DNA from: a virus
Length of the DNA: 64,000 nucleotides
Direction: 5' to 3' (one strand)
IMG/VR virus record: IMGVR_UViG_3300033145_000788
Location: 1-64,000 of that record
In this document: positions 1 through 64,000 of the stretch, piece by piece
Position numbering within the stretch: position 1 is the stretch's first letter
Layout of the letters: every line of letters starts with the position of its first letter
Made by a program: the position numbers and the translations under genes
The notes under the pieces: generated by a model
What the model was told of the DNA's origin: nothing
What the model saw: the letters and a program-made list of their open reading frames with translations, nothing else
Database searches by the model: none

Positions 1-2068
1 TTTCGGGGATAATTATTTTATCGGGGCCACGTTATATATGAAGACCGGGACCTGCGCCGGGGAAACCCAGACCGTGACCGATTTCGCCCAGACCACGGGA
101 ACCCTGACCCATGCAGCCTTCTCTGCCCAGATTGACGCGGGCGATACGTTCACTTTGACCATGGCCTTTTCTAGTAGGGATATTCGGGTCGAATTGATCG
201 GGGCCGGAGATGCCGGGGATGCCACCTTCAAATGGAGTCACGATGGGGGAACTAAATATTTCGGAAGGGATAATCCAACTCAGGCGGATTGGTTGGCAGA
301 ACATACAGTCGAAGCTGCTGATGCGAATACAGCGACTGGAAATGTTCCCGCACTTATCCAGGCTTCAAATGGATATCTAATCTGTGCTTATCGTAGCAAT
401 GGAGACAACAAGATATATTGTAAGCGTTCAACAGATAAAGGATTGACTTGGGGATCTGCAATTCTAATTTCATCGTCACAAAATGCTTTTGTCAGTGGAT
501 TAACCCTTCTTTCTTCTGGCCGTCTTTTGCTTCCTTTAGAAGTTGTTGGGTATATTTATTATTCTGATGATAATGGAGCAACTTGGGCGTTACTTGCTTC
601 TGGCGTATCTACCTTTCGACAAATCATCGAGAGGTTTGATGGAGCATTGATCGGTGTATATGGAACGAATATTTTACGTTGTAAAATTTCTAATGATGGG
701 GGAACAACCTGGTCAAGTGCCATTACTATTGCCAGCGATGCAAATGATCAGCACATTGGATCTATTGTCCAAGCAGAGAATGGAGATTTAATTTGTGCCT
801 ACGAAAGTGATGAAGATGCTGTTAATGATATAGAAATTAAATGTAAAATCTCGACAGATGGTGGTGCTACATGGGGATCGGTAATTGCGGTTATAAATCA
901 TGATGGAGAAGATTATGAACAACCATGGCTTATAAAGGATATTGACGGAACCATTTTTTGTGCCGCTTTCCGTGATGTAGCCGCTGGAGATGAAACCTTA
1001 CATTTTACATATTCAACAGATAACGGTGCGACTTGGGCTGCTACGGCATCTCTGAAAACCGAAGCTGGAGTAGATTTAAAAACACCATGTTTGGCTTTAG
1101 TTGATGGTCATGATTTAATTTGTTCTTATTTAGAAGCCGGAAATACCACAATTAAAATCGTCCGTCGAGGTATCTGGGAAGCCTATTCCGCCAACGCCTG
1201 TCCCTGTGCCATCGAGGCCATGCCACAGCACCTGATCTGCGATTGCGAACTCGTCTGGCACGGCGGGGCCGGGGATGCCGGGGACGACTGGACGATCCTC
1301 CCGAAGTATTATTACGGGATGGAGAACATCATCGCTGACAGCCCCACCAAGTGCTGGCGGTCGGAGCAGGATGATATCACGGCCAAGATAGAATTGGATA
1401 TGGGGGTATATAGCCGTATGAACATTGATGCCCTTGGTTTATTTGATTGCAATTTAAGAACCTTACGCTGGCAATGTAATACCAGCACTTGGGTTGATCA
1501 AATAGACGAAATGTGTACAGATATAACCTCCTGGACCGATGGCGATACTGATGCTGGTGGCGGAGCTGGTGCGAGTTCGACACAGACAACGTTTAATAAT
1601 CAGGAGACATTTAAGTTTTATGTGCAAACCGCGGGAATTGGAACTTACGCCCGGAGGACTAAACAATTCGGTTCTGTTTTTGGGACTAAAACTACTATAG
1701 GAATTAGATTATATTGTGATTTAGTCGGGACATTGACAAATATAGATGATTTTACACTCCAGGTTTTTCTCTCTAATACTCTCCTATTTGACGTTCGGTT
1801 TGCCTCGGATGGATTGTTTATATATGACGGTGCCGGTTCTGCTCCAGAAGTTGGAACTAATCTTGTGGTACAAGATAAATGGCAGGAATGGAGATTTGTT
1901 ATTGATCATACCGTTGAGGCAAGTGCCTCCTGTGATGTTTATTTGGATGATGTCTCTGTGGCGACAAGTGTTAATTGTAGTTATGATGGGCTAGCGGGAA
2001 CTGAAGGGGAGATTCGTCTTCACCAGAATGGTAGAACAACCAATAGCGTCACTTCCTATGTAGATTAG
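1..2068 (+). CDS. Tail/receptor-binding protein with sialidase-like Asp-box repeats, 5' partial
   Basis: The frame is open from the window edge, so the ATG at 38 is probably internal. From that ATG, residues about 131-335 carry five Asp-box (BNR) motifs of the form S-x-D-x-G-x-T-W near residues 131, 175, 218, 272 and 326. These motifs mark a sialidase-type beta-propeller. The C-terminal third looks like a beta-rich structural domain. Its place directly before a tail-hub gene suggests a virion glycan-binding or depolymerase protein; enzymatic activity cannot be inferred from Asp boxes alone. The stop at 2066 results from a tandem TAGAT duplication. The natural protein probably continues into the next entry. 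Confidence 0.75.
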   Translation, partial: FGDNYFIGATLYMKTGTCAGETQTVTDFAQTTGTLTHAAFSAQIDAGDTFTLTMAFSSRDIRVELIGAGDAGDATFKWSHDGGTKYFGRDNPTQADWLAEHTVEAADANTATGNVPALIQASNGYLICAYRSNGDNKIYCKRSTDKGLTWGSAILISSSQNAFVSGLTLLSSGRLLLPLEVVGYIYYSDDNGATWALLASGVSTFRQIIERFDGALIGVYGTNILRCKISNDGGTTWSSAITIASDANDQHIGSIVQAENGDLICAYESDEDAVNDIEIKCKISTDGGATWGSVIAVINHDGEDYEQPWLIKDIDGTIFCAAFRDVAAGDETLHFTYSTDNGATWAATASLKTEAGVDLKTPCLALVDGHDLICSYLEAGNTTIKIVRRGIWEAYSANACPCAIEAMPQHLICDCELVWHGGAGDAGDDWTILPKYYYGMENIIADSPTKCWRSEQDDITAKIELDMGVYSRMNIDALGLFDCNLRTLRWQCNTSTWVDQIDEMCTDITSWTDGDTDAGGGAGASSTQTTFNNQETFKFYVQTAGIGTYARRTKQFGSVFGTKTTIGIRLYCDLVGTLTNIDDFTLQVFLSNTLLFDVRFASDGLFIYDGAGSAPEVGTNLVVQDKWQEWRFVIDHTVEASASCDVYLDDVSVATSVNCSYDGLAGTEGEIRLHQNGRTTNSVTSYVD

Positions 2069-2805
2069 ATTATCTCTATGCCTACACTACGCCCACAATT
2101 GATGAATTTGTCTCCTTTGACTTGACGACAGGTACTGCTGATGTCACCGGAAGCGCCACCAATTTTATTAAAGATTCGTCTCTCGTTGCCAATTATAAAA
2201 TACATGAACTTAAAGGGTATTCCCTAAGAATGACCAAAGGGACTAATGAAGGGAAAACTTGGGAAATAAAGGATAACGATGATACTAATTGGATTATTCT
2301 TGACTCAACGGGAAGTATAGGCGTCTCCAGTAGTGATACCTTTGCCATATTTCAGAAATGTATTGCTAAGACTTTTACCGGTATAGAAAGTGCTTATAGG
2401 TATATTCGTCTTTTTATCCCTCCACAATTTACTCCTGAAGGATATTATCAGATTGGTTCAGCGGTATTAGGGAAAGCCATTTCTCTGACTAAGGATTTTG
2501 CCCCAGGATACAGGAAGGATCACCGTTATGACATCCAGATGCTTCGGTCATCCGGTGGAGGATTGGAGCCAATCAAGAATGCCGATCGAAAGCGGATCTT
2601 CCAATTGAGATGGCCGGGTTCCGAAACGGCGAGGGAAGAGATGATCGCCCTGCTCGATTACATAGAAGGCAAGAATATAGTCCTAATTCCCGACCATAAT
2701 ACACTTACCGATTGTTACCTTGTCAAGCTGATCGGGCCTGCCCAGCAGAGGCACCGCCAAGGGAATAAGTTTGATCTCTCCCTAACATTCGAGGAAATCC
2801 TGTGA
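2069..2805 (+). pseudogene. Frame-displaced C-terminal part of the upstream tail protein
   Basis: This frame is open from before 2068 and reads DYLYAYTTPTIDEFVSF directly after the upstream stop, which looks like continuous protein. Removing one copy of the TAGAT repeat at 2061-2070 joins the two frames. A TTG at 2122 could serve as a separate start, but no clear ribosome-binding site precedes it. The C-terminal ~90 residues (RYDIQMLRSSGGG and following) look like a phage tail-tip assembly domain. It overlaps the next gene by 4 nt. It could be a true frameshift, programmed slippage, or an assembly indel. Confidence 0.65.
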
Positions 2806-4406
2806 GTACCATATCGGATGCCCTAAAGAAGACCCAGGAACCCCGGCTCTTGGTAGAGTTGTACTTTGACGGATTGATAATAAGGTACACTCTGGCAAGG
2901 TGGGGGAATATATCGGTTCCGTATTCGGGATATGATGAGCGGCTGTTCGAGGGGTTGATTACCAATAACCTCAATGTCAAGTCGTCTTTTGAATGGCGGA
3001 ATTTCAAGTATTCGATAGCCAATGTCCCGATAACAATCTGGAACAAGGAACGTCTCCAGGATCACGAGAAGACGAGAAGGCTCGACGGCGGGATTGGTAA
3101 GATATATCTCTGGACGGATGGCCTTGACTGGACCGATATTGACCCGGAGGGCCTGATATTCCGAGGCGTCTTCAAGAAGGAATGGCATGACAAATATTCG
3201 TATAGCTTTAATCTTGTGGACGACTCGGATACCAAATTCAGATTGTTACCGGAGACGACGATAAATACAGATACTTTTCCCCTCCACCGGACAGAGGAAG
3301 GGGGAGCCGGTTCCGTAGCCGGGATGCCCCAGCCCCTGTTGTACGGGGATTGGACGAAAGGGATTCCCTTAAAGAACGTCAAGTACGATACCACGACCCC
3401 GGACTATGAGTATTTGGCCTGTGTGGGTGTGGTTAAAAGTTCAGAGGCAGAATACAACGCCGGTACGGAATTTGTCTATACGAGCACGGACAGCACCGTG
3501 AATCCGGCGAATTATACGTTTTATCCCGGCGGACTGGATGGGCAGGGGCACGTCGTGGCCTATTTCGATTTCGGGGCCAACGATCAAACAACTTCGGAAC
3601 CCCTCCACTGCTCGATCAGAGGCCTGACCGATGGGTCGGGTGAAATAACTGGGACGGCGGGTACTCTGATCGAGCACCCCTCTCACATAATAGAACATCT
3701 CCTTCGGTATCATACGGGGCTTAATCCCCTCAATGACGAGATAGATTTTCAGTCCATCAAGACGATGGCCTCAATCCTGCCCGGACTCAAGTTTGCCACG
3801 ATCATTAATCAAAGCGTCTCTGGGGTGGACGTTGTGGACCGGATTCTCTCGGAATGCCGGTGTGCCAGAATTCCCCGGCAGAAGGGTCTCGGAATAATGA
3901 CGTTCGATCTGGATGCCGTCAGGACGGGGATAATTAAAAGGACGATTGACGTGGTGGATCGGACGATTAGGATTAGCAAGACCCCGGATAATCGGGTCTG
4001 CAATAACCTGCGGGTTTCCTACGGACTGAATCCTATGTCTGGGCAGTATGAAGGAGAGGTAATATACGACTGGACGAATAATTCCGATTGCGAAAGCAGT
4101 TATTATCAATACGGGGAGCGGCCGCAGGTTGAATTGAGATTGTCTGATGTCCAAGCGGAATACGTGGCAAGGTACCTCGCAAAGAGATACCTCGACATTT
4201 ATACATTCCGGCATGATATAGCAATCATAGAGGTTCCCTATTGGACCGGATGGGATATCATTGAAGGGGATGCTGGTCAACTTACCCTTGAGGAAGGATC
4301 GTCTCATACCGGAACCGGTTGGATAAATGAAGAGTTTATTTTGATAGAGAGGCAATTCAAACCGGTAACGATAAGACAGACATGGTGGAGGGTTGATACA
4401 CGATGA
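2802..4406 (+). CDS. Putative tail hub / baseplate protein
   Basis: This is a 534-residue protein starting at GTG 2802, which overlaps the upstream stop. The N-terminal ~170 residues are beta-rich. The middle part (HPSHIIEHLLRYHTGLN, then DVVDRILSECRCARIP) resembles the central hub proteins of siphoviral tail tips. The C-terminus ends WWRVDTR. It is translationally coupled to both neighbours and lies between the receptor-binding protein and the lysis genes, the normal place for a tail-tip protein. No catalytic motif is visible. The assignment rests on context and general resemblance. Confidence 0.55.
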   Translation: MSTISDALKKTQEPRLLVELYFDGLIIRYTLARWGNISVPYSGYDERLFEGLITNNLNVKSSFEWRNFKYSIANVPITIWNKERLQDHEKTRRLDGGIGKIYLWTDGLDWTDIDPEGLIFRGVFKKEWHDKYSYSFNLVDDSDTKFRLLPETTINTDTFPLHRTEEGGAGSVAGMPQPLLYGDWTKGIPLKNVKYDTTTPDYEYLACVGVVKSSEAEYNAGTEFVYTSTDSTVNPANYTFYPGGLDGQGHVVAYFDFGANDQTTSEPLHCSIRGLTDGSGEITGTAGTLIEHPSHIIEHLLRYHTGLNPLNDEIDFQSIKTMASILPGLKFATIINQSVSGVDVVDRILSECRCARIPRQKGLGIMTFDLDAVRTGIIKRTIDVVDRTIRISKTPDNRVCNNLRVSYGLNPMSGQYEGEVIYDWTNNSDCESSYYQYGERPQVELRLSDVQAEYVARYLAKRYLDIYTFRHDIAIIEVPYWTGWDIIEGDAGQLTLEEGSSHTGTGWINEEFILIERQFKPVTIRQTWWRVDTR

Positions 4407-4846
4407 GTTTTTTCGATTGTTTATTCAAACGTATAGGAAGGTATAGGGTAAGCCCCTTAGACCAAAAAAACGGCGTTATAAGCCCCGGTACGGAGCGTTT
4501 TAAGACCATAGAAGACGCCATCGAGACCTCGGATTCCTGGTGGCGATCCCTAGACAATGAAGATCCAGGATTCTTTGCCGAATATGACTTAGGGGAATTG
4601 ATCATTCATCTATGCGGGAGCCGTTGGAAATTGGCCGAAGTCTATAATGAGCGGTATCCTGATGTGGAACCTTATACTCCCGATACCACGACCTATATGT
4701 TTACGGCGGGTGGTCCGACTCCCCCTGTCCATGTATGGTTGGTGGTCAAGGTGGTGGGTGGAGAGGTCATTCTCCACAAATGGGCGGCGGGCCATGAACT
4801 GAAACGGGTAATTGACTGGTACATGAACGTGAGGAGAGGGAAATGA
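4403..4846 (+). CDS. Small conserved-looking tail-region protein
   Basis: A 147-residue soluble protein with no motif I recognise. The start overlaps the hub-gene stop (ATGA) and the end overlaps the next gene (ATGA), so it is part of the tail operon. It has a Thr/Pro-rich stretch near residues 92-112 and a hydrophobic strand pair at 112-128. A tail-tip accessory role is inferred from position only. Confidence 0.5.
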   Translation: MSFFDCLFKRIGRYRVSPLDQKNGVISPGTERFKTIEDAIETSDSWWRSLDNEDPGFFAEYDLGELIIHLCGSRWKLAEVYNERYPDVEPYTPDTTTYMFTAGGPTPPVHVWLVVKVVGGEVILHKWAAGHELKRVIDWYMNVRRGK

Positions 4847-5100
4847 GGAAACTATTCAACGGGGAAAACGGAACAAGGATAAGGGTCAGCTTCCTGGGAA
4901 TCCTGCTGATCGCCGTCACGGTCACTGGTGGGGCGTTAAAATACATCGTGGATACCCAGGCAAGCGTGAACGCAGCCCAGGACGTGAGGATAGAGAGAAA
5001 GGTCGAGAAGGAGCAATATTATCACGATTCCATCAAGTTAACCCATCAACTCGATCGGATAGAGGACAAGATAGATGACCTGAACGAAAAAATTCCTTAA
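4843..5100 (+). CDS. Single-TM, coiled-coil protein of the lysis/tail junction
   Basis: 85 residues. A basic N-terminus is followed by one membrane segment (about residues 17-36, FLGILLIAVTVTGGAL). A charged helical C-terminal half with heptad-like spacing (HQLDRIEDKIDDLNEKI) follows. The layout resembles small membrane-anchored haemolysin XhlA-like or holin-accessory proteins. It is the last gene before a promoter at 5104 that drives the amidase. Confidence 0.5.
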   Translation: MRKLFNGENGTRIRVSFLGILLIAVTVTGGALKYIVDTQASVNAAQDVRIERKVEKEQYYHDSIKLTHQLDRIEDKIDDLNEKIP

Positions 5101-5103
5101 AAC

Positions 5104-5139
5104 TTTAAAAATAACGAAAGGTATTATATAATATAGGTA
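5104..5139 (+). promoter_or_regulatory. Phage-type promoter (TTTAAA-N17-TATAAT)
   Basis: TTTAAA at 5104-5109, a 17-nt spacer, then TATAAT at 5127-5132 embedded in TATTATATAATATAGGTA. This is one of seven near-identical copies in the window. It sits in the only gap between tail and lysis genes and would drive the amidase operon. Confidence 0.8.
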
Positions 5140-5147
5140 GGTGAAAG

Positions 5148-5666
5148 ATGAACAGACCGGATACAATTATCATACATCACAGCGCGACTAAGGATAATCC
5201 GGACTTGGAGGACGCTAGAGCCATATTGAGATACCATGTCAAGGAACGGGGGTGGTCCGACATCGGATATCATATCGTGCTTGAAAAACAGGACGGCAAT
5301 TCGAGGGTGTTTCCTGGGAGGCCGGACTTCAGGCCGGGGGCACACGCTCCGGGCCGTGGCGGGATGCCTTCCCATAATTCCCGTTCGATAGGGATATGCG
5401 TAGTCGGGAATTATTCCAAGGAGACCTTGCCTACCGATATGCTTGTTACCCTGGTCCGGGTAGTGTTCGAATATATGAAAAGATTCCTGATCCCTCCGGA
5501 CAAGGTTCTCGGGCACCGGGAAGTCATGCCACCGGGATATACCGAGTGTCCGGGGAACCGATTTCCCTTGGATCCGTTGAAAAAACAACTTACTCGCAAA
5601 TGGCAGATTTGGGTCCAGGCCGCCCTGAACGGGCGTGAAGATATAATCGAAGACATAACTAAGTGA
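5148..5666 (+). CDS. N-acetylmuramoyl-L-alanine amidase (endolysin)
   Basis: 172 residues of the Amidase_2/PGRP (T7 lysozyme-like) fold. It cleaves the amide bond between MurNAc and L-alanine of peptidoglycan at the end of infection. Visible signatures are IIIHHSA (zinc-ligand His near residues 10-11), SDIGYHIVLEK, HNSRSIGICVVGNY, and GHREVMPPGYTECPG (zinc-ligand His about 123, Cys about 133). There is no signal peptide, so export needs the holin encoded downstream at 6627. Ribosome-binding site GGTGAAAG lies before ATG 5148, just after the 5104 promoter. Confidence 0.92.
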   Translation: MNRPDTIIIHHSATKDNPDLEDARAILRYHVKERGWSDIGYHIVLEKQDGNSRVFPGRPDFRPGAHAPGRGGMPSHNSRSIGICVVGNYSKETLPTDMLVTLVRVVFEYMKRFLIPPDKVLGHREVMPPGYTECPGNRFPLDPLKKQLTRKWQIWVQAALNGREDIIEDITK

Positions 5667-5679
5667 AAGGAGAAAGAAG

Positions 5680-6627
5680 ATGACACAATTAGGAAGGGAA
5701 GAGAAAAGGAATTTCGTTTTATTCGTTGTTGGTTTTTTGGCATTTATCTTATTTTTCGTCGGACTCTGCGTGTGCTGCAGGGTTAGCCAGGCTGAGGAAA
5801 TTGAGAAATGGAATACGGTCGCCCCAAAAATAGATCGAATGGCAGAGATTAAGGCAATTCACGAAAAGCTTATTTATCCTTGCGTCAGGATTGCAGGTGC
5901 GTATGGCGGTGGTTCTGGAACGGTACTATATTCTAAATTAGAAACAGATGAAAAATATTCGACTTATGTGCTGACTAATTATCACGTTATAAGATCCGCC
6001 GTAACATTAAGCGAACAGTGGAACAGCGATCTCGGTAAGAATGTCAAGACGGAGAAACGGTCCGTGGTTCACGTAGAAGTTTTCCAATATCAGGATCTTT
6101 CAATTCCGGTTGGGACTTTAAAGGTCGAGGCAGATATTATTATTTATAGCGAGGAATACGATCTTGCTCTTTTGAAATTGAGATATGATAAACGAATAGA
6201 ATTCACAGCGAACCTTGCTAATCCGGAGCCGGATTATTATCTATCTGACAGGACAATAGCAGTGGGATGTAGCCTGCTTTTTCCTCCTATCCTGACTTCC
6301 GGAGAGATCACTAGAGTCAACCTCTTAGTCAACTCTCTTTATTACGATATGAGTACATCGCAAATCATCTTCGGAAACTCCGGTGGGGCAATGTATCTGG
6401 CCAAGACCGGAGAATTTATTGGAGTCCCGTTTGCCGTACCTGGTGTTCGGATAAATTGGACGACTTCCATACCCGTCACCCATATGGGTGTATTCATTCC
6501 AGCTAGTCGGGTTTATGAATGGTTGGAGAAAGAGCATTACGATTTCATCTATGACAAAGATAAGATCGAAAAGGCCTGTTTGGAAGAACGTGAAGAGGAA
6601 CTTAAGAAGAAGCGAGAGAAGAACTGA
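5680..6627 (+). CDS. Membrane-anchored trypsin-like serine protease
   Basis: 315 residues. One N-terminal membrane anchor (about residues 9-32) is followed by a chymotrypsin/trypsin-fold domain. The catalytic triad can be placed at His102 (TNYHVI), Asp161 (EEYDLALLKL) and Ser234 (FGNSGGAMY). The C-terminus is a Lys/Glu-rich helix. The preceding AAAGGAG site supports ATG 5680. It lies between amidase and holin, so it may process envelope or lysis proteins, but no substrate can be deduced. A protease inside a lysis cassette is unusual. Confidence 0.85.
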   Translation: MTQLGREEKRNFVLFVVGFLAFILFFVGLCVCCRVSQAEEIEKWNTVAPKIDRMAEIKAIHEKLIYPCVRIAGAYGGGSGTVLYSKLETDEKYSTYVLTNYHVIRSAVTLSEQWNSDLGKNVKTEKRSVVHVEVFQYQDLSIPVGTLKVEADIIIYSEEYDLALLKLRYDKRIEFTANLANPEPDYYLSDRTIAVGCSLLFPPILTSGEITRVNLLVNSLYYDMSTSQIIFGNSGGAMYLAKTGEFIGVPFAVPGVRINWTTSIPVTHMGVFIPASRVYEWLEKEHYDFIYDKDKIEKACLEEREEELKKKREKN

Positions 6628-7043
6628 TGTCAATATGGTCATGGATTGCTAAGAAGGCAGTTGGGGAATCTGCTGTTACTTTGGTTGATACGATTGATAA
6701 AATCGTAGATAAGTATACAGAGAGCCCAGATGAGAAACGGACTTTCCGGGAGGTCATCAATCGTGCCCAAACAGAAATTAATAAGATTGAAGCTGGGCAC
6801 CGGAGCCTGTTCGTGGCCGGGTGGCGGCCGGCAATAGGTTGGACTTGTGCAATCGGGGTTTTTTGGATCTTCATCGGAGAGCCAGTACTTCAATACATTC
6901 TAATTGCATCTGGAATTCCGATTCCCCCGCCACACTTAGATGCCGAGCAACTCATCAAGCTCACTTATGCGCTCTTGGGAATCGGGGGAACCTCTATTAT
7001 CGTGAGGACCATTGAAAAGAAAATGGGCGTGAATGGTAGATGA
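6627..7043 (+). CDS. Three-TM holin-like protein
   Basis: 138 residues resembling the Holin_3TMs family. An amphipathic N-terminal half (SPDEKRTFREVINRAQTEINKIEA) leads to GHRSLFVAGWRPAIGW and two long hydrophobic segments (about 69-90 and 108-126). Its ATG overlaps the protease stop. It would form membrane lesions that release the upstream amidase. Confidence 0.75.
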   Translation: MSIWSWIAKKAVGESAVTLVDTIDKIVDKYTESPDEKRTFREVINRAQTEINKIEAGHRSLFVAGWRPAIGWTCAIGVFWIFIGEPVLQYILIASGIPIPPPHLDAEQLIKLTYALLGIGGTSIIVRTIEKKMGVNGR

Positions 7044-7204
7044 AGAAACATAAACGACCTCAGATCAATGCTTCTGAGTGGCCGTCCCATCTTATAACTT
7101 TGGGGCGAAAACAAGTCCTTGAAAACGGGGTGGTTATTCTGTTTGTTTACGATACAGAAAGAGGGGATACTTACGAGGTGGAAATTGTCCAGGACAAAGA
7201 CTAA
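7040..7204 (+). CDS. Small protein, 54 aa, unknown
   Basis: ATG overlaps the holin stop (ATGA). The product starts MKKHKRPQINASEWPSHLI and ends in a beta-rich segment GDTYEVEIVQDKD. It is soluble, with no recognised family. Coupling to the holin suggests it belongs to the lysis operon. Confidence 0.5.
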   Translation: MKKHKRPQINASEWPSHLITLGRKQVLENGVVILFVYDTERGDTYEVEIVQDKD

Positions 7205-7601
7205 CGAGAAAGACTTCGGGGTTTTCAAAGAGGAAGCCAAGCTCTGGATAGACAGACTTTTGCGAGGGTGGGAAATCGCCTTCAAACATGAGACTATAGG
7301 GGAGGACCTACGGGCTTGGGAAGTGGACGATTTGCCTAACCGAATTGCCAATCTTGGTTTATCAATTGATTGGTCCCATTCTGATCTGACGCATCATCAT
7401 TTATGCAAGGCTGCATTTCATGAGGTCTGGGAGTTACTCTTGACGAGATTGAAAACCTTGGCGAAAGATAGGTACATTCAGGAAAAGGAAATAGACGAGG
7501 AGGTTCACCATATAATCCGAACGATGGAGAACCTTATGTTTGAACCTGATTACGAAAGGAGAATATGTGGAAAAAAGAAAAAGACGGCCCGCAGCAAGTG
7601 A
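7185..7601 (+). CDS. Helical protein of unknown function
   Basis: About 138 residues from a TTG at 7185, preceded by GAGGTG. An ATG at 7119 in the same frame lies inside the previous gene and has no ribosome-binding site. Contains a His-rich stretch (SHSDLTHHHLC) and long charged helices. No family recognised. Its last 35 nt overlap the phosphoesterase gene. Confidence 0.5.
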   Translation: MSRTKTNEKDFGVFKEEAKLWIDRLLRGWEIAFKHETIGEDLRAWEVDDLPNRIANLGLSIDWSHSDLTHHHLCKAAFHEVWELLLTRLKTLAKDRYIQEKEIDEEVHHIIRTMENLMFEPDYERRICGKKKKTARSK

Positions 7602-8607
7602 TGAGATTTTACAACAGGCCCTTGATCTTTCGGTTAGATATACCCAGTTAGAAGTTGCCCAGTTCATGGGGATTCCACGAGGAACCGCCCAGACCTATAT
7701 AGATCGGGCGAAATTGAAAAAGATGAAACCCAGGGCGATCCCCAGGGAAGTTGAACAAGCGCACTCTCTTGCGTCAGAGCAGACCCACCGAGCCAACCAT
7801 CTTGAACGCCAAATCCAAGAGTTATTAAAACGAGACACCATTCCGGTGCATGCCTTCCAAGGTAAGAAGGTAAAGATCGGGATAATCTCCGATACGCACA
7901 TCGGATCACTTTATGCCCGACTGGATGTTCTCCAAGTTGCCTACCGGATGTTTAAATCAGAGGGAGTTAAAAACGTCTATCATGCTGGCGATTTAGTGGA
8001 TGGGGAGAAGATGTATCGGGGCCAGGAATATGAGATTTATGCCCACGGTTCCGATGCCCAGATAAAAGAAGTTGAAAATAGATATCCCCATTACAGGGGA
8101 ATCACAACATATTTTATTACGGGGAACCACGACCTCAGCTACTTTAAACGCTCCGGGACGGATATCGGTCTCTCCATTAAAGACAAGAGGTTGGATATGA
8201 TATATCTAGGTCAGGAGGAAGCTGATATTGATATGATGTGTGGAAGCCAAAAGGTCAGATTTCGGTTGTGTCATCCTCGTGTTGGAACCGCTTATGCCCT
8301 ATCCTACCATACCCAGAAATATATTGAGAGTTTATCCGGTGGTGAGAAGCCGCACATCATAGTCTTTGGCCATACCCACAAGGCTTTCCAATTGCCCGAT
8401 TACAGGAACATTTGTTCGATACAAGGTGGAACGGCCCAAAGCCAGACCCCATTTATGCGGGGGAAGAACCTTGCGGCACATATCGGTTTCTGGATTCTGG
8501 AATTTACGGTCAACGAACCTGCGCTCGTAAGCCGGTTTAAAGCCGAGTTTTTTCCTGTCTATGAACCGGGGCCAGTCCAACCCGAACGCCCCGACCCTCC
8601 TATATAA
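7567..8607 (+). CDS. HTH-metallophosphoesterase fusion
   Basis: 346 residues from GTG 7567, chosen because AAAGGAGA lies just upstream. The N-terminal ~60 residues form a helix-turn-helix (YTQLEVAQFMGIPRGTAQTYI). The rest is a calcineurin-like metallophosphoesterase with GIISDTHIGS, HAGDLVDG, ITGNHD, LCHPR and FGHTHKA, i.e. the full set of metal-binding motifs. Phage proteins of this type probably act on nucleic acids or nucleotides; substrate unknown. It ends the operon before a strong terminator. Confidence 0.85.
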   Translation: MEKRKRRPAASDEILQQALDLSVRYTQLEVAQFMGIPRGTAQTYIDRAKLKKMKPRAIPREVEQAHSLASEQTHRANHLERQIQELLKRDTIPVHAFQGKKVKIGIISDTHIGSLYARLDVLQVAYRMFKSEGVKNVYHAGDLVDGEKMYRGQEYEIYAHGSDAQIKEVENRYPHYRGITTYFITGNHDLSYFKRSGTDIGLSIKDKRLDMIYLGQEEADIDMMCGSQKVRFRLCHPRVGTAYALSYHTQKYIESLSGGEKPHIIVFGHTHKAFQLPDYRNICSIQGGTAQSQTPFMRGKNLAAHIGFWILEFTVNEPALVSRFKAEFFPVYEPGPVQPERPDPPI

Positions 8608-8627
8608 TTCCCCAACCCTTCTCTCTT

Positions 8628-8668
8628 GCCCACGGCCATTTTTAGAACTGGCCGTGGGCCTTTTTTTT
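8628..8668 (+). terminator. Rho-independent terminator
   Basis: Perfect 11-bp stem GCCCACGGCCA (8628-8638) with TGGCCGTGGGC (8649-8659), 10-nt loop, then eight T. It ends the lysis operon. Confidence 0.95.
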
Positions 8669-8694
8669 GTTCAAAATCCCACCTTATTTTTTTC

Positions 8695-8730
8695 TTTTAT
8701 TTTAAGCAAAAGTATTATATAATATTTATA
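8695..8730 (+). promoter_or_regulatory. Phage-type promoter giving a leaderless mRNA
   Basis: TATTATATAATAT with TATAAT at 8718-8723. A weak TTTTAT hexamer lies 17 nt upstream (8695-8700). The expected start point, 7 nt past the -10 box, is the A of the ATG at 8730. Confidence 0.75.
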
Positions 8731-9281
8731 TGAGGATCGCATTCGACCTTGATGGGACTCTTGCTGACAGTTATCCGGCCTTCCGGAAAGGCATCTTGAC
8801 CCGGACCGGTTGGGATTGCCACCCTTTGACAAGGCACTCTGTTCATCCGCCCGAAGTCTCGGAAAGTGAAGTCGGCCGGATGATAGCGGATATCCTTCTT
8901 GAATACAACAGAACGATCCTACCCTATAATGAAATTCCTAAAGCCCTAAAGAAAATCCATGCCATAATAAAGAAACCGATAATGATAGTGACGGCCCGCC
9001 AGGAAGCCCTCCGGGATTGCACCGAGGATTGGTATAGAAGGAATCTCCCAGTTCCCGTAGACCTGAATTTTGTTCAGTCCATGAAGAAACGGGATTTCCT
9101 TGTGGAGAAGAAAATTAAGATTTGGGTGGACGACCGTCTCCTTACGGCAAACCATATCTCCAAGGAGATAGAGACCGTTTTTCTATTGGACCGCATCTGG
9201 AACCAAAGGCGCCGGACCCAGCCGGGAATCATCCGGGCAAAAAACTTAAACCGAATCGCAGAATACATGGAAAAGAAATGA
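8730..9281 (+). CDS. HAD-family 5'(3')-deoxyribonucleotidase-like phosphatase
   Basis: 183 residues. HAD motif I is DLDGTLADS (nucleophile Asp6, acid Asp8). Motif II is IMIVTAR, and the C-terminal KIKIWVDDR supplies the acidic metal ligands. The family dephosphorylates deoxynucleoside monophosphates, so it could tune phage nucleotide pools. There is no ribosome-binding site because the promoter -10 box ends only 7 nt before ATG. It overlaps the following gene by 4 nt. Confidence 0.82.
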   Translation: MRIAFDLDGTLADSYPAFRKGILTRTGWDCHPLTRHSVHPPEVSESEVGRMIADILLEYNRTILPYNEIPKALKKIHAIIKKPIMIVTARQEALRDCTEDWYRRNLPVPVDLNFVQSMKKRDFLVEKKIKIWVDDRLLTANHISKEIETVFLLDRIWNQRRRTQPGIIRAKNLNRIAEYMEKK

Positions 9282-9946
9282 TAAATGAATGGCGGGGAAG
9301 AGTATCCGGCAAGACCGTGAGGCTGTTTAATCGGTGGGTTGAAAAAGTGGCCTGCCAGGGATATCACAGCCACTCCATTCCCGAGACCGGTCAAAAGTTT
9401 ATTTTTGTCCGGAAGCGGGTTAGGGGGAAACTGGTTTTTGATATTGAAATATTATCTGGAATTTCGCCACCATCGGGAGGAACGCCCCGTCCGAAAGAAT
9501 GGACGGATGTTGATGAATTCGGGATTACCTTCTTGGATCTCTCAAAGAAAAATCAGAAGATAATTTTGGGCGCAGAAGACCCATATAAAGAATTGGAGGG
9601 CCGGGGGAAATGGAGGGAGTTTATCCGGTCTCTGGGATTCAGAAGCCAGAAGGATTACGAATCGGCACTCCGGAAAGCGATGGTTCGACTTCAGCATATG
9701 TTGGAAAAGAAAGATCTTGTTCCGGTTATGAGAGGAGAACGGGAATTACATGGCTGGCAGGAGATCGCAGACTTTTTGCAAAGGGGCATTCTCGTGACCC
9801 GGATGCTGGCTACCGAGTATGGGTTACCGGTAGCTTTATTAGGTAAGACGCCTTATTCGACCGAGGAGAAATTGAGGGTTTGGATGGAGGAACTGGTGGA
9901 AAACCACCCAATTTGGAAGGAGGAACTAAAAAAAAGCATGGAATAA
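9278..9946 (+). CDS. Protein with C-terminal helix-turn-helix
   Basis: 222 residues from ATG 9278, overlapping the upstream stop. The C-terminal ~65 residues (HGWQEIADFLQRGILVTRML, then TPYSTEEKLRVW) form an HTH module that recurs in the 93-residue protein at 53994. The N-terminal part has no recognised domain. A DNA-binding regulator is likely; it stands directly upstream of the operator region at 10024-10163. Confidence 0.6.
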   Translation: MINEWRGRVSGKTVRLFNRWVEKVACQGYHSHSIPETGQKFIFVRKRVRGKLVFDIEILSGISPPSGGTPRPKEWTDVDEFGITFLDLSKKNQKIILGAEDPYKELEGRGKWREFIRSLGFRSQKDYESALRKAMVRLQHMLEKKDLVPVMRGERELHGWQEIADFLQRGILVTRMLATEYGLPVALLGKTPYSTEEKLRVWMEELVENHPIWKEELKKSME

Positions 9947-10188
9947 CTTATTGATATGATTGAGAAATTACAGATAGATTTATAACCACTTGAAATTATT
10001 AAAGATTTATCGCCCGTTTTTACTTAATATTCTTAAAGTAATTTTTAATATTCTTAAAAAGAGGGTGTCATAACTAATTGAAATCATTAAATAATAAAAA
10101 AAGATAAAAAAAGTAAAAATAAAGCTTGACTTTATACTATTAGCTTAATTATAATTAAGCTAAAGGATAAGGGAAAGGAGGGGGAAAG
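9947..10188 (+). promoter_or_regulatory. AT-rich control region with direct repeats, promoter and palindrome
   Basis: A gene-free stretch of about 240 nt. It holds two copies of TTAATATTCTTAAA (10024-10037 and 10045-10058, 21 bp apart, i.e. two helical turns). A sigma70-like promoter follows: TTGACT 10126-10131, 18 nt, TATAAT 10150-10155. A perfect 24-bp palindrome at 10140-10163 is centred on the -10 box. The layout suggests a repressor-controlled promoter; the repeats could alternatively be origin iterons. Confidence 0.7.
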
Positions 10189-10647
10189 ATGGCAACAATC
10201 GTAAAAAAAGAAAGAGACGGGCTGAAAGTCAAGGTTAAGATTGAACGCTGGGTGAGCAACGAAACAGCCTATACTGATGGGTGGAACATTGATCTCGGTA
10301 AAAAAGCACACGAAACTACCACAATCTCAATTAACAAAAACGGGAAAACCGCGGTTTGTCAGGACTTAAACTTTTTCTATCGAATTAAAGATGAAAAAAG
10401 GTCTGAAGTTTACGCAAGGTTGGGGGACGCTTTCATCTCAGAGCCTATCTATAACATAATCAAGGATGCACTCGACGAGGCTACCTTGAAAGCTGATGCT
10501 GAAAATACCAAAGATAATCGAGAAGAGAAAATACAGGCAAAGAAGAACGCCGCTGAAGTGGCAGAGCTTGAAACTCAAAGAGACCAGAATCCCGGCTGGT
10601 GTAACAAATGTCACAGCTATTGTTACGGAGATTGCGAAGCTAATTAA
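10189..10647 (+). CDS. Unknown protein with C-terminal Cys cluster
   Basis: 152 residues, first gene after the operator-controlled promoter, with a strong AAAGGAGGGGG site. A beta-rich N-terminal domain (about 1-90) precedes a charged helix. The end carries CNKCHSYCYGDC, a probable metal site. No family recognised. Position suggests it is abundant early or regulatory product. Confidence 0.6.
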   Translation: MATIVKKERDGLKVKVKIERWVSNETAYTDGWNIDLGKKAHETTTISINKNGKTAVCQDLNFFYRIKDEKRSEVYARLGDAFISEPIYNIIKDALDEATLKADAENTKDNREEKIQAKKNAAEVAELETQRDQNPGWCNKCHSYCYGDCEAN

Positions 10648-10677
10648 CTTATTAGAATAACAAAAGGAGGAAGAAAA

Positions 10678-10878
10678 ATGACTGAACAAGAATTAAGAGA
10701 CCATGGATTAGAGATTATGCACGGTGACTACACGGGAACCACGGACGATCGAGTCGACAGATGGTATTTACAATCTGTCGATGGGCCGATTGACCATCGC
10801 GGTCAAGGATATCCAAGCAAGCAATACATCCTTGATCACGCTGTACTCAATCATGGTGTAGTTGTAATTAGAGATTAA
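10678..10878 (+). CDS. Small protein, 66 aa, unknown
   Basis: Strong AAAGGAGG ribosome-binding site. Acidic, soluble, with HRGQGYPSKQYILDHAVLNHG in the second half. No family recognised. Confidence 0.55.
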   Translation: MTEQELRDHGLEIMHGDYTGTTDDRVDRWYLQSVDGPIDHRGQGYPSKQYILDHAVLNHGVVVIRD

Positions 10879-10883
10879 CCCTT

Positions 10884-10916
10884 CCGCCTAGCCTGTCCTT
10901 TGGGCGGGCCTGGCGG
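10884..10916 (+). other. Intergenic RNA hairpin
   Basis: CCGCC (10884-10888) pairs with GGCGG (10912-10916). An inner GCCTGTCC / GGGCGGGC stem (two G-U pairs) closes on a TTT loop. No T-run follows, so it is not a classical terminator. It is flanked by CCCTT and by ATTAAGCTCC, elements shared with 11163-11222. Confidence 0.5.
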
Positions 10917-10958
10917 AGCGATTAAGCTCCAAAACAAAAAAAAGAAAGGAGAACTAAC

Positions 10959-11147
10959 ATGAAGGACGACGTAAATGGATGCTCAATTTGTCCAGCGGGT
11001 GAGGAAAACTATGAATCGTTTGATTTTCGAGGAAAAGAACTCATACAGTATGACTATCGCACGAAAACAGGCGAACTTTTTTCTTGCGTGGCCCCCACGC
11101 TTGAGCAATGCCGGGCAAAAAGGGATCAGTGGGTAAGGAATAACTAG
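10959..11147 (+). CDS. Small Cys-containing protein, 62 aa
   Basis: Start ATG 10959 after AAAGGAG. Four cysteines (NGCSICPAG, SCVAPTLEQC) may bind a metal. No family recognised. Confidence 0.5.
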   Translation: MKDDVNGCSICPAGEENYESFDFRGKELIQYDYRTKTGELFSCVAPTLEQCRAKRDQWVRNN

Positions 11148-11162
11148 TAATCCGGTCGCTTA

Positions 11163-11222
11163 ACCCTTGCACCTAACCTTTACGGCCCGCCCGGAGCCTA
11201 TCCGGGCGACAGCGGTTAAGCT
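11163..11222 (+). other. Second copy of the intergenic hairpin element
   Basis: Perfect 8-bp stem CGCCCGGA (11188-11195) / TCCGGGCG (11201-11208). Its flanks, CCCTTGCACCTAACCT before and GGTTAAGCTCCAAAA after, match those of the hairpin at 10884, giving a repeated module of about 55 nt. Confidence 0.5.
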
Positions 11223-11230
11223 CCAAAATA

Positions 11231-11503
11231 AAAAAGGCGGGACACGAAAGATAAAATGGAAAGAAACAAGACGCGCACCCCAGCGGTTACCATCAAAGTA
11301 CGAGATGCATCTCTAGGCCCCAGGCTATTGGAGACCAAGGCGCTTGCGCCGTTGGTAGGAAACGATGGAATGGGATTGGGCTCTGTGTTGACTAGGCCGT
11401 CGCTCAGGACGTGGACTTTGGCGCATACGGTTCACACGCTGAGAACCCAGTCTAGTGGGCGTGCTTGCAAACGAAGCCAGGACATCCGGATACCCGCCTT
11501 TTT
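11231..11503 (+). ncRNA. Candidate structured noncoding RNA, about 270 nt
   Basis: The ends form a perfect 11-bp inverted repeat, AAAAAGGCGGG (11231-11241) with CCCGCCTTTTT (11493-11503). Internal hairpins include ACCAA-GGCG-CTTG-CGCC-G-TTGGT (around 11334-11356), CCCA/TGGG nested near 11445-11458, and CACGC/GCGTG. The segment is much more GC-rich than its neighbours. An 85-codon ORF starting at 11256 crosses it, but its composition (Arg/Thr/Leu-rich, no ribosome-binding site) is not protein-like. I do not recognise a known RNA class. Confidence 0.6.
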
Positions 11504-11528
11504 AAATCAATAAAAGGAGGAAAGAAAA

Positions 11529-11792
11529 ATGAAAGTATACAAAAATAAGAAAGGTATAACGAATAAGTTTGTTATAGAAATAGGACAACTTATGCCCTCA
11601 AAACAAGAATATATATATGCAAGACGAAGCCAATCTTGTATATATTTGCTATAATGGACGCAAGATTCATTATCTGAAAGTATTGATATATTAAAAGAGC
11701 GTTTTCAAACAATTAAGCAACCGGGTTTTAGTGGTCGAATTGTTCAACTAGGGGGTCTAACTGTTTGGGAAGACAAAAGAGTTGCTTATTAA
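11529..11792 (+). pseudogene. Small gene interrupted by an in-frame TAA
   Basis: ATG 11529 has a good AAAGGAGG site. The frame encodes 41 residues, meets TAA at 11652-11654, then stays open for 45 more codons to TAA 11790. The downstream part (SLSESIDILKERFQ and GGLTVWEDKRVAY) looks like genuine protein. It is either a nonsense-mutated gene or a short product with remnant. TAA is a normal terminator elsewhere in the window. Confidence 0.5.
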
Positions 11793-11803
11793 AAGGAGAC
11801 CCT

Positions 11804-12052
11804 ATGAAAACTTTCAAACGACAACCGAAACCTAAAGAACAGGGAGTCTATAACCCGATTATCAAGGGTGAGCATCTCGGAGGCGGGTTTGCCACCGCAC
11901 CCGAGGACTGCCCAAGGATAACAGAGATTGACGGTATCAGGGCCGTGGACACGGTGATTTGTATCCACTACTGCCGCCAGGGCGATTGCCCAACTTGGTT
12001 GGCGCTAAACAAGAATAGGCAGAAGTCCCGGTCGAGGGTCCCCGTCTGGTGA
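11804..12052 (+). CDS. Small Cys-containing protein, 82 aa
   Basis: Starts at ATG 11804 after AAAAGGAGA. Central ICIHYCRQGDCPTW contains three cysteines and a histidine, possibly a metal site. The C-terminus is basic. No family recognised. Confidence 0.55.
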   Translation: MKTFKRQPKPKEQGVYNPIIKGEHLGGGFATAPEDCPRITEIDGIRAVDTVICIHYCRQGDCPTWLALNKNRQKSRSRVPVW

Positions 12053-12059
12053 GGTTGAG

Positions 12060-12266
12060 ATGAAAAAAGGTATCGCAATTGCAGAAGCAGATAGACTTTA
12101 TTTCCGAAGCGATATCCATATAGCTGTGGTTAAATGGAATAAAGGAATTGATGGTTTCCGAGTTATCACTCGTCAAACAGCTCGAATTAATAAATTGAAA
12201 CCGATTTATGAAACCAAAAAAAGGAGGGACGAGAATGCCAGAAAATCTTTACATCACAATTTTTAA
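12060..12266 (+). CDS. Small basic protein, 68 aa
   Basis: Begins MKKGIAIAEADRLYFRSD after a GAGGTTGAG site. Basic C-terminus. No recognised motif. It overlaps the next ORF by 32 nt. Confidence 0.45.
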   Translation: MKKGIAIAEADRLYFRSDIHIAVVKWNKGIDGFRVITRQTARINKLKPIYETKKRRDENARKSLHHNF

Positions 12267-12441
12267 AGACCCGGAGGGTTTGCCTCGTGGCTGGGGACAA
12301 GCTGGAACACAAAAGAAATCTATAACTATGGCTCGGTGGCAATGCAAGGATTATTGTACTTATCCTAACTCTGGGGCTTTGCGAGGATTACAGTTTCCTA
12401 AAGACTTTACTTTTGAGACATCTTTACAAAAGGAATCCTAA
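12235..12441 (+). CDS. Small protein, 68 aa, unknown
   Basis: ATG 12235 follows AAAGGAGGGACGAGA. Reads MPENLYITIFKDPEGLPRG. No family recognised. Its stop overlaps the next ATG by 1 nt. Confidence 0.5.
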   Translation: MPENLYITIFKDPEGLPRGWGQAGTQKKSITMARWQCKDYCTYPNSGALRGLQFPKDFTFETSLQKES

Positions 12442-12641
12442 TGCAAGTCACTCCTAAAAAAATGGACGAAATCCGGGACGGGGCAATCTCCGACCTAAGA
12501 GAAGGAGGAATCCCCGTACCGGGAGACGTATCCCCGCAAAAGGCCATTGACCTGTGGCTGATCCTGTGGCGGACGGACGAGGATTTCAGGGAAAAAATCT
12601 TAACCGAAGGCCCGAAGGGAGCCTTCAAAAAGGAGGGATGA
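12441..12641 (+). CDS. Small helical protein, 66 aa
   Basis: Starts at ATG 12441, directly coupled to the upstream stop. Pattern KAIDLWLILWRTDEDFREKIL suggests an amphipathic helix. Unknown function. Confidence 0.5.
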   Translation: MQVTPKKMDEIRDGAISDLREGGIPVPGDVSPQKAIDLWLILWRTDEDFREKILTEGPKGAFKKEG

Positions 12642-12732
12642 AAAATGATGAGAAGATATAGCGGAAAAATATTGTTAACCGAAAAAAAGTGAGATTCTAA
12701 GACAAATGCATAAATCTCGACAAGGAATTGAA

Positions 12733-12990
12733 ATGACAATTATTATAAAAGAAATAGCGGAAATAATTTTGGAGATAAGGAGGCAGGCTCAATTGCCTCA
12801 AGGGCATCCGTTTCCAATTTCTCAGGACGCATTTTTAGGAATGATAGAAAGGGAGCTCCGGGCAAGGAACGAAGACCTTGACTGGGCAAAACTAATCTGG
12901 CACGCATATATAAACGACAGGTATGAAATCGGCATTTGGGCCGAGGAAATCGTGAAATCTTTTGAAAAAGGAGTCCCGAAAGATGAATAA
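12733..12990 (+). CDS. Small helical protein, 85 aa
   Basis: ATG 12733 is preferred over the in-frame ATG 12706 because AAGGA lies six bases before it. Sequence is helical with WAKLIWHAYINDRYEIGIW. Unknown function. It overlaps the YopX-like gene by 8 nt. Confidence 0.5.
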   Translation: MTIIIKEIAEIILEIRRQAQLPQGHPFPISQDAFLGMIERELRARNEDLDWAKLIWHAYINDRYEIGIWAEEIVKSFEKGVPKDE

Positions 12991-13429
12991 AATAAGATTT
13001 CGACAGGCACTTTATGATGTGGATGGAAAATTCGTCGAGTGGCATTATTGGGGATTCTGGGATCAGGGCCTTTTCTTAACATTTTTTGCCCCGGCCCGAG
13101 ACCCCGAGACCGCCCAGGAAAATAGCTATCAATTTATAGATGATCTCCAGGATAATGACGGAAACGATATTTATGAGAATGATATCGTTGAACTCCACAA
13201 TCCAAATGAGACACATACTTCATACAAAAGTCCTGTTTTTTTTGGTTCCCTGGGGGCAACCGTGTTATATCATCCTGCTCACGTTAAAGCGATGGGATAT
13301 AAGGATAGAGGCCGATTATTAAAGGATTATATAAGAAGCGGAGGAAATTTCTTGTGTCGTGTTATTGGGAATATAGTTGAGAACCCTGAATTATTAAATG
13401 ATAATCAGGATGTGAAAAATGAAGGTTGA
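12983..13429 (+). CDS. YopX-family protein
   Basis: 148 residues from ATG 12983, with AAAAAGGAG upstream. It opens with MNKIRFRQALYDVDGKFVEW and ends VIGNIVENPELLND; IYENDIVEL lies in the middle. These are the hallmarks of the YopX family found in many phages, whose function is unknown. A second YopX-family gene lies at 18899. Confidence 0.85.
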   Translation: MNKIRFRQALYDVDGKFVEWHYWGFWDQGLFLTFFAPARDPETAQENSYQFIDDLQDNDGNDIYENDIVELHNPNETHTSYKSPVFFGSLGATVLYHPAHVKAMGYKDRGRLLKDYIRSGGNFLCRVIGNIVENPELLNDNQDVKNEG

Positions 13430-13577
13430 CATTATCCTCGGATTGATGTTTGTGGCGGCCCTGTTCATGGTGGGCTCGGAAGGCCCCTGGTTCCCCTGGG
13501 TCAACGCCGGGGGAATCCTGTTAATGATAACCTTTGCCGTTCCCCTGATAGCGAGGGAGAATAGAAGGAGGGAGTGA
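13419..13577 (+). CDS. Two-TM small membrane protein, 52 aa
   Basis: ATG 13419 overlaps the YopX gene. Two hydrophobic segments (about 4-18 and 28-43) are separated by EGPWFPWVN, with a basic tail. Unknown function. Confidence 0.55.
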   Translation: MKVDIILGLMFVAALFMVGSEGPWFPWVNAGGILLMITFAVPLIARENRRRE

Positions 13578-13578
13578 G

Positions 13579-13809
13579 ATGAGAGGACATTTTTGGTTTT
13601 CAAAGAAGTTAGAAGAATTAGAGGAGTGTAATCTTTTTGAACCTCGGATAACAATTGCTAAATTGGATACCGGAGAAAAGGTTAAATATAACATTATACG
13701 GTCAGATGGGAGCTTTGACCACGGGACAAAGTGGAGTGATCCGATTTATCTTGGAGAAGGCGAAGTCTATTCCGTGGGTGGTACGATTCAAAGTCCATTT
13801 GATAAATAA
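13579..13809 (+). CDS. Small protein, 76 aa, unknown
   Basis: ATG 13579 after GGAGGGAG. Beta-rich and acidic, with no recognised motif. Confidence 0.5.
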   Translation: MRGHFWFSKKLEELEECNLFEPRITIAKLDTGEKVKYNIIRSDGSFDHGTKWSDPIYLGEGEVYSVGGTIQSPFDK

Positions 13810-13823
13810 AAAGGGAGCTTGAA

Positions 13824-14123
13824 ATGACAGAAACCCAAAGCGACTTTGATATCCTTTTGCAGATTCCCGACCCGGCCCCGTCCCCCGAATGCCTGACCAT
13901 TATGGGAGACCTCTGGAGGGGGTTGGGGGGTGATGCCAAGGCGGTCCTGGACCTCCTGTTAGATTTCCCTCCTGGATTGACATTTGAAGGGGACCTTAAT
14001 CGAATCAGCCTGACCCGTGTCAAGTTTTATCTGAGCCGGGAGTGGGCCATGCCGGCGAGGCGGATCAGGACAGCATTCCGGGAGATCCGGGGATACGTGA
14101 ACGACTTAAACGAGATTTATTAA
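13824..14123 (+). CDS. Unknown protein, 99 aa
   Basis: Start ATG 13824 after AAAGGGAG. The C-terminal half (SREWAMPARRIRTAFREIRGYV) looks like a basic helix pair and might bind nucleic acid. No family recognised. Confidence 0.5.
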   Translation: MTETQSDFDILLQIPDPAPSPECLTIMGDLWRGLGGDAKAVLDLLLDFPPGLTFEGDLNRISLTRVKFYLSREWAMPARRIRTAFREIRGYVNDLNEIY

Positions 14124-14150
14124 TCTTAGCCTTTGAAAGGAGAAATTAAA

Positions 14151-14372
14151 ATGGTAATTTTTCATGGTGGATGCCACGGTTGCATAATGCAGGAGAAAGA
14201 AGGATTGGGCTATTGTGTAGGATGTCAATTTTTTGATGGAGAGTGGTCAAAACCCAATCTAAATGATAAACACATCAGAGAGCATAAAAAAATGGAAGGG
14301 ATACGAAAAGAGGCGAGGCGTTTAGCTTATTTAAGAAAGCAGGATCAATATGATCAGAATAAAGATACTTGA
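14151..14372 (+). CDS. Small CxxC protein, 73 aa
   Basis: ATG 14151 is chosen because AAAGGAGA sits just upstream. HGGCHGC and YCVGCQFF give two CxxC pairs, a likely zinc ribbon. Long basic C-terminal helix. Overlaps the helicase start by 23 nt. Confidence 0.55.
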   Translation: MVIFHGGCHGCIMQEKEGLGYCVGCQFFDGEWSKPNLNDKHIREHKKMEGIRKEARRLAYLRKQDQYDQNKDT

Positions 14373-15702
14373 CAACGCCAATGCCCAGGTAACCGAGGGC
14401 GCATTGAAACTGAAACCATGCCTGAGCTTCCGGGCATCCTTCTGGAGACAGGGCCAGTACTCCAAAACGGAGAAGGAATACGACAAGTGCCTTATCAAGA
14501 AATCCGGGTTGATCTACACCGGGTGGCTCAGGCGCATAGAGGATTTTTGCGAACGGCAGGCCCTGGGTCTCAAGATAGAGGGGGAACTTGAATCCATATG
14601 GCCGGAAGCAGAAGCCTCGTTACCGGGTATCGAGTTCCGGCCCGACCAGAAGGAGATGATCCGGGCGGCAGTCAAAGCCCAAAGGGGAACCCTGGTGGCC
14701 CCAACCGGTTCGGGGAAGACCGTGGTAGCGGCCGGGATAATCAGTGCGTTCCCAGGTAGGAAGGTTCTCTACCTCTGTCCTCGACTATCTATAATGACCC
14801 AGACGGCGACCGAGTTCAGAAGGTTTTTTCCCGACCGGGAGATATGTGAGATCGGGGGTGGTCAGAGGGCGATATCCGGTGATATTGTGGTCTCGACAAT
14901 CCAGTCATATCGGACATTCGATTTGATTGAGTTGGCGGACCGGTTTGATATCGTCATGGTGGACGAAGTTCATCTGGCCATGAAATCCGGCGGGTCCTGT
15001 GAAAAGATATTATCCCGTACCCTCGCCCCGGTAAGGATTGGCCTGACGGCCACCCTGCCGGACCAGAGGGAAAAGAGGCTAATGATAGAGGGGCTGCTCG
15101 GCCCCATCATAAAGGAGATAACCCAAGAGGAGGCAAGAGAGATGAAGATCCTGGCGGAACCAAAGTTAGAACTGATCCCGGTCCCGGTCAACCGGGAGAT
15201 TAAGAAGCTACGGTCTTACAAAGGAATCCACAAGGCTGGGATAGTCCAGAACGAGCAGAGGAACAAGTTGATAGCAGAGAAGGCGGGCGAGATGGCCGAG
15301 CAGGGTAAATCGGTGATTGTCTTTTGTGTTGAGCTGGAGCATCTCGAGAATTTAGTTTCCATTATCCCGCAAGAATATGATGAGTGCACCTGTGTCGTTG
15401 ACGGGGCTACGTCTAAAGAAGATCGGGAACTCATTCGGCAAGGAGTGTCAAGGGGCGAAATTAAAATCGTCATCTCGTCCGTGGTCTGGCGTGAGGGGAT
15501 AGACATCCCCTCTCTTGGTGGAGTGATATTGTCAGGAGGGGGGAAGGCCGAACTCCCGGTCGTCCAGGCAGTGGGCCGGGCGTTCCGGCGGACGGAGGAG
15601 AAGACTGAGGCCGTTATCGTGGATTTTCTGGACCCATATCCTTATCTCGCCGAACACACGATCCAGCGGCTCGGAGTTTATAAGGATATGGGATGGATTT
15701 AA
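14350..15702 (+). CDS. SF2 DNA helicase, UvsW-like
   Basis: 450 residues. An N-terminal ~90-residue domain is followed by two RecA-like lobes: Q-motif region FRPDQKEMI, Walker A APTGSGKT (117-124), DEVH box at 205-208, GLTATLPD, and C-lobe motifs VIFCVELEHLEN and QAVGRAFRR. The arrangement matches phage T4 UvsW, which remodels forks and recombination intermediates. It begins the replication block and works in context with the RecA, SSB and SbcCD-like genes downstream. Confidence 0.88.
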   Translation: MIRIKILDNANAQVTEGALKLKPCLSFRASFWRQGQYSKTEKEYDKCLIKKSGLIYTGWLRRIEDFCERQALGLKIEGELESIWPEAEASLPGIEFRPDQKEMIRAAVKAQRGTLVAPTGSGKTVVAAGIISAFPGRKVLYLCPRLSIMTQTATEFRRFFPDREICEIGGGQRAISGDIVVSTIQSYRTFDLIELADRFDIVMVDEVHLAMKSGGSCEKILSRTLAPVRIGLTATLPDQREKRLMIEGLLGPIIKEITQEEAREMKILAEPKLELIPVPVNREIKKLRSYKGIHKAGIVQNEQRNKLIAEKAGEMAEQGKSVIVFCVELEHLENLVSIIPQEYDECTCVVDGATSKEDRELIRQGVSRGEIKIVISSVVWREGIDIPSLGGVILSGGGKAELPVVQAVGRAFRRTEEKTEAVIVDFLDPYPYLAEHTIQRLGVYKDMGWI

Positions 15703-15715
15703 CAGGAGAGATGAG

Positions 15716-15913
15716 ATGGAGATAAAACCTTTTAATCCAGATAGTAAATGCCCAAAATGCGGATATCAATTAGCAGATACTTTATATGAAGAGACACCCC
15801 ATCATGAAAAAGACGGGACTATGTTCTGCAAAAAGAGAATGAAAAGAACCTGTAAACGATGCAAAGCGGTGAGATATGAGGAACCGTTGGATAGAGGAGC
15901 TGGTGACCCCTAA
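15716..15913 (+). CDS. Small zinc-ribbon-like protein, 65 aa
   Basis: Two Cys pairs (CPKCG near residue 12 and CKRCK near 52) plus HHEKDGTMFC suggest one or two zinc sites. Follows the helicase by 13 nt with AGGAGAG. Function unknown. Confidence 0.55.
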   Translation: MEIKPFNPDSKCPKCGYQLADTLYEETPHHEKDGTMFCKKRMKRTCKRCKAVRYEEPLDRGAGDP

Positions 15914-15946
15914 CTTAAAAAAAATAACGGGGGCCTAAAATAAATC

Positions 15947-15982
15947 TTTTAATTTCAAGGAAAGTATTATATAATATAGCTG
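15947..15982 (+). promoter_or_regulatory. Phage-type promoter
   Basis: TTTTAA 15947-15952, 17 nt, TATAAT 15970-15975 inside TATTATATAATATAG. Heads the operon beginning at 16112; a structured leader follows. Confidence 0.8.
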
Positions 15983-16004
15983 TAATGGATTTATTGTTTC
16001 AATA

Positions 16005-16080
16005 GGGCGGTTCAGCGGCCCTACCCAAAAAAGGGGAGGTTTCCCTCCTTTTCCTCCCCGAACCCTCCGCTGGGCCGCCC
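16005..16080 (+). ncRNA. Structured 5' leader
   Basis: GGGCGG-TT-CAGCGG (16005-16018) pairs with CCGCTG-GG-CCGCCC (16067-16080), giving a 14-bp stem if the central U-G pairs form. Inside, GGGGAGG (16033-16039) pairs with CCTCCCC (16053-16059). It lies between the promoter and the first gene, with no terminator T-run, so it looks like an mRNA leader structure. Confidence 0.55.
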
Positions 16081-16111
16081 ATAACCCTAAAAGGAGACGA
16101 AAGGAGAAGTG

Positions 16112-16360
16112 ATGTCTGAAGAAAATCAAACGGAGAAAAGCATAGCGGAGCATTGGGATGATTTGAAGAAAGAGGACCAATGTACAAGACAAGCCGAGGA
16201 ATACTGGAATAATCTAGATATGGAAGACTCTATTTTTGTTGACAATAAGAAATTAAAAGAAGTCATCACCGGGGTTTTCCGAACAGGGTATACAAAAGGA
16301 TATCTTGATGGAATAAGATATGCGATGGAAAGATTCCAGACTGAGCTCAAAATCCTATGA
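16112..16360 (+). CDS. Small acidic helical protein, 82 aa
   Basis: ATG 16112 follows AAAGGAGAAGTG. A charged N-terminal half precedes the motif TGYTKGYLDGIRYAMERF, seen in small phage proteins. Its stop overlaps the ATG of the next gene. Confidence 0.55.
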   Translation: MSEENQTEKSIAEHWDDLKKEDQCTRQAEEYWNNLDMEDSIFVDNKKLKEVITGVFRTGYTKGYLDGIRYAMERFQTELKIL

Positions 16361-16674
16361 CCATTCTAATGTTCGTCCGACCAAAAGGAAGTCTCTGACT
16401 GGCCTGTGAGGACGCCCGCCAGTTAGGTTGGCTATTGGAAAGACACGGATTTGATATTAAGATTCTTGAACTTGAAACCCCTGCGGGTTTGATGGAGGCG
16501 GCCTGGGAGGAACTGATAGGGGATGACGATTTTCTCTTTCCCACCGTTTACATCCCCGATCCGTCTAGATTACTGAATGGTCAGGGGAAAATGTGGAAGG
16601 GGGAAGTCCCAAAATTTGAGGAGATATGGGAGGCGGAGAATGACCAGATATTTTATACAACAACCTTTCGATGA
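16357..16674 (+). CDS. Glutaredoxin-like protein with in-frame UGA, candidate selenoprotein
   Basis: ATG 16357 overlaps the upstream stop. The frame reads MTILMFVRPKGSL, then TGA (16396-16398), then LAC, and stays open to 16674. Translating through gives a thioredoxin-fold pattern: strand TILMFVRP, UxxC in the place of a CxxC, helix EDARQLGWLLERHG, strand FDIKILELET, helix, and FPTVYIP (the usual cis-Pro strand). The UGA falls on the first residue of the redox motif, as in selenocysteine-containing glutaredoxins. A 9-bp hairpin (16395-16403 with 16418-16426) includes the UGA, and a second small hairpin lies at 16418-16431. Alternatives are a Cys-to-stop mutation or a short ORF starting at TTG 16435. 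Confidence 0.55.
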
Positions 16675-16699
16675 TTTTATTCGGGAGGACTTATAATAA

Positions 16700-18046
16700 A
16701 TGAATGGACAAGAACAAGAAGACAAGAAGGAAAAACGAAGGCGGGATGTCGCCCATCTTTGGTGTGACAAACAAGTCCTGAGATTTTTCAGGAAAGGATT
16801 CGACAAAAGGGCTTATCGGAAATATCGGGATGTATATCTGGCCCTCTGTGAGATAGACAGCGATTTCAATGAAGGTAAAATATACAACCTTACCAAGACA
16901 TGCGGCACCTATACGGGGATGGACCAGGGAAATATCTCAAAGATTCTTCAGGAGTTCAGAAAAAACGGGCTGATAGACTACGGCCGCAGGAAGAACGATC
17001 AAGGTCAGATCATCGGTTCTTTTCTGGTTATGTACAAGTGGGAGGACACTATATATCATGAAAACCTTATAAGGCTAGACCCTATTAAGGCTAGACCCCA
17101 TAATAATAAGAACCCTAAAGGGGAGCCTTATAAGAATTCTTCTAGTGAAGAAGGTTTTTCATATTCTTCTAAAGAACAAGAAGAATATGTTGTGGCATCT
17201 GATGCTGCCAATCATACCCAAAAGATTCTCTTTAAGAGAGACAAGAAGAAAGTAGTCTCCTTCCTAATGAAAGCAAAGCAGAAGGCTAAACCAATCCCTA
17301 AAAAGAAACAGGCCAAAACGGCTGTTGCCCTTATAGACCACTGGAACGCCCTCCGGCTCAGGAGGCACCTTGACCCAAAGAAGAAGATTTACTCCGAGGC
17401 CGTCCGGCGGATAAAATATCTAAAGCAAGGTAAGTTGTACGATGGCCAAGAGGACTTCAAGGAATACTGGGGCCGCAGGTTCACGGACGAGGAAATCAGG
17501 GCTTCGATGGATAATTTCGCCTTGGCCGCCCTTGACCCGGTCTACGAGCCGTCCCCCGCCGTCAAGGATCGGTTGAGGATGACGGGTTTGCCGGATTTTT
17601 TTCTGTCGCCGTTCGCAAAGGAGAAGAGCTATTTCCTGAAATATCTGAGGGGGAAGCCTAAGCCGGTTCCCTGGATGGCGGCCCCGAAGGACGAACATCC
17701 GGGTTTGACGAAGGCCCTGAAACGGGTTTATACGGACAATGTTCTCGGAGGGCTCAAACCGGAGAAGTGGCCTCTGGCCGACGAGAGGTCGTTTAGGCTC
17801 GCCAGTAACCGGGTGTGGGATTTCTTCTCCCGGAACCGGGAGCTGGTAAGCCCGGTGGTCTTGTCGGGGAACGGGACGAAGGAGGCGAACATGGCCCGGC
17901 TTTTGTTTGATGCGATCTCCGCCGATGTGGGTGACGCCGGGATAGGCAAGTTGTCCCCCGGCTGGTTCGGGTCGGAGGCGACCATAGCCCGTCGCCTGCC
18001 GTCCTATTTGTACAGCCAGGGCATTATTAATCAACCGATGAGGTGA
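16700..18046 (+). CDS. Replication-initiator-like winged-helix protein
   Basis: 448 residues. The N-terminal ~120 residues form a winged helix (DQGNISKILQEFRKNGLIDYG). A lysine-rich linker (about 185-215) and a C-terminal region with long helices follow. The wing pattern is typical of phage replisome organiser proteins (lambda O / DnaD-like groups). Its place upstream of a DnaB-type helicase at 19741 supports an initiator or helicase-loading role. No ATPase motif is visible. Confidence 0.55.
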   Translation: MNGQEQEDKKEKRRRDVAHLWCDKQVLRFFRKGFDKRAYRKYRDVYLALCEIDSDFNEGKIYNLTKTCGTYTGMDQGNISKILQEFRKNGLIDYGRRKNDQGQIIGSFLVMYKWEDTIYHENLIRLDPIKARPHNNKNPKGEPYKNSSSEEGFSYSSKEQEEYVVASDAANHTQKILFKRDKKKVVSFLMKAKQKAKPIPKKKQAKTAVALIDHWNALRLRRHLDPKKKIYSEAVRRIKYLKQGKLYDGQEDFKEYWGRRFTDEEIRASMDNFALAALDPVYEPSPAVKDRLRMTGLPDFFLSPFAKEKSYFLKYLRGKPKPVPWMAAPKDEHPGLTKALKRVYTDNVLGGLKPEKWPLADERSFRLASNRVWDFFSRNRELVSPVVLSGNGTKEANMARLLFDAISADVGDAGIGKLSPGWFGSEATIARRLPSYLYSQGIINQPMR

Positions 18047-18059
18047 AAGGAGGGGGGAG

Positions 18060-18128
18060 ATGATGTTAATTTTAACCATACTTTTGGCAGGGATTTGCAC
18101 AACATTAGATGAATATCTGGATGGTTAA
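18060..18128 (+). CDS. Candidate 22-aa membrane peptide
   Basis: A very strong AGGAGGGGGGAG site precedes ATG 18060. The peptide MMLILTILLAGICTTLDEYL has one short hydrophobic segment. It overlaps the next gene by 20 nt. Low confidence because of size. Confidence 0.35.
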   Translation: MMLILTILLAGICTTLDEYLDG

Positions 18129-18336
18129 AACCCCTGACGGAGTTGACTTTGGATCCTTTTCTACTATTAAATTTACACGAACCGAAAGTATTAAACAAGC
18201 GGTGAGACTTTATAACACTGTAAGATTTGGGGTTCCTGGAATAGTCCAATGGCGTCAAAATTGGCGGCGAATGAAGAGAGAAGGTTATTCATGTGTTAAG
18301 GCGCATATCAAAAACGGGTGGCTCAAAGGAGGATGA
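18109..18336 (+). CDS. Small protein, 75 aa, unknown
   Basis: Reads MNIWMVKTPDGVDFGSF; the basic C-terminus (WRQNWRRMKREGYSCVKAHI) could bind nucleic acid. No family recognised. Confidence 0.5.
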   Translation: MNIWMVKTPDGVDFGSFSTIKFTRTESIKQAVRLYNTVRFGVPGIVQWRQNWRRMKREGYSCVKAHIKNGWLKGG

Positions 18337-18337
18337 G

Positions 18338-18649
18338 ATGGAAGATGGATATCCTGAAAAAAAAGAATTAGAGCAGATAAAACACTGGAAAATAACCCAG
18401 GAGAATCTGCATTCGGACTTGCAGGGGTTACTTGAATTTATAGAAGACCTTTGGAAATATGCCGATATAGACTACTTTAAAATAGACGGGCGGAAATTTG
18501 AACTCCATACCGGGGGTTGGTCAGGCAACGAAATGATAATGGAAGCCCTAGAAGGCAACTGGTTATTTTGGATGATGTATTGGCAGAAAAGTAAGCGGGG
18601 TGGTCATTATTATTTTGAATTGCCGAAATCGTTTGCAAAGGAAAAGTGA
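18338..18649 (+). CDS. Unknown protein, 103 aa
   Basis: ATG 18338 after AAAGGAGG. Acidic helical N-terminus (HSDLQGLLEFIEDLWKYAD) and an aromatic-rich second half. Its stop overlaps the GTG start of the next gene. Confidence 0.5.
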   Translation: MEDGYPEKKELEQIKHWKITQENLHSDLQGLLEFIEDLWKYADIDYFKIDGRKFELHTGGWSGNEMIMEALEGNWLFWMMYWQKSKRGGHYYFELPKSFAKEK

Positions 18650-18912
18650 AAACAATAAAACTTAAATTCAAGGCGTATCTCAAGAAGCAGGATTTCATGG
18701 TGGATGTGGCCTTGATTGACTTTGAGCATCGCTACATCACTTGGTTTGACGGACAGTATTCTCGGGATTACCCGGAGCCATCTAAACTGTATGAGATGGT
18801 AAACTTTGATGACTGCAATATATTTGTGGGTATGGATATGTTCGGTGGCTTTGTGGATTATAAGACGGTCGAATTCTTTGAACCGAAGGAGGGAGAAAAT
18901 GAGAGAGATTAA
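18646..18912 (+). CDS. Unknown protein, 88 aa
   Basis: GTG 18646 is coupled to the upstream stop. Beta-rich (KFKAYLKKQDFMVDVALIDF). No family recognised; the end overlaps the YopX-like gene. Confidence 0.5.
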   Translation: MKTIKLKFKAYLKKQDFMVDVALIDFEHRYITWFDGQYSRDYPEPSKLYEMVNFDDCNIFVGMDMFGGFVDYKTVEFFEPKEGENERD

Positions 18913-19318
18913 ATTTAGAGCGTGGGACAACATGTTGAATAACTGGAATAAAGATTCAAAAAGTTTATATTATGAAGATTGGGGAAAGTATTTTGGTTTT
19001 TTGTCTTATATGAATGGTATTGTTATGGTTGAGCAATTCACTGGCCTTAAGGATAAGAACGGCAAGGAGATTTATGAAGGGGATATTGTTCAATCTAAGT
19101 CAAAATTAGTTTCCTTTATAACTGGTGAAGAAATAAGAGGGTTTAAGATTGAAAATTATGAAGTGAGATGGGAGCGGGAAAAGGGAAGATGGGGGCGTTA
19201 TAGGGATGGTAGATTTGAACTTTTGACGGGATTAAATGAAGGTTATTTGAAAAAATGGTATATGGTCATCGGCAATATTCATGAGAACCCCGAATTGTTA
19301 AAGGAGCCCGATAAATGA
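18899..19318 (+). CDS. YopX-family protein
   Basis: 139 residues from ATG 18899 with GGAGGGAG upstream. The diagnostic pattern is MREIKFRAWDN, QFTGLKDKNGKEIYEGDIV, and IGNIHENPELL, the complete YopX signature. Function of the family is unknown; it is common in phage accessory blocks. Paralogue of the gene at 12983. Confidence 0.9.
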   Translation: MREIKFRAWDNMLNNWNKDSKSLYYEDWGKYFGFLSYMNGIVMVEQFTGLKDKNGKEIYEGDIVQSKSKLVSFITGEEIRGFKIENYEVRWEREKGRWGRYRDGRFELLTGLNEGYLKKWYMVIGNIHENPELLKEPDK

Positions 19319-19461
19319 TAATCTTCAAACTTGGTAAGTGGGAGGTTTGGTTTTGGGTATCCTATTGGGCATTGGTAACCGGGGTGTGCTGTTTCCCATC
19401 CGGTCCGGACCATTTGTACTGGAGGGCTGGCCCGTTTGAAGTCAGGAAATATCTTAAATAG
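19315..19461 (+). CDS. Single-TM small protein, 48 aa
   Basis: ATG 19315 overlaps the YopX stop. An aromatic-rich hydrophobic segment (WFWVSYWALVTGVCCF) is followed by a basic tail. Unknown function. Confidence 0.5.
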   Translation: MIIFKLGKWEVWFWVSYWALVTGVCCFPSGPDHLYWRAGPFEVRKYLK

Positions 19462-19473
19462 AAGGGGGTTGAG

Positions 19474-19740
19474 ATGAAACTTAGTAAGGTTCAAGAGAAT
19501 GTGCTTGAGTTGATGAGTAAAGGATGGGTGTTGCGGGTTGACCGGCTTAGAGAAAAGGCCTGGTTGCTAAAAGAAGAAACCGATTACTCTTGCCGCATGA
19601 AAGACATTTATTATTCAACCATGGGTGCGTTGGAGCGTCAGTTTTTAATTGTCAATAGTGAATCTGAGAAGATTGGTGGAATTATAAGCTGGGAATTAAC
19701 CGATAAGGGCAAGAAGATTCTGATGAGTAAAGATTCATAG
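19474..19740 (+). CDS. Small winged-helix protein, 88 aa
   Basis: LSKVQENVLELMSKGWVLR and TMGALERQFLIVN followed by WELTDKGKKIL match a compact winged-helix DNA-binding fold. It lies immediately before the DnaB-type helicase. Probably a regulator or helicase-loading accessory; not assignable further. Confidence 0.55.
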   Translation: MKLSKVQENVLELMSKGWVLRVDRLREKAWLLKEETDYSCRMKDIYYSTMGALERQFLIVNSESEKIGGIISWELTDKGKKILMSKDS

Positions 19741-21273
19741 ATGACCGGAATCCAGATTAAAGGCTCTAAAATAGACGCAGACCGGGAGAAGCAGATGCTC
19801 ATCTGCGCCGTGGTTGACTCCCGGTTTCTAAGGGAGGTATCCTTGTTCCTTAAGCCGGAGCATTTTCAGGTTGCCTATGCCAGCCGGGTGTATTCCTGGA
19901 TACTGGATTACTTTAAGCGATACGACCAGGCCCCCGGAAGCCAGATCCAAGACCTGTACGAAATGAACAAACAGAAACTGGATGAGGCGGAGGGGGAACT
20001 GGTGGCCTCATTCCTTCTTGATTTGAGTGAGAGGTATGAGGACGAGGGTATTAATTCCGATTATCATCTGGACCGGGCCTTGGAGTACGCTAAGACGAGG
20101 GAGATAACCTTGATAGCGGACGAAGCCAAGGCACTCGTCTCCAGGGGCCAGATTGACGAGGCGGAGCGGCTGGTTACTGGATATCGCCAGGCGGCCAGGG
20201 CCACCTCGTCGTGGGTCAATCCTCATGATCCTGAGTTTGTGAGATCGGCGTTTGAGAGGATCACCGGTGACGAGCTTATCCGGTTTCCTGGGATGCTCGG
20301 CCGACTCCTCGGTCCGTTCTGCCGCCATTGGATGATAGCGTTTCAAGGACCGGCTAAAAGGGGAAAGACGTGGTGGGTTCAGGAGGTCAGGACATTGGCC
20401 CTAATGAACCGGCTGAAGGTGGTGGAGATAAATTTGGAGATGACGAGGGAGCAGTTGGCGGTCAGGTATTACAAGAGGATAACGGGTTTGGCGGATGAGA
20501 CCGGGGATTATCTTTACCCCGTATTCGATTGTCTTAAGAACCAGAATGATTCTTGTCAGAAGCCGGAGCGGGAATGCCGGATTGGGCTTTTGGGAGAAGA
20601 TGGATATCAACCGAAGTACGAGGATCAACCGGAAGGATATGCTCCCTGTGTCAAGTGCCGGGGGTCAAGAGACTATCTATCGGCGACTTGGTGGCAGACG
20701 GTTCACAAGGCAGGGTTGGATGTAGGAGGTATCATCCGAGGCGTCGAATCATTTGGCTTGATGTATGGTCAGGATAACTATCGCATTCAATGTTATCCAA
20801 GAGGAAGTGCGACGGTTGGGAATATAGAAAGGGATTTGGATATGCTGGAATATACTGATGAATTTATCCCGGATGTGATAATCGTGGATTATGCCGATAT
20901 TATCAAGGCGGAATCAAACAAGGATGAACACAGGCATAAGATAGATGAGATCTGGAAAAGGTTGGATGGGATGGCCCAGGAGAGACATGTTCTTATGGTG
21001 ACGGCCACTCACGCAAATTGGAGGCGGGTCGAGGGAAAAAGGATTCAATCTGCGGTTGATGTATCAGAGGATACCCGGAAGGCAAATCATCTGGATATGC
21101 TCGTGATGCTTGATCAACAGGACTGGGAATTGGAGAAAGGGATAATGCGGCTCGGGGTCGGGCTTCACCGTCATCGGGAGTTCAATCCGGGGGTCCGGGT
21201 CCAAGTGCTCCAACATTTCAAGACCGGTCAGCCGTTTTTGGACAGCGAATACGAAAGGAGAAAGGAGGAATGA
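19741..21273 (+). CDS. Replicative DNA helicase, DnaB-like
   Basis: 510 residues. An N-terminal helical domain (about 1-150) resembles DnaB-N. The RecA-like domain has Walker A GPAKRGKT (203-210), ATHANWRR and Walker B IIVDYADI near residue 383. A Cys-rich insertion (CLKNQNDSC ... ECR ... PCVKC, about 262-310) is not part of standard DnaB and probably binds zinc. It would unwind the fork with the primase at 22953 and the polymerase at 30707. Confidence 0.85.
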   Translation: MTGIQIKGSKIDADREKQMLICAVVDSRFLREVSLFLKPEHFQVAYASRVYSWILDYFKRYDQAPGSQIQDLYEMNKQKLDEAEGELVASFLLDLSERYEDEGINSDYHLDRALEYAKTREITLIADEAKALVSRGQIDEAERLVTGYRQAARATSSWVNPHDPEFVRSAFERITGDELIRFPGMLGRLLGPFCRHWMIAFQGPAKRGKTWWVQEVRTLALMNRLKVVEINLEMTREQLAVRYYKRITGLADETGDYLYPVFDCLKNQNDSCQKPERECRIGLLGEDGYQPKYEDQPEGYAPCVKCRGSRDYLSATWWQTVHKAGLDVGGIIRGVESFGLMYGQDNYRIQCYPRGSATVGNIERDLDMLEYTDEFIPDVIIVDYADIIKAESNKDEHRHKIDEIWKRLDGMAQERHVLMVTATHANWRRVEGKRIQSAVDVSEDTRKANHLDMLVMLDQQDWELEKGIMRLGVGLHRHREFNPGVRVQVLQHFKTGQPFLDSEYERRKEE

Positions 21274-21276
21274 AAG

Positions 21277-21590
21277 ATGGGTAAAGCTGATGGAATTATC
21301 TAGTTGATTTCAATAATGTGTTTGAGGAGCAAAGGAAGAGGCAAGAAAAGGAAAGAAAGGAATTTAACGAAAATCTCCGGGAACCAGATTGTTTTGAGTC
21401 GGGGATGTAAGGGCAGGAGGGGTTTGGCATAGGATATTGGAGGGTTGATGATGGAGTCGTTAAAATGAGGAAGTTTGCTAATGGATATCACAAAGAGACC
21501 TATGAATTTATTTTTGATGAAATCCTTGCCTGGATTAATTTTGAACCGAAGGATATTATGGAAGGGGAAATGAAAAATGAAAGTGTTTAA
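21277..21590 (+). pseudogene. Decayed small ORF (frameshift plus in-frame TAA)
   Basis: ATG 21277 has a GGAGG site but stops after eight codons at 21301. The frame starting near 21291 is then open through NNVFEEQRKRQEKERKEFNENL to a TAA at 21408. In the same frame it is open again (GIGYWRVDDGVVKMRKFANGYHKETYEFI in parts) to 21590. The protein-like reading across the stop suggests a broken gene. A shorter product from ATG 21465 is possible. Confidence 0.45.
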
Positions 21591-21987
21591 AGGACCGGAC
21601 GGAAATTATTTTTATGGATTGAAGGAACGAGATCAGTATGAGAAAGTTTGGCGAGAGGTTGCTGAACCGCTTGAGGAATGTCTTGGATTGGAATTGATGG
21701 GGTTTGATCCTGATTATCTTTTTTATTGTCCAATGAAAAAGGTCTCGATTAATCTTCCAACATGGTTTGTAGAATTACTTGGGGAGGTTCTTATTTATAA
21801 GGAGAACCGGGAAGAATCTACTTTGGAGAAAGACGCAAGGCCAGGATGGATATGGGATAAGGAGAAGGAAATCTGGATTGGGTTTGAAGATATTCCAACT
21901 CAGAAAGAGCTTTTGAAGAATTCGAGTTGGGGACAGATGTTATTTAAAGATGAAAATTGGGAGGAGATAACAATAAAACATGACTGA
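21577..21987 (+). CDS. Unknown protein, 136 aa
   Basis: ATG 21577 overlaps the decayed ORF; AAGGGGAAA lies upstream. Acidic, Trp-rich (PGWIWDKEKEIWIGFEDI). No family recognised. Confidence 0.55.
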   Translation: MKVFKGPDGNYFYGLKERDQYEKVWREVAEPLEECLGLELMGFDPDYLFYCPMKKVSINLPTWFVELLGEVLIYKENREESTLEKDARPGWIWDKEKEIWIGFEDIPTQKELLKNSSWGQMLFKDENWEEITIKHD

Positions 21988-22216
21988 TTTCCTATGCCAA
22001 GCCGCCATAATCGTATTCGGGGGAGCCGGGATATGGTTGGTGAACCGGAGAATCCCGTCCCGATGGGGGCCGGTGTTTGGCCTTCTGAGCCAGCCGTTCT
22101 TTATATACGTGACATGGAGGGCCGGACAGTGGGGGATGCTTTTGTTGTCCTTTTGGTGGACGGTGGCCTGGGTCAGGGGGGTTTGGAATAACTGGATACG
22201 AAAGGAGGTGAAATGA
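21980..22216 (+). CDS. Membrane protein with 2-3 TM segments, 78 aa
   Basis: ATG 21980 overlaps the upstream stop. Hydrophobic segments are near residues 5-21, 33-45 and 52-66, rich in Trp. Unknown function. Confidence 0.55.
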   Translation: MTDFLCQAAIIVFGGAGIWLVNRRIPSRWGPVFGLLSQPFFIYVTWRAGQWGMLLLSFWWTVAWVRGVWNNWIRKEVK

Positions 22217-22217
22217 G

Positions 22218-22452
22218 ATGAAGATTAAACGGTGGGAAGCAGAGGCAACAGGTTATGCCAGTGGATATTTTCGTTTTTTTTTGGTTCAAACGGAATGCGC
22301 TTAAATGGTTAGGGTGGCAACATGAAGATATGTTAATTTTGACAGATAGATGGAGAGGAGTACGGACAGTTCTGCGTGATAGGTTGACGGGTGCTCAAAT
22401 CATTGAATCTACGACCGGGGGTGGAGTGGAAATTAGATATAAGGAGGCGTGA
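22218..22452 (+). pseudogene. Small gene frameshifted at a T9 tract
   Basis: ATG 22218 has a strong AAGGAGGTG site and reads MKIKRWEAEATGYASGYFRF, but after the T9 run at 22274-22282 it stops at 22304. A +1 shift in the T9 run continues in the other frame (KRNALKWLGWQHEDMLILTD and onward) to 22452, which has no start signal of its own. The two parts together would give about 78 residues. Either an indel or slippage-dependent expression. Confidence 0.5.
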
Positions 22453-22456
22453 TAAA

Positions 22457-22723
22457 ATGAAGCTAAGAGAGAAGAAAACTAAAAAGGATTGTTTCTCAAG
22501 CAATTTTAATATTCATAGTCTAAATGAAATTATCGTGGGGTGGCCGGATGGTAATAGGGATTCGGATTATATATCTAATTATGATGTCTGGATTGAGGCT
22601 CTTAGTGAATGGAAAGATATGCGGCGGGCCTTTAGGGACAAAGATATTATCACGAATAATTATAATGATTTTTTCTTTGAACCAAGGAATAAAGAGGACC
22701 GGGAGAGAGGTTTTACTTTATAG
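22457..22723 (+). CDS. Unknown protein, 88 aa
   Basis: ATG 22457 after AAGGAGGCG. Charged, aromatic-rich (YISNYDVWIEALSEWKDM). No family recognised. Confidence 0.5.
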   Translation: MKLREKKTKKDCFSSNFNIHSLNEIIVGWPDGNRDSDYISNYDVWIEALSEWKDMRRAFRDKDIITNNYNDFFFEPRNKEDRERGFTL

Positions 22724-22749
22724 ATGGATAAGAAAGGAGGTGAAATGAG

Positions 22750-22953
22750 ATGAAGAGGAATTGTGAATTTTTAATCAGAGGTGAATATTGTGCCTCCGCA
22801 ACACACCTTATGGGTGTAGGGTCTCCTGAACTTACACCTGAGGACGATATGTGTAAATATGGAGAGGATGAGAATGTGTGCCCTCACTATAAGAGGAAAG
22901 AAGGAAGTCAAAACAAATATAAGGTTAAATATAAGGGCATAAGGTTAGGCTAA
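22750..22953 (+). CDS. Small Cys-containing protein, 67 aa
   Basis: Start ATG 22750 after AAGGAGGTG. Four Cys (NCEF, YCAS, MCKYG, VCPHYK) suggest a metal site. Its stop overlaps the primase ATG. Confidence 0.5.
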   Translation: MKRNCEFLIRGEYCASATHLMGVGSPELTPEDDMCKYGEDENVCPHYKRKEGSQNKYKVKYKGIRLG

Positions 22954-23846
22954 TGTTATCCTTCGACCTAAAAACCTATCTCGACGACCGGGGAATCCGG
23001 TACTGGGAGAAGGGCAAGAATGTCAAGAAGGGGAACGTTAACGTGAACTGCCCGTTCTGCCCGGACGGGTCGAATCACATGACGGTCTATCCGAGTGGGT
23101 TTATGAAGTGCTGGATATGCGGGTTCAAGGGTCATGTGGCCAAGTTGGTGATGGCCATGGAGAAATGCTCCGGGACCGAGGCGGAATCCCTGATGCGGCA
23201 GTACCCGCTGGCGGGGGAACCGCCGGTCTCAATGGAGGCCGTTCAAAAAAGCGATTTCAGGATGCCGAAGGAATTCACTGACGAACTACCTAATATTCAC
23301 AGGAGATATTTGGAAGGCAGGAATTTCGACCCCGCCCGGCTCCAGGCCGATTACGGGCTCATGGCGTGCGGGAACCGGGGGCCGTACAAGTTCAGGATTG
23401 TCGCTCCGGTGGTGATGGGCGGCCGGACGGTCAGCTTCCAGACGAGGGATGTGACCGGGAGGCAGACCCCGAAGTATAGGATGTGCCCGGACGAGGATGC
23501 CCTGGTGCCGAGGAGGGAGGTGCTGTATAATCTGGATTCGGCCGGCGATACGGCGGTGATAGTCGAGGGGATAACGGATGTTTGGAGGGGCGGAGCTGGA
23601 TTTGTGGCTACCCTGACCGCCGGGATGACTTTTGGACAGGCTCTAGCCTTGCAGAGGAAAGGCGTGAAACGGGTGTTCATCTTCTATGATGAGGGGGCGG
23701 AGGACCGGGCCGAGGAGGTGGAGTGCCTGTTGCCTTGGGCCGAGGTCTTTTTCGTGGGCCAGCCGGACGAGTATCTCGACCCGGCTGAGATGCCGGAAAA
23801 AGAAATTTCGGATTTGCGGAAAATAATCTTTAAAAACGAAGGATAG
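22953..23846 (+). CDS. DNA primase, DnaG-type
   Basis: 297 residues. A CHC2-like zinc finger is visible as NCPFC and KCWICG (about residues 27-50). The TOPRIM domain has IVEGITD near residue 205 and IFYDEG near 247, giving the catalytic Glu and Asp. It is shorter than bacterial DnaG (about 600 residues), lacking the helicase-interaction domain, as in many phages. It makes RNA primers for the C-family polymerase. Translationally coupled to the upstream gene. Confidence 0.87.
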   Translation: MLSFDLKTYLDDRGIRYWEKGKNVKKGNVNVNCPFCPDGSNHMTVYPSGFMKCWICGFKGHVAKLVMAMEKCSGTEAESLMRQYPLAGEPPVSMEAVQKSDFRMPKEFTDELPNIHRRYLEGRNFDPARLQADYGLMACGNRGPYKFRIVAPVVMGGRTVSFQTRDVTGRQTPKYRMCPDEDALVPRREVLYNLDSAGDTAVIVEGITDVWRGGAGFVATLTAGMTFGQALALQRKGVKRVFIFYDEGAEDRAEEVECLLPWAEVFFVGQPDEYLDPAEMPEKEISDLRKIIFKNEG

Positions 23847-23864
23847 TATTATATAATAGGGTAA
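23829..23864 (+). promoter_or_regulatory. Phage-type promoter
   Basis: TTTAAA 23829-23834, 17 nt, TATAAT 23852-23857 within TAGTATTATATAATAGGGT. It overlaps the primase 3' end and drives the methyltransferase/clamp operon. Confidence 0.8.
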
Positions 23865-23893
23865 ATGGAAAATCTTAGGGAAGGAGAAAAGAG

Positions 23894-24472
23894 ATGAAAG
23901 ACGTGATGGAGAAGGAACTGATGGAGGCGGTTGAGGCTTTCAACGGGACGGATTATGCGAAGGATAGTGGGATTGAAATCGGTGAGAAGGATTTCGATAC
24001 GCTCAGCGTGACATTCGTCGAAGCGGTCAACGGGATCGTGGTGGAGGATGAAGATGAGCTGGAGAAGAATCTTCCCGAGATCGTCCAGAGGGTCTTTATG
24101 GGATTGGTGGAACCTGGGGAACCAGAAGACGATGGAGTCGTTGAGGAATCTGAACCGGAAAAATCGGGAGAAGGGATTGCCGAGGAGCCGAAAACAGAGA
24201 AATCGAAGCCAGAATCAAAGAAAAAGATTAAAGCTAAATCAAAAAATGCTCCAAAGAAGATAGAGAAAGGAGAGAAGAAAAGCTATCCAGAAGTCTTTGT
24301 GGATTTGATGAAGGGCGGGGGCGGGACGAAAAAAGAGTTAATAGAAAGAATGAATGAGAGAAGCAAAGGGTCTCCGACTTATGCTAAATATGTTGTTGGA
24401 ATTTTTATTACTCTTCTATTGGGTTTAGGATATGCAGAAAAAGATGAACAAGGAATTGTAAAATTAGTATAG
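23894..24472 (+). CDS. Acidic/lysine-linker protein with C-terminal winged-helix-like end
   Basis: 192 residues. An acidic N-terminal domain (1-75) leads to a Glu/Lys-rich low-complexity linker (about 75-128). The C-terminal module (VFVDLMKGGGGTKKELIERM) resembles a small winged helix. No family recognised. First gene after a promoter, upstream of the methyltransferase and clamps. Confidence 0.55.
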   Translation: MKDVMEKELMEAVEAFNGTDYAKDSGIEIGEKDFDTLSVTFVEAVNGIVVEDEDELEKNLPEIVQRVFMGLVEPGEPEDDGVVEESEPEKSGEGIAEEPKTEKSKPESKKKIKAKSKNAPKKIEKGEKKSYPEVFVDLMKGGGGTKKELIERMNERSKGSPTYAKYVVGIFITLLLGLGYAEKDEQGIVKLV

Positions 24473-24476
24473 TTTA

Positions 24477-25187
24477 ATGCCCCTTCCTAAGTCATATTAC
24501 CAGGACGGTGAAGCCGGGATAACGATATATCATGGCGATTGCCTTGAGATAATGGCCGAATTGGAGCCGGTTGATTTAGTGTTGACCGATCCGCCATATG
24601 GGAATAATACGGAATATATTTCATATCAAGATTCACCTGAAAATTTAAAGGAATTAATCTCAAGTATTTTTCCGATAATGAGAGAACAAACTTCAAGAAT
24701 GCTTTTGACAAGTGGAGTTTTAAATATGTTTCTTTATCCATCCCCGAATTGGATTTTGGGGTGGTTTCATGGTGGTGGAACTGCAAGTGGACCGTGGGGA
24801 TTTGCTAATTGGCAACCGATACTTGCTTATGGGGCTTGTCCTTATATGGCTAAGGGATTGGGGAGAAGACCCGATGCTTTATTTTTAACCGAGAAAGTTG
24901 AGAAATTTGGACATCCTTGCACTAAGCCGATTGGTTTTTGGCGGTGGTTATTATTAAGAGGAAGTGCGTTAAGAGAAGATATTATTCTCGATCCTTTTAT
25001 GGGTTCAGGAACCACCTTGGTAGCCGCTCGACAGCTAGGCCGCCGAGCTATAGGTATTGAAATAGAGGAAAAATATTGTGAGATAGCGGTGAAAAGATTA
25101 AAGAATCTAAAACGAGGATTTGGATTGAATCTTCCCGAAAAGAAAAAACCAAAAAGAAAAGGACTATTACATAAGGAGAAACCATGA
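24477..25187 (+). CDS. DNA (amino) methyltransferase, DPPY type
   Basis: 236 residues. The catalytic motif DPPYG lies near residue 38-42 and the SAM-binding motif DPFMGSGTTLVAA near 173-185, the order of beta-class enzymes. The N6-adenine activity is inferred from DPPY. No partner restriction enzyme is encoded, so it probably protects phage DNA from host restriction. Its basic C-terminal tail (GFGLNLPEKKKPKRKGLL) is very similar to that of the second methyltransferase ending at 30710. Confidence 0.85.
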   Translation: MPLPKSYYQDGEAGITIYHGDCLEIMAELEPVDLVLTDPPYGNNTEYISYQDSPENLKELISSIFPIMREQTSRMLLTSGVLNMFLYPSPNWILGWFHGGGTASGPWGFANWQPILAYGACPYMAKGLGRRPDALFLTEKVEKFGHPCTKPIGFWRWLLLRGSALREDIILDPFMGSGTTLVAARQLGRRAIGIEIEEKYCEIAVKRLKNLKRGFGLNLPEKKKPKRKGLLHKEKP

Positions 25188-26245
25188 AGAGAGAGGAATT
25201 TTTGGATGCGTTGAGGACGGTCGTGAACGCCACCACGGACAAGGACGATGTCCTTACGGGGACGGATTCGTTTGTTTTCGATGGCAAGTTCGTTAGAACG
25301 TATAACAATCAGATGGCCTTCAGTTATCCCCTGGATACTGGATTGTCTTGCTCCGTGAAGGCCAGGGAGACACTGAAGATCGTCGAGAAGATGCAAGGGG
25401 ATGCCTTGAGCCTGAAACAGGAGAAGGAGACCCTGATAATCGAGGACGACAGGACGGTCCTGAAGATGCGGTTGGAAGAGGGGACGGATGATATCCTCGG
25501 GGCGCTGTCGGGATTGGAATTGGATGCCCTGAAGTGGAAGACGCTGCCGAAGGATTTCTTTGAGGGCTTGAGCCTGTGCTCGTTCGCCATGTCCGCCGAT
25601 CCGGTTATGGCCTATATCAATGGGGTGGCCGTGACCGGCGGGGCGGTATGGGCGTCCGATAACTACCGGATAAGCAGATATATGTTTGAGAAGGTTTTCA
25701 AGGGTGAGTTTTCCCTGCCGAAGGAGGCAGTCTTTGTCCTTCTGAAGTTGGCCGAGAAGCCGAAGGAATATGCCGCCGGGAATGGATGGGTGAACTTCCG
25801 GACTCCGACCGGGGTCGTCTTCAGTTCCAATGAGCTGTATGAGCCGTTTCCAATTGAGAGGGTGGGGGAAATATTGTCCGAGAGTGAGAGCGAGGAGGGG
25901 AAGGCTTACAAGTTCCCCGAAAGGATGGACAGAAGCCTCGCTATGGTGAAGCCGTTTAGCGAGGAGGATGACCGGCTGGCGGTCCCCAACGTGGTCATTC
26001 GGCGGCGGGCCGGGCGGCTGGAGGTCCACAGCGAGCGGGAGTTCGGCGAGGTGAGCGATTTCGTCGAATTTGAGGGTGAGATGTTTGGGGAGGACATCAG
26101 CCTGCGGGTCTCGCCTGACCATTTACGCTCGATGCTCGCCGTGAACCGGGAGTTCAGGATCGTGGGTGAGGAGATGGTCTTGTTCTTATCACCGCAATTT
26201 GTTCACCTGATGACGGTCTATGTTGAGGAGGAGGGTAAGAAATGA
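25184..26245 (+). CDS. Divergent sliding-clamp-like protein
   Basis: 353 residues, near the usual beta-clamp length. Clamp-like strand-helix patterns are visible (VKARETLKIVEKMQGDALSL, EYAAGNGWVNFRT, LRSMLAVNREFRIVGEEMVLF). The match to DnaN is weaker than for the next gene. Start overlaps the methyltransferase stop and its own stop overlaps the second clamp. Tandem location suggests gene duplication with specialisation. Confidence 0.6.
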   Translation: MKREEFLDALRTVVNATTDKDDVLTGTDSFVFDGKFVRTYNNQMAFSYPLDTGLSCSVKARETLKIVEKMQGDALSLKQEKETLIIEDDRTVLKMRLEEGTDDILGALSGLELDALKWKTLPKDFFEGLSLCSFAMSADPVMAYINGVAVTGGAVWASDNYRISRYMFEKVFKGEFSLPKEAVFVLLKLAEKPKEYAAGNGWVNFRTPTGVVFSSNELYEPFPIERVGEILSESESEEGKAYKFPERMDRSLAMVKPFSEEDDRLAVPNVVIRRRAGRLEVHSEREFGEVSDFVEFEGEMFGEDISLRVSPDHLRSMLAVNREFRIVGEEMVLFLSPQFVHLMTVYVEEEGKK

Positions 26246-27336
26246 AAAAAGGATTGGGGTTGAAGGAGAATCATGAGGGTCTTGATGCCCGTGATTTTGA
26301 CGGTGTCCTGCGGTTCTGCAAGAAGGTCGTATACAAGAGCTTCTCGATGCCGATATTGATGACCGTGAACGTAATGATAGGCAAATCGGGAATGACGATC
26401 CGGGCGACCGACTTGGAGGTATCCTACCGGGTTGAATTGCCTTGTGAGGGGATGGAGAAGGGTGAGATCTGCGTCCCCCTGGATTTGCTTGTGAAGGTCG
26501 TCGCTAACTCGAAGCGGAAGAAGCGGCCCGTTTTCTGCGAGATTCTGGAAGGGGACAAGTTCAGGGTCAACGGGAGTTTTGAGATTCAGGGGATGCCGCC
26601 GGACGACTTCCCGCTGGAGCCGGAATCGCCGGATGAATTCCAGGAGATTAATCTTGATAATCTGAGATATCTGAGGAACGGGATGACATCGGATGAGACT
26701 ACTCGGTATAATCTGGCCGGGGTTTATCTTGATTTTAAGAAAAAGAGGATGGTGGCGACTGATGGGAATTCAATGTATTTTTCTGATATGGATTTGGACA
26801 TAGGTGAGAATCTTCTTATTTCTTCGAGCGCAGTCAATCTGATTGCGGAACGATTTTTATCTGGGGGGAAGATAGAAATTGGGGAAAAGAATGATCATAT
26901 ATTTTTCAGGAAGGGGAATGAACTGCTGATTTCCCGTTCCCCGGATTTTCGCTATCCCGATTATTCTTTAGTAATCCCCAACAAATTTGAATCTCGATTG
27001 AAGGTGAATAACTCTAATTTGGGAGAAGTAATTAAAGAAGCATCTATCGCCTGCGATATGAGATGGCCCGCAATGCGAATGGACATTGACAAGGACAATT
27101 TTAAGATTTTGTCTAGCGCAGAAGATTTGGATTATGAGAAAGTAGTGGAATTTCCCTTTGATTATGAAGGTCCTGAGATTTCCATTGGAATGAATTGCAA
27201 TTATCTGCTGACGATCCTGCAATCATTTTCTGATGATTCCGAATTGATTGTGGATTTCACAAATGAGAAGGGGCCATTTATGGTAAAAGGAGATACCAAA
27301 GGGCTTTCTGTAATCTTGATGCCGATGAAAGTATAA
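26242..27336 (+). CDS. dnaN: DNA polymerase III sliding clamp (beta)
   Basis: 364 residues, typical DnaN length. Recognisable are SMPILMTVNVMIGKSGMTI and ATDLEVSYRVELPCEG in domain 1, MTSDETTRYNLAGVYLDF with MVATDGNSMYFSD in domain 2, and the C-terminal SVILMPMKV, which corresponds to the usual VVMPMRL end. It tethers the polymerase to DNA and is loaded by the clamp loader encoded next. Coupled start and stop with both neighbours. Confidence 0.88.
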   Translation: MKKGLGLKENHEGLDARDFDGVLRFCKKVVYKSFSMPILMTVNVMIGKSGMTIRATDLEVSYRVELPCEGMEKGEICVPLDLLVKVVANSKRKKRPVFCEILEGDKFRVNGSFEIQGMPPDDFPLEPESPDEFQEINLDNLRYLRNGMTSDETTRYNLAGVYLDFKKKRMVATDGNSMYFSDMDLDIGENLLISSSAVNLIAERFLSGGKIEIGEKNDHIFFRKGNELLISRSPDFRYPDYSLVIPNKFESRLKVNNSNLGEVIKEASIACDMRWPAMRMDIDKDNFKILSSAEDLDYEKVVEFPFDYEGPEISIGMNCNYLLTILQSFSDDSELIVDFTNEKGPFMVKGDTKGLSVILMPMKV

Positions 27337-28292
27337 TGTCCCTCGACCTGAAGTATAGGCCGCAGGATTTGGATGAGTTTTATGGCTCTGATTCCCTCAT
27401 TTTCGCAGTTGAGGAATATCTGAATGATGAGAATCGGAAGCATGCTATTCTCCTTCACGGTCCGAGCGGATGCGGGAAGACCACGCTCGGAAGGATAATC
27501 ACTACGGGATTGGGATGCACCATTTTAGCCCCGCCGAATTTCCTTGAATTCGATCTGACGATAGCTCGTGGGATAAAGGACGCCAAGGAAAAGATAGTCT
27601 ATTCTTGTCGGTATGCACCACTTACGAAGAAAGGCGTGAAACGGGTCAAGGTATATCTCCTCGACGAGGCGCACCAGTTGACCAAGGATGGGGCTTCGGC
27701 GCTCCTGAAGACGATAGAGGAGCCGCCGCCGTTCGTGTATTTCATTTTCTGTACGACCGAGCCGGAGAAGTTGCTGGAAACCATCAGGACCCGGTGCACG
27801 AAGTTCCGGGTGGACAGGCTCGATTCCAAGGATATGACCGCTTTGGTTTCTGATATTGCTGGGGCCGAGGGGATAGTGCTTCCGTCCAAGGTCTTGAGGA
27901 AGCTGGTCTCTGTGAGCGAGGGTTGTCCGAGGGACGCCCTGAATTACCTGGGGCAGGTGCGGAATTTGGATGAGGAAGTCGCCCTTGACATCCTGTCCGG
28001 CGGTATCCAGGAGCCGGAGATAATTGAACTGTGCCGGATACTGGCGGACCGCAAGCCAGGGGACAAGTGGGCGAAGATCCAGCCGAAGCTCCAGGCTCTG
28101 AATGCTGATCCGGAGAAGGCCCGGCTGGCGGTTTACGGCTACTTTGCGAGCTGGGTGGCCAGGGAGCAGAAGGCCGGGGCCGCTGCGTATCCTGCTTTGA
28201 TAGCGACCTATTTCTCCGAACCATTTTATCATAGCGGGAAGAATGATTTGATCTTGGCGTTCTATCAGATATGTCGGGAGGTGGACGGGTGA
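27336..28292 (+). CDS. Clamp loader ATPase, DnaX/RFC-like
   Basis: 318 residues. LDLKYRPQDLDEFYG is the classic N-terminal signature. Walker A is GPSGCGKTT (42-50), Walker B DEAH (110-113), sensor FCTTEPEKLL and the arginine-finger motif TRC (the SRC equivalent). No zinc module as in bacterial gamma/tau is visible. A single loader gene is present, so it may form a homopentamer or use host subunits. Confidence 0.88.
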   Translation: MSLDLKYRPQDLDEFYGSDSLIFAVEEYLNDENRKHAILLHGPSGCGKTTLGRIITTGLGCTILAPPNFLEFDLTIARGIKDAKEKIVYSCRYAPLTKKGVKRVKVYLLDEAHQLTKDGASALLKTIEEPPPFVYFIFCTTEPEKLLETIRTRCTKFRVDRLDSKDMTALVSDIAGAEGIVLPSKVLRKLVSVSEGCPRDALNYLGQVRNLDEEVALDILSGGIQEPEIIELCRILADRKPGDKWAKIQPKLQALNADPEKARLAVYGYFASWVAREQKAGAAAYPALIATYFSEPFYHSGKNDLILAFYQICREVDG

Positions 28293-28727
28293 TTTATTAC
28301 GAGTTTAATGGTGGGAAGATAATCCAAGGTCATGTATTGGAGATATTGAAAAGTATGGCATCGGAGTCTGTTAATTGTATTGTGACTTCGCCGCCATACT
28401 GGTGAATGCGGTCTGAGAAATTATGGCCTTGAGCCGCAGGTGTGGGATGCGAAAGAAGGATGTCAGCATGAGTGGGGGGACGGGAAAATAATTAATCGAG
28501 GTCATCCAGGAGATAAATCAACATTGGTTGGAACTCAAACCGCAAACATATCTAAGGCAGCGGGTAATCAGGGCCAATTCTGTTTCCTTTGTGGCGCATG
28601 GCGGGGTTCCTTGGGGCTTGAGCCTACGCCTGATTGTGGAAGGCCCCTTATGGAATTGAGAGATGATCTTACAGATAAGGAAAAAGAATATGTTTTACAG
28701 GAATTAAAGAATGAGGGGTTGCTTTAA
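28289..28727 (+). pseudogene. 5' part of a broken DNA methyltransferase gene
   Basis: GTG 28289 overlaps the clamp-loader stop. It reads to the catalytic motif TSPPYW and stops at TGA 28403. Four extra bases at about 28403-28406 explain the break: without them the frame continues CGLRNYGLEPQVW and onward to CFLCGAWRGSLGLEPTPD. That reading is followed by a segment to 28727 and then sequence unrelated to methyltransferases. The rest of the enzyme resumes near 29130. Confidence 0.65.
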
Positions 28728-29033
28728 TGTTTTGCGGGCAGAATGATTGCATTTTGTGGAGCCACATACCGGGCAACAATATTTATCCCGGCATTTTGGA
28801 CAATATTTACGCCCATTTTTTATTGAAAATTTTTTACCACAAGCAATACAAATTTTGGGTTTCCTTTTGTATAAAAAAACTTCTGGACGTTTCATTTTTT
28901 TGTGGGCTTTACGCTTTTGTTTTTCGCTTATTTTATTTCCCATTAAGGCTTTTGAGATTTTTCTTTTTGTTTTTTCTGAACAGGGTTTACCAAGGGTTGT
29001 TGGTTTGCCTTTTCTTGATTCAGAAATTTTTCT
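28704..29033 (-). pseudogene. Homing-endonuclease remnant with NUMOD3 and zinc-finger motifs
   Basis: On the minus strand the frame is open from 29033 to 28704 with no clear start before the ATG at 28943. It contains NUMOD3-like repeats (SEKTKRKISKALMGNKISEK) and three Cys pairs (CIACGKK, CPKC, CCPVCGSTKC). These are DNA-binding modules of GIY-YIG/HNH homing endonucleases; the catalytic domain is missing. It lies exactly where the methyltransferase frame is interrupted. Confidence 0.6.
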
Positions 29034-29048
29034 CTATAGTGTATAGAA

Positions 29049-30710
29049 ATGCAAGAAAAAATTACATTACCAGAATATAAAGTTCCATTCTATTTGCGCA
29101 AATATTTTCAACCCAAGTTGGATAATTGTTATATTTGTCATCTTGTGGGTATTTTCAGGGAAATAAAAAGAGTATTGAGAAAGGATGGCACGGTCTGGTT
29201 GAATATGGGGGACAGTTATGCTTCTGGTAAGGGTTCATGTTTTAATCCGGGCGGCGGAGCAAATTCCCTCGAGGGTCATGCAAAATTAAAAGCGCATGGA
29301 GCATATAAATTAAACAGACCGAATATATCTGACCTCGAGGCGATGGGCCTCAAACCTAAAGATCTTTGTATGATACCTGCTCGTTTAGCCCTGGCCCTGC
29401 AAGCCGAGGGCTGGTGGTTGAGAAGTGCAATAACGTGGTGTAAGGGTTCTCCCATGCCTGAAAGTGTTAAAGATAGGTCGACTAGTGCAACAGAGATGAT
29501 TTTTTTATTAACAAAATCTATGAAATATTATTATGATTCATTGGCCGTTTCGCAACCGCGTGCGGCGGGGGCTACAGATTTCACATCTTTTGGCCGTGCC
29601 GCTTTGGCTCCAAAATTTTCGGCCACAATTCATACAGAAGATATCTCGTTTAACGGAGGGGGGTTTTTGGATTTTGGTCAATCTAAGATATCCATCAGCA
29701 ATTCTATGACAACGAATACACAGAGACTCCAGATTGTCAATATGGTTGGCTTCAATATAAGAGTTGAAGTTTCGGAAGGGAATTTTATGATGAACATGAA
29801 TAGTCGTGACCTCTTGAGTCTTTCCGCAGATTTGGCAGGTAAAATTATCTCGTTTCAAAGCAATTTTTCTTTGGGTTCTCCAATTAGGTCCCTTGTATTG
29901 GATTTGCCCGCCTCGCCAAGTGGGGCTATTCTTACCAGTCATATTGATGCTGATCCACTTCCCAGTACATTTTTGGGAGCAAAAATTTCTTTTATGGAGT
30001 GCGCTTTTATACCTGAAAAATTCTTTGCCGCAAATATCACAATGAACTTTAATCAGTTTCGTGCGACCCTTTTTATTTGGACTTCCCTTCCGTCTTCCCA
30101 TAGTGTTGTTTCCTTTCACCCTAAGAATAATAAAAATATAATAGAAAGTCAAGGAAGAAATTTATGGAATTGGTGGTTAATAAATCCGCAGCCCTTCCCG
30201 GACGCCCATTTTGCGGTATTCCCTGAAAAATTAGTTGAACCTTGTATTAAGGCGGGGACGTCCGAAAAGGGTTGCTGTCCTGAATGCGGTGCGCCGTGGA
30301 AAAGAATAGTGAAAAAAAACAGAACCTTTGAAAGCGGGTCTGGAAAAAGTGGGAATATGCCTATTGGTAAAAGGGGGTCTAATCTTCAGGGTGACGGTGA
30401 GACGCTTGATATTAGGAGGGGGGTTGTTGTTTATACTCAAACCGTTGGATGGAAACCGGGTTGTAATTGCAAGAAGGATCCTGTTCCTTGTGTTGTGCTT
30501 GATCCTTTTGGCGGGGCCGGGACGGTTGGGGTGGTGGCCTATAAATTGAACCGGGATTTCTTGCTGATTGAATTGTCCCCGGAATATTGCGAGATGGCGA
30601 AAAAGAGAATAGGGAAAACGGTCAAGAGATTTGAATCGGGATTCGGATTGATGAGACCGAAGCCGTTGAAAAAAAAGAAACCCAAAAAGTTAGGATTGCT
30701 GGATAAATGA
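29049..30710 (+). CDS. DNA methyltransferase C-terminal part, with inserted HNH gene
   Basis: The first ~25 residues derive from the invading sequence. Methyltransferase sequence resumes at about 29130 (HLVGIFREIKRVLRKDG, VWLNMGDSY, ITWCKGSPMPESVKDR). Residues about 168-362 (29550-30135) are the antisense of an HNH gene. Methyltransferase sequence then returns with QPFPDAHFAVFPEKLVEPCIKAG and DPFGGAGTVG, the SAM-binding loop. Remarkably the frame stays open across the insert. The C-terminal tail matches that of the methyltransferase at 24477. Whether any active enzyme is made is doubtful. Confidence 0.6.
   Translation: MQEKITLPEYKVPFYLRKYFQPKLDNCYICHLVGIFREIKRVLRKDGTVWLNMGDSYASGKGSCFNPGGGANSLEGHAKLKAHGAYKLNRPNISDLEAMGLKPKDLCMIPARLALALQAEGWWLRSAITWCKGSPMPESVKDRSTSATEMIFLLTKSMKYYYDSLAVSQPRAAGATDFTSFGRAALAPKFSATIHTEDISFNGGGFLDFGQSKISISNSMTTNTQRLQIVNMVGFNIRVEVSEGNFMMNMNSRDLLSLSADLAGKIISFQSNFSLGSPIRSLVLDLPASPSGAILTSHIDADPLPSTFLGAKISFMECAFIPEKFFAANITMNFNQFRATLFIWTSLPSSHSVVSFHPKNNKNIIESQGRNLWNWWLINPQPFPDAHFAVFPEKLVEPCIKAGTSEKGCCPECGAPWKRIVKKNRTFESGSGKSGNMPIGKRGSNLQGDGETLDIRRGVVVYTQTVGWKPGCNCKKDPVPCVVLDPFGGAGTVGVVAYKLNRDFLLIELSPEYCEMAKKRIGKTVKRFESGFGLMRPKPLKKKKPKKLGLLDK
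29538..30101 (-). mobile_element. HNH homing endonuclease gene inserted antisense in the methyltransferase
   Basis: 187 residues from the minus-strand ATG at 30101, which has a good AAAGGA site. N-terminal zinc finger CDICGKEF ... FCSQKC, NUMOD-like linker, then an HNH domain: FTCQICGKTQEV, IHVHHKIPF, NLESLCIRCHR. A second finger CMNCGRKF ... CEIC follows. Such free-standing HNH enzymes cut DNA to promote their own spread. It is the only clearly intact minus-strand gene. No intron features were identified. Confidence 0.85.
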
Positions 30711-33700
30711 AACACTTTTGCCACTTACATACCCACAACGAATTTAGCTTTCTCGACGGCCTTGGAACGGCGAAACAATATGTCAGAAGGGCCAAGGAAT
30801 TGGGCTTCGGGTATCTTGCTCTCACTAACCACGGGAATGTAGATGGATTGATAAAGTTCCAAGCGGTCTGTGATGAGGAGAAGATAAAGCCGGTCCTCGG
30901 AGCCGAACTCTACATTGTCCCGGACATGAAGGAGAAAAAGAAGGGTGAGAAGCGGGGCCATATAACCCTGTTGGTCAAGGATGAGATTGGATGGAGGAAT
31001 CTCCTGCGGCTCGTCACCATCGGGAACCTTGAGGGGTTCTACAACCGGCCACGGATAGATTATAAATCCTTCATGAAGCATTGCCAGGGATTGGTGGTTA
31101 TGACAGCCTGTGTCTCCTCGTTTCTCAACATGAGAGGCGGCCAGGATTTTTTCTTGGATTTAAAGGATGAGGTCGGGGATGACCTTTATCTTGAGATAAT
31201 GCCGCACGATATAAAGGAACAGATAAGTTTGAATTTTCAATGTCTCGATCTGGCCGAGAAGTATGGAGTCTTACTGGTGGCCACGAACGATTGTCATTAT
31301 GTGATGGAGGACGATGTCGAAGCCCAGGAGGTACTCCTGGCGATAGGGACGCAGGCCAAGTGGAATGACATTGACCGGTTCAAGTTTGGCTTGACCGGAC
31401 TCCACCTGCGAACGGCGGATGAGATGGAAGCGGCCTTCGATGTTCAGGAGTTTCCCTATACGGTTTATTCTGAGGCTATGAAAGAGACTGTGGCGGTTGC
31501 GAGAAAATGCGGTGATTTCAGGATAAAGAAGCGGGAAATTTCTTTGCCGATACATCCGGAACTCAAGGGCCTGGACGAGAACGAATTCCTGAGAAACCTG
31601 TGTAATGAAAAGCTCAAGGAAAAAGGGTTGAAGGAGAAGGAATACGGCAAGCGGTTAGATAGGGAACTTGACCTCATCTGTGAGAAGGGATTTGCCCCTT
31701 ATTTCCTAATTGTTTGGGACTTGATGAGCTGGTGCTGGAAGTCTGATATAATGTCGGGGCCTGGCCGGGGGTCAGTTGGTGGTAGCCTTGTGGCTTATCT
31801 CCTTGGGATTATCCAGATTGATCCTGTTAAGTTTAACCTTCCTTTCGAGCGATTCATCGCTCAGGACAGGATTGATTATCCGGACATTGATATTGATTTT
31901 GAGGATACTAAGAAGGACATGATCCGGGACCGGCTCCGGGAACTATATGGCGGTTCCAACGTGGCCGGGATCAATACTCATCTAAGAATGAAGAATAGGG
32001 CGGTGATCCGGGACGTGTCGAGGGTCTTTGATGTGCCCCTTGGTGAGGCTGGAAGTTTAGCGAAGACGATTGACGACACGGACGATCTGAAAGATGTGTT
32101 CAAGAAAGAAAAAGTGGGCAAAATCTTTGAGAAGAAGTATCCCCAGGTGGTCAGGAATATCCTGAAGCTCCGGGGTCAAATACGGGGCCTCGGTCAGCAT
32201 CCAGCCGGGGTAATTATAAGTTCCGAAGATATTAGTTCCAACGGTCGGGCGGCCTTGAGTGATAAGGATGGAACATTGATGATCAATTGGGATGGTGAGG
32301 ATGCTGAATTTGTGGGACTGGTCAAATTTGACCTCTTGAGTCTCAAGGAAATATCGGTCCTTGCGGAAACAAAAAGGTTGATAGAACAGAATGTAGGAAG
32401 GGATATCCATTTTGAGGATGATATTCCCTTGGATGATAATGAAGTATTGAAAGATATCTCCGAGGGTAATACGGTCGGATGTTTTCAACTTGCTCAGTTT
32501 ACGACAGAGTTAATCAAGAAGATGGGAGTGGAAAAATTTAGTCATATTTCTGATGCCGTAGCGCTTGCTCGTCCGGGACCAATGAATAGTGGGATGACCA
32601 AAAAATATGTTGATCGGAAGCATGGGAGAAAGTGGGAAGCGATGCATCCATTATATGAGGAAGCCACAAAGGATACCTATGGGGTGATCGTGTACCAAGA
32701 GCAAGTTATGGAGGTCATCAACAAGGTGGCCGGGCTCGATTATTCTACGGCGGATAAGATAAGAAAGATCATAGGGAAAAAGCGAGACGTCAAGGAATTT
32801 AAGCAATTCTATGCGGCGTTCGTGGATGGCTGCCTGAAGAACAAAACCCTGAATAAGAAGGAGGCGGCTGATTTCTGGAAGGGGATGGAGAAGCATGCCG
32901 GGTATTCTTTTAACCGGGCGCATTCGGTGGAATATGCTATGATGGCGTATTGGACAGCCTGGCTCAAGCATTATTATCCGACTGAATTCCTGTGTGGTTC
33001 GTTGTCCTGCGGGGCCGAGGGTAAGAAGGATGAACTGGTTGATGAAGCCATGAGGTTGGGGTTGAAGATAATCCCGCCGAAAGTGGGGAAGTCGGATGCG
33101 TTTAAATGGATGGCGAGGGGCCGGGAGCTTTATGTTCCGTTCGTGGAGGTGAAGGGGATAGGAAAGAAGACGGCGGAGACTGCGGCCTCAGTGGGTATTG
33201 AAAAGAAAAAGAGACCGGGGTTCTTCTTGAAGAAGGTTGAATCCGTTCCGGCTAAGGGTAAGCTTGGAGTCCTCTTGCAAAGTATTGGTGCTTTTTCCGA
33301 CGATATTCCGAAGGGGATATCCGAATACTTTGATTTTGACATAGGGTCGGATTTGGGACAATATCCTCGCCTGGAAACCCTGACGAAGGGGGTCGGGAAA
33401 CCCCTGCGGGAGTTGCTCCGGGGTGAGGTAGAAGGATTGGAATTGGGGAAGAAGTTAGATGAGAAGACGAAAGGAGCTTTGGCCGATTTAAGATATGAGA
33501 TGCTATCGTGTTCCAGATGTTCCCTGAGAGACGAGTGCGATGGTCCGGTAGGCCCTTCAATTGGAACTTGGAATATGATGATATGCGGCGAGGGAGCCGG
33601 AAAGGATGAGAATCAGGAAGGGGAAGTGTTCATAGGTCGGGCTGGGAAGGAGTTGTGGAAAATTATGGCGGAGTTCAAGTTGAAGAGAAAGCTGTTTTAT

Positions 33701-34039
33701 ATTTCCAATGTGGATAAGTGCTGGCCGAGTGAGACAAAGACCCCGACCAAGGAACACATTGCAGCTTGCCGTGGGTGGCTTGACAAGGAGATTGAGATAT
33801 TGAAGCCATTCTTGATCCTCTCCCTGGGAAACATCCCCCGCTATTATTTCACCGGCGAGATATCGGGGATTAATTCCGTGAGCGGAACGACTGAATGGAA
33901 CGAGCGAGCCGGGGCTTGGATTTGCTATTCCACGCATCCGGCATCAGTCCTGCACCGGAAGAGCGAGGGAAACGTAGAATTGTTCAGGAAGGGTATCGAG
34001 AACTTCTCGGAGAAGTTAGAAACGCTGGGGGGTATATAA
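30707..34039 (+). CDS. dnaE: DNA polymerase III alpha (C-family) fused to family-4 uracil-DNA glycosylase
   Basis: 1110 residues. The N-terminal PHP domain has FCHLHTHNEFSFLDG and TNHGNVDGL. The polymerase core has GPGRGSVGGSLVAYLLGI and the catalytic triplet PDIDIDF (Asp393, 395, 397), then AGYSFNRAHSVEYAMMAYWTAWLKHYYPTEF in pieces, and an HhH motif VKGIGKKTAE near 815. After about residue 920 the usual OB/tau-binding tail is replaced by a uracil-DNA glycosylase of family 4: 4Fe-4S cysteines Cys935, 938, 1005 and 1021, CGEGAGKDENQEGEVFIGRAG, NVDKCWP, LILSLG and STHPASVLH. The fusion implies uracil surveillance at the fork. The start overlaps the methyltransferase stop. Confidence 0.9.
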   Translation: MKHFCHLHTHNEFSFLDGLGTAKQYVRRAKELGFGYLALTNHGNVDGLIKFQAVCDEEKIKPVLGAELYIVPDMKEKKKGEKRGHITLLVKDEIGWRNLLRLVTIGNLEGFYNRPRIDYKSFMKHCQGLVVMTACVSSFLNMRGGQDFFLDLKDEVGDDLYLEIMPHDIKEQISLNFQCLDLAEKYGVLLVATNDCHYVMEDDVEAQEVLLAIGTQAKWNDIDRFKFGLTGLHLRTADEMEAAFDVQEFPYTVYSEAMKETVAVARKCGDFRIKKREISLPIHPELKGLDENEFLRNLCNEKLKEKGLKEKEYGKRLDRELDLICEKGFAPYFLIVWDLMSWCWKSDIMSGPGRGSVGGSLVAYLLGIIQIDPVKFNLPFERFIAQDRIDYPDIDIDFEDTKKDMIRDRLRELYGGSNVAGINTHLRMKNRAVIRDVSRVFDVPLGEAGSLAKTIDDTDDLKDVFKKEKVGKIFEKKYPQVVRNILKLRGQIRGLGQHPAGVIISSEDISSNGRAALSDKDGTLMINWDGEDAEFVGLVKFDLLSLKEISVLAETKRLIEQNVGRDIHFEDDIPLDDNEVLKDISEGNTVGCFQLAQFTTELIKKMGVEKFSHISDAVALARPGPMNSGMTKKYVDRKHGRKWEAMHPLYEEATKDTYGVIVYQEQVMEVINKVAGLDYSTADKIRKIIGKKRDVKEFKQFYAAFVDGCLKNKTLNKKEAADFWKGMEKHAGYSFNRAHSVEYAMMAYWTAWLKHYYPTEFLCGSLSCGAEGKKDELVDEAMRLGLKIIPPKVGKSDAFKWMARGRELYVPFVEVKGIGKKTAETAASVGIEKKKRPGFFLKKVESVPAKGKLGVLLQSIGAFSDDIPKGISEYFDFDIGSDLGQYPRLETLTKGVGKPLRELLRGEVEGLELGKKLDEKTKGALADLRYEMLSCSRCSLRDECDGPVGPSIGTWNMMICGEGAGKDENQEGEVFIGRAGKELWKIMAEFKLKRKLFYISNVDKCWPSETKTPTKEHIAACRGWLDKEIEILKPFLILSLGNIPRYYFTGEISGINSVSGTTEWNERAGAWICYSTHPASVLHRKSEGNVELFRKGIENFSEKLETLGGI

Positions 34040-34053
34040 TTTTTAAGAAAAAG

Positions 34054-34089
34054 TTTAAAGGAAAAGGATTTCGTTATATAATATAGGTA
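34054..34089 (+). promoter_or_regulatory. Phage-type promoter upstream of TIGR array 1a
   Basis: TTTAAA 34054-34059, 17 nt, TATAAT 34077-34082, followed by ATAGGTA. It stands 28 nt before the first array unit and would transcribe array 1a and the Tas gene. Confidence 0.85.
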
Positions 34090-34116
34090 TGGAAGGGCTT
34101 TCGGCATAAAACAAAA

Positions 34117-34250
34117 GAAATTCAAGGAGGTTAAACGAGCCAAGAAATGAGAGAAATCTAATTCTGTTAAGCGAGCCAGGGAGTCAAAGAAACCCATCAG
34201 GGAGAAGCGAGCCAAGTACCCTAAGAAACCCAGGGAGCTCAAGCGAGAAA
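34117..34250 (+). repeat. TIGR-like array 1a (four 36-bp units)
   Basis: An 8-bp repeat (GAAACCCA type) at 34117, 34153, 34189 and 34225 alternates with an 8-bp repeat (GCGAGCCA type) at 34135, 34171, 34207 and 34243. Every gap is exactly 10 bp and variable (e.g. attctgttaa, gggagtcaaa, tcagggagaa, agtaccctaa). The period is 36 bp. The outer units are more degenerate. Most gaps end in AA, so the true variable part is about 8 nt. Two repeats per period with two spacers fits TIGR arrays, not CRISPR. Confidence 0.85.
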
Positions 34251-34303
34251 CCCAAAAGGCCGGAAACGGAGAAAGAAACTAAAAAGAAGAAAGGAAAAAC
34301 AAA

Positions 34304-35257
34304 ATGGCCAAGGTAGCATTGAAGGAAGAACTGAGGGAGATCCAGGATGGCAAATTCAAGACGACCGGGGAAATCATTCCCGAAGACAGTTTTTTATTTG
34401 ACACGCATCGCCTGACCCCGAAAGTCAAGGGTGGGACATATGGTGATATTTCTAATGTGGAGGTGGTTGATCCCGTTGAGCATATGAAGATTCACGGGAA
34501 CTTGAGAGAGCGGCCGGAGGAATTTGATAAGCTGAAGGCTATCGTTGATGACCGAGTGCAAGTGATGAAGCTTAAGAATAAGATCAACAATCAACTGAAG
34601 GCCTTTGAACGAAGGGTTGATTATTCATTGAGGGATATTTATGAGCATCTCCAAGAGGGATTGAATCGGGAGAACAAGGAACTCGGAAAGAGGGATAGGA
34701 TATTAGAGAAGGCGGTCAAGGAGATCATTCAATATGATGCGTTGGCCGCCGCTGCGTTATTAGTTCCCAATGTTGGGCCGGTCATAGTGGCTAACTGCAT
34801 TGTCTATATTGACTTAAAAAAGGCGAGGCATGCATCTAGCCTGTGGAAATACGTGGGGGTTGATAAACCTCGCCACAAGAAATATGTGAAAAGAGAATCT
34901 GGAGGAGGAAACCGAACGCTTCTAACGGTTCTATATCAAATGGCAGAGTGCCAAATGAAAGGTTATGGGCCGTATCGGGAGATATATGATCGTGAGAAAG
35001 AGAGCCGTTCTGTCTCCGAAAAAATTACCTGGAGTAGAAATACAGAAGGCAAACTGATTGAATGTGTTTGGAAGGATACTATGCCGAGTCACCGTCATGG
35101 CCATGCGCTCAGGATGGTCATAAAGCACTTCCTTGCGGACTATTGGTTTGTGGGGCGGATGCTCCAGGGTTTGCCCACGAATCCGAGTTATGCCGAGGCG
35201 ATTTTGGGGAAAGAACATCGGACGATTAGTCCCCGTGAGAGGGGGTGGAAGTTTTAG
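34304..35257 (+). CDS. Tas-like protein with HNH-like N-terminus (TasH-type)
   Basis: 317 residues. Residues 33-65 read as an HNH-like motif: D33-T-H35, K42-G-G, N51, H60, H64. Residues about 75-140 are helical. From about 145 a helix-hairpin-helix Nop/Transposase_20-type domain follows (LVPNVGPVIVANCI near 151-164, KYVGVDKPRH, GGGNRTLLTVLYQMAE, then a His-rich C-terminus). This resembles the IS110 transposase C-terminal domain, to which Tas proteins are related. It lacks the IS110 DEDD domain. Flanked on both sides by TIGR arrays 1a and 1b, it is inferred to be an RNA-guided DNA-binding or cutting effector. Confidence 0.8.
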   Translation: MAKVALKEELREIQDGKFKTTGEIIPEDSFLFDTHRLTPKVKGGTYGDISNVEVVDPVEHMKIHGNLRERPEEFDKLKAIVDDRVQVMKLKNKINNQLKAFERRVDYSLRDIYEHLQEGLNRENKELGKRDRILEKAVKEIIQYDALAAAALLVPNVGPVIVANCIVYIDLKKARHASSLWKYVGVDKPRHKKYVKRESGGGNRTLLTVLYQMAECQMKGYGPYREIYDREKESRSVSEKITWSRNTEGKLIECVWKDTMPSHRHGHALRMVIKHFLADYWFVGRMLQGLPTNPSYAEAILGKEHRTISPRERGWKF

Positions 35258-35280
35258 AATGAAAAAGTTAAGATGGAGAA

Positions 35281-35630
35281 GAAACCCATCCCACTGAAGC
35301 GAGCTAACGAACCAAAGAAACCCACTGATTATAAGCGAGCCAAGGTGATAAAGAAACCCAGTTAGCGGAAGCGAGCTACGGTTAGCAAGAAAGCCATACA
35401 AGAAAAGCGAGTTAAATTATATAAGAAATTCGGTAATGAAAAGCAAGCCATTTCTGGGAAGGAATCCATTATCGGCAAGCGAGCCAAAAAAAATAAGAAA
35501 CCCACATCGAGGAAGTGAGCTACAAAAAAAAAGAAAACCATTGATTAGAAGCGAGCTATGGCCCAAAAGAAAACCAGTCTACAAAAGCGAGCCATAGACC
35601 TCAAGAAACCCAAGGTCAAGAAGCGAATTT
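35281..35630 (+). repeat. TIGR-like array 1b (ten 36-bp units)
   Basis: Ten units at exact 36-bp spacing, from 35281 to 35605. First repeat GAAACCCA (variants GAAAGCCA, GAAAACCA, GGAATCCA); second repeat GCGAGCYA (variants GCGAGTTA, GCAAGCCA, GTGAGCTA, final GCGAATTT). The 10-bp blocks all differ, such as tcccactgaa, acgaaccaaa, ctgattataa and gttagcggaa, and all end in AA. Same orientation and repeats as array 1a on the other side of the Tas gene. Confidence 0.92.
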
Positions 35631-35644
35631 TTCTTAAGAAAAAG

Positions 35645-35680
35645 TTTAAAAATAAAGCGTCTTATTATATAATATAGGTA
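35645..35680 (+). promoter_or_regulatory. Phage-type promoter
   Basis: TTTAAA 35645-35650, 17 nt, TATAAT 35668-35673 within TTATTATATAATATAGGTA, 15 nt after array 1b. Drives the SSB/RecA operon and possibly array 2a by read-through. Confidence 0.85.
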
Positions 35681-35693
35681 TAAGGAGAGAATT

Positions 35694-36248
35694 GTGGCAA
35701 AGAATTTGGATTATTCAGAGGAGATCAAGGTTGATCGTTACAATCTTGAGGTATTGTTAGAAGGCCAAGCTGAATTATATGGTAAGTATGCAAAGGCCTG
35801 GGCTGAGGCCGTGGCCGAGAGGGAAAAATTGGCTCGAAGGATCAAGATAGAGAAAGACAAGTTAAAAGAAATAGAAGCAGAGTTAGATGCTATGGTGCGG
35901 GTGGATTGGGAAGAATATGGGTTCAAGAAGGCGCCAACTGAATCGGCAATTAGGAGTTGGATTATATTGCAATCAGAATATAAGATTCAGCAGAAAGAGA
36001 TTTACCGGCTTGATTTGGAGAAGATAGAATGCTTTCGGATTGAGAATCGGCTTGACGGGGCCAAATACGCTTTTGATCATCGAAAGTCTTCCCTTGAAGG
36101 TTTGACCAAATTGATGCTCGGCGGGTACTATTCCAAACCCCACGTCCCGCAGGAGATGAAGGATGAATCCGAGGGCCTGAAGCGGGAGGGTGAGGAAAAG
36201 AAAATCAGGGAGTCTGTTAAACGAAGAAAATTAAAGAGGGATAAATAG
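35694..36248 (+). CDS. Coiled-coil protein of the recombination operon
   Basis: 184 residues from GTG 35694. Predominantly helical with a long charged coiled coil (about 30-75) and a basic C-terminus (KKIRESVKRRKLKRDK). First gene of the operon with SSB and RecA, so a recombination or replication accessory role is plausible. No family recognised. Confidence 0.55.
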   Translation: MAKNLDYSEEIKVDRYNLEVLLEGQAELYGKYAKAWAEAVAEREKLARRIKIEKDKLKEIEAELDAMVRVDWEEYGFKKAPTESAIRSWIILQSEYKIQQKEIYRLDLEKIECFRIENRLDGAKYAFDHRKSSLEGLTKLMLGGYYSKPHVPQEMKDESEGLKREGEEKKIRESVKRRKLKRDK

Positions 36249-36249
36249 A

Positions 36250-36396
36250 ATGGAATGGTGGAAGATAGTCTTGGGTGTTCCGGTCTTATTATTCCTGATT
36301 GCATACCTGATTCATGTCATAGTCGGGAGTGCGGCGGACGCCTATTTCAAGGCAAAACTAAAATACCATGAGAGGAGAAAAGAGAATGAAACGTGA
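36250..36396 (+). CDS. Single-TM small protein, 48 aa
   Basis: ATG 36250 one base after the upstream stop. One membrane segment (IVLGVPVLLFLIAYLIHVIV), charged C-terminus. It overlaps the SSB start by 11 nt. Confidence 0.5.
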   Translation: MEWWKIVLGVPVLLFLIAYLIHVIVGSAADAYFKAKLKYHERRKENET

Positions 36397-37516
36397 TCGA
36401 GAGAAAGACAGGGAACAACTGAGGGAACGGGAGAATCAGAGCCGGGAGACGAAGGACGACGGTGTGTTCGGGTTCTCGTCTTATTTCACAGTGCCAGAGG
36501 GAGTGGATATATGGTATCCAAAGTATCCCAGCAAGGTCAATGATTCTGAGCAATTTCAATTTGACATTGTCCCCTTTGTGGCCGGTGATAATTATCCGAC
36601 TCGGATTGGCAAGGGTCCGTCCAATGTCAAGGCTGGCCACATGGTGTATGTGCTTGATGTGTGGATACACAAGAACGTCGGACCGGAGAATCTTCAGACG
36701 GTCTGTCCGTTGAAGACTTATGGTTTGCGTTGCCCGATTTGTGAGCATGGCCAGGATTTGCTCGCTGATGAGGATGACAAGGGAGAAAGAAAAAAAATAG
36801 TCAAGGAGAAATTCCCTAAGCGTCGGGTCATGTACAATGTGATTGTCCGGGATGGTGGTGAGGAGGAAGACAAGGGGATTCAGGTTTTTGAATTCAGTCA
36901 TTATTGGATGGAGAAGGAGCTTCAAAATTTAAAGGATCTTCCAGATAATCGAAACGTCTTTTACGCCGACCCTATTGACGGAAGAACGATTTGGTTTAAG
37001 TTGACGAAAACGGGGACGGATAAGATGGAAAATGGGCCGTACACCTTTATTGAACGGGATTATGAGATAACCGAGGAGGAGCTGGACGAGGCGGTTTGCT
37101 TGGATGAATTATTGATTCCGCATTCCTATGATGAGATTCGTGATCTGTATTGGGGCGTTGATGCTGAGGAGGAAGCTGTTGAGGAAGAGAATGAGAATGT
37201 AGATGAACCCGGTAACTCCGAGCCCCCGTCCCGGCTGATCCGGAAACGGGATATGGAGGAACCGGTGGAGGAAGAGGAAGAAGAATCAGAGGAATCAGAG
37301 GAACCGGAAGGTGGGTGCCCCATCAATCTGAGGTGGGGCTATGACCATAACGAGTACGAGAACTGCGATACCTGCGATAAGTATGACGACTGTGGGGCCG
37401 AGAAGGAGAGGATTAAGAAGGCTGAGCAGGCCAAGAAGAGGAAGAAAGCCGAAGCCGCCAAACCGATTCGCAAACCCAAACCGAGGGCGAGGGGATTCAA
37501 GAGGGGTGAGAAATGA
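36386..37516 (+). CDS. gp32-like single-stranded DNA-binding protein
   Basis: 376 residues; ATG 36386 preferred because AGGAG lies between it and the upstream ATG 36368. The OB-fold region includes the zinc motif CPLKTYGLRCPICEHG (about 113-128), typical of T4 gp32-type SSBs. An acidic region (about 250-310) corresponds to the partner-binding tail. Unusually, a second Cys cluster (CPINLRWGYD ... CDTCDKYDDC) and a basic tail follow the acidic part. It coats ssDNA during replication and recombination and neighbours RecA. Confidence 0.8.
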   Translation: MKRDREKDREQLRERENQSRETKDDGVFGFSSYFTVPEGVDIWYPKYPSKVNDSEQFQFDIVPFVAGDNYPTRIGKGPSNVKAGHMVYVLDVWIHKNVGPENLQTVCPLKTYGLRCPICEHGQDLLADEDDKGERKKIVKEKFPKRRVMYNVIVRDGGEEEDKGIQVFEFSHYWMEKELQNLKDLPDNRNVFYADPIDGRTIWFKLTKTGTDKMENGPYTFIERDYEITEEELDEAVCLDELLIPHSYDEIRDLYWGVDAEEEAVEEENENVDEPGNSEPPSRLIRKRDMEEPVEEEEEESEESEEPEGGCPINLRWGYDHNEYENCDTCDKYDDCGAEKERIKKAEQAKKRKKAEAAKPIRKPKPRARGFKRGEK

Positions 37517-37725
37517 TGAGATATGTTATTAAAGGCCAAGAAGATGAGGAAGTGATGGAGTTTTCGTTGGAAAAAGGGGACGACGGAGAAATTTTCCTAG
37601 CGGCTAATGGATATTATCTTTTAGATATACATCCCGAAAGAGGGATTGGTCTTATTGAGAGCGTCCCGGAATCATTAGGTCTTGATGTAGATGAAGAAGG
37701 AAAAATTAAAGTAGTAAACAACTAA
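37513..37725 (+). CDS. Small acidic protein, 70 aa
   Basis: ATG 37513 overlaps the SSB stop. Acidic, beta-rich (NGYYLLDIHPERGIGLI). No family recognised. Confidence 0.5.
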   Translation: MMRYVIKGQEDEEVMEFSLEKGDDGEIFLAANGYYLLDIHPERGIGLIESVPESLGLDVDEEGKIKVVNN

Positions 37726-37731
37726 CCATCT

Positions 37732-37850
37732 TGCGCCGGCGGGGTGGCGTCAACCATCCTTGTTCAGAGGAGGAGTTGCTTATTGTGTTACTGTTAGCGT
37801 TAATTCACCGTACGGAAAAGGGTTCGTTGGGAGCCCTTCCCGTCGGCGCA
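37732..37850 (+). ncRNA. Structured element in front of recA
   Basis: TGCGCCGGCGGG (37732-37743) pairs with CCCGTCGGCGCA (37839-37850), 12 bp with one G-U, enclosing 95 nt with smaller helices (e.g. AAGGG / CCCTT near 37818 and 37834). No ORF with a start signal lies inside. It ends 14 nt before the RecA ATG and could be a leader regulating RecA or an independent RNA. Confidence 0.5.
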
Positions 37851-37864
37851 TATAAGGATATTGA

Positions 37865-38902
37865 ATGTCTGAGAAATTCAAGAGAGTAGCCAAACAGGTT
37901 GAGGAGGAAGTGGTGAGCCCGGTTGAATCCGACGGGATCGAGGTCCGGTGGGACCGGGGCGTCGTCAGCACAGGCTCAACCCTGCTCGATTTGGCGATCT
38001 CCGGTGGCCGGGTCCGAGGAGGCGGTATACCGGGAGGGCTTATCGTTGAGATATTCGGACCGTCCGGGTTCGGGAAGACGGCGTTGTTGATGGAGATATG
38101 TAGTAGTGCCCAGGCAAGGGGCGGTGATATCTTTGTCGCTGACCCGGAGGCCCGGCTTGATAAGGAATATTCCAGAATTTATGGCGTACATATAAATCAG
38201 GATAAATATTCACGGCCAAATACTGTTACGGAAATGTTTGAACATATTAAAGAATGGAAGCCCGAACGAAAGAAAGAAAGGACAGTTTGCGTGTATGGCG
38301 GCGATAGTCTAGCTGCTTTGTCAACACAGATGGAGCTGGAGGATTCTGATCAGTATGGGATGCGGCGTGCAAAGGAATTCAGCGAATCTATGAGAAAGGT
38401 TTGTCGTTTGATAGCCAATGAAAACTGGTTGCTAGTCCTGACGAACCAGGAACGGGAGGGGCCGAGCGGTGTGTCCACCCCCGGTGGCCGGGCGATAGGG
38501 TACTATTCGTCTTTGCGGATTCGGGTTGCTAGTGGTTATCCCTCGTGGAAGATTAAAAAGAAAGTTAAAGTTGAGGGCAAGGATGTTGAGCAGATTGTCG
38601 GGATTAAATCCCAATGTACGATTAAAAAAAGTAGTGTTGATAACCCTTATCGGGAGGCGGATGTATCAATTATTTTTCAATACGGAATTGATGATCTCCG
38701 GGGAAATCTACAATATTGTAAGGACATGACTGGGGGGACTAAATATGCTTGTCAGGACAAGGAATATCAAGGGATTGATAAGGCGATAGGGTATATTGAA
38801 AGCAATGGACAGGCGGAATGGTTGAGGGAACGAACAATTAGTTTATGGGAAGAAGTTCAGGAACGGTTTAAGATTCAGAGGATGGAGAAGGTGAGGAAGT
38901 GA
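37865..38902 (+). CDS. RecA/UvsX recombinase
   Basis: 345 residues, the usual RecA length. TGSTLLDLAISGG, Walker A GPSGFGKT (65-72), a Walker B-like GGDSLAAL near 141-148 and the L2-adjacent TNQ followed by STPGGRAIGYYSSLRIRV are visible. It drives strand exchange for recombination-dependent replication, with the UvsW-like helicase and SbcCD. Its stop codon lies inside the first degenerate repeat of TIGR array 2a. Confidence 0.9.
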   Translation: MSEKFKRVAKQVEEEVVSPVESDGIEVRWDRGVVSTGSTLLDLAISGGRVRGGGIPGGLIVEIFGPSGFGKTALLMEICSSAQARGGDIFVADPEARLDKEYSRIYGVHINQDKYSRPNTVTEMFEHIKEWKPERKKERTVCVYGGDSLAALSTQMELEDSDQYGMRRAKEFSESMRKVCRLIANENWLLVLTNQEREGPSGVSTPGGRAIGYYSSLRIRVASGYPSWKIKKKVKVEGKDVEQIVGIKSQCTIKKSSVDNPYREADVSIIFQYGIDDLRGNLQYCKDMTGGTKYACQDKEYQGIDKAIGYIESNGQAEWLRERTISLWEEVQERFKIQRMEKVRK

Positions 38903-39071
38903 TAGCTAGGTACTGTTTGAAATCTAATCTCCACTTGCGAGCTACGGTCGGAGTGAAATCTATTCCGGCATTGCGAGCTATAAACTTTTTGAAATCTATA
39001 AGGAACCTGCGAGCTATAAACTTTTTGAAATCTATTAAATGGTTGCGCACTACAATTCTCATTGAAGCCTA
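38901..39071 (+). repeat. TIGR-like array 2a (four 36-bp units)
   Basis: GAAATCTA at 38919, 38955, 38991 and 39027 alternates with GCGAGCTA at 38937, 38973, 39009 and 39045 (the last GCGCACTA), all gaps 10 bp. Degenerate end repeats are GATAGCTA at 38901 and GAAGCCTA at 39064. Gaps end in T. The block taaacttttt occurs twice (38981 and 39017). The first repeat differs from array 1 (TCT for CCC). Confidence 0.9.
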
Positions 39072-39211
39072 ATAAGAGATTGTGTTCAGGAAGGAGATGA
39101 TCAAGGCAAAAAGAATCAAAGAAGCGGCAAGGGGCACGGGATGATCTACCGAGAGACCTTATGATTATCCCCTTGGTAATAACAATTAATCATAGATAGG
39201 AGCGAGAAACT

Positions 39212-40345
39212 ATGAAAGAAGAAAAAAAGTTCCACCGTCCACAGCGCCATAAGCTGTTTGTGGATTACGCCAACGAAAAGGAAGTTGTGTATCTCGAACT
39301 TGAAAATGATGAGATATACCGATGCACCCCGATAGGATTTAAAAAAGTGGCCCTTGCTTCGAGGGAGATTTATTCCGAACCTATACCCATGAACCGGGCG
39401 AAGCCTCTGCTTGAAAAGGGAGTGAAGTTTTATCGATGCCGGACTACGGCCACCTCTGAACTCAGGGATAAACTTGGCCTGGAGAAGTCGGATGAGAATG
39501 ACGCTTTGGTCATTCGGGAATTATATAAACGTGATCCGGGGAACTTTCGGGAATGGACGGGGGAATCCCGGTTAGGTGCTCTCTATGCGATTTATAAACA
39601 AACACAAAAAGAGAAAGTTGCCGTTGGAAACAGGGACTACGCCCTCGGCGGTGACGAGATTATCTCCGACATCAAGAAGCGGCAGGATTCCATCTTGACC
39701 GTGATAGAGAAAAAGATGAAGGAAGAACTGGATAAATACGTGGTCACCCCTTGGCTTCTCTCCATTAAGGGGTTGTCCGTGGTTACGGCGGCGGGGATAG
39801 TTTTCTGGACCGAGAAAATTGGGATAGAGAACTTTGGTAATCCGAGTAAATTAAAAAAATACTTCGGTTTGCACGTCAAGGATGGCAAGTCGGTCCGGGG
39901 CGGCGATGTTTATGGAACAGATCAGAAATTAGATTTCCCTGTTATGGCGAGAGCCCTTATGATAGGGGTCGTCGCTGACCTGTTCGTGAAGCAGCGGTCA
40001 CCGGTTTACCGGAAGATATACGACCGTCATAAAGCGGAACAAACTGAGCGGGTCTTTGAGCCAGGCTTCCTAATGAAAGAGTTCAATGGCCGGGGTCCCC
40101 GGGTCAAGGGTCGGGCCAACCGATACGGGCCGGAGGACACCCGACTCGGGGCGGCCCACGCCAATAATCGGGCGATGAGAAAGATGATGCAAATATTCCT
40201 GATTCATCTGTGGGTGATCTGGCGTCAGTTGCTCGGACTCCCGACCCCGTTGGGATATGCCGAGAACCATTTGAAACATCGGTTTCCGCCCCTTCCGCCG
40301 AACGTGCCGAAGGAGCTTGAACCATTTGAGTGGGTGAAGGAATAG
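39212..40345 (+). CDS. Tas-like protein with RuvC/IS110-like N-terminus (TasR-type)
   Basis: 377 residues. The N-terminal domain has strand LFVDYAN (Asp18) and the IS110-type motif KSDENDALVIREL with Asp94 and Asp97 (DxxDA), so a DEDD/RuvC-like nuclease is likely; the second acidic residue is not clear. A helical linker (about 125-175) precedes the Nop/Transposase_20-like domain: LLSIKGLSVVTAAGI (near 182), KLKKYFGLHVKDGK, and ANNRAMRKMMQIFLIHLW. It is flanked by arrays 2a and 2b. A lone IS110 transposase is the alternative, but no insertion ends or second copy are seen. Confidence 0.8.
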   Translation: MKEEKKFHRPQRHKLFVDYANEKEVVYLELENDEIYRCTPIGFKKVALASREIYSEPIPMNRAKPLLEKGVKFYRCRTTATSELRDKLGLEKSDENDALVIRELYKRDPGNFREWTGESRLGALYAIYKQTQKEKVAVGNRDYALGGDEIISDIKKRQDSILTVIEKKMKEELDKYVVTPWLLSIKGLSVVTAAGIVFWTEKIGIENFGNPSKLKKYFGLHVKDGKSVRGGDVYGTDQKLDFPVMARALMIGVVADLFVKQRSPVYRKIYDRHKAEQTERVFEPGFLMKEFNGRGPRVKGRANRYGPEDTRLGAAHANNRAMRKMMQIFLIHLWVIWRQLLGLPTPLGYAENHLKHRFPPLPPNVPKELEPFEWVKE

Positions 40346-40381
40346 TATGACTGGGAGGGGGATTATGGCTAATTTAAAGTT

Positions 40382-40725
40382 GAAATCTATCCCCGGCCTG
40401 CGAATTGGTGATGATTCCCCGCTCCTTAAAAAGGCTAGAGAAGGGCTGAAATCTAAGCCAGCCCTGCGAGCTAGTCGGGTTCTGAAATCTAGAAGTTGAT
40501 TGCGAGCCATGGACATCCTGAAATCTACTCTTATTTTGCGAGCTACAGCCTTTTTGAAATCTAGAAATTGATTGCGAGCTATAAAACCAATGAAATCTAG
40601 GACCCCTTTGCAAGCTACTGAACGGCTGAAATCTATCAATCCGGTGCGAGCTAGCTGTCCATTGAAATCTATTTCTGCACTGCGAGCTACAGGGCAATTG
40701 AAATCTAAATGTCTTTTGTGAAAGA
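40382..40725 (+). repeat. TIGR-like array 2b (eight regular units plus one isolated)
   Basis: GAAATCTA at 40448, 40484, 40520, 40556, 40592, 40628, 40664 and 40700 alternates with GCGAGCTA (variants GCGAGCCA, GCAAGCTA) 18 bp later. The period is exactly 36 bp. An isolated GAAATCTA/GCGAATTG pair at 40382-40407 is separated by irregular sequence. All 10-bp blocks end in T. Two are near-identical (gaagttgatt 40492, gaaattgatt 40564). The last unit runs into the start of the exonuclease gene. Confidence 0.92.
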
Positions 40726-40732
40726 AAAAACT

Positions 40733-41587
40733 ATGAAAAATCTACTTGTTGACAGTAATTATCTTTGTTACAGATCAAAATTCCGCATGCCGGATTTATC
40801 TCACGACGAGAAGCTGACTTCAATAATTTTCGGCTTCTTGTCTCAAGTTTTCGAGCTGGCGAACCGGTTCAATACTAACCGATTTGTATTTGCCTGGGAT
40901 TCCGGGAAAAGTCTACGAAGAAGCCTTTACCCGGAGTATAAGGCGAAGAGGCATGCGGATAAAACAGATGAGGAAAGGGAGAAGGACAGAATCGCATACG
41001 CACAGTTCGACGAACTCAGAAAAGAGGTCTTGCCGGCCCTCGGATTTAAGAATGTCTTTTACCAAGATGGATATGAATCCGATGACTTGATTGCTTGGCT
41101 AGTGATGGAAAATGAGGAGGATTTTACTGTTATTTCGTCGGATAATGATCTTTGGCAGGTTCTTGATTACTGTGACATGTATGATCCGAGAACCAAGGAG
41201 ATGACCACTAGGCAGACCTTTATGGAGCAATGGCAGATTGAACCGGTTGTCTGGCTTGCCGTCAAGGCCGTCGCCGGTTGCCCGACAGACAATATTGCCG
41301 GAGTACCCGGTGTCGGCGAGAAGACGGCAATCAAATTTCTAAAGGAACAATTGAAATATGAAAGCAAAGTCCGCCGGAGAATCGTAAGTGCGGAGTGTCA
41401 GCAAATAATTGAGAGGAATCGCAAGCTGGTTAAGTTGCCGATGGATGGGGTAGAGCCCATGACCTTGAGGAAGGATGAGTTTACCAGGAAAGCCTTTATG
41501 GATATGTGTCACCGATATGATTTCCGTTCCTTTCTCTTGGGGAGTAGATTGGGTCAATGGTTAGATCAATTTTGCGAAGGAGAATGA
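40733..41587 (+). CDS. 5'-3' exonuclease / flap endonuclease (PolI N-terminal family)
   Basis: 284 residues from ATG 40733; an in-frame ATG at 40709 lies inside the last array unit. Signature residues: LLVDSNYL (catalytic Asp), FAWDSGKSLRRSLYPEYKAKR (Asp plus basic arch), GYESDDLIAWL and ISSDNDLWQ (acidic metal ligands), and the HhH GVPGVGEKTAIKFL. It removes RNA primers and flaps during replication. Confidence 0.88.
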   Translation: MKNLLVDSNYLCYRSKFRMPDLSHDEKLTSIIFGFLSQVFELANRFNTNRFVFAWDSGKSLRRSLYPEYKAKRHADKTDEEREKDRIAYAQFDELRKEVLPALGFKNVFYQDGYESDDLIAWLVMENEEDFTVISSDNDLWQVLDYCDMYDPRTKEMTTRQTFMEQWQIEPVVWLAVKAVAGCPTDNIAGVPGVGEKTAIKFLKEQLKYESKVRRRIVSAECQQIIERNRKLVKLPMDGVEPMTLRKDEFTRKAFMDMCHRYDFRSFLLGSRLGQWLDQFCEGE

Positions 41588-41588
41588 A

Positions 41589-41915
41589 ATGAAAGAGACA
41601 AAAATAGAAACAAGAATCGTGGAATTTTCTGAGGAGATCGTCAATAGTCTACCAATAAATAAGATAGACGATGAATTATTGCCTTTGATTTTGGCGATGA
41701 ATCAGGCGGGAATTAAGACCCGAAGTTGTTGTTCTGGTCATACTATAAATAAGGCCTCGGTTACCATTGATATAGAGAGTCTTGATTCTTTCTTTGTTCA
41801 CGATGATTCTCTCACTCTTTATTTTAAATGCCCTATTGCAAAGGTGGAGCCGGGTTATGAAGATAAGATTAAATATCCGCCAGCGGGAAGGGGAATTCAA
41901 TGGAGTTGGACATAG
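41589..41915 (+). CDS. Phage protein with TRSCCSGH motif, 108 aa
   Basis: Coupled to the exonuclease. The motif GIKTRSCCSGH at about 40-50 occurs in small phage proteins of unknown function. The remainder is beta-rich. No catalytic role can be assigned. Confidence 0.6.
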   Translation: MKETKIETRIVEFSEEIVNSLPINKIDDELLPLILAMNQAGIKTRSCCSGHTINKASVTIDIESLDSFFVHDDSLTLYFKCPIAKVEPGYEDKIKYPPAGRGIQWSWT

Positions 41916-41924
41916 GAGCCTAAA

Positions 41925-42806
41925 ATGAAAACAGGAGCGGAGTGTTTAGAGTGGCTTAGGGGGAAGTATGGGAATGAATTTGCTAAGGATCTCCAGGCCC
42001 TGATAGGTCACCCCGACCCCGGTTGGACATTTCCCCGATTTCAAGTAAAGTGGGGTACGTCTCCCCGGCAGAGGTTTTTCCGGATATTTGGCCAGGAGGC
42101 TTATGGAATGGCTTGTTACCGAAAAAACGGCCAGAGGAGCGGGGAAGCCTATCGAGCCCTCCTTAAAAAGAGAAAGGGGCCTGAATTTATCACAGACATG
42201 GACGCCTTGCTCGAACGGCCTTATTGGACTTTGACCGGATTCGGGGAGAAGTGGGGTTTGTCAAAGGAGCGGGCTCGCCAGATATTCCTCAAGTTGCACG
42301 GCAAGCCCTATGGCGATGTGATATCCCTGAAGAAGAAAAGGGTTGAGGAGGATTTAAAGGAACTTCCTTGTCAAAACGATCCCAGGGTTAAGATGGCGGA
42401 ATGGGACAAATCCAATCTGCTTTACGGTTCGGCTTATGCCCAGATGCTCGTTTTTGACAAATGCAAGGAACTGGGGTTTGACGTCCAGGTTCCTTGTTCC
42501 GGTATGAATCGATTGGTAATTAACGGATATATGGTGATTCCGAAGCAGTGTTCGGAACGGCATCTTTTTTCTCCGGTCGGTGGGTTGAAATATTATCGCA
42601 TCCATGCCACCGTGAACCAGATCAAGGAGTGTGATTTTATGATTGCTTATGTCGAACCTTGGGATTGCTTTTATGTTTTTCCTAAGAAGGAATTTCAGAG
42701 AGTTGGGGTCTATCTGAGGGAGGAGGACGTAAATACCTATTGTACTTCCCGTGGCCATAATTATCAGGCGTACCGGGAAGCCTGGGGACAATTGAGGAGG
42801 GAATAA
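41925..42806 (+). CDS. Protein with two HTH repeats and a putative nuclease-like C-terminus
   Basis: 293 residues. Two related segments, WTFPRFQVKWGTSPRQRFFR (about 33-52) and WTLTGFGEKWGLSKERARQI (about 103-122), each followed by a G-x-x-YG element, look like duplicated sigma-region-4-type HTHs. The C-terminal half (AQMLVFDKCKELGFDVQVP and DFMIAYVEPWDCFYVFP) has an alpha-beta layout reminiscent of PD-(D/E)xK-type homing or restriction nucleases, without a clear catalytic triad. Could be a regulator or a homing-type nuclease. Confidence 0.5.
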   Translation: MKTGAECLEWLRGKYGNEFAKDLQALIGHPDPGWTFPRFQVKWGTSPRQRFFRIFGQEAYGMACYRKNGQRSGEAYRALLKKRKGPEFITDMDALLERPYWTLTGFGEKWGLSKERARQIFLKLHGKPYGDVISLKKKRVEEDLKELPCQNDPRVKMAEWDKSNLLYGSAYAQMLVFDKCKELGFDVQVPCSGMNRLVINGYMVIPKQCSERHLFSPVGGLKYYRIHATVNQIKECDFMIAYVEPWDCFYVFPKKEFQRVGVYLREEDVNTYCTSRGHNYQAYREAWGQLRRE

Positions 42807-43030
42807 TGATAAAGGAAGTAGTGATAGTTTATGTTGATGATTGGGAGGGAATCTATATTGATGGAAAACTTACAAATCAAAACCATTATCTATCAACCCA
42901 CGATATACTTACCGCTGTAGAAATACCTTATACAATGAAACAGGTAAGTTATGAGTGGATGAAAGGAAAACCGAGCTTTCCAAAGGATCTTAAAGATGTA
43001 GTATTAATAGAGGAAATAAAGGATGCCTAA
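42806..43030 (+). CDS. Small protein, 74 aa, unknown
   Basis: Start overlaps the upstream stop. Beta-rich N-terminal half (VIVYVDDWEGIYIDGKL). No family recognised. Overlaps the next gene. Confidence 0.5.
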   Translation: MIKEVVIVYVDDWEGIYIDGKLTNQNHYLSTHDILTAVEIPYTMKQVSYEWMKGKPSFPKDLKDVVLIEEIKDA

Positions 43031-43580
43031 AGGGGCCAGAAACGAACGGAAGAAGTGCCGGGACTGGTCATTGTGGTGGTCCGAGGGTCTTGATATCAAT
43101 CCGCCGAAGGATGATATATTCTACCGGACGGCTGGCTCCGGAAGTAGGGCCAAGTCCAGGGCGAAAAGGGGCAAGGATACCCACGGTTCTTATGGGGACA
43201 TGGGTGCCCTCGACCCCGTGGGTGAGCCATTGATTAAGGCTTTGACATTTGAGTTCAAGAAAGGATACAACAAGGAGCTAGATTTGCTCTCCCTGCTCGA
43301 CTCAAGGGGTAAGAAGCCTCTCCTGAAACAATTCCTGGAGCAGGTGTGCGAAGATGCCGAGTTGGCCGGGAACGATCCGGCCTTGGTGATCCACCGGGAT
43401 TACCACTTGCCGGTGATTGTGATTTTAGCTATTCTAATTGATGAGATTCATTGGTATGTGGGTGGTTTTAAGAATGATCGCTTTGATTTTTGGTATATGG
43501 ATAAGGATTTTACCATGATGCGGCTCAAAGATTTCTTTGAGTGGTGTAATCCGCATTTCTTTGTGAGAAGGGGTTTTTAG
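43023..43580 (+). CDS. PD-(D/E)xK nuclease-like protein
   Basis: 185 residues. The segment YRTAGSGSRAKSRAKRG, GDMGALDP and LTFEFKKGYN fits the PD-(D/E)xK core (Asp, then Glu-x-Lys) of Holliday-junction-resolvase-like nucleases. A hydrophobic strand LPVIVILAIL and an aromatic C-terminus follow. It sits between recombination genes, so junction resolution or DNA end processing is plausible. Confidence 0.6.
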   Translation: MPKGARNERKKCRDWSLWWSEGLDINPPKDDIFYRTAGSGSRAKSRAKRGKDTHGSYGDMGALDPVGEPLIKALTFEFKKGYNKELDLLSLLDSRGKKPLLKQFLEQVCEDAELAGNDPALVIHRDYHLPVIVILAILIDEIHWYVGGFKNDRFDFWYMDKDFTMMRLKDFFEWCNPHFFVRRGF

Positions 43581-43582
43581 AA

Positions 43583-43876
43583 ATGACTGAACGATTTGGG
43601 ACATGGAATTTTATAAGACCGGATTGGCGGATAGTTACAAATGGGAAGAAATTTATGATTCAATGTTGTTGGGGGATAAATGAATGGAAAGGTTTTGAAT
43701 TTACGACAACTAATATCTCAGGCGAATTTGACGATTATCTTGGAGCCAAGAAGATTTTTGATCATCTTGTAGAGTTATATGGATGTGTGTATGACGTATT
43801 GGAAGACCAGGAAAAGAAAAAGTTGTTAGATGATGATATCGGCTGGGACGATCCGATTGTCGTGACGGAATTGTAA
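43583..43876 (+). CDS. Unknown protein, 97 aa
   Basis: ATG 43583 two bases after the upstream stop. Trp/Phe-rich N-terminus, acidic C-terminus (LLDDDIGWDDPIVVTEL). Its final base overlaps the SbcC-like ATG. No family recognised. Confidence 0.5.
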   Translation: MTERFGTWNFIRPDWRIVTNGKKFMIQCCWGINEWKGFEFTTTNISGEFDDYLGAKKIFDHLVELYGCVYDVLEDQEKKKLLDDDIGWDDPIVVTEL

Positions 43877-44991
43877 TGCTCAAGTCTGTTAAAATAACAA
43901 ATTTCCAAAAGCAGAGAGATCTTGAACTGGAACTCGTCCCCGGCGTCAACGTGCTGGCCGGGAGGAGTGATCTCGGTAAGTCGGCGGTCGTCAGGGCCGT
44001 AGGATGGGCCCTGAGGAACAGGCCACAGGGATTCGGATTCCGATACGATCCGGAGATAGCCAGGGACGGGGGGAAGAAGCTCAAAAAGGATGATCTGACA
44101 TCGGTTAATCTCTCCTTTGACAATGGGGAAATCTCTCGACAAAGGAATGAAAAATCAATCAACTCCTATATCGTGAACGGCGAGATGCTCGAAGCCCTCC
44201 GAGGCGATGTTCCAGAGGAGGTGTCTGGCCTGATAAATATAGAGTCGTGCTGCTTCCAGGACCAGCACGATCCATATTTCCTTCTCCAGGATACTCCGGG
44301 GGAGGTGGCCCGGAAGCTGAATGAGGTTTCCGGTCTTGACCTGATAAGCCGGGTGATTAAGACCATTAATTCTATGGCTGCTAAAGCGGAAGCCGAAGCC
44401 GCCATGGCAAGGAAGACGGCCGGCGAGAAAGACGGCCGGATACAGGAGCTTGTTTTCCTGGATAAGGTAATTCCTTTGGCCGAAAAGATACAGGCGGCTC
44501 TCGATGAGAGGGATAAATTATCTGCCCAGGAAAAAGAATTGAATGAGATTATAGGGTCACTTGAGGAGATTGACTCAGACTTGGCTGAAACAAGTGGCTG
44601 GCTGGGGATAGAAGAGCCTTTTTTAAGAGTTTGGGCCGGATTGGATAGGTTATATAGGGCTAAGGAAGAACTCTCGGATTTGGACGATCTAATCACCAGG
44701 GCGACCGATGTGGAGGAGTCCCTGGAGAACGAGCGGGCTTGGCTGGCAATAGAGGATGCCGCTAACAAGGTGGCCGGGATACTGGAAAGGAAGAAAGGGG
44801 TTGAGAGAGAATGGGGAGAGCTAGAATCCGTGATACGCAGGTTTGATGATAATGAAGATATGCTGGAGCCGAAGAGGTTTGAGTTGGAGGGATTGCGGCG
44901 GGCCTATGCCGCCCTTTTATTGGAGGCCGGAATCTGCCCTTGGTGCGGGAGTGAGGTTGAAAGGGCGGGATTGGAGGAACATGTGTTATGA
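43876..44991 (+). CDS. SbcC/Rad50-like ATPase, N-terminal half
   Basis: 371 residues. It begins MLKSVKITNFQKQRDLELEL with Walker A GRSDLGKSAV (about 29-38), as in SMC/Rad50 proteins. A Q-loop-like FQDQHDPYFLLQ and long coiled coil follow. It ends in CPWC (Cys354-Cys357), the zinc hook that normally sits mid-protein in Rad50/SbcC. The second half of the ATPase (signature and Walker B) is encoded separately at 47185. With the SbcD-like nuclease at 45101 it would process DNA ends. Confidence 0.82.
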   Translation: MLKSVKITNFQKQRDLELELVPGVNVLAGRSDLGKSAVVRAVGWALRNRPQGFGFRYDPEIARDGGKKLKKDDLTSVNLSFDNGEISRQRNEKSINSYIVNGEMLEALRGDVPEEVSGLINIESCCFQDQHDPYFLLQDTPGEVARKLNEVSGLDLISRVIKTINSMAAKAEAEAAMARKTAGEKDGRIQELVFLDKVIPLAEKIQAALDERDKLSAQEKELNEIIGSLEEIDSDLAETSGWLGIEEPFLRVWAGLDRLYRAKEELSDLDDLITRATDVEESLENERAWLAIEDAANKVAGILERKKGVEREWGELESVIRRFDDNEDMLEPKRFELEGLRRAYAALLLEAGICPWCGSEVERAGLEEHVL

Positions 44992-45104
44992 TGGGAACTG
45001 AGCTTATAGATTATTTCTATTGGCAGGGTGCTGGATTTGGAGCCGCTGTTATATTAGTGATTATCATAGCATTTGATCTTATAGAATTATTGAGGGATAA
45101 ATGA
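44988..45104 (+). CDS. Single-TM small protein, 38 aa
   Basis: ATG 44988 overlaps the SbcC-half stop and its stop overlaps the SbcD ATG. One membrane segment (GAAVILVIIIAFDLI). Its place between the two subunits is odd; function unknown. Confidence 0.5.
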   Translation: MMGTELIDYFYWQGAGFGAAVILVIIIAFDLIELLRDK

Positions 45105-46012
45105 AAATCCTCGCCATGCCAGATCTCCATGCCAGGGAGACCGCTCCGAGATGCCGGACGGATGATTATCTTGCGGCGCTTATGGGGAAGCTGGATTGGG
45201 CCGGTAAGTTATCTCAGGACGAGGCGGTTGATGTGGTGGTCTTCCCCGGAGATATATTCGATTCCTGTCGGGCAAGCGATAACCTGAAAAGGTTGATGAT
45301 TGATTGCTTTCATTATTCTTTTGACGATGTTATCGGGGTGGCCGGTCAGCATGACCAGAGATATCATACGAAAGACTTGAATAATACGCCTCTTGGCGTT
45401 TTGCAGGCAGCGGGGGCGATGGCGGTAATCGGAGAATCTGGATTGGAACGGTGGGTGAGAGAGGGTTGCCGGTTTTATGGAACCTCCTGGGGGGAGGATA
45501 TCCCTGAAATAAAATCGGAGGGATTTAACATTCTTGTTATTCATAAGATGATAATCAAAGGATTAAGGGTCTGGCCGGGACAGACCGATTATTCATTTGC
45601 CAAGCGGTTGCTTGAGAAGCATGATTATGACCTGATCATATCGGGAGACAATCACCAGTTTTTCATGGAGGAGTATGAGGGCAGATGGTTGATAAATTGC
45701 GGCTCTCTGATGAGGCAATCAATAAATCAAGTGAAGTACCATCCGGCCGTGGTGATATTTGATACTGAGATTCGGCAACCGGAAACATATGAAATCCCGG
45801 TCAAGCCGATAGAGGAGGTAATGAAATTGGAAGAAGTAGAGGACGAGAAGGAGAGAAATGAAAAGTTAGAGGAGTTTGTGTCATCGCTGGGGTCTGATGG
45901 CGAGCATATCGAATTGGATTTTTTGAGCAACCTGAAAGCTACCATCCGGAATTCCGGTCTTGGCATTGATGTTGAGGACGTGATCTGGGAGGCGGTGGGA
46001 AAGGAGGAATGA
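45101..46012 (+). CDS. SbcD/Mre11-like nuclease
   Basis: 303 residues with calcineurin-like phosphoesterase motifs: MPDLHARE, VFPGDIFDS, GVAGQHDQRY (the GNHD equivalent), ILVIHKM and SGDNHQFF, then INCGSLMR. This is the usual SbcD/T4 gp47 layout. It is expected to act with the split SbcC halves as a Mn-dependent nuclease on DNA ends and hairpins. The charged C-terminal helix (EEVEDEKERNEKLEEF) could contact the coiled coil. Confidence 0.85.
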   Translation: MKILAMPDLHARETAPRCRTDDYLAALMGKLDWAGKLSQDEAVDVVVFPGDIFDSCRASDNLKRLMIDCFHYSFDDVIGVAGQHDQRYHTKDLNNTPLGVLQAAGAMAVIGESGLERWVREGCRFYGTSWGEDIPEIKSEGFNILVIHKMIIKGLRVWPGQTDYSFAKRLLEKHDYDLIISGDNHQFFMEEYEGRWLINCGSLMRQSINQVKYHPAVVIFDTEIRQPETYEIPVKPIEEVMKLEEVEDEKERNEKLEEFVSSLGSDGEHIELDFLSNLKATIRNSGLGIDVEDVIWEAVGKEE

Positions 46013-46013
46013 G

Positions 46014-46307
46014 ATGGCTTGGTGGTCGTGGATAATTTATATTTTAGGGATGTGGTGTCTTATTGGATTGATGATAGGTCTTTTTTTAGGAATGATTGTT
46101 GCCCCAATGTCTTCATGTTCGGGAGAAACGCCATCTGAATCAACGAAGAGATTGGAGATTTTAGGTTTAATCTTAGCAGGGCCGTTTATTTGGTTTGTTT
46201 TTTTAATGGTTTATCTTGAAGATAGGAAAAAGCCGAAGAAAGATTTGAGCATTCTTTATTATAGGAATTATGAAGATTTTAAAAAAGCTAAATGGGAAGG
46301 GGAATAA
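46014..46307 (+). CDS. Two-TM membrane protein, 97 aa
   Basis: Hydrophobic segments at about 4-32 and 49-68, charged C-terminus. It lies within the SbcCD cluster and is more AT-rich than its neighbours, so may be a later arrival. Unknown function. Confidence 0.55.
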   Translation: MAWWSWIIYILGMWCLIGLMIGLFLGMIVAPMSSCSGETPSESTKRLEILGLILAGPFIWFVFLMVYLEDRKKPKKDLSILYYRNYEDFKKAKWEGE

Positions 46308-46509
46308 TGAAAACTCTCACAGTTATGGGCAAGATATTGTTTTGTTGACTCTAAAGGGAGCTATTTTGAACGGAATTTGTCCTGAACTTGCAAAGAGGTG
46401 TGTTGAATTTTGCCGAGATTCGATAGAAAAGAGTAAAGGTGAAAAACCGATATATGATAAATTTGATATAAACGAGGAAAAAATTATAGTAAGGAACAAC
46501 CATGACTGA
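46270..46509 (+). CDS. Small protein, 79 aa, unknown
   Basis: The start at 46270 overlaps the membrane-protein gene by 38 nt and has no clear ribosome-binding site; an internal start is possible. Central LNGICPELAKRCVEFCRDSIEK is a Cys-containing helix. No family recognised. Confidence 0.4.
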   Translation: MKILKKLNGKGNNENSHSYGQDIVLLTLKGAILNGICPELAKRCVEFCRDSIEKSKGEKPIYDKFDINEEKIIVRNNHD

Positions 46510-46741
46510 CATAGCCAGAGACCTTGAGAAGCTGAAGGGCGAAATCGAGAAGGCAAAGACCGACGTGGCCCGGATGGAGGGACAAAGGGATGAACTTTTG
46601 TCCTCGTTACGGGGAAAACATAACTGCAAGACGATTGAGGCCGCCCGGACGCTTGCGGACAACAAGAGGAAGAAGAAGGAGAAGCTGGATGCCGAGGTCG
46701 AGGAGGGATACCGGGAGCTGAAGGAGCAGTATGAGTGGTGA
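46502..46741 (+). CDS. Coiled-coil protein, 79 aa, possible SbcC middle piece
   Basis: Entirely heptad-like (LEKLKGEIEKAKTDVARMEG and KEKLDAEVEEGYRELKEQY). It lies between the N- and C-terminal SbcC halves. It might form part of the split Rad50-like coiled coil, but that is inference. Confidence 0.5.
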   Translation: MTDIARDLEKLKGEIEKAKTDVARMEGQRDELLSSLRGKHNCKTIEAARTLADNKRKKKEKLDAEVEEGYRELKEQYEW

Positions 46742-46746
46742 AAACG

Positions 46747-46873
46747 GCGGCATGGTAAGGTCTAGACGATCAATAAAAACTAATCTTGGTTTAGTGAGCA
46801 TGCTTCCCATAGCAATGTTTGGGGGATCGGGATTATAGGGTGGAGAATCGGGAATCCCTGCTTGTCATGCCGC
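46747..46873 (+). ncRNA. Candidate structured RNA
   Basis: GCGGCATGGTAAG (46747-46759) pairs with CTTGTCATGCCGC (46861-46873), 13 bp including two G-U. Inside, ACTAA/TTAGT and GGGATT/AATCCC can pair. No ORF with a start signal occupies this 150-nt gap. Same general design as 37732-37850 and 56966-57065. Confidence 0.45.
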
Positions 46874-46889
46874 TATTAGATAGGAGGGA

Positions 46890-47183
46890 ATGATGGATAA
46901 GGAAAGAACAATGACTAAATTCTGGAAAAAAGTCAATAAATGTGAGCATAAGAACTTGAGTCCTGATTATTGTGTGATGATAAGTTGTTCCACTCCATAT
47001 TGCCACGGAGGGGCAGAGGTTCATTGTCTTGATTGCGGTGCTTATATAACAGAATGTCCTTGCGGGGCCAACGATGGCATGTCGGGATGGTCAGAAGAAC
47101 GTCATAAAAATTACGTGAAAAAACGAAGCAAGAGAATTAATCAGAATCTTGGTTATGTGAATGCAATCAAGAGAACATATTAA
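46890..47183 (+). CDS. Cys-rich zinc-binding-like protein, 97 aa
   Basis: ATG 46890 (or 46893) after AGGAGGG. Motifs CEHKNLSPDYC, CSTPYCHGG, HCLDCGAYITECPCG give several potential zinc sites. Function unknown. Confidence 0.55.
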   Translation: MMDKERTMTKFWKKVNKCEHKNLSPDYCVMISCSTPYCHGGAEVHCLDCGAYITECPCGANDGMSGWSEERHKNYVKKRSKRINQNLGYVNAIKRTY

Positions 47184-47184
47184 A

Positions 47185-47772
47185 ATGTTTAACCTCCAGG
47201 ACTTCAAGCGCATTCAGGACAAGGCCTCCACCCTCCAAGCCGAGAGGCAGTATCTCATAAAGGAGTTGCGAATCGAGAGGGAGAAGGAGGCGAAATGGTC
47301 TAAGCGCCACGGTGATTGTCTTAAGGGGAGAGCCGTGATACAGGAGGCCGCAAAGGCGACGCAGGTTAACCTGGAGCGCCGGATCGGGGACCTGGTGACG
47401 ACGGCCTTGGAGGGGGTGTTTCCGGATGACCCGTATGAGTTCAGGCTCAAGTTTGAGGTCAGGCGGAATCGGACCGAATGCGATATATGGTTTGTAAAAA
47501 ACGGGAAAGAGATGGACCCGATGCTTGATTCCGGGGGCGGGCCGAAGGACGTGGCCAGTTTTGCGGCCCGGCTGGCGTTCTGGTCTTTGCGGAAGTCTCG
47601 GCCTTTGGTGATCCTGGATGAGCCGTTCAAGTTTCTCCATTCGCCGGAATACCAGAGGAATTGCTCAGACATGATAGGGATGCTTTCTGAGAAGCTGGGA
47701 ATGCAGATGCTGATCGTGACTGACCAGCGAAATATCGAGGGGGACAGGATATTTGATTTGGAGGAGATGTAA
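47185..47772 (+). CDS. SbcC/Rad50-like ATPase, C-terminal half
   Basis: About 195 residues from ATG 47185 (an in-frame ATG at 47161 also exists). An N-terminal coiled coil (about 5-70) leads to the ABC signature-like SGGGPKDVASFAARLAFW (about 115-132) and Walker B LVILDEPFKFL (near 143), then a D-loop and TDQRN. This completes the ATPase whose Walker A half is at 43876. Splitting a Rad50-type protein at the hook is unusual. Confidence 0.8.
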   Translation: MFNLQDFKRIQDKASTLQAERQYLIKELRIEREKEAKWSKRHGDCLKGRAVIQEAAKATQVNLERRIGDLVTTALEGVFPDDPYEFRLKFEVRRNRTECDIWFVKNGKEMDPMLDSGGGPKDVASFAARLAFWSLRKSRPLVILDEPFKFLHSPEYQRNCSDMIGMLSEKLGMQMLIVTDQRNIEGDRIFDLEEM

Positions 47773-48152
47773 TGACTGTAGAATGTACTTGTAAAAAATG
47801 GAAAGAATGGCAACCGGTATTTAAGGGTAGGGATATTGTTCTATTGCAACATAATATGCCCTATGAAGGTCCAGTGTTTGCTTATTGTCCTTGGTGTGGA
47901 AAAAAACTAAAGGAAGTCGGAAAAGACTTAAAAACTGACGATGTTAACCATCCGGAGCACTATAACAAGCATCCTTCCGGAGTCGAGTGCATTGACATCA
48001 TAGAGCATATGGCTTTTAATCCAGGGACGGCGGTCAAGTACATCTGGCGGGCCGGGTTGAAGGATGCCGATGTGATCAAAGATCTCCGGAAGGCCGAGTG
48101 GTATATAAAACGAGAGATCGAGAGGATAGGGAAGGATGGCAAAAACCAATAA
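47772..48152 (+). CDS. DUF3310-family protein with N-terminal zinc ribbon
   Basis: 126 residues. Residues about 60-125 match DUF3310: VNHPEHYNKHPSGVECIDII, NPGTAVKYIWRAGLKD and DLRKAEWYI. This family is common in phages, with unproven function. The N-terminal ~50 residues are AT-rich and carry CTCKKW and CPWCGKKL, suggesting an added zinc ribbon. Confidence 0.85.
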   Translation: MTVECTCKKWKEWQPVFKGRDIVLLQHNMPYEGPVFAYCPWCGKKLKEVGKDLKTDDVNHPEHYNKHPSGVECIDIIEHMAFNPGTAVKYIWRAGLKDADVIKDLRKAEWYIKREIERIGKDGKNQ

Positions 48153-48354
48153 AATAATTCATACGCCTTATGCCCATGTAGGCCATATTCATAAATGTGG
48201 CTGTTTTACTGATCAGTATAAAATTTTATTGGCTAATCAAGGAGAACATATTATGGAGATGGCGGTGTGTAAATGTGGGGCGGCATATGAATGGGCTGAA
48301 GTTATTACGTTTGCTTTTTTTGAATGTTATGATTGTGGTAGAGCGGCAAGATGA
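48136..48354 (+). CDS. Small zinc-ribbon protein, 72 aa
   Basis: Overlaps the DUF3310 gene. HKCGCF, CKCGAAYEW and CYDCGRA give paired Cys. Unknown function. Confidence 0.5.
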   Translation: MAKTNKIIHTPYAHVGHIHKCGCFTDQYKILLANQGEHIMEMAVCKCGAAYEWAEVITFAFFECYDCGRAAR

Positions 48355-48373
48355 GAGGAAAGGAGAATGAAAA

Positions 48374-48649
48374 ATGATTTATCTTGATGCCCAAAGGGCG
48401 GCGGAAAGATTTGCCCCGATTTTTGAAAAGATGGGGTGGACGTGGAGGGGGAAAGATGGGAATCATTATGTTCCTCTTGAAGCACAAATTTGTCAACGAT
48501 TAATCCAGTTGAGAAGTGATATTATTTCTGATGATTGTCTAATGAGTGGTACTGGGAGATTAGAAGCTGTTAAAATGGATAAGGAACGAATTTGTTTTAG
48601 ATTAGACCCTGGAAGCGAGAGTGAGTGGGATAAACAATATGCCGGATAA
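48374..48649 (+). CDS. Unknown protein, 91 aa
   Basis: Start ATG 48374 after AAAGGAGAATG. Alpha/beta with no recognised motif. Overlaps the radical SAM gene by 11 nt. Confidence 0.5.
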   Translation: MIYLDAQRAAERFAPIFEKMGWTWRGKDGNHYVPLEAQICQRLIQLRSDIISDDCLMSGTGRLEAVKMDKERICFRLDPGSESEWDKQYAG

Positions 48650-49763
48650 CGACAAAATCACGGAATCGGTAATCATCCATCTGATTGAGACCTATGGCAA
48701 CTTGGCGAACCAGCAGAGGTTTAATCTGGCCAAGCATTGCGTAAGGACCGGCCAAATAAACAGGGGCCACAGTCAACTTATGAAGGTTTTGGAAAACAAT
48801 TCAAATCACGTTGAGGCCAGAAGGTTAATGGAGCTGATGCTCTTTGGGCCAGTGTGGCCGGTGCAGTTGTGCATCGAGCCGACAAACGAATGCCATGTCG
48901 GATGCCCTGGATGTGGGGGCCGGGACGGGGAGATCGGATACATGGACCTGGACCTCTTTAGGACTCTAATGTTGGAGGTCGCCCCGCATCTCCGGATTCT
49001 GGCCCTACATAATCGGGGTGAGTCGTTTCACCATCCTAAGATTTATGACTTCTTGGATGTAGTCGGACAATTCAAGCATATTTCAACATACATCCATACG
49101 GCCGGGCATCTTCCCTTGGATGCTGAGAGGATAGTCCGGGCTCAGGTGCCGACAGAGTTAGTGTTTAGCCTTGATGGGTTTACGGAGAAGACGCATAGGA
49201 AGTATAGAATCGGAGCCGACTTCCAAATTGCGATAGACAATATCAAGAGACTGAAGAAGGAGAAGCGTAAGCTGAACGTTGATAAGCCGAAGATCGTCTG
49301 GAAATATATTATGATGGGAACGAATGAGCGTGAGGTTAGGCAGGCGATGGGGTTAGCAGCCGAACTCGGATGCGATGAGTTCCGGATGGCCCCTTTTGCG
49401 GTTGGGTGGAAGACGATAGAGGGCAAGGTGGATGCCTATTTGAAGAAGTTTCTGCCTTCAGATGATAGGAATCTGAGGAATGACCGTGAGGCTTTGATGC
49501 AGGGAAAGATTGTAAAGGCGGGAAGGAAGCCGGGCGAGCCGTTTAATTGTATGGTGGTGCATAACTCGACCGCCATCCGGTGGGACGGGAAGGTCTTGCC
49601 CTGTTGCAATTGCCTTGAGCCGTATCAGCAGGTCATGGGGGTGTACGGGCCGGGGATGAAGTTCAAGGATATCTGGGATAGTACCGGGTTCCGGTCGTTC
49701 CGGAAGGCGGCTGTCTTGGATGCCAGGAGGCTGAAACCTTGTAGCATGTGCCATATGATTTAA
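48639..49763 (+). CDS. Radical SAM/SPASM-domain protein
   Basis: 374 residues from ATG 48639. An N-terminal ~70-residue helical region resembles a TPR pair (RTGQINRGHSQLMKVLENN). The radical SAM cluster motif is CHVGCPGC (CxxxCxxC, near residue 93). The C-terminal SPASM-like region has CMVV, CCNC and CSMC for auxiliary Fe-S clusters. SPASM enzymes often modify peptides or sugars. It begins a block with a glycosyltransferase and acyltransferases, so surface glycan modification or a peptide modification is possible. Confidence 0.82.
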   Translation: MPDNDKITESVIIHLIETYGNLANQQRFNLAKHCVRTGQINRGHSQLMKVLENNSNHVEARRLMELMLFGPVWPVQLCIEPTNECHVGCPGCGGRDGEIGYMDLDLFRTLMLEVAPHLRILALHNRGESFHHPKIYDFLDVVGQFKHISTYIHTAGHLPLDAERIVRAQVPTELVFSLDGFTEKTHRKYRIGADFQIAIDNIKRLKKEKRKLNVDKPKIVWKYIMMGTNEREVRQAMGLAAELGCDEFRMAPFAVGWKTIEGKVDAYLKKFLPSDDRNLRNDREALMQGKIVKAGRKPGEPFNCMVVHNSTAIRWDGKVLPCCNCLEPYQQVMGVYGPGMKFKDIWDSTGFRSFRKAAVLDARRLKPCSMCHMI

Positions 49764-49774
49764 GAGGATGTGAA

Positions 49775-49930
49775 ATGATGGATGGGAATCTTTTTCAGGA
49801 AGCGATGGCCATTATAGCAGGATGTACAGTTGGTATTCTTTTGTTTCTTGTAGTTATTTTTATTTTGTTGGCGGTTTTAGAGGACAGGTTAAGTCGAATT
49901 ATCAAACTTTTGGAGAAGATAGGAGGATGA
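49775..49930 (+). CDS. Single-TM small protein, 51 aa
   Basis: ATG 49775 (or 49778) after GAGGATGTG. One long membrane segment (AIIAGCTVGILLFLVVIFIL), short basic C-terminal helix. Unknown. Confidence 0.5.
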   Translation: MMDGNLFQEAMAIIAGCTVGILLFLVVIFILLAVLEDRLSRIIKLLEKIGG

Positions 49931-49931
49931 G

Positions 49932-50018
49932 ATGAGCGAGTGTAAAATTTGTGGGAATGAAGGAAGAGACGTAATGGGAAAAAGATCGAAAGAAGATAGA
50001 TGTAGAAGAAATAAATAA
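49932..50018 (+). CDS. Candidate 28-aa CxxC peptide
   Basis: Strong AGGAGGATGAG site before ATG 49932. MSECKICGNEGRDV then a basic tail. Perhaps a truncated zinc-finger protein. Low confidence because of size. Confidence 0.35.
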   Translation: MSECKICGNEGRDVMGKRSKEDRCRRNK

Positions 50019-50099
50019 CCTTGCCCATCGTGTGTATTATATAAGTAAGGCTTGGGTTGCAACTCAGATAAGATATAGAGCAAAGGATAATACAAAGGG

Positions 50100-51314
50100 A
50101 TGATCAGAATGAAAATGAAAGTACTCCATGCCCCTTTTGAGATAGCTGGAAATATGGCGAGGATCACCAAGCATCTTCGCAAAGCCGGGGTTGATGCCAC
50201 ATCTGTGAATTATTATAATACTTGGTTTGACTACAAGTGCGATATGAACTTGGGGATAAATGAACTCCCGGAGCGTGAGGCCCGAAATGAGGTGGAAAGA
50301 TTTACTAAAGAGGCGATGGATAAGTATGATATCTTTCATTTCCATTTCGCCCATTCCCTAAAGCCTGATATGAGTGATTTGGAGGAGCTGAAGAAAAGAG
50401 GGAAGAAAATCCTCTTTTCGTTCTGGGGGAGTGATCAACGGGGTTTTGAATGGATCATGTATAGTCAAGCTAAATTCTTGGGCTACGATCCTCCAAAACC
50501 TTACCTCTGGCCTTTGGCACTCTATGCAAAGCACAAGGTTATAAACGCCTATGCCGATGTCATTTTTGCCCATTATGCCGTTCCTCGCGGCCTGACTCCA
50601 AAGGGGATAATAGACACCTCAGAGTGGACCTTGGAAAAGAAAGAGGAATATGCTTCACGAGTCAAGTTGAAGAAAAACCCTAATACGACTTATTTTGTCC
50701 ATGCGCCGTCTGACCGTTTTAAAAAGGGGACGCCTCTGATTGAATCACTTTTCAATAAGTGTAAGGATAAGGGCTTGCCGATTGAGTTGCTTATGGTCGA
50801 GAGGCAGACCCCAGATCAGGCAAAGGAAATATATTCCCAAGCGGATTTTGCCTTGGAGCAGGTAGGGCCTGGGACATTTGGTCTGTTCGGAGCGGAGATG
50901 ATGTGTTGGGGAATTCCGGTGCTCGTCTATCATACGCCATTGCTTGACCGGATACGAAATTATCCTCCAGTGATAAGGATGACCGGGGATAGTTTTGAGG
51001 AGGAGATTAGAGAATGCATTGAGATGAAAATGAAAGGGTCAAACATGGAGGCGATGAAAGAAGGAGTCCGTACTTGGGCAATAGAGAATCTTGATATCAG
51101 TTTGGGAATAGAGATGTATAAGGATATCTACACTCGCCTGATGAATGGGGAGACGATTAAGCAATATCCTAATCCGGTTTGGTATCGGGAGGAACTGCGA
51201 TTGTTGAAGGGGGTCAAGTCGGACTTCTACAAATATATGTTTGATAATGGAATCTTTGCCAAGCTTGGCTTGGTGATTAACGATGCCGATTATGATAGGA
51301 GATGTTACAATTGA
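50100..51314 (+). CDS. Glycosyltransferase, GT4/GT-B-like
   Basis: 404 residues. The C-terminal half shows the GT-B pattern: YFVHAPSDRFKKGTPLIESL, VERQTPDQAKEIYSQADFAL, VGPGTFGLFGAEMMCWGIPV (donor-binding E-x7-E-like region). The N-terminal half has FHFHFAHSLKP and ILFSFWGSDQRG, common to GT4 enzymes. No membrane segment. It transfers a sugar to an unknown acceptor; with the next two genes it suggests a phage-encoded glycan pathway. Confidence 0.78.
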   Translation: MIRMKMKVLHAPFEIAGNMARITKHLRKAGVDATSVNYYNTWFDYKCDMNLGINELPEREARNEVERFTKEAMDKYDIFHFHFAHSLKPDMSDLEELKKRGKKILFSFWGSDQRGFEWIMYSQAKFLGYDPPKPYLWPLALYAKHKVINAYADVIFAHYAVPRGLTPKGIIDTSEWTLEKKEEYASRVKLKKNPNTTYFVHAPSDRFKKGTPLIESLFNKCKDKGLPIELLMVERQTPDQAKEIYSQADFALEQVGPGTFGLFGAEMMCWGIPVLVYHTPLLDRIRNYPPVIRMTGDSFEEEIRECIEMKMKGSNMEAMKEGVRTWAIENLDISLGIEMYKDIYTRLMNGETIKQYPNPVWYREELRLLKGVKSDFYKYMFDNGIFAKLGLVINDADYDRRCYN

Positions 51315-51889
51315 ATAAAAAAGCAAACAGATTACAAACGGGAAATGGAAATCAAATATCAACATGTTTTAAACATGGAGATGGATTCAGTGTAGGGAGG
51401 TTTTGTACTATTAAAAACGATGTAATTATTGGAGACAACGTCACTATCGGTGATTATTGTAAGGTTATGCATGGGGCGAGAATCGGTAATAATGTTGTCA
51501 TAATGGATTATGTTAAACTAATGCCCGGCACGGTCATTGGTCATAACTGCAAACTTGACGATTATGTCAATACATCAGGATATTGCCGAATTGGGAATAA
51601 CGTTAGGATCAAGCGGATGAGCGTGATTGCACAGGGTTGTGTCATTGAGGATGACGTTCAGATCATGGTGGATGTCTCGACTATCCGTATCAAGCGGCCC
51701 GGAGAAGAGGAGCGGCCGGTTGTGTTTGGTCGGGGTTGCTTTATAGGAACTAAGGCCTGTATCCATGCGGGGGTGAGGATCGGGCATCATGCCATTATTG
51801 GAGCCGGGGCGAATGTGCTTAAGGATTGTGAGCCTTATGGTATTTACGTGGGTAATCCGGCCAAATTCATACGATATCAAAAGGGGTAG
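51302..51889 (+). CDS. Hexapeptide-repeat (LbetaH) acyltransferase
   Basis: 195 residues. Multiple hexapeptide repeats (VIIGDNVTIGDYCKV, ARIGNNVVIMDY, GTVIGHNCKLDDY, CFIGTKACIHAGVRIGHH) form a left-handed beta-helix. It ends YGIYVGNPAKFIR, the typical end of sugar N/O-acyltransferases. Probably acetylates an amino-sugar made or used by the neighbouring glycosyltransferase. Overlaps that gene by 13 nt. Confidence 0.87.
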   Translation: MLQLNKKANRLQTGNGNQISTCFKHGDGFSVGRFCTIKNDVIIGDNVTIGDYCKVMHGARIGNNVVIMDYVKLMPGTVIGHNCKLDDYVNTSGYCRIGNNVRIKRMSVIAQGCVIEDDVQIMVDVSTIRIKRPGEEERPVVFGRGCFIGTKACIHAGVRIGHHAIIGAGANVLKDCEPYGIYVGNPAKFIRYQKG

Positions 51890-51891
51890 GC

Positions 51892-52698
51892 ATGACAATT
51901 AAAATTGAGAGAGTACCATATCTGACCGAATATTGGGGATTTCCTATGGGCCGGATCAGTGGACTGGATGAAGCGAAAACTATCAGTGAGGATTTTGCCG
52001 AGTATCTTGTTGAACAATTCTTATTACAAGCAAAGAATGAGGGTTGGAAGTTCATTGATACTAATTTATCCATAGAAAATACAATCTTTGCTGAGGCCCT
52101 TGTTTGTCATGGATTCTATCCGGTGCAAGGATTTATACAGCTTGATGCTACCACGGATAGAGGGTGGGTGCCGACTGGAATGAATAATCCCATGATATCC
52201 ATACGCCGAATAAAGGAAAGTGATTTTTCTTGGATTAAAGAGGCTTATAGTTTGGTGGACTTCCCGAATCATTTTGTTGATGATGGTGGATTTAATAAGA
52301 CAAAGGCCATGATGCTTTATGTCCGGCGATATCGGGAAGTTTATGAGAAGCGGTTGGGAGAAGTTTTTGTGGCTGACATAGAGGACCGGCCTGCCGGTGC
52401 TCTTATTGCCATTGTTGATAAAGAAAAAAACACGAACCTCATGTCTGGTCTGGGGATTATCGTGCATCCTTGGGCACAGAGGCAGCGGGTAGCCCAGACC
52501 CTTATAGCCTACCGGCAAGGGTGGTATCAGCGGCAGGGTGTTAAACGGGTGAGTTTTGGAGTGAGTATAGCAAATAGGAAAATAATAAATTGTATGGCTC
52601 AAATGGGATTTAAGATCGGAGTTTCAACTTTGACTTTTCATAAATGGATAAAGGAGAAACAATATGGACACCAGCGAACAATACATAAAGATGTGTGA
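51892..52698 (+). CDS. GNAT-family N-acetyltransferase
   Basis: 268 residues. The C-terminal half has GLGIIVHPWAQRQRVAQTLI, the acetyl-CoA-binding motif A (here QRQRVA instead of the usual R-x-x-G-x-G/A), and ANRKIINCMAQMGF. The N-terminal half may be a degenerate GNAT repeat (GRISGLDEAKTISEDFAEY). Likely acetylates a sugar amine, in line with WecD-type enzymes. Confidence 0.78.
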   Translation: MTIKIERVPYLTEYWGFPMGRISGLDEAKTISEDFAEYLVEQFLLQAKNEGWKFIDTNLSIENTIFAEALVCHGFYPVQGFIQLDATTDRGWVPTGMNNPMISIRRIKESDFSWIKEAYSLVDFPNHFVDDGGFNKTKAMMLYVRRYREVYEKRLGEVFVADIEDRPAGALIAIVDKEKNTNLMSGLGIIVHPWAQRQRVAQTLIAYRQGWYQRQGVKRVSFGVSIANRKIINCMAQMGFKIGVSTLTFHKWIKEKQYGHQRTIHKDV

Positions 52699-53173
52699 TT
52701 GCCGGGAGATTCAAGATGGATGGATGTCTAGGGCCGGGGATTATGTTTTTGGACCAGAGATGATGGAGGGATATGGTTATGGCTGTGAAAAGACCCCAGA
52801 ATCAACTTTTTGGATTTTTAATTTCTCTACCCTTGAAGATGAAGATGGGATTGATCCCCGTATATCAGAAAAACCGCTTGTCGCAGTCGAGAATTATGCG
52901 GGTGATTGGTGTAGCGGGCCAATACCCATTGAGTTAATTACTTGGCTTCCTCATCAACACCAGATTCAGGAGATGGTATCAAATTATTTGGAAGGGCAAA
53001 TTAACCTTCTTTTGGATTATCTGCCGACCATGAAATTGGTGGGTGGCGGTAAGAGAAGAAAGATAGATGAAGCTGCTTATGATTCATGGGAACAACTTTG
53101 GTTGTGCATTTATATGCACGAGAAACATAATAAGACCTGGGATGGTGATAAATGGAAGGAGATAGACAAATAA
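52664..53173 (+). CDS. Unknown phage protein, 169 aa
   Basis: Overlaps the GNAT gene by 35 nt. The start MDTSEQYIKMCDCREIQDGW, followed by WLPHQHQIQEM, is reminiscent of small phage proteins of unknown function. No catalytic motif. Confidence 0.55.
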   Translation: MDTSEQYIKMCDCREIQDGWMSRAGDYVFGPEMMEGYGYGCEKTPESTFWIFNFSTLEDEDGIDPRISEKPLVAVENYAGDWCSGPIPIELITWLPHQHQIQEMVSNYLEGQINLLLDYLPTMKLVGGGKRRKIDEAAYDSWEQLWLCIYMHEKHNKTWDGDKWKEIDK

Positions 53174-53514
53174 TGCCAAAACCGGGATGGGTCAAGACGA
53201 CAACGATGGTGGACCAAAGAGTCTCAGTAGATCAGAATACGATTAAAGAGGCCCGGGAATCCGGAACAGAGATAAGGGTACTTCAGTCCATCCAGGTGAC
53301 TGCGGCCGGGACACCGGAGGAGATGATATGGAAGATCCTCCAAGAGTTGCCGGAGCCCCGGTTCAGGAACATACTGGACCTGATCCGGACGGTGGCGCTT
53401 GCCCATTTCCCGTCGCAACGCCAGACGGCCGAATTCCTGGCGGTGTCCAAGGATTATTTCCGGCCGCATCTGAGGCGGATTGAACATAAGGAGGTGAATG
53501 ATGGAAAGAATTGA
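53173..53514 (+). CDS. Fis-type HTH protein, 113 aa
   Basis: ATG 53173 overlaps the previous stop. The C-terminal ~35 residues (RQTAEFLAVSKDYFRPHLRRI) resemble the HTH_8 (Fis/NtrC) fold. The N-terminal half is beta/helical without known domain. Likely DNA-binding. Confidence 0.6.
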   Translation: MPKPGWVKTTTMVDQRVSVDQNTIKEARESGTEIRVLQSIQVTAAGTPEEMIWKILQELPEPRFRNILDLIRTVALAHFPSQRQTAEFLAVSKDYFRPHLRRIEHKEVNDGKN

Positions 53515-53683
53515 TCCGGTACATAGAGAAGGAAACAATTGGTATTTTTGGGATGAGATACGGTTTAATAGATTTGGGCCATATGACACAGAAGAAGAGT
53601 GTCAAATAGAGATGATTAAATATGTCGCCCATTTAGATTTTGGAGATGAAGAAAAAGAAAGGAGACGAAAAAATGAAGTTTAA
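53501..53683 (+). CDS. Small protein, 60 aa, unknown
   Basis: ATG 53501 (or 53498) after AAGGAGGTG. NNWYFWDEIRFNRFGPYDTEEEC resembles short phage proteins that fold as a small beta-sheet. Overlaps the lipoprotein gene. Confidence 0.5.
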   Translation: MERIDPVHREGNNWYFWDEIRFNRFGPYDTEEECQIEMIKYVAHLDFGDEEKERRRKNEV

Positions 53684-53990
53684 ATTTATTATCGTAATAA
53701 TCATATTGGCCGTATGTCTGGTGGGGTGTAGTTGGCCTGGGACATACTATTCTAAAATTGAACAAAATGTGAGCGTTGATTCGATAAAAGACGACACTTA
53801 CCTTGTTTGTACATACGTATGGATTTATAATTGGTTTGCAATTTCAGAAACCATTGAAAAGTCATTTTATAAATATGATGTTGCTTGTGAGGACATCCCG
53901 GCAGAGAAAACAAGACAGATGGCACAGGCCTTGATAGTAAAAGCACAGGTGGACCCGAAGCTAAAAATCTGGAAGAAGTGTAAATATTAA
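53673..53990 (+). CDS. Putative lipoprotein 1
   Basis: 105 residues from ATG 53673 after AAAGGAGA. Signal segment KFIIVIIILAVCLVGCS with lipobox LVGC. The mature part starts SWPGTYYSKIEQNV. It is paralogous to the product at 55960 (shared WPGTY and CEDIP/CEDVP). Phage lipoproteins often act in superinfection exclusion; that role is inferred only. Confidence 0.7.
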   Translation: MKFKFIIVIIILAVCLVGCSWPGTYYSKIEQNVSVDSIKDDTYLVCTYVWIYNWFAISETIEKSFYKYDVACEDIPAEKTRQMAQALIVKAQVDPKLKIWKKCKY

Positions 53991-53993
53991 GCA

Positions 53994-54275
53994 ATGTCAG
54001 ATAAGTTAATCGGTTGGCAGGAGATAGCGGACTTTATTGAGAAGAGCATCCCGACCACCATGAAGCTGGCCCGGGAGCTGAAGGCCCCGATAACCATGAT
54101 GGCCGGGACCCCGTTTTCCACGACGGGGAAATTAGGGAGGTGGAAGTCGGTGAACAAGAAGAAGCTATACGGGCCGAAGAAATTGACCGAGGAACATAAG
54201 CTCAGGATTGGCCGTGGTGTCATGAAGCGGGCTTGGGCCAAGGAGGAAAGGAAGAAATGGAAGGAGGAGGATTAA
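53994..54275 (+). CDS. Small HTH protein, 93 aa
   Basis: IGWQEIADFIEKSIPTTMKL and GTPFSTTGKLGRW match the C-terminal module of the protein at 9278. A basic C-terminal half (about 55-93) follows. A free-standing DNA-binding protein, possibly paralogous regulator. Confidence 0.6.
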   Translation: MSDKLIGWQEIADFIEKSIPTTMKLARELKAPITMMAGTPFSTTGKLGRWKSVNKKKLYGPKKLTEEHKLRIGRGVMKRAWAKEERKKWKEED

Positions 54276-54344
54276 ATGACTGAAATCACCCTTGAGATAA
54301 CGCAATTTAGGACGAAATGCTTAATCTTAGGAAGAAACACCTAA
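54276..54344 (+). pseudogene. Truncated duplicate of the radical SAM gene start
   Basis: ATG 54276 opens a 22-codon ORF whose first 29 bp (54278-54306) are identical to 54591-54619 inside the radical SAM gene (TEITLEITQ). After that the sequence diverges and stops. The Lar-like gene lies between the two copies, so this looks like the scar of an insertion/duplication. Confidence 0.6.
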
Positions 54345-54356
54345 AGGGGGAATGAG

Positions 54357-54554
54357 ATGGCTATTGAAATAAAATTAAAGCCGTGTCCGTTCTGTGGACA
54401 TAAAACACCTGATTTAAAATTTAGAGCGGTAGGATATTCATCAACGGGATATGAGGTTTTTGTTCTTTGTTCACTTTGCAGGACTAAAGGACCCTCTGCC
54501 CAAAATGAAGAATGGGCCATTGAAAAATGGAATGAGAGGGTTAAAGATGTCTGA
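54357..54554 (+). CDS. Lar-like restriction-alleviation-type zinc protein
   Basis: 65 residues with the Lar-family pattern LKPCPFCGHKTPDL, VLCSLCRTKGP and EEWAIEKWNER. Two Cys pairs bind zinc. Lar of Rac prophage modulates host type I restriction-modification. For this member the activity is inferred; many family members are uncharacterised. Confidence 0.75.
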   Translation: MAIEIKLKPCPFCGHKTPDLKFRAVGYSSTGYEVFVLCSLCRTKGPSAQNEEWAIEKWNERVKDV

Positions 54555-55113
54555 CGACCAAAAACTCAAAGCTGAAAATAGACGCCTCAAGACTGAAATC
54601 ACCCTTGAGATAACGCAATATTGTCCTTGGGAGTGTATCTATTGTTCCTCTAATGCAGGGCCGGACGGGGAACACTTATCCTTTGAACAAATTGAAAAAT
54701 TTCTTGATGATAACGTAAAGTGGCCTCCGGCCAGGGTAATTAACATCAGTGGCGGTGAACCCCTGGCTCATCCCGATTTTTGGAAAATCCTGCAATTAGC
54801 ACAAGCAAGGGCTCGTTATGTGTGGGTTTATACTAACGCCCTAACCCACATCAGGTTCAATGCCGACATCATTGACGGGATAGAGTGCCATGCGAATGTC
54901 ATCTTGCGACCGGGTTCCCAAATTCCTATCAAGGCAGACGAAGTACATCTTCTAAAACTGGTTCCCCAGGGCCGAGCCAAGAATCTACCTCAGATGAAAT
55001 TTCATGTTTCGGGAAACCTGACCGGAAGCTGTGATGACTGTGACCATATTCTCTTGCAGGCGGACGGCAAAGTGGTCAAAGGTCCATGTAGAAAGGAATA
55101 TGAGGAGGATTAG
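54547..55113 (+). CDS. Second radical SAM protein, 188 aa
   Basis: ATG 54547 overlaps the Lar-like gene. EITLEITQYCPWECIYCSS carries CxxxCxxC (about residues 25-32). ISGGEPLAHPDFWKI and VWVYTNAL are the GGE and following strands. The protein is short and ends with CDDCDHILL ... KGPCR, a possible auxiliary cluster. Compact radical SAM proteins like this can modify nucleotides or peptides; substrate unknown. Confidence 0.78.
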   Translation: MSDDQKLKAENRRLKTEITLEITQYCPWECIYCSSNAGPDGEHLSFEQIEKFLDDNVKWPPARVINISGGEPLAHPDFWKILQLAQARARYVWVYTNALTHIRFNADIIDGIECHANVILRPGSQIPIKADEVHLLKLVPQGRAKNLPQMKFHVSGNLTGSCDDCDHILLQADGKVVKGPCRKEYEED

Positions 55114-55299
55114 ATGCCGGATTTAGAGCGAATAAAACACATCTTCAAGTTTATGGAGTATGATGCCATTACCGAGAGACAACATGCCCTCATTATCTCG
55201 TTCGAGGAACAGTTTGAGAGGCGGGGAGATCTGTCTGAACGTCAGATGGGAATCCTTGAAGATATCTTCAGGAGGGCGGCTGAGAATCGGGAGTACTAA
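55114..55299 (+). CDS. Small helical protein, 61 aa
   Basis: ATG 55114 directly follows the radical SAM stop. Amphipathic helices (FISFEEQF-like ISFEEQFERRGDLSERQ). No family recognised. Confidence 0.5.
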   Translation: MPDLERIKHIFKFMEYDAITERQHALIISFEEQFERRGDLSERQMGILEDIFRRAAENREY

Positions 55300-55314
55300 G
55301 GGGCGAGGTTAAAA

Positions 55315-55710
55315 ATGTATTTTGACGGGACAGAGGAAATTCCAAAGGAAATACTAAAGGAAGTAATAATGAAAGAGCAATACTTCAAGCCTGGTGATAA
55401 GTTTATTGCGATAGTAAAAGGAAAGCATGACAAGCAGGGATTCCCGATAGAGAAGGCGATTCTCCTGTATCTTGGCGCCCGGTGGCTGCATTCTGCGGGA
55501 TTCAGTGATGCGGATAACGGAACCTGGGTGAATCGGGAAGGGAAAGGAGATATGGATGTACCGGATGCATATAATGTTTCTCTGTCTATGATCAGGGAGT
55601 GGGATGACAGGATATTCCCGGTGCCGGAGGAAATAAACAAGAGGGTTGAAAAAGAAAGGATAGAGACGGAAAGGCAATGGAAGAAACTGATGTGTGTATT
55701 GGACGAGTAA
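55315..55710 (+). CDS. Unknown protein, 131 aa
   Basis: Start ATG 55315 (alternative ATG 55369 with AAGGAAG upstream). Mixed alpha/beta with a charged C-terminal helix. No recognised motif. Confidence 0.5.
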   Translation: MYFDGTEEIPKEILKEVIMKEQYFKPGDKFIAIVKGKHDKQGFPIEKAILLYLGARWLHSAGFSDADNGTWVNREGKGDMDVPDAYNVSLSMIREWDDRIFPVPEEINKRVEKERIETERQWKKLMCVLDE

Positions 55711-55751
55711 GACAAGAGGGGATAAAATCAAAAGACGGAAGGAGAAAGAAA

Positions 55752-55940
55752 ATGGACACGAAAGAATTATTGAGTTTAAGGAAGGTATTGAAAGAAGATG
55801 TGGGAGAGTATGGGGACGGCTATACGATCGTAAAACATGAGAAGCTGAGCGAAAGCGAGATGATCATATTGGACACCCTGGTCGAGGCCCTGTTGATGCT
55901 TGATGAGAAAATAGAAGAGATAAGGAGATTTGCCAGATAA
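55752..55940 (+). CDS. Small helical protein, 62 aa
   Basis: ATG 55752 after AAGGAGAAAG. Acidic helix-rich (SESEMIILDTLVEALLMLDE). Unknown. Confidence 0.5.
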   Translation: MDTKELLSLRKVLKEDVGEYGDGYTIVKHEKLSESEMIILDTLVEALLMLDEKIEEIRRFAR

Positions 55941-55959
55941 TGGCAAAATAGGAGAAGAA

Positions 55960-56289
55960 ATGAGGTTTAAACTTATTATCATTATGGCAATATTGGCTCT
56001 TTATGTGGCGGGATGCGGCTGGCCGGGGACATATCATTCTGTTATTGAACAGACGGTTATTGCCGAGTCAATAGCGGATGATAAATATTGTGTTGCAACG
56101 ACGGTGCATATTTGCAATTGGACCGGACATTTGATGAGATGTGAATTCGGAACGATGGATTATGTTAATTGTGAAGATGTTCCTACAACAAAAAAGGAGC
56201 AGATGGACAGGGCTCAAAAAGTGAAGGTAGAAATAGATTCACAATTGAAGACTTGGAGGGAACAGAAAATCCGATATTATTTTTTTTGA
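55960..56289 (+). CDS. Putative lipoprotein 2
   Basis: 109 residues from ATG 55960. Signal KLIIIMAILALYVAGCG with lipobox VAGC, mature GWPGTYHSVIEQTVIAES. Clear paralogue of the lipoprotein at 53673 over its full length. Two copies within 2.3 kb suggest duplication and diversification. Confidence 0.72.
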   Translation: MRFKLIIIMAILALYVAGCGWPGTYHSVIEQTVIAESIADDKYCVATTVHICNWTGHLMRCEFGTMDYVNCEDVPTTKKEQMDRAQKVKVEIDSQLKTWREQKIRYYFF

Positions 56290-56316
56290 TTGGGAGAATA
56301 TAGAAGGGAGAAAATA

Positions 56317-56490
56317 ATGATACCCAAAACATTACATAGCAATAAAAAGCCTATTCCACCACTTGATAGACTTCTTCGAGAAAATGTGTATAGAATTTGT
56401 CCTAAATGCGGAAGCTCAATGGTAAGAACAAAATGGTTTTTCTTTGGCAAAAAGAAATGCATTCATCCGGAATGTGGATATGAGATGTAA
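56317..56490 (+). CDS. Small zinc-ribbon protein, 57 aa
   Basis: ATG 56317 after AAGGGAGAA. CPKCGSSMVRTKW and KKCIHPECG form a four-Cys ribbon. Unknown role. Confidence 0.55.
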   Translation: MIPKTLHSNKKPIPPLDRLLRENVYRICPKCGSSMVRTKWFFFGKKKCIHPECGYEM

Positions 56491-56538
56491 AGGCTGTTCT
56501 ATTAAGAAGGAGGCAGAAGATTAAAGGAAGGGTAGGAG

Positions 56539-56718
56539 ATGAAAATACAGTTAAATCTAGATGATTTAAAAATATTGGCAAAAAGGGCAGCTGAGGCAGG
56601 AATCGAATCAAGGTGGATTGAGGTAGCCCTTGAATGGATGGAGGCTACCGACAGGCGCATAATAGAATTGGAAGAGGGATTAAGTAAGAAACCATTGGAT
56701 AGAAATAATAGGAGATAA
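56539..56718 (+). CDS. Small helical protein, 59 aa
   Basis: ATG 56539 after GGTAGGAG. MKIQLNLDDLKILAKRAAE and a second charged helix. No family recognised. Confidence 0.5.
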   Translation: MKIQLNLDDLKILAKRAAEAGIESRWIEVALEWMEATDRRIIELEEGLSKKPLDRNNRR

Positions 56719-56965
56719 GAAGAAAGTATAAAGGAAGAGAAGCAAACATAAGATGAGGGAAACGGTAAAAAGGATAGATGGGGAATAGAAACCATCAAAA
56801 TAAAAATTCCTAAAATATAAGATAAAACCAGATATCCCTATAAAAGTATAAGAGGGATGGTAGAAGTAAGATTTATTATTTAATCCTTTTTATTTGTTTG
56901 GAAGTAGGTTATACTATATATAATTGTGATTTTAGTGTCCCCTGCCGCCCCTGGAAGGGGGCTTT
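56719..56965 (+). promoter_or_regulatory. Gene-free AT-rich region with possible promoter
   Basis: No ORF with a start signal. TATATATAATT at 56915-56925 gives a -10-like TATAAT (56919-56924), but no good -35 box is visible. A small GCCCCT/AGGGGGC hairpin lies near 56946-56961. Confidence 0.35.
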
Positions 56966-57065
56966 GTAGAATTGGCAAGAAGGATACGCATGGATGACTG
57001 CCCGATTGGGACGGGGAAAATCCTGTATGGCCCGGGAGGAAGTTGAGTTCACTTGCCAATTCTAC
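56966..57065 (+). ncRNA. Candidate structured RNA with 14-bp closing stem
   Basis: GTAGAATTGGCAAG (56966-56979) is perfectly complementary to CTTGCCAATTCTAC (57052-57065). The 72-nt interior is GC-rich and can fold further. It lies in a 400-nt gap without genes, downstream of a possible -10 box. I do not recognise a known RNA family. Confidence 0.55.
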
Positions 57066-57116
57066 GGCCATTAATAAATTTAAAATGGAAAAATCATAAA
57101 ACCCCCCATTAAAGGA

Positions 57117-57356
57117 ATGAAGCACGAACCCTACGGTCCCGACTATATGGTTGGAGCTTGGGTGGCTCTTTTGCGTTATCTTCTTGGTAAAGAACAGGCA
57201 CGAAATGATTTTAAGGCCGAAACCGGCATTGATATTCAGAGCGTAGTCAATGCTAGGAGTTTAAATAAACTCATAGATGAAGCAACCGGATTCACAAAGG
57301 ATGCGGTAATTAAGTGGGCTGATTGGGTAACTGTGAACCATTGGGGAGAGTATTGA
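57117..57356 (+). CDS. Small protein, 79 aa, unknown
   Basis: Helical with aromatic-rich ends (GPDYMVGAWVALLRYLLGKE and WADWVTVNHWGEY). Ribosome-binding site AAAGGA is very close to the ATG. No family recognised. Confidence 0.5.
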   Translation: MKHEPYGPDYMVGAWVALLRYLLGKEQARNDFKAETGIDIQSVVNARSLNKLIDEATGFTKDAVIKWADWVTVNHWGEY

Positions 57357-57563
57357 AGAAATAAACAATGCCTGAAGGAAGAAAGAGCGGTGGGGCCAAG
57401 AAGATAGGCCGGAACGGTCTGAAATAGGCTGGCCCTGGGGCGTGAACAGACTTATTTTTGGTTTAAGCCCTTAGCCTTATGCCTTTGTATAGGTTTAGAC
57501 CCGGAATTGGTTTGGAAGGTGTTTTATCCCCCGGTAAAAGAAAAGCCGTTCCTTGAAAAAAAG
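57357..57563 (+). other. Gap with a truncated gene start
   Basis: ATG 57368 opens a 19-codon ORF (MPEGRKSGGAKKIGRN and on) resembling the N-terminus of basic phage proteins, then stops at TAG. The rest to 57563 shows no protein-like reading frame. Confidence 0.3.
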
Positions 57564-57599
57564 TTTAAAAGCAGGCCGTCTTATTATATAATATAGGTA
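57564..57599 (+). promoter_or_regulatory. Phage-type promoter
   Basis: TTTAAA 57564-57569, 17 nt, TATAAT 57587-57592 within TTATTATATAATATAGGTA. Heads the last accessory operon. Confidence 0.85.
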
Positions 57600-57628
57600 A
57601 GGAAAGAATATTAGAAAGAGGAAGGGGA

Positions 57629-57763
57629 ATGAAAGCGATGTTCAGGAAGGAGAGAAAGACCGTAGATCTTGTCAAGGAGAATGTCCATACGGTCTGGATG
57701 AAGGTCGGCGGGAGGATAATCAAGAGGCATAAAAGGAAGCACAATGTAAAGAAAGGAGAATAA
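57629..57763 (+). CDS. Small basic protein, 44 aa
   Basis: ATG 57629 after GAAGGGG, first gene after the promoter. Highly basic (RIIKRHKRKHNVKKGE). Could bind nucleic acid. Unknown. Confidence 0.5.
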   Translation: MKAMFRKERKTVDLVKENVHTVWMKVGGRIIKRHKRKHNVKKGE

Positions 57764-58051
57764 ATGTTTGGTCTGACACAGAAAGAAAAAGAGCCCCTTC
57801 ATCCCAAAGTTAAACCGGGCAGTGAAGTGGCAATGACAAGCCTTCTGAGGACCGAGGTTCTTGGAGACAGGATAGAAGTTCTTGAAAGCAAGTTGGATCT
57901 GATGGAAGGCTGGTTCAATGATGTTGAGAAGGATTTGGCGGATTTGAGAAAGGATATGGTTTGTGTAGGATCGTTCCTTGAGGATTTAAAGGGGATATTT
58001 GAGGGTTTACGATTTATAGTTGGGAGGAGGACGAGTGATGGCTCCGAATGA
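57764..58051 (+). CDS. Coiled-coil protein, 95 aa
   Basis: Start directly after the upstream stop with AAAGGAG. Residues about 28-75 show heptads (LGDRIEVLESKLDLMEGWF). Unknown function. Confidence 0.55.
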   Translation: MFGLTQKEKEPLHPKVKPGSEVAMTSLLRTEVLGDRIEVLESKLDLMEGWFNDVEKDLADLRKDMVCVGSFLEDLKGIFEGLRFIVGRRTSDGSE

Positions 58052-58358
58052 ATATAGGATGTTAGATGCTAAAGTGGCCGACAAGGTGTTTGGTTACGGT
58101 TATATTCCATCTCATTATTCTACCCGGGCAAGATCTACCCTGGTTGTCTGGAACCATTTGGTAAAACAAGGATATGCCCCGGCCTTGATAACGGACGACA
58201 TCACCGGGAAGTTTGCCATGGCCACCGAGGGGGGACAGTCGGTCCAAGTGGATAAGGAAGGCCCGGATTTATTCTGGTTTGTGGTCGAGAAGGGAGACTG
58301 GTACGACACGGTCGGCGAGGCTATATGCCAGTACGCTTTGAAGGTGATAGAGGAGTGA
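58038..58358 (+). CDS. BC1872-like phage ABA-sandwich protein
   Basis: 106 residues from ATG 58038 after GGAGG. KVADKVFGYGYIPSHYST, WNHLVKQGYAPALI, VVEKGDWYDTVGEAICQYAL follow the pattern of the small phage ABA-sandwich family (BC1872-like), whose function is unknown. Confidence 0.65.
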   Translation: MAPNEYRMLDAKVADKVFGYGYIPSHYSTRARSTLVVWNHLVKQGYAPALITDDITGKFAMATEGGQSVQVDKEGPDLFWFVVEKGDWYDTVGEAICQYALKVIEE

Positions 58359-58453
58359 TGTTCTGGGTGATATTCATTGGGGTGGTAGTCGGGATTCCGG
58401 CGGCCCTGGTGGTTGCGATGCTGATAGCCCTGCACCGGATGAAGAAGGAGTGA
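58358..58453 (+). CDS. 31-aa membrane peptide
   Basis: ATG overlaps the upstream stop after AGAGGAG. Nearly the whole peptide is one TM helix (FWVIFIGVVVGIPAALVVAM). First of three consecutive tiny membrane proteins. Confidence 0.5.
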   Translation: MFWVIFIGVVVGIPAALVVAMLIALHRMKKE

Positions 58454-58456
58454 GAG

Positions 58457-58549
58457 ATGGACGGTGTTGAGATGATTTTTTGGTCGGTATCCGGAGGCAT
58501 TATTATATGGGCGGCAATTTTATTTGTCTTGGAGAGATTATGGCCCTAA
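58457..58549 (+). CDS. 30-aa membrane peptide
   Basis: Follows the previous stop by three bases, with AAGGAGTGAG. One TM helix (GGIIIWAAILFVLERLW). Confidence 0.45.
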   Translation: MDGVEMIFWSVSGGIIIWAAILFVLERLWP

Positions 58550-58632
58550 TTATAAGCATTTGCCAGTTGATGATTATCTCTGGCTTGATCCTGATGGGGA
58601 TAAGGTTTTCCCTGGGGCTTTTGGACAGATGA
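58540..58632 (+). CDS. 30-aa membrane peptide
   Basis: Overlaps the previous peptide by 10 nt. MALIISICQLMIISGLILMG forms one TM helix, with a basic residue after it. Third of the set. Confidence 0.4.
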   Translation: MALIISICQLMIISGLILMGIRFSLGLLDR

Positions 58633-58655
58633 TTAATAAAGGAAGAGATTAAATA

Positions 58656-58940
58656 ATGGCTAACTGGAAGAGGGTCGGATTGGGTATTTGGACAGATGAA
58701 TTTCAGCGCATTAAGAGCGGTGAACAGAAGTTTGTGATTGAATGGGATGGGGATGAAAATATTAATATTGGGGATATCCTTGTTTTGGAAGAGGATTCTT
58801 TCGAAGGAAATACGGGAGAAGTGCAGACTGCTGAGGTCACAAGCATTGAAAGAAGAAAATATATTGGCCTCACTGAAGGGTGGATATGCATGTCCATCCG
58901 CCCCATAGAAAACGATTTCAGGGGAGCGAGTAAATTCTGA
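58656..58940 (+). CDS. ASCH/DUF3850-like (PUA-fold) protein, 94 aa
   Basis: EFQRIKSGEQKFVIEWDGDE, INIGDILVLEED and TAEVTSIERRKYIGL match the small beta-barrel ASCH/DUF3850 pattern proposed to bind RNA. Function unproven. Confidence 0.6.
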   Translation: MANWKRVGLGIWTDEFQRIKSGEQKFVIEWDGDENINIGDILVLEEDSFEGNTGEVQTAEVTSIERRKYIGLTEGWICMSIRPIENDFRGASKF

Positions 58941-59125
58941 TGGGAGATAAATACATAATACGATGGACACAGCACAACTTGGAGGGATACGTCCGCCCCG
59001 AGAACGGGGAAGGTTGGGACACCTGGGCTGAGGCCCGGTCCCGGAAGAAAGTCCTGGAGCGGGAACACCTGGGGAGGGAATTCTTCATTGTGACGGTCGA
59101 GGAGAGTTTAAGGGACTTAAAATGA
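58940..59125 (+). CDS. Small protein, 61 aa, paralogue of 59258
   Basis: KYIIRWTQHNLEGYV and EFFIVTVEESL share their pattern with the protein at 59258 (RYVVKWTKDDKVGYL, HFEIVSAEEV). Start overlaps the upstream stop. A small alpha/beta fold of unknown function. Confidence 0.55.
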   Translation: MGDKYIIRWTQHNLEGYVRPENGEGWDTWAEARSRKKVLEREHLGREFFIVTVEESLRDLK

Positions 59126-59253
59126 TAAACACAATAAAATGGATTATTGAATGGAGAGAAATTTTAGCGGGCATAGTTGGAATGATATTGTTACTTATAG
59201 CCGGTGGGTGGATACTAGGTCTTTCATTGGCGGTAATAATATATGGGAGTTAA
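59122..59253 (+). CDS. Single-TM small protein, 43 aa
   Basis: ATG 59122 overlaps the previous stop. Long hydrophobic stretch (ILAGIVGMILLLIAGGWILG). It separates the two paralogous genes. Confidence 0.5.
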   Translation: MINTIKWIIEWREILAGIVGMILLLIAGGWILGLSLAVIIYGS

Positions 59254-59257
59254 AAAA

Positions 59258-59485
59258 ATGAGATACGTTGTAAAATGGACGAAGGACGACAAGGTGGGAT
59301 ACCTATATCCCGATGACGATCCAGAGGGGTATGGTTCTTGGGTAGATGCCAATGTCGGAATGGCTGTTGCCGCAGCGAAAACCGGATACCACTTTGAGAT
59401 TGTTTCGGCTGAGGAAGTACCGGCCGGTCTCCGGAGGCGGCGCGGGACAAAGATAATTGGCCGGGGGGTAAACAGGATAGGATAG
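59258..59485 (+). CDS. Small protein, 75 aa, paralogue of 58940
   Basis: ATG 59258 (in-frame ATG 59243 overlaps the TM gene). RYVVKWTKDDKVGYLYPDDD, then a basic C-terminal extension (GLRRRRGTKIIGRG) absent in the paralogue. Confidence 0.55.
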   Translation: MRYVVKWTKDDKVGYLYPDDDPEGYGSWVDANVGMAVAAAKTGYHFEIVSAEEVPAGLRRRRGTKIIGRGVNRIG

Positions 59486-59496
59486 AAAGGGTAGAA

Positions 59497-59841
59497 ATGA
59501 AACTCCGAAAAGTTAAGAATAAAATCACAAAACTCTCGAAAAGGGCATCGAAATTAAATGTCAGGATGTCAAGAGAAGAAGTGTTTAATCTTCTTGGTTG
59601 GCCGACTTGGGTGGTGATGTCGGGGGATGAGGGGAAGTTGGCTCTTCCCGATCCGGGAATAGAGCTTGAACTTTATTGGAAGAATCCCGGTTGGAGGCCT
59701 GTGGTTGTCCAGTTCGATGAGAGTTATGAAGTTACTGGCTGGGATGAAGGTCGGACCTACTGTGGGGATGACGTCCGTTTGTTTGAACCGTCGGATGAAT
59801 ATTTGTGTAGTAAAGTTGATCCAGCGGAATATTATGAATGA
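59497..59841 (+). CDS. BamE/SmpA-like small protein, 114 aa
   Basis: RMSREEVFNLLGWPTWVV followed by alternating strands resembles the SmpA/OmlA (BamE) fold, but there is no signal peptide or lipobox. Probably cytoplasmic. Function unknown. Confidence 0.5.
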   Translation: MKLRKVKNKITKLSKRASKLNVRMSREEVFNLLGWPTWVVMSGDEGKLALPDPGIELELYWKNPGWRPVVVQFDESYEVTGWDEGRTYCGDDVRLFEPSDEYLCSKVDPAEYYE

Positions 59842-59853
59842 AAGGATAAACCA

Positions 59854-60213
59854 ATGACCCCCGGCAGAGCGATCCGTAAATACTGTATTAATTGTGTCAG
59901 CGGGGTTACCGAAGTAAAAGATTGCCGGGGTGACAAGTGCCTTGGCGGTTTGGGTGGCGAGAACGGAGTCTGCTATCTGTTTCCTTATCGCATGGGCAAG
60001 GGTCGGCCAAGATTAAGAACGATCAAGCGGTTCTGCATAGAATGTCAGGGCGGCGATAAGGAGAGAAAGGTTCAAAAGAAGGAAATTTTGGATGGCGTCA
60101 GGGGATGCCTCTCTACCGATTGCTGGCTTTATCCGTTCCGTATAGGTAAGAACCCGAATATTAAGGACGGGAACCGGAGAGCGGCCCACTTCAAAAAGGT
60201 TAAAAAGGGATAG
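59854..60213 (+). CDS. Cys-rich duplicated protein, 119 aa
   Basis: Two halves are related: IRKYCINCVSGVTEVKDCRG then CYLFPYRMGKGRPR, and IKRFCIECQGGDKE then CLSTDCWLYPFRIGKNP. Each carries four or more Cys, so an internal duplication of a zinc-binding unit is likely. Small phage protein family of unknown function. Confidence 0.65.
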   Translation: MTPGRAIRKYCINCVSGVTEVKDCRGDKCLGGLGGENGVCYLFPYRMGKGRPRLRTIKRFCIECQGGDKERKVQKKEILDGVRGCLSTDCWLYPFRIGKNPNIKDGNRRAAHFKKVKKG

Positions 60214-60291
60214 TTATAGGGGGAAAAAGGGGCTTATTTTTGGTTTTAGCAACCGGGCCTAATAGAAAGGGTAAGGAAAGGGGAATTTTAA

Positions 60292-60741
60292 ATGCAAATG
60301 TCGGATTTACTGATTAAGAATGAGGATGATTACTTAAATGCTCTTGATCGGATTATGCATCTGACGGGAGCCAAGCCGGGATCAGATATGGCTACCGAGC
60401 TATCCCTTTGGAACATAGTGGTTGAGGCGTATGAGAATATGTATGTTCCCTCGGAGAAGGAAAGTAGGGAATGGGCAGTAGGAGAAGGAAGCCTTGGTCC
60501 TAAGGTAGATCTTAAAGATGTGAAAGGTTTAGTTAGGAATATTCAACGAACCCTTAATGATTCCGGCCATTTGCTGAAGGATTTTTCTTGGGAGGCACAA
60601 ACTCATATAAAAGAAGCCCCCACTCGATTTGGGGAAATGCTTCGTTATCCCGCAGGGGTTTCTCATATCTACTTAAATTTGTTCTTTAATCCTGACCAAA
60701 AAGAGTTTGAATTTTATATGAGGAGAGATAATGCCCGCTAA
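60292..60741 (+). CDS. HigA-like N-terminal module protein, 149 aa
   Basis: Residues 7-50 (IKNEDDYLNALDRIMHLTGA and WNIVVEAYENMY) resemble the helical N-terminus of HigA-type antitoxins, but no HTH follows. The C-terminal half is beta/helical and unrecognised. No toxin partner is evident next to it. Confidence 0.5.
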   Translation: MQMSDLLIKNEDDYLNALDRIMHLTGAKPGSDMATELSLWNIVVEAYENMYVPSEKESREWAVGEGSLGPKVDLKDVKGLVRNIQRTLNDSGHLLKDFSWEAQTHIKEAPTRFGEMLRYPAGVSHIYLNLFFNPDQKEFEFYMRRDNAR

Positions 60742-61210
60742 AGATGTAGAGATACTCGGGGCCTTTGTCCGGGACATCATAGTCAGGAAAGACCGAACTC
60801 CGAACCTCTTCATTTCGTTTGAGGAAGGGGAGGTGGTCTCCCTGAATATCACGTTCCGGGATGAGGAGATGGAGGTATGGGCGGACAAGGCCGTTGAAGG
60901 ATGTGTGACCCCCGATGATTTTAACAAAAACTTTCAATGGTTGCGTGAGAATTCTGTTGATTACGCAGGTTTGTGGGTGGCGCTCAAGGACGGGGTTTTA
61001 CTTGGGAACGATGAAAGTCGGGCTAGATTACGTTCGGCTTTGGCGGGTATGCTCAAGGATGTTTTGTTTTTTAAGGTTGAAGATGGTGGGAGCTATGAAT
61101 ATAAATGCCTTCATCCTAATGCCCGGAGGACCCTTGAAATTGGCAGCCGCAAGTTCTGGCGTTGCCCGGATTGCGGTGCGGAAGGAGAGGAGAAATGCCC
61201 TTCCATATAA
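60731..61210 (+). CDS. Unknown protein with C-terminal zinc ribbon, 159 aa
   Basis: Overlaps the upstream gene by 11 nt. Alpha/beta N-terminal part (GAFVRDIIVRKDRTPNLFIS). The C-terminus has YKCLHPNARRTLEIG and WRCPDCGAEGEEKC. Function unknown. Confidence 0.55.
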   Translation: MPAKDVEILGAFVRDIIVRKDRTPNLFISFEEGEVVSLNITFRDEEMEVWADKAVEGCVTPDDFNKNFQWLRENSVDYAGLWVALKDGVLLGNDESRARLRSALAGMLKDVLFFKVEDGGSYEYKCLHPNARRTLEIGSRKFWRCPDCGAEGEEKCPSI

Positions 61211-61380
61211 TGGTTCTGGATAAAAGAACAACCGATTCGACTCCGTATGTTTCTACAAGAGGAATGACCCCGCATTGGAAAGATAAGGAAGAAGCCCAGA
61301 GGACGGCGGACCTTTTGAACGGGTGGAACGTTGGGTTGTACCGGGAGATATATTATTGGGTGAAGGAGATAGAATGCTAA
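61195..61380 (+). CDS. Small protein, 61 aa
   Basis: ATG 61195 after GGAGAGGAG, overlapping the zinc-ribbon gene. PHWKDKEEAQRTADLLNGWN is a common motif of small phage proteins. Unknown function. Confidence 0.5.
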   Translation: MPFHIMVLDKRTTDSTPYVSTRGMTPHWKDKEEAQRTADLLNGWNVGLYREIYYWVKEIEC

Positions 61381-61619
61381 CGAAGAACTTCAAGCTGGAT
61401 AGGAAGAAAGGTCATGATTGGGAAATGATTCTGGCCGTAGATCTGTCGAACGACGTTAAGCTGATGGCTGAGGCGGGATACGTCAAGGAGATAGAAATTA
61501 TTGCCGACGAATTCACCGCATTGATTCTTAAGGAGTTTGGCCTGGAAGCAGGTCGATATGCAAGGACGGAAGACGTGAAGAGGGCAAATGAGATCTTGGT
61601 CAGGGAGAAGGGCAGGTAG
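61374..61619 (+). CDS. Small helical protein, 81 aa
   Basis: ATG 61374 overlaps the previous stop. Acidic helices (LMAEAGYVKEIEIIADEFTA). Unknown. Last gene before a promoter. Confidence 0.5.
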   Translation: MLTKNFKLDRKKGHDWEMILAVDLSNDVKLMAEAGYVKEIEIIADEFTALILKEFGLEAGRYARTEDVKRANEILVREKGR

Positions 61620-61658
61620 CAAATTGATATCATTGAAGAAAAAAAAAGAAAAAAAAGG

Positions 61659-61686
61659 TTGACTCCTATGAAAAAAAGGTTATAAT
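61659..61686 (+). promoter_or_regulatory. Sigma70-like promoter
   Basis: TTGACT 61659-61664, 16 nt, TATAAT 61681-61686. It differs from the seven TTTAAA-type promoters and resembles the one at 10126. Drives the fragment genes and probably terminase. Confidence 0.75.
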
Positions 61687-61717
61687 AGGGCTAAATATAT
61701 GAGAAAAGGAGAAGATC

Positions 61718-61861
61718 ATGTATCTGGTTTCCAAGTGTTGCGTGGGCATCGAGTGTCGGTATCGTGGCAACGGAACGTTCAAGAAGATTAACAAAAGATT
61801 GGGTTTGAAGGAAGATTTCCTGGCCGCTGAGAGTATTGCATCCGCCGACGGGCATGTTTGA
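61718..61861 (+). pseudogene. DUF523-like N-terminal fragment
   Basis: ATG 61718 after AAAGGAGAAG. The 47 residues begin MYLVSKCCVGIECRYRGNG, like the LVSACLLG-x-x-CRYDG start of DUF523 proteins. The frame ends within the start of the next ORF; the remaining ~100 residues of that family are missing. Confidence 0.5.
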
Positions 61862-62363
61862 TCTCTTTTTGGAGAAGGGGAAATGGCCGGATTTCTATCG
61901 CCCCTATTGCCGGGAGATGTTGAGAGGCGTCCTGACGGATTATTATAGAGAACAGGATTTAAACGGAATCGTCGTATTGAGGGGGGAGCGGGCGGAGGAG
62001 AAGTCGAACCAGAGCAAAAGAAGAAACGTTAGATTTATAAAAAGGGATGGGGTGACGTATTTTGCTCCGATCTATTTTAGCAAGAAAGATGCGGGGGAGA
62101 AGATAATAGCCGAGAACGGTCTCCCCGTATGGGAGGGATATGAAAGGGGATTAAAGAGAACGGCATGTAGGATATGCCCCGGACAAAGGACGGTGGCGTA
62201 CGCGGTAATAAGAAAGGATTTCCCCGATATATGGGAAGAGTTAACTTGGTTGGAAAAGAGGTTGGGATTGGGGGTATGGAGAGAGATTAACGGTGTTCGG
62301 GGTTCTTTTAAAGAGATGGCAGATAAGGGGGATATAAATTTATCTAAGAAACCAATGCGTTAA
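61836..62363 (+). pseudogene. PAPS-reductase-like protein lacking its N-terminal half
   Basis: From TTG 61836 (or ATG 61854). HPPTGMFDLFLEKGKWPDFY, PYCREMLR and ACRICPGQ with DFPDIWEELTWLEK match the C-terminal half of the PAPS reductase/PP-ATPase family. The nucleotide-binding SGGKDS loop that should lie ~100 residues upstream is absent. Probably the remnant of a deletion that joined it to the DUF523-like fragment, although a stand-alone function cannot be excluded. Confidence 0.55.
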
Positions 62364-62406
62364 ATGGGACTTATGGGATATTGTGAGGTTTTGATAGGAG
62401 GTAAAA

Positions 62407-62934
62407 ATGAAAAAAAAGACTCTTGCGCGGCCCGGCCATGCCAAAGCTGACTACCAGTTAAAACAGAGGCGGCTCCTGGTCTCGGCGTTGAGGTTGCGGG
62501 GCTTATCTCATCAGGAGATAGCGGATAAGTTAGCCGAGCAGGGGATTTATTCCCCGTGTCGTCTTAAGAAGGAAGAACCCTTGAGCGTGACGACAATCTC
62601 GCACGACTTGAAAATCATAGCAAGGGAATGGCGCGCCGAGATGATCGAGAATATGGATGCGTTAAAGGCAAGGAAGCTGGCCGAGTTCCGAGAGGTGAAG
62701 AAAGCCGCTTGGTCAGGGAAGAATTATATGTCTATTCTCAGGGCGCTTGAGAATGAATGTAAGATATTGGGCCTTTATGACAAGGATAACAGGATTAAGG
62801 TTGACGTGTCTCTAAGGGAGGTTATAGAGGCGCTTCCCGAAGAGCTGAGGACTACCGTGGAGATGGGCTTGATGGAGGCGGTGACAGCGAAGGCGGATGG
62901 AAGCGGCAAAAAAGCAGATATCAGATATCATTGA
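62407..62934 (+). CDS. Putative small terminase subunit
   Basis: 175 residues. An N-terminal HTH (ALRLRGLSHQEIADKLAEQG) is followed by helical segments (about 75-130) suited to oligomerisation. It is directly upstream of and overlapping the large terminase gene, which is the usual place of TerS. It would recognise phage DNA for packaging. Confidence 0.7.
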   Translation: MKKKTLARPGHAKADYQLKQRRLLVSALRLRGLSHQEIADKLAEQGIYSPCRLKKEEPLSVTTISHDLKIIAREWRAEMIENMDALKARKLAEFREVKKAAWSGKNYMSILRALENECKILGLYDKDNRIKVDVSLREVIEALPEELRTTVEMGLMEAVTAKADGSGKKADIRYH

Positions 62935-64000
62935 TGTGATAAAGGGAAAGTTTACGGACGAACAAATCCAAGCGTATCTGGACGACAAGGCGAGCGGTGG
63001 AAACCCCTATTCCAAATACGCCGATGACCCGGTCGGATTCTGCGAGGAGGAGTTGGGTTGTACCCTGACCGATGATATCATTACGATGATGGAGGCCGTC
63101 CGAGATTACAGGGTTGTAATCGCCATATCGGGAAATGCGCCGGGCAAGACGTTTGCTGCCGCTCACATGGCCCATTGGTTTTACAAGTGTTTGCCTAATT
63201 CCCAGGTTATCTTGACGGCCCCGCATCCGGGCGAAGACAATCTAAAGAGAAAGTTGTGGGGGGAGATCGAGAAAGTATTTGGGCATAATCCAATGGTCTT
63301 TAAGGACGACAGGATCGTTACCTTGGAGATTTCCCCGAAGGCCGATAACCGAGATCGTCAATATCGGCATTTTATTCAGGGGATTACGCTTCCGCAGTCG
63401 GGAAGTGAAGAGGAAAAAATTTCGAAACTTTCCGGATCGCATGCCGACAATATTATGTATATTTTGGATGAAGGAGACGCTGTTCCTGAGTGGGCGTTCA
63501 AGGCCATTGATTCTTCGATGTCTGGCGGTAATGCCCGTCTCCTGATTATGTATAACCCGAAGAGGAAAGCCGGTGCCGCCTATAAGAAGATTCGGAGCGG
63601 TCAAGCCCATGTCGTTCGGCTGGATGTGTTGAAACATCCCAATGTTCTGACCGGAAAGATTATCGTCCCGGGCGGGGCAGTTACCCGGGAACAGACGGTT
63701 AAGAGGATCAATGAGTGGACGGAACCTCTCCCAAAGGAATATAAACCGGACGCCACTTGTTGGGAGATTCCTGATTTTCTGGTAGGCGCCACGGCGATAA
63801 GTGATAGTGGGAAGGAATTCCCCCCATTGGAAAAGGAATGGCGGAAGATCAAGGACGCCGAGTTCTATTACATGGTCCTGGGAGAGTATCCGGCGGAAGG
63901 TTCGGATCAGTTAATCGCCCAAGCGGATATAGACAAGGCTGTTTCGAGATGGAAGATTTTCGTGGCCGAACACGGAAAGGAACACGACATAAGACCAGTT
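62897..64000 (+). CDS. Terminase large subunit, 3' partial
   Basis: Runs off the window end; 368 codons are visible from ATG 62897. The Walker A-like motif is SGNAPGKT (78-85), and Walker B is NIMYILDEGD (near 188-197) with coupling motif LLIMYNPKR. The nuclease domain would lie beyond the window apart from its start. The ATPase pumps DNA into capsids. The start overlaps the TerS gene by 38 nt, an unusually long overlap. Confidence 0.85.
   Translation, partial: MEAAKKQISDIIDVIKGKFTDEQIQAYLDDKASGGNPYSKYADDPVGFCEEELGCTLTDDIITMMEAVRDYRVVIAISGNAPGKTFAAAHMAHWFYKCLPNSQVILTAPHPGEDNLKRKLWGEIEKVFGHNPMVFKDDRIVTLEISPKADNRDRQYRHFIQGITLPQSGSEEEKISKLSGSHADNIMYILDEGDAVPEWAFKAIDSSMSGGNARLLIMYNPKRKAGAAYKKIRSGQAHVVRLDVLKHPNVLTGKIIVPGGAVTREQTVKRINEWTEPLPKEYKPDATCWEIPDFLVGATAISDSGKEFPPLEKEWRKIKDAEFYYMVLGEYPAEGSDQLIAQADIDKAVSRWKIFVAEHGKEHDIRPV

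What the first reader, a model, noticed from the sequence alone, without database searches (positions are those of the whole stretch)
16357..16674. Candidate selenocysteine glutaredoxin encoded by a phage
An in-frame TGA (16396) lies exactly where the first Cys of a CxxC would be: GSL-U-LAC-EDARQLGW. The reading frame on both sides forms one thioredoxin-like pattern ending in FPTVYIP, and the ATG is coupled to the upstream gene. A 9-bp hairpin (16395-16403 / 16418-16426) includes the UGA, and a further small hairpin with a G-U-rich loop lies 24 nt downstream. Bacterial SECIS elements sit just after UGA, but whether these fit the consensus is uncertain.
Basis: partly seen in the sequence, partly recalled or inferred. 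Interest (0 to 1): 0.84.

Follow-up and report, generated by a model that had tools for sequence, protein, structure and literature searches.

The report
Possible selenocysteine glutaredoxin in phage
A small gene in an uncultured bacterial virus has a UGA stop codon where a glutaredoxin-like redox enzyme would have its reactive cysteine, so it may be read as the rare amino acid selenocysteine, but no relative, no specific RNA signal and no known host yet confirm this.

Summary
In detail: TGA 16396-16398 is in frame in 16357-16674, and both hairpins exist. The phage uses TGA as its commonest ordinary stop, so this would be local recoding, not a changed code.

For: read with Cys at the UGA, the product fits a glutaredoxin profile (hhalign probability 62%, E 8e-5) better than 600 shuffles, the other 65 TGA-readthrough frames of this phage, 400 readthrough frames and 1120 ORFs of related phages. 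The part after the TGA alone keeps a weak signal (0/300 shuffles as good). UGA then lies on phage T4 glutaredoxin Cys14.

Against: no homologue anywhere; no Pfam, NCBIfam or PHROG match; UxxC occurs in 3% of chance readthrough frames; 34% of this phage's TGAs pass the bacterial SECIS criteria; codon usage of the first 33 codons looks non-coding; the ATG has almost no Shine-Dalgarno; with a neutral residue at the UGA the best alignment slides so that Cys17 becomes the catalytic residue; host unknown; no tRNA-Sec in the record.

Verdict: about 40% selenocysteine. Rivals: chance frame after an ordinary stop, or a nonsense or sequencing change. In passing: three TIGR-like arrays beside two RuvC-type Tas-like genes.

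The parts
16357..16674 (+). candidate gene: 105 residues if UGA 16396 is read through; glutaredoxin-like product
   Evidence: hhalign probability 62% to a glutaredoxin profile with Cys at the UGA, 15-17% without
16396..16398 (+). in-frame TGA, candidate Sec codon (U14 of U-L-A-C17)
   Evidence: sequence; aligns with T4 NrdC Cys14 when given as Cys
16395..16426 (+). hairpin that contains the UGA (arms 16395-16403/16418-16426)
   Evidence: -13.6 kcal/mol from the UGA, top 3.7% of TGAs for stability; its apical loop is too close to the UGA (10 nt) for the bSECIS model
16418..16432 (+). alternative small hairpin GCCA-GUUAGGU-UGGC, loop 23 nt after UGA, G first in loop; fits the bSECIS rule
   Evidence: -9.7 kcal/mol in its best context, but 34% of TGAs pass the rule; criteria from PMC13188914
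16384..16391 (+). AAAGGAAG, a Shine-Dalgarno-like stretch 7 nt before CTG 16399 (rival start)
   Evidence: duplex energy -6.2, near the phage median of -6.1
16435..16674 (+). ORF that standard gene callers would report (TTG start, 79 aa)
   Evidence: codon usage clearly coding over 16435-16671 (24 bits)
16109..16360 (+). upstream gene whose TGA overlaps ATG 16357; unknown function
   Evidence: no Pfam match

Best explanation
The gene encodes a small glutaredoxin-like thiol oxidoreductase of the phage in which the N-terminal active-site residue is selenocysteine. It is inserted at UGA 16396 by the host's SelB and Sec-tRNA, guided by one of the hairpins right after the UGA, giving a U-x-x-C redox centre. 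Shown: the frame, the UGA, the hairpins, and a weak but above-control glutaredoxin resemblance. Inferred: recoding, the host having Sec machinery, the redox function (reduction of disulfides, by analogy with T4 NrdC).
For: Profile comparison with Cys at the UGA: probability 62%, E 7.6e-5, better than 600 shuffles and all other readthrough frames of the phage (next best score 18.7 against 27.5), than 400 readthrough frames and 1120 ORFs of related phages. The part after the TGA alone still beats 300 of 300 shuffles, as does the part from TTG 16435. In the best alignment U14/C17 fall on T4 NrdC Cys14/Cys17, 'ILMF' on the first strand and FPT on the cis-Pro loop. TGA is the commonest normal stop of this phage (25 of 53 plus-strand ORFs of at least 100 aa), so a genome-wide change of the code is excluded. 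The frame after the TGA is coding by codon usage (25 bits). The same machinery found a bacterial UxxC glutaredoxin with UGA at that site (L209), so such genes exist and the method sees them.
Against: No homologue in IMG/VR, GTDB species genomes, phage or plasmid records at the sensitivities available. No matching ORF in phages with the same replication genes. No Pfam, NCBIfam or PHROG match. The narrower phage-NrdC profile does not single it out (rank 36 of 5000 with Cys, 816 of 5000 with X). With Ser or X at the UGA the alignment slides by three so that C17 takes the place of the first catalytic Cys, meaning the UxxC register partly rests on the assumed Cys. Codon usage of codons 1-33 is low (5-9% of real genes score as low). 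ATG 16357 has almost no Shine-Dalgarno (-1.9). The SECIS match is not specific. Single-sequence AlphaFold models are poor (mean pLDDT 43 and 53) and match no thioredoxin fold. No tRNA-Sec in the record.
Confidence: 0.4

Rival explanations
1. Coincidence: TGA 16396 is an ordinary stop or lies in untranslated sequence, and the real gene is the downstream ORF, started at CTG 16399, TTG 16435 or later; the ATG-13-codon piece is a chance frame and the glutaredoxin look is weak convergence or a remnant.
For: 71 readthrough frames with an upstream start exist in this phage; UxxC in 3% of such frames; codon usage of the first 33 codons resembles off-frame DNA; AAAGGAAG stands 7 nt before CTG 16399 with a normal Shine-Dalgarno strength; no family match.
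Against: The recoded product outscores all control frames against the glutaredoxin profile. CTG starts are rare, and TTG 16435 has only random-level Shine-Dalgarno. The downstream part alone keeps a glutaredoxin-like signal but would lack strand 1 and the first catalytic residue.
Confidence: 0.35
2. A real Cys-type phage glutaredoxin broken at the active-site codon: TGC/TGT to TGA by nonsense mutation, mixed population or assembly error.
For: Same sequence evidence as for a glutaredoxin; one base separates TGA from TGC/TGT; a single metagenomic record, which the literature treats only as a candidate for exactly this reason (PMC1088965).
Against: A random nonsense change would have to hit the one codon where selenocysteine is expected; the rest of the frame is intact for 91 codons.
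Confidence: 0.18
3. UGA read as another amino acid (Trp or Gly by a recoded host) or unprogrammed readthrough.
For: None specific.
Against: TGA ends 25 of 53 plus-strand ORFs of at least 100 aa; no homology alignment credibly spans another TGA of this phage; no suppressor tRNA in the record.
Confidence: 0.03

Closest known systems
Phage T4 glutaredoxin NrdC (Tevenvirinae)
   Same: Short loop between strand 1 and the active site; C14-x-x-C17 at the same residue numbers as U14-x-x-C17; Asp/Glu18-x-Ala20; Pro of the cis-Pro loop followed by [VI]-[FY] one residue on.
   Different: Sec/UGA in place of Cys14; three extra residues in helix 1; long insert between strands 3 and 4; no GGF glutathione motif; similarity below significance with the NrdC profile alone.
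Bacterial Sec-containing glutaredoxin (UxxC), as in L209 and in PMC13188914
   Same: UGA at the first active-site position, UxxC, strand 1 just before it.
   Different: L209 is an ordinary Pfam glutaredoxin (47.9 bits); the phage protein has no Pfam match.
NrdH-redoxin (E. coli NrdH)
   Same: RGFDFEMINV against HGFDIKILEL after helix 1; a W-x-G motif near the end (WSGFRP against WKGEVP), judged by eye from a sequence written from memory.
   Different: Distance from the first Cys to that Gly is 14 residues in NrdH, 17 from U14 but 14 from C17 here, which favours the C17 register.

Membership tests
bacterial selenoprotein | in-frame UGA inside a coding frame | tested here: met
   frame open for 91 codons after the UGA, coding by codon usage; the 13 codons before it are not clearly coding
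bacterial selenoprotein | SECIS: loop 3-9 nt with G in the first two, stem of at least 4 bp, 16-37 nt from the UGA, MFE at or below -7.5 (PMC13188914) | tested here: inconclusive
   criteria met (spacing 23, -9.7) but also by 34% of TGAs in this phage
bacterial selenoprotein | homologues with Cys (or Sec) at the UGA position | tested here: inconclusive
   only a distant profile; UGA on the catalytic Cys when given as Cys, three residues off when neutral
bacterial selenoprotein | the same TGA in at least two different sequences (PMC1088965 standard) | tested here: not met
   no homologue found
bacterial selenoprotein | host with SelA, SelB, SelD and tRNA-Sec | not testable with these tools
   host unknown; no tRNA-Sec in the phage record
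glutaredoxin (PF00462) | match to the family model | tested here: not met
   no match at E up to 10
glutaredoxin (PF00462) | C/U-x-x-C/S at the start of helix 1 | tested here: met
   U14-L-A-C17, only if the UGA is Sec
glutaredoxin (PF00462) | cis-Pro motif | tested here: met
   FPT at 61-63 aligns with the templates' MPQ/VPQ; sequence level only
glutaredoxin (PF00462) | GG[FY] glutathione-binding motif | tested here: not met
   WKGEVPKF in that place
glutaredoxin (PF00462) | thioredoxin fold | tested here: inconclusive
   no alignment available; single-sequence models with pLDDT 43 and 53, no meaningful PDB match

The most novel reading that the evidence does not exclude
A phage gene is a true selenoprotein: a glutaredoxin-like enzyme with UxxC whose full-length synthesis depends on the host's Sec machinery, of a divergent family with no Cys relatives yet known.
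Probability: 0.4. Interest if true: 0.65.

Novelty: new member of a known kind. Interest (0 to 1): 0.42.

Why it matters
Sec-containing glutaredoxins are known in bacteria. In the literature library searched here no paper held the phrase 'phage selenoprotein', and a 2022 review and a 2026 review of prokaryotic selenoproteins never mention phages in their main text. If true, it would show a virus relying on the host's 21st amino acid for a redox enzyme, would tie this phage to Sec-decoding hosts, and would be missed by every standard gene caller, as here, where only a 79-aa ORF from TTG 16435 is listed.

Tried and rejected
Homologue searches: peptide patterns in IMG/VR and GTDB genomes, tblastn on phages and plasmids, a hand-made degenerate alignment, fixed-spacing DNA patterns with TGN at the UGA (chance hits only). 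Neighbour genes 16700-18046 and 19741-21273 as bait found nothing; the DNA polymerase worked as bait and gave relatives, none with the gene. Rfam on 16300-16700: only sub-threshold noise. Family searches in the own record with PF00462, PF05768, PF00085: nothing. AlphaFold without alignment: too poor to use, and a Foldseek search with it was meaningless. A recoded genome was rejected because TGA is the commonest stop. The SECIS consensus was rejected as evidence because of its background rate. The phage T4 NrdC profile alone was rejected as proof, although residue numbers agree.

Full report
What is there. The window is bases 1-64000 of a 98,976-base IMG/VR virus record that encodes a phage replication set (UvsW-type helicase, DnaB, primase, clamp loader, C-family DNA polymerase, UvsX) and, mostly beyond the window, portal, capsid and tape measure. 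ATG 16357 overlaps the stop of the gene before it; the frame meets TGA at 16396 after 13 codons, then runs 91 codons to TGA 16672. TGA ends 25 of 53 plus-strand ORFs of at least 100 aa, so the code is standard.

RNA. From the UGA the RNA folds into UGACUGGC/GCCAGUUA, -13.6 kcal/mol. Of 600 sampled TGAs of this phage 3.7% have so stable a 45-nt fold and 0.3% have the whole UGA paired as well. The published bacterial SECIS criteria (PMC13188914) are not met by that hairpin (loop 10 nt from the UGA) but are met by GCCA-GUUAGGU-UGGC (loop starting with G, 23 nt after the UGA, -9.7 kcal/mol in its best context). However 34% of the sampled TGAs meet them too, so this is no evidence either way. A bacterial Sec glutaredoxin found here as a positive example (L209) also has a hairpin shortly after its UGA.

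Protein. No Pfam, PHROG or NCBIfam model matches, nor PF00462, PF05768 or PF00085 in a read-through search of the record, and the solved-structure sequences give nothing. A profile was made from 13 phage NrdC/glutaredoxins, three E. coli glutaredoxin-type sequences written from memory, and bacterial glutaredoxin-type hits. Against it the product with Cys at the UGA has hhalign probability 62% and E 7.6e-5. None of 600 shuffles, none of the other 65 readthrough frames under 250 aa of this phage, and none of 400 readthrough frames or 1120 ORFs of 80-150 aa from related phages scores as high. With a neutral residue at the UGA the probability is 16%; two of the 1120 natural ORFs and one of the 600 shuffles reach that score. 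The piece after the TGA alone gives 15% and the piece from TTG 16435 7%, each better than 300 shuffles. The 13-member NrdC profile by itself does not single it out (with X, rank 802 of 5000).

Register. With Cys at the UGA, U14 and C17 fall on T4 NrdC C14 and C17, at the cost of a three-residue insertion in helix 1. With Ser or X there, the ungapped alignment is preferred and C17 takes the column of the first catalytic Cys. By eye, the distance from C17 to the Gly before strand 2 is the usual 14 residues of E. coli glutaredoxin 3 and NrdH. Either way strand 1 would lie upstream of the UGA, so a complete fold needs readthrough in both registers, but only the first makes the UGA residue catalytic.

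Look-elsewhere. Frames of start, TGA and about 60 or more further codons are common (71 in this phage) and UxxC occurs in about 3% of them. The codons before and just after the UGA do not look coding: 5-9% of real genes score so low over 33 codons. The ATG has almost no Shine-Dalgarno, while a normal one stands before CTG 16399.

Homologues. None in IMG/VR, GTDB species, phage or plasmid sets. Phages with about 42-53% identical DNA polymerase were found; two of them keep UvsW, primase, replication protein and DnaB close together but have no such ORF between, and nothing similar lies elsewhere in these records or in the other loci. No other TGA of this phage shows credible conservation across it.

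Conclusion. Local recoding to selenocysteine in a glutaredoxin-like phage protein is the single most likely reading (about 0.4), ahead of coincidence (0.35) and a broken or misread Cys codon (0.18). It works like a glutaredoxin if it works at all; membership in PF00462 is not claimed, because the model match and the GG[FY] motif were tested and not met. As a selenoprotein it remains a candidate by the field's own rule that a single sequence may be an error (PMC1088965).

In passing, the same window holds three 36-nt dual-repeat arrays next to two PHROG 'transposase' genes, which look like TIGR-Tas systems.

Noticed in passing
window 35279-35626 (array) with ORF 34304-35257: At least 8 copies of a 36-nt unit, AAGAAACCCA-n8-AAGCGAGCYA-n8, directly downstream of an ORF that PHROGs calls transposase; the layout (two short variable spacers per 36-nt unit) matches TIGR arrays with a Tas gene (PMC12045711).
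   Followed up: partly
window 38904-39052 and 40368-40707, around ORF 39212-40345: Two more arrays with 36-nt spacing, repeats TGAAATCTA and TGCGAGCYA with 8-9 nt spacers, flanking a second Tas-like ORF; three arrays and two Tas-like genes in one phage.
   Followed up: partly
L099:8957-9109 and 9937-10125 (related phage G009): The same kind of arrays near a homologous ORF in a related phage, so TIGR-like systems recur in this phage group with different repeats.
   Followed up: no
record 94470-97634 (L002:14470-17634): Tape measure gene of 1054 aa: residues 1-236 match tape measure families, residues 235-370 match the part shared by thymidylate synthase and ribonucleotide reductase families, which suggests an intein.
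   Followed up: no
window 29049-30710: DNA methyltransferase of 553 aa whose family match spans residues 28-529 but only 182 profile positions, so a large insertion of about 320 aa (intein or similar) is likely.
   Followed up: no
L001:12287-15487 (record about 75287-78487): 1066-aa protein joining a prohead protease domain (PF04586, residues 70-197) and an AAA ATPase domain (PF00004, residues 718-839), just before the major capsid gene.
   Followed up: no
L209 (genome G025, contig C176): A bacterial glutaredoxin with UGA at the first active-site position (SG-U-VFC), apparently a genuine Sec glutaredoxin in a bacterial MAG.
   Followed up: partly
window 48621-49763: Radical SAM protein with a SPASM domain encoded by the phage.
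   Followed up: no

What the first reader, a model, noticed from the sequence alone, without database searches (positions are those of the whole stretch)
38901..40725. TIGR-Tas-like locus 2: RuvC/IS110-type Tas gene with its own arrays
Seen: GAAATCTA and GCGAGCTA alternate with 10-bp variable blocks at exactly 36-bp period, 4 units before and 8 regular units after a 377-residue gene. That gene has Asp18, an IS110-like DxxDA motif (Asp94, Asp97) and a Nop/Transposase_20-like domain from about residue 175. Known: TasR proteins pair a RuvC-like nuclease with the Nop-like domain. Inferred: a second, TasR-like system beside the HNH type.
Basis: partly seen in the sequence, partly recalled or inferred. 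Interest (0 to 1): 0.94.

Follow-up and report, generated by a model that had tools for sequence, protein, structure and literature searches.

The report
Phage TIGR-TasR, second Tas system
A roughly 99-kb tailed phage carries a compact RNA-guided DNA-cutting system of the recently described TIGR-TasR kind, next to a separate TIGR-TasH system, both inserted in its replication and recombination genes; no other Tas-bearing virus record checked here has two.

Summary
A 377-aa gene (39212-40345) is flanked by two alternating 9-nt repeats, TGAAATCTA (loop) and TGCGAGCTA (edge), with 9-nt spacers and a 36-nt period: 4 clean units plus 1 decayed unit upstream, a lone unit just after the gene, 8 units downstream. 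The protein is a TasR: it matches TaTasR (PDB 9mty) at E=1.9e-33, and its AlphaFold2 model matches 9mty best (TM 0.81). The RuvC D-E-D-D residues (D18, E56, D94, D97) are conserved in all TasRs compared. It is a new, divergent member (37% identity to TaTasR) of a known family (Faure et al. 2025).

The setting is unusual. Of 46 other Tas-bearing virus records scanned, each has one Tas gene; this record has two classes 4 kb apart. About 80 phages share the surrounding DnaE-SSB-RecA-exonuclease-SbcCD module, and 37 show RecA then exonuclease with no Tas detected between, so both Tas loci look like accessory insertions. No target of its guides was found in the phage's own 99 kb or in related virus sequence. 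Natural targets and biological role remain unknown.

The parts
38904..39052 (+). Upstream TIGR array: 5'-truncated edge (AGCTA) and 4 units; edge TGCGAGCTA, loop TGAAATCTA, 9-nt spacers; the last edge is degenerate (TGCGCACTA)
   Evidence: 36-nt spacing exact, 0 in 100 shuffles
39053..39084 (+). Probable decayed fifth unit: 10-nt spacer, loop-like TGAAGCCTA, 9-nt spacer, TGTG
   Evidence: two mismatches to the loop repeat; inference
39212..40345 (+). TasR gene, 377 aa
   Evidence: phmmer to 9mty E=1.9e-33; model TM 0.81 to 9mty; NF052498 93.1 bits
39251..39556 (+). RuvC-like nuclease domain (residues about 14-115) with D18, E56, D94, D97
   Evidence: all four invariant in 4 TasR sequences; D18/E56 correspond to D11/E43 of TaTasR; strand-helix order of the predicted model
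39569..40246 (+). Coiled coil and Nop (RNA-binding) domain, residues about 120-345, with a poorly modelled insertion at about 283-312 that TaTasR lacks
40367..40403 (+). Solo TIGR unit: GGCTA, spacer ATTTAAAGT, loop TGAAATCTA, spacer TCCCCGGCC, TGCGA
40432..40721 (+). Downstream TIGR array: 5'-truncated edge, 8 units, 3'-truncated edge (TGTGA)
34304..35257 (+). Neighbouring TasH gene (HNH-Nop), the other TIGR system of this phage
   Evidence: 48% identical to the Salicola phage CGphi29 TasH; E=2.8e-90 to the solved TasH
34133..34247 (+). TasH upstream array, 3 units, repeats AAGCGAGCCA / AAGAAACCCA, 8-nt spacers, 36-nt period
35271..35632 (+). TasH downstream array, 10 units

Best explanation
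This is a complete TIGR-TasR system carried by a tailed phage as a second, independent Tas system beside a TasH. The intergenic arrays are transcribed within the recA-tas-exonuclease operon and cut in the middle of the edge repeat into 36-nt tigRNAs (about 5'-AGCUA-spacerA-UGAAAUCUA-spacerB-UGCG-3'). A TasR dimer binds each tigRNA through its Nop domains, which read the UG...CUA box D/C pairs. [quoted passage not shown] Shown here: the array architecture, the protein identity, the intact DEDD set, the absence of self-targets, and the accessory placement of the genes. Inferred from the characterised TaTasR: processing, targeting and cleavage. Most likely role (weakly supported): cutting rival or co-infecting mobile DNA.
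For: Array: exact 36-nt period, 9-nt repeats with UG/CUA boxes in both repeats, an edge repeat able to form the extra C-G pair, an A-rich loop repeat, truncated edges at the array ends. These match the TIGR description in PMC12045711. Box C in edge and loop covaries across about 60 related arrays: CTA/CTA 5, CTA/CCA 3, CCA/CTA 0, CCA/CCA 51, Fisher p=1e-5. Protein; the Nop-domain tree places it with TasRs. No match to its own 99 kb above the shuffled control. Setting: 37 relatives have RecA then exonuclease with no Tas detected between, and 4 have DnaE directly before w35694 without TasH.
Against: Expression, processing and cleavage cannot be shown from sequence. The NCBIfam score is just under its curated cut-off (93.1 against 100). 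No terminator was found directly after the arrays, unlike typical TIGR arrays, which suggests an operon transcript. The TasR clade support is moderate (93/84). No natural target was found, so the proposed role is untested.
Confidence: 0.88

Rival explanations
1. It is an IS110-family transposase, or a domesticated one, and the repeats are unrelated tandem repeats.
For: It shares the fold and a weak Transposase_20 match. Foldseek also finds IS621/ISCro4 (TM 0.53-0.66). The AU test does not reject joining IS110 in the Nop tree (p=0.31).
Against: IS110 model 33 bits of a 140-bit cut-off, Tas model 93 of 100. Best sequence and structure match is TaTasR by many orders of magnitude. TIGR arrays on both sides. 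No other IS110 match in the record.
Confidence: 0.03
2. It is a decaying TIGR system: the gene is intact but the arrays are losing function, while TasH is the working system.
For: One upstream edge is TGCGCACTA followed by a decayed fifth unit; a solo unit is cut off from the main array; two units share spacer A, and two B spacers differ by one base.
Against: Eleven or more units keep perfect or near-perfect repeats, the ORF is complete with all four catalytic acids, and the TasH repeats are more degenerate than the TasR ones.
Confidence: 0.1
3. TasR cuts, but its targets are sites in the host chromosome (shutting down replication or host immunity) rather than rival phages.
For: No targets in the phage's own genome or in about 2.7 Mb of phage DNA. 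One guide matches phage-borne dnaB helicase genes exactly with a 2-bp gap.
Against: The dnaB match is within the number I expect by chance for a collection of that size. The host is unknown, so nothing could be tested.
Confidence: 0.3
4. RNA-guided homing: TasR breaks Tas-less alleles of related phages and the neighbouring RecA/SSB/exonuclease module copies the Tas locus in.
For: Both Tas loci, and a TasA in relative L242, sit inside one conserved recombination module whose Tas-free form is common.
Against: No tigRNA matches the Tas-free module of about 80 relatives above control, though these are too diverged (45-59% RecA protein identity) for a strong test.
Confidence: 0.1

Closest known systems
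TaTasR of Thermoproteota archaeon LB_CRA_1 (Faure et al. 2025, PMC12045711; PDB 9mty)
   Same: RuvC + coiled coil + Nop architecture; four acidic residues; 36-nt dual-repeat arrays with UG box D
   Different: 37% identity; box C is CUA, not CCA; 377 aa with an insertion at about 283-312; borne by a tailed phage; no terminator found after the arrays
TasRs in IMG/VR contigs 3300045738_001443 (L065), 3300020197_002141 (L108) and 3300020198_000076 (L118)
   Same: Full-length TasR with DEDD set and TGAAACCCA/TGCGAGCCA arrays
   Different: 34-35% identical to the window protein; no second Tas found in their records (18.8-38 kb); L108 and L118 proteins are identical
SpTasH of Salicola phage CGphi29
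   Same: Same array logic (36-nt unit, CGAG edge core); its homologue is the other Tas gene of this phage
   Different: HNH instead of RuvC; AAG box D; 8-nt spacers
IS110 transposases (IS621, ISCro4)
   Same: RuvC-like DEDD plus Nop-like RNA-binding domain
   Different: Single bridge RNA and transposon ends instead of guide arrays; weak sequence similarity

Membership tests
TIGR-Tas (dual-repeat) | Two alternating 8-12-nt repeats separated by about 9-nt spacers, 36-nt unit, beside the gene | tested here: met
TIGR-Tas (dual-repeat) | Box D and box C motifs in both edge and loop repeats, covarying | tested here: met
   UG...CUA in both repeats; across related arrays box C covaries, p=1e-5
TIGR-Tas (dual-repeat) | Arrays begin and end with truncated edge repeats | tested here: met
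   AGCTA at 38904-38908, GGCTA and TGCGA around the solo unit, AGGCTA 40432-40437, TGTGA 40717-40721
TIGR-Tas (dual-repeat) | Rho-independent terminator after the array (typical, not defining) | tested here: not met
   none found directly after the arrays
TIGR-Tas (dual-repeat) | Tas protein with Nop domain and coiled coil | tested here: met
TIGR-Tas (dual-repeat) | NCBIfam NF052498 curated score (100 bits; a naming threshold, not a biological feature) | tested here: inconclusive
   93.1 bits, E=2.3e-26, just under the cut-off; the TasH of this phage scores 90.3
TasR | N-terminal RuvC domain with four conserved acidic residues | tested here: met
   D18, E56, D94, D97 invariant; D18 corresponds to catalytic D11 of TaTasR
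TasR | Groups with TasR in the Nop-domain tree | tested here: inconclusive
   TasR clade 93/84, in 92% of bootstrap trees; AU p=0.31 for joining IS110
TasR | Bound 36-nt tigRNAs and guided double-strand cleavage | not testable with these tools
   needs expression and biochemistry
IS110 transposase | IS110 family score over cut-off | tested here: not met
   33.3 bits against 140; 22 bits in the genome search
IS110 transposase | Bridge RNA and transposon ends around the gene | tested here: inconclusive
   arrays occupy both flanks; no Rfam hit in 28500-46000; no terminal repeats flanking the gene; no other IS110 match in the record; short ends cannot be excluded

The most novel reading that the evidence does not exclude
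The phage runs a two-enzyme RNA-guided arsenal, TasH and TasR with different box D motifs and spacer lengths (so probably separate guide pools), embedded in its recombination module. Guided breaks with 3' overhangs would then be exploited by the adjacent RecA/SSB/exonuclease to replace rival DNA or to spread the Tas loci, a form of RNA-guided homing.
Probability: 0.12. Interest if true: 0.85.

Novelty: new member of a known kind. Interest (0 to 1): 0.5.

Why it matters
TIGR-Tas was described only in 2025 and its natural role and targets are open questions. A phage with two Tas classes 4 kb apart, set in a replication-recombination module whose Tas-free form can be seen in dozens of relatives, is a defined system for asking what the guides target, how arrays arise, and whether the two enzymes share guides. 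It also adds a divergent RuvC-type Tas nuclease from a phage; my IMG/VR scans turned up TasR on only three other contigs, two of them with identical proteins.

Tried and rejected
Self-targeting: the best hits of 13 TasR and 13 TasH tigRNAs in the 99-kb genome do not exceed re-paired spacers. Targets in TIGR-bearing phages, RecA-module relatives and all held loci (2.7 Mb, 756 tigRNAs): no excess over shuffles or wrong-orientation controls once the loci fetched for guide R2 itself are set aside. Exact scan of IMG/VR for one guide (R2): 3 contigs, two of them closely related dnaB genes, within my chance estimate, so not claimed. Scans for TasR by single protein or a two-row alignment found nothing in viral contigs; the array motif itself worked better. 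One WOR-3 TasR (L028) is split by a frame change and has no regular array. Other Nop-domain matches were TasA or TasH. No Rfam family and no PADLOC family matches. Plasmids: no match to the TasR relative P0002. Spacer A/B complementarity within tigRNAs is not above shuffles.

Full report
Observation. The window is bases 1-64000 of a 98,976-bp virus record. The record encodes a portal, head and tail proteins, a tape measure and a large replication module, i.e. a tailed phage. Around a 377-aa ORF at 39212-40345, the repeats TGAAATCTA and TGCGAGCTA alternate with 9-nt spacers at an exact 36-nt period. Eight perfect loop-spacer-edge pairs occur in the window against none in 100 dinucleotide shuffles. 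I add a solo unit at 40367-40403 and a decayed fifth upstream unit, so 14 units in all. The arrays fill the intergenic spaces: the upstream one starts 2 nt after the recA stop, and the downstream one ends just before the exonuclease start.

Identity of the arrays. Faure et al. (PMC12045711) define dual-repeat TIGR arrays by alternating edge and loop repeats, about 9-nt spacers, 36-nt units, truncated edges at the ends, UG (box D) and CCA (box C) in both repeats with covariation, an extra pair in the edge repeat and an A-rich loop repeat. Here edge UG-C-GA-G-CUA can form the extra C-G pair, and loop UG-AAAU-CUA is A-rich. All sequence features are met except the usual terminator. A scan of IMG/VR for TGAAAYCYA-N9-TGCGAGCYA returned 66 stretches, many with long arrays. 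Across them the box C change C to U tends to occur in loop and edge together (Fisher p=1e-5; the scan pattern itself allowed both letters in both repeats).

Identity of the protein. phmmer finds the solved TaTasR (9mty) at E=1.9e-33, with 37% identity over the aligned part. Profile scores are TaTasR 249 bits, TasH 218, IS621 32. NCBIfam TIGR_Tas scores 93.1 bits (cut-off 100) against IS110 33.3 (cut-off 140). The AlphaFold2 model (mean pLDDT 82) has the RuvC strand-helix order followed by the coiled coil and Nop domain. Foldseek ranks 9mty first (TM 0.81 by target length, E=8e-18), then IS621/ISCro4 and TasH. D18, E56, D94 and D97 are invariant in the four TasR sequences compared. D18 corresponds to D11 of TaTasR, the residue whose mutation abolishes cleavage (PMC12045711). 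In the Nop-domain tree the four TasRs form one group at 93/84 support, apart from IS110 (100/100) and TasH. An AU test does not reject this TasR joining IS110 (p=0.31), so the deepest placement rests on the scores and architecture rather than the tree.

Setting. TasH at 34304-35257 has its own arrays with AAGCGAGCCA/AAGAAACCCA repeats and 8-nt spacers. The two genes are 4 kb apart. A profile search of 49 other virus records with Tas genes or TIGR arrays found one Tas gene in each of 46 (two pieces of one gene in G029) and none in three; the record studied here has two. Many of those records are fragments, so this is a sample rather than a census. A RecA-based survey of 80 relatives shows a conserved order DnaE - w35694 - SSB - RecA - exonuclease - w43023 - SbcC - SbcD. 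In 37 of them both RecA and exonuclease are present in that order with no Tas match between; in 4, DnaE is followed directly by w35694. One relative (L242) has a TasA with arrays elsewhere in the same module, and two TasH phages (G005, G013) carry TasH beside SSB or the exonuclease. Both Tas loci of this phage are therefore best read as accessory insertions. The colinear module on both sides also argues against an assembly chimera.

Mechanism. Inferred from TaTasR: transcription with the operon, processing in the edge repeat, dimer loading, dual-strand pairing and cleavage at the fifth base after box C with 8-nt 3' overhangs. The UG against AAG box D and the 9-nt against 8-nt spacers suggest that TasR and TasH use separate guides; this is untested.

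Targets. I searched A + 0-2 nt + reverse complement of B for the guides in the phage's own genome, 1.4 Mb of Tas-bearing and related phages, the RecA relatives, and 756 guides of these array families against 2.7 Mb. None exceeded re-paired or wrong-orientation controls. One guide scanned against all of IMG/VR hit three contigs, two being near-identical dnaB genes, within chance by my estimate. So the guides show no match to the phage itself, and what they do target is open.

Verdict.

Noticed in passing
L160, L161, L162 (IMG/VR 3300028809_000013, 3300033551_000020, 3300028809_000012); L161:5374-6660: A Tas-like Nop protein of 426-429 aa with an N-terminal RNA polymerase alpha-CTD/helix-hairpin-helix-like domain (PF03118, 28.7 bits against 23.8 cut-off) and array-like repeats downstream: not one of the TasA/TasR/TasH architectures, possibly an RNA-guided transcription regulator.
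   Followed up: partly
L171:1100-2196 (Mycobacterium phage Euphoria NC_023726, gp70): Mycobacteriophage genes annotated as transposase or hypothetical (76 Mycobacterium phage records matched) are TasA-like Nop proteins. In Euphoria the upstream gap holds long hairpins (CCCCGGTAAAC...GTTTACCGGG) like a stem-loop TIGR array: cultured phages in which targets could be sought.
   Followed up: partly
IMG/VR 3300036863_000086 (L062, L085, L103, L107): A 72-kb viral contig with more than 110 TIGR units spread over four regions and a single detected Tas gene.
   Followed up: no
window 29049-30710 (+) and 29538-30152 (-): A DNA methyltransferase ORF carries an insertion of about 300 residues that encodes an HNH endonuclease on the opposite strand, looking like a mobile HNH gene inserted in frame.
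   Followed up: no
L010:12571-15735 (record about 94470-97634): The tape-measure ORF has, from residue about 235, a segment matching phage thymidylate synthase and ribonucleotide reductase families, which suggests an intein.
   Followed up: no
window 34151-34160: The first unit of the TasH array has loop GAGAAATCTA instead of AAGAAACCCA, resembling the TasR loop TGAAATCTA; chance or exchange between arrays.
   Followed up: no
L242:10650-12100: A TasA gene with arrays on both sides inserted between a w43023 homologue and SbcC in the same replication-recombination module.
   Followed up: partly
L028:7977-8916 (candidate division WOR-3, JAGLZA010000026.1): A TasR-like gene split by a frame change after the RuvC domain, without a regular 36-nt array.
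   Followed up: partly
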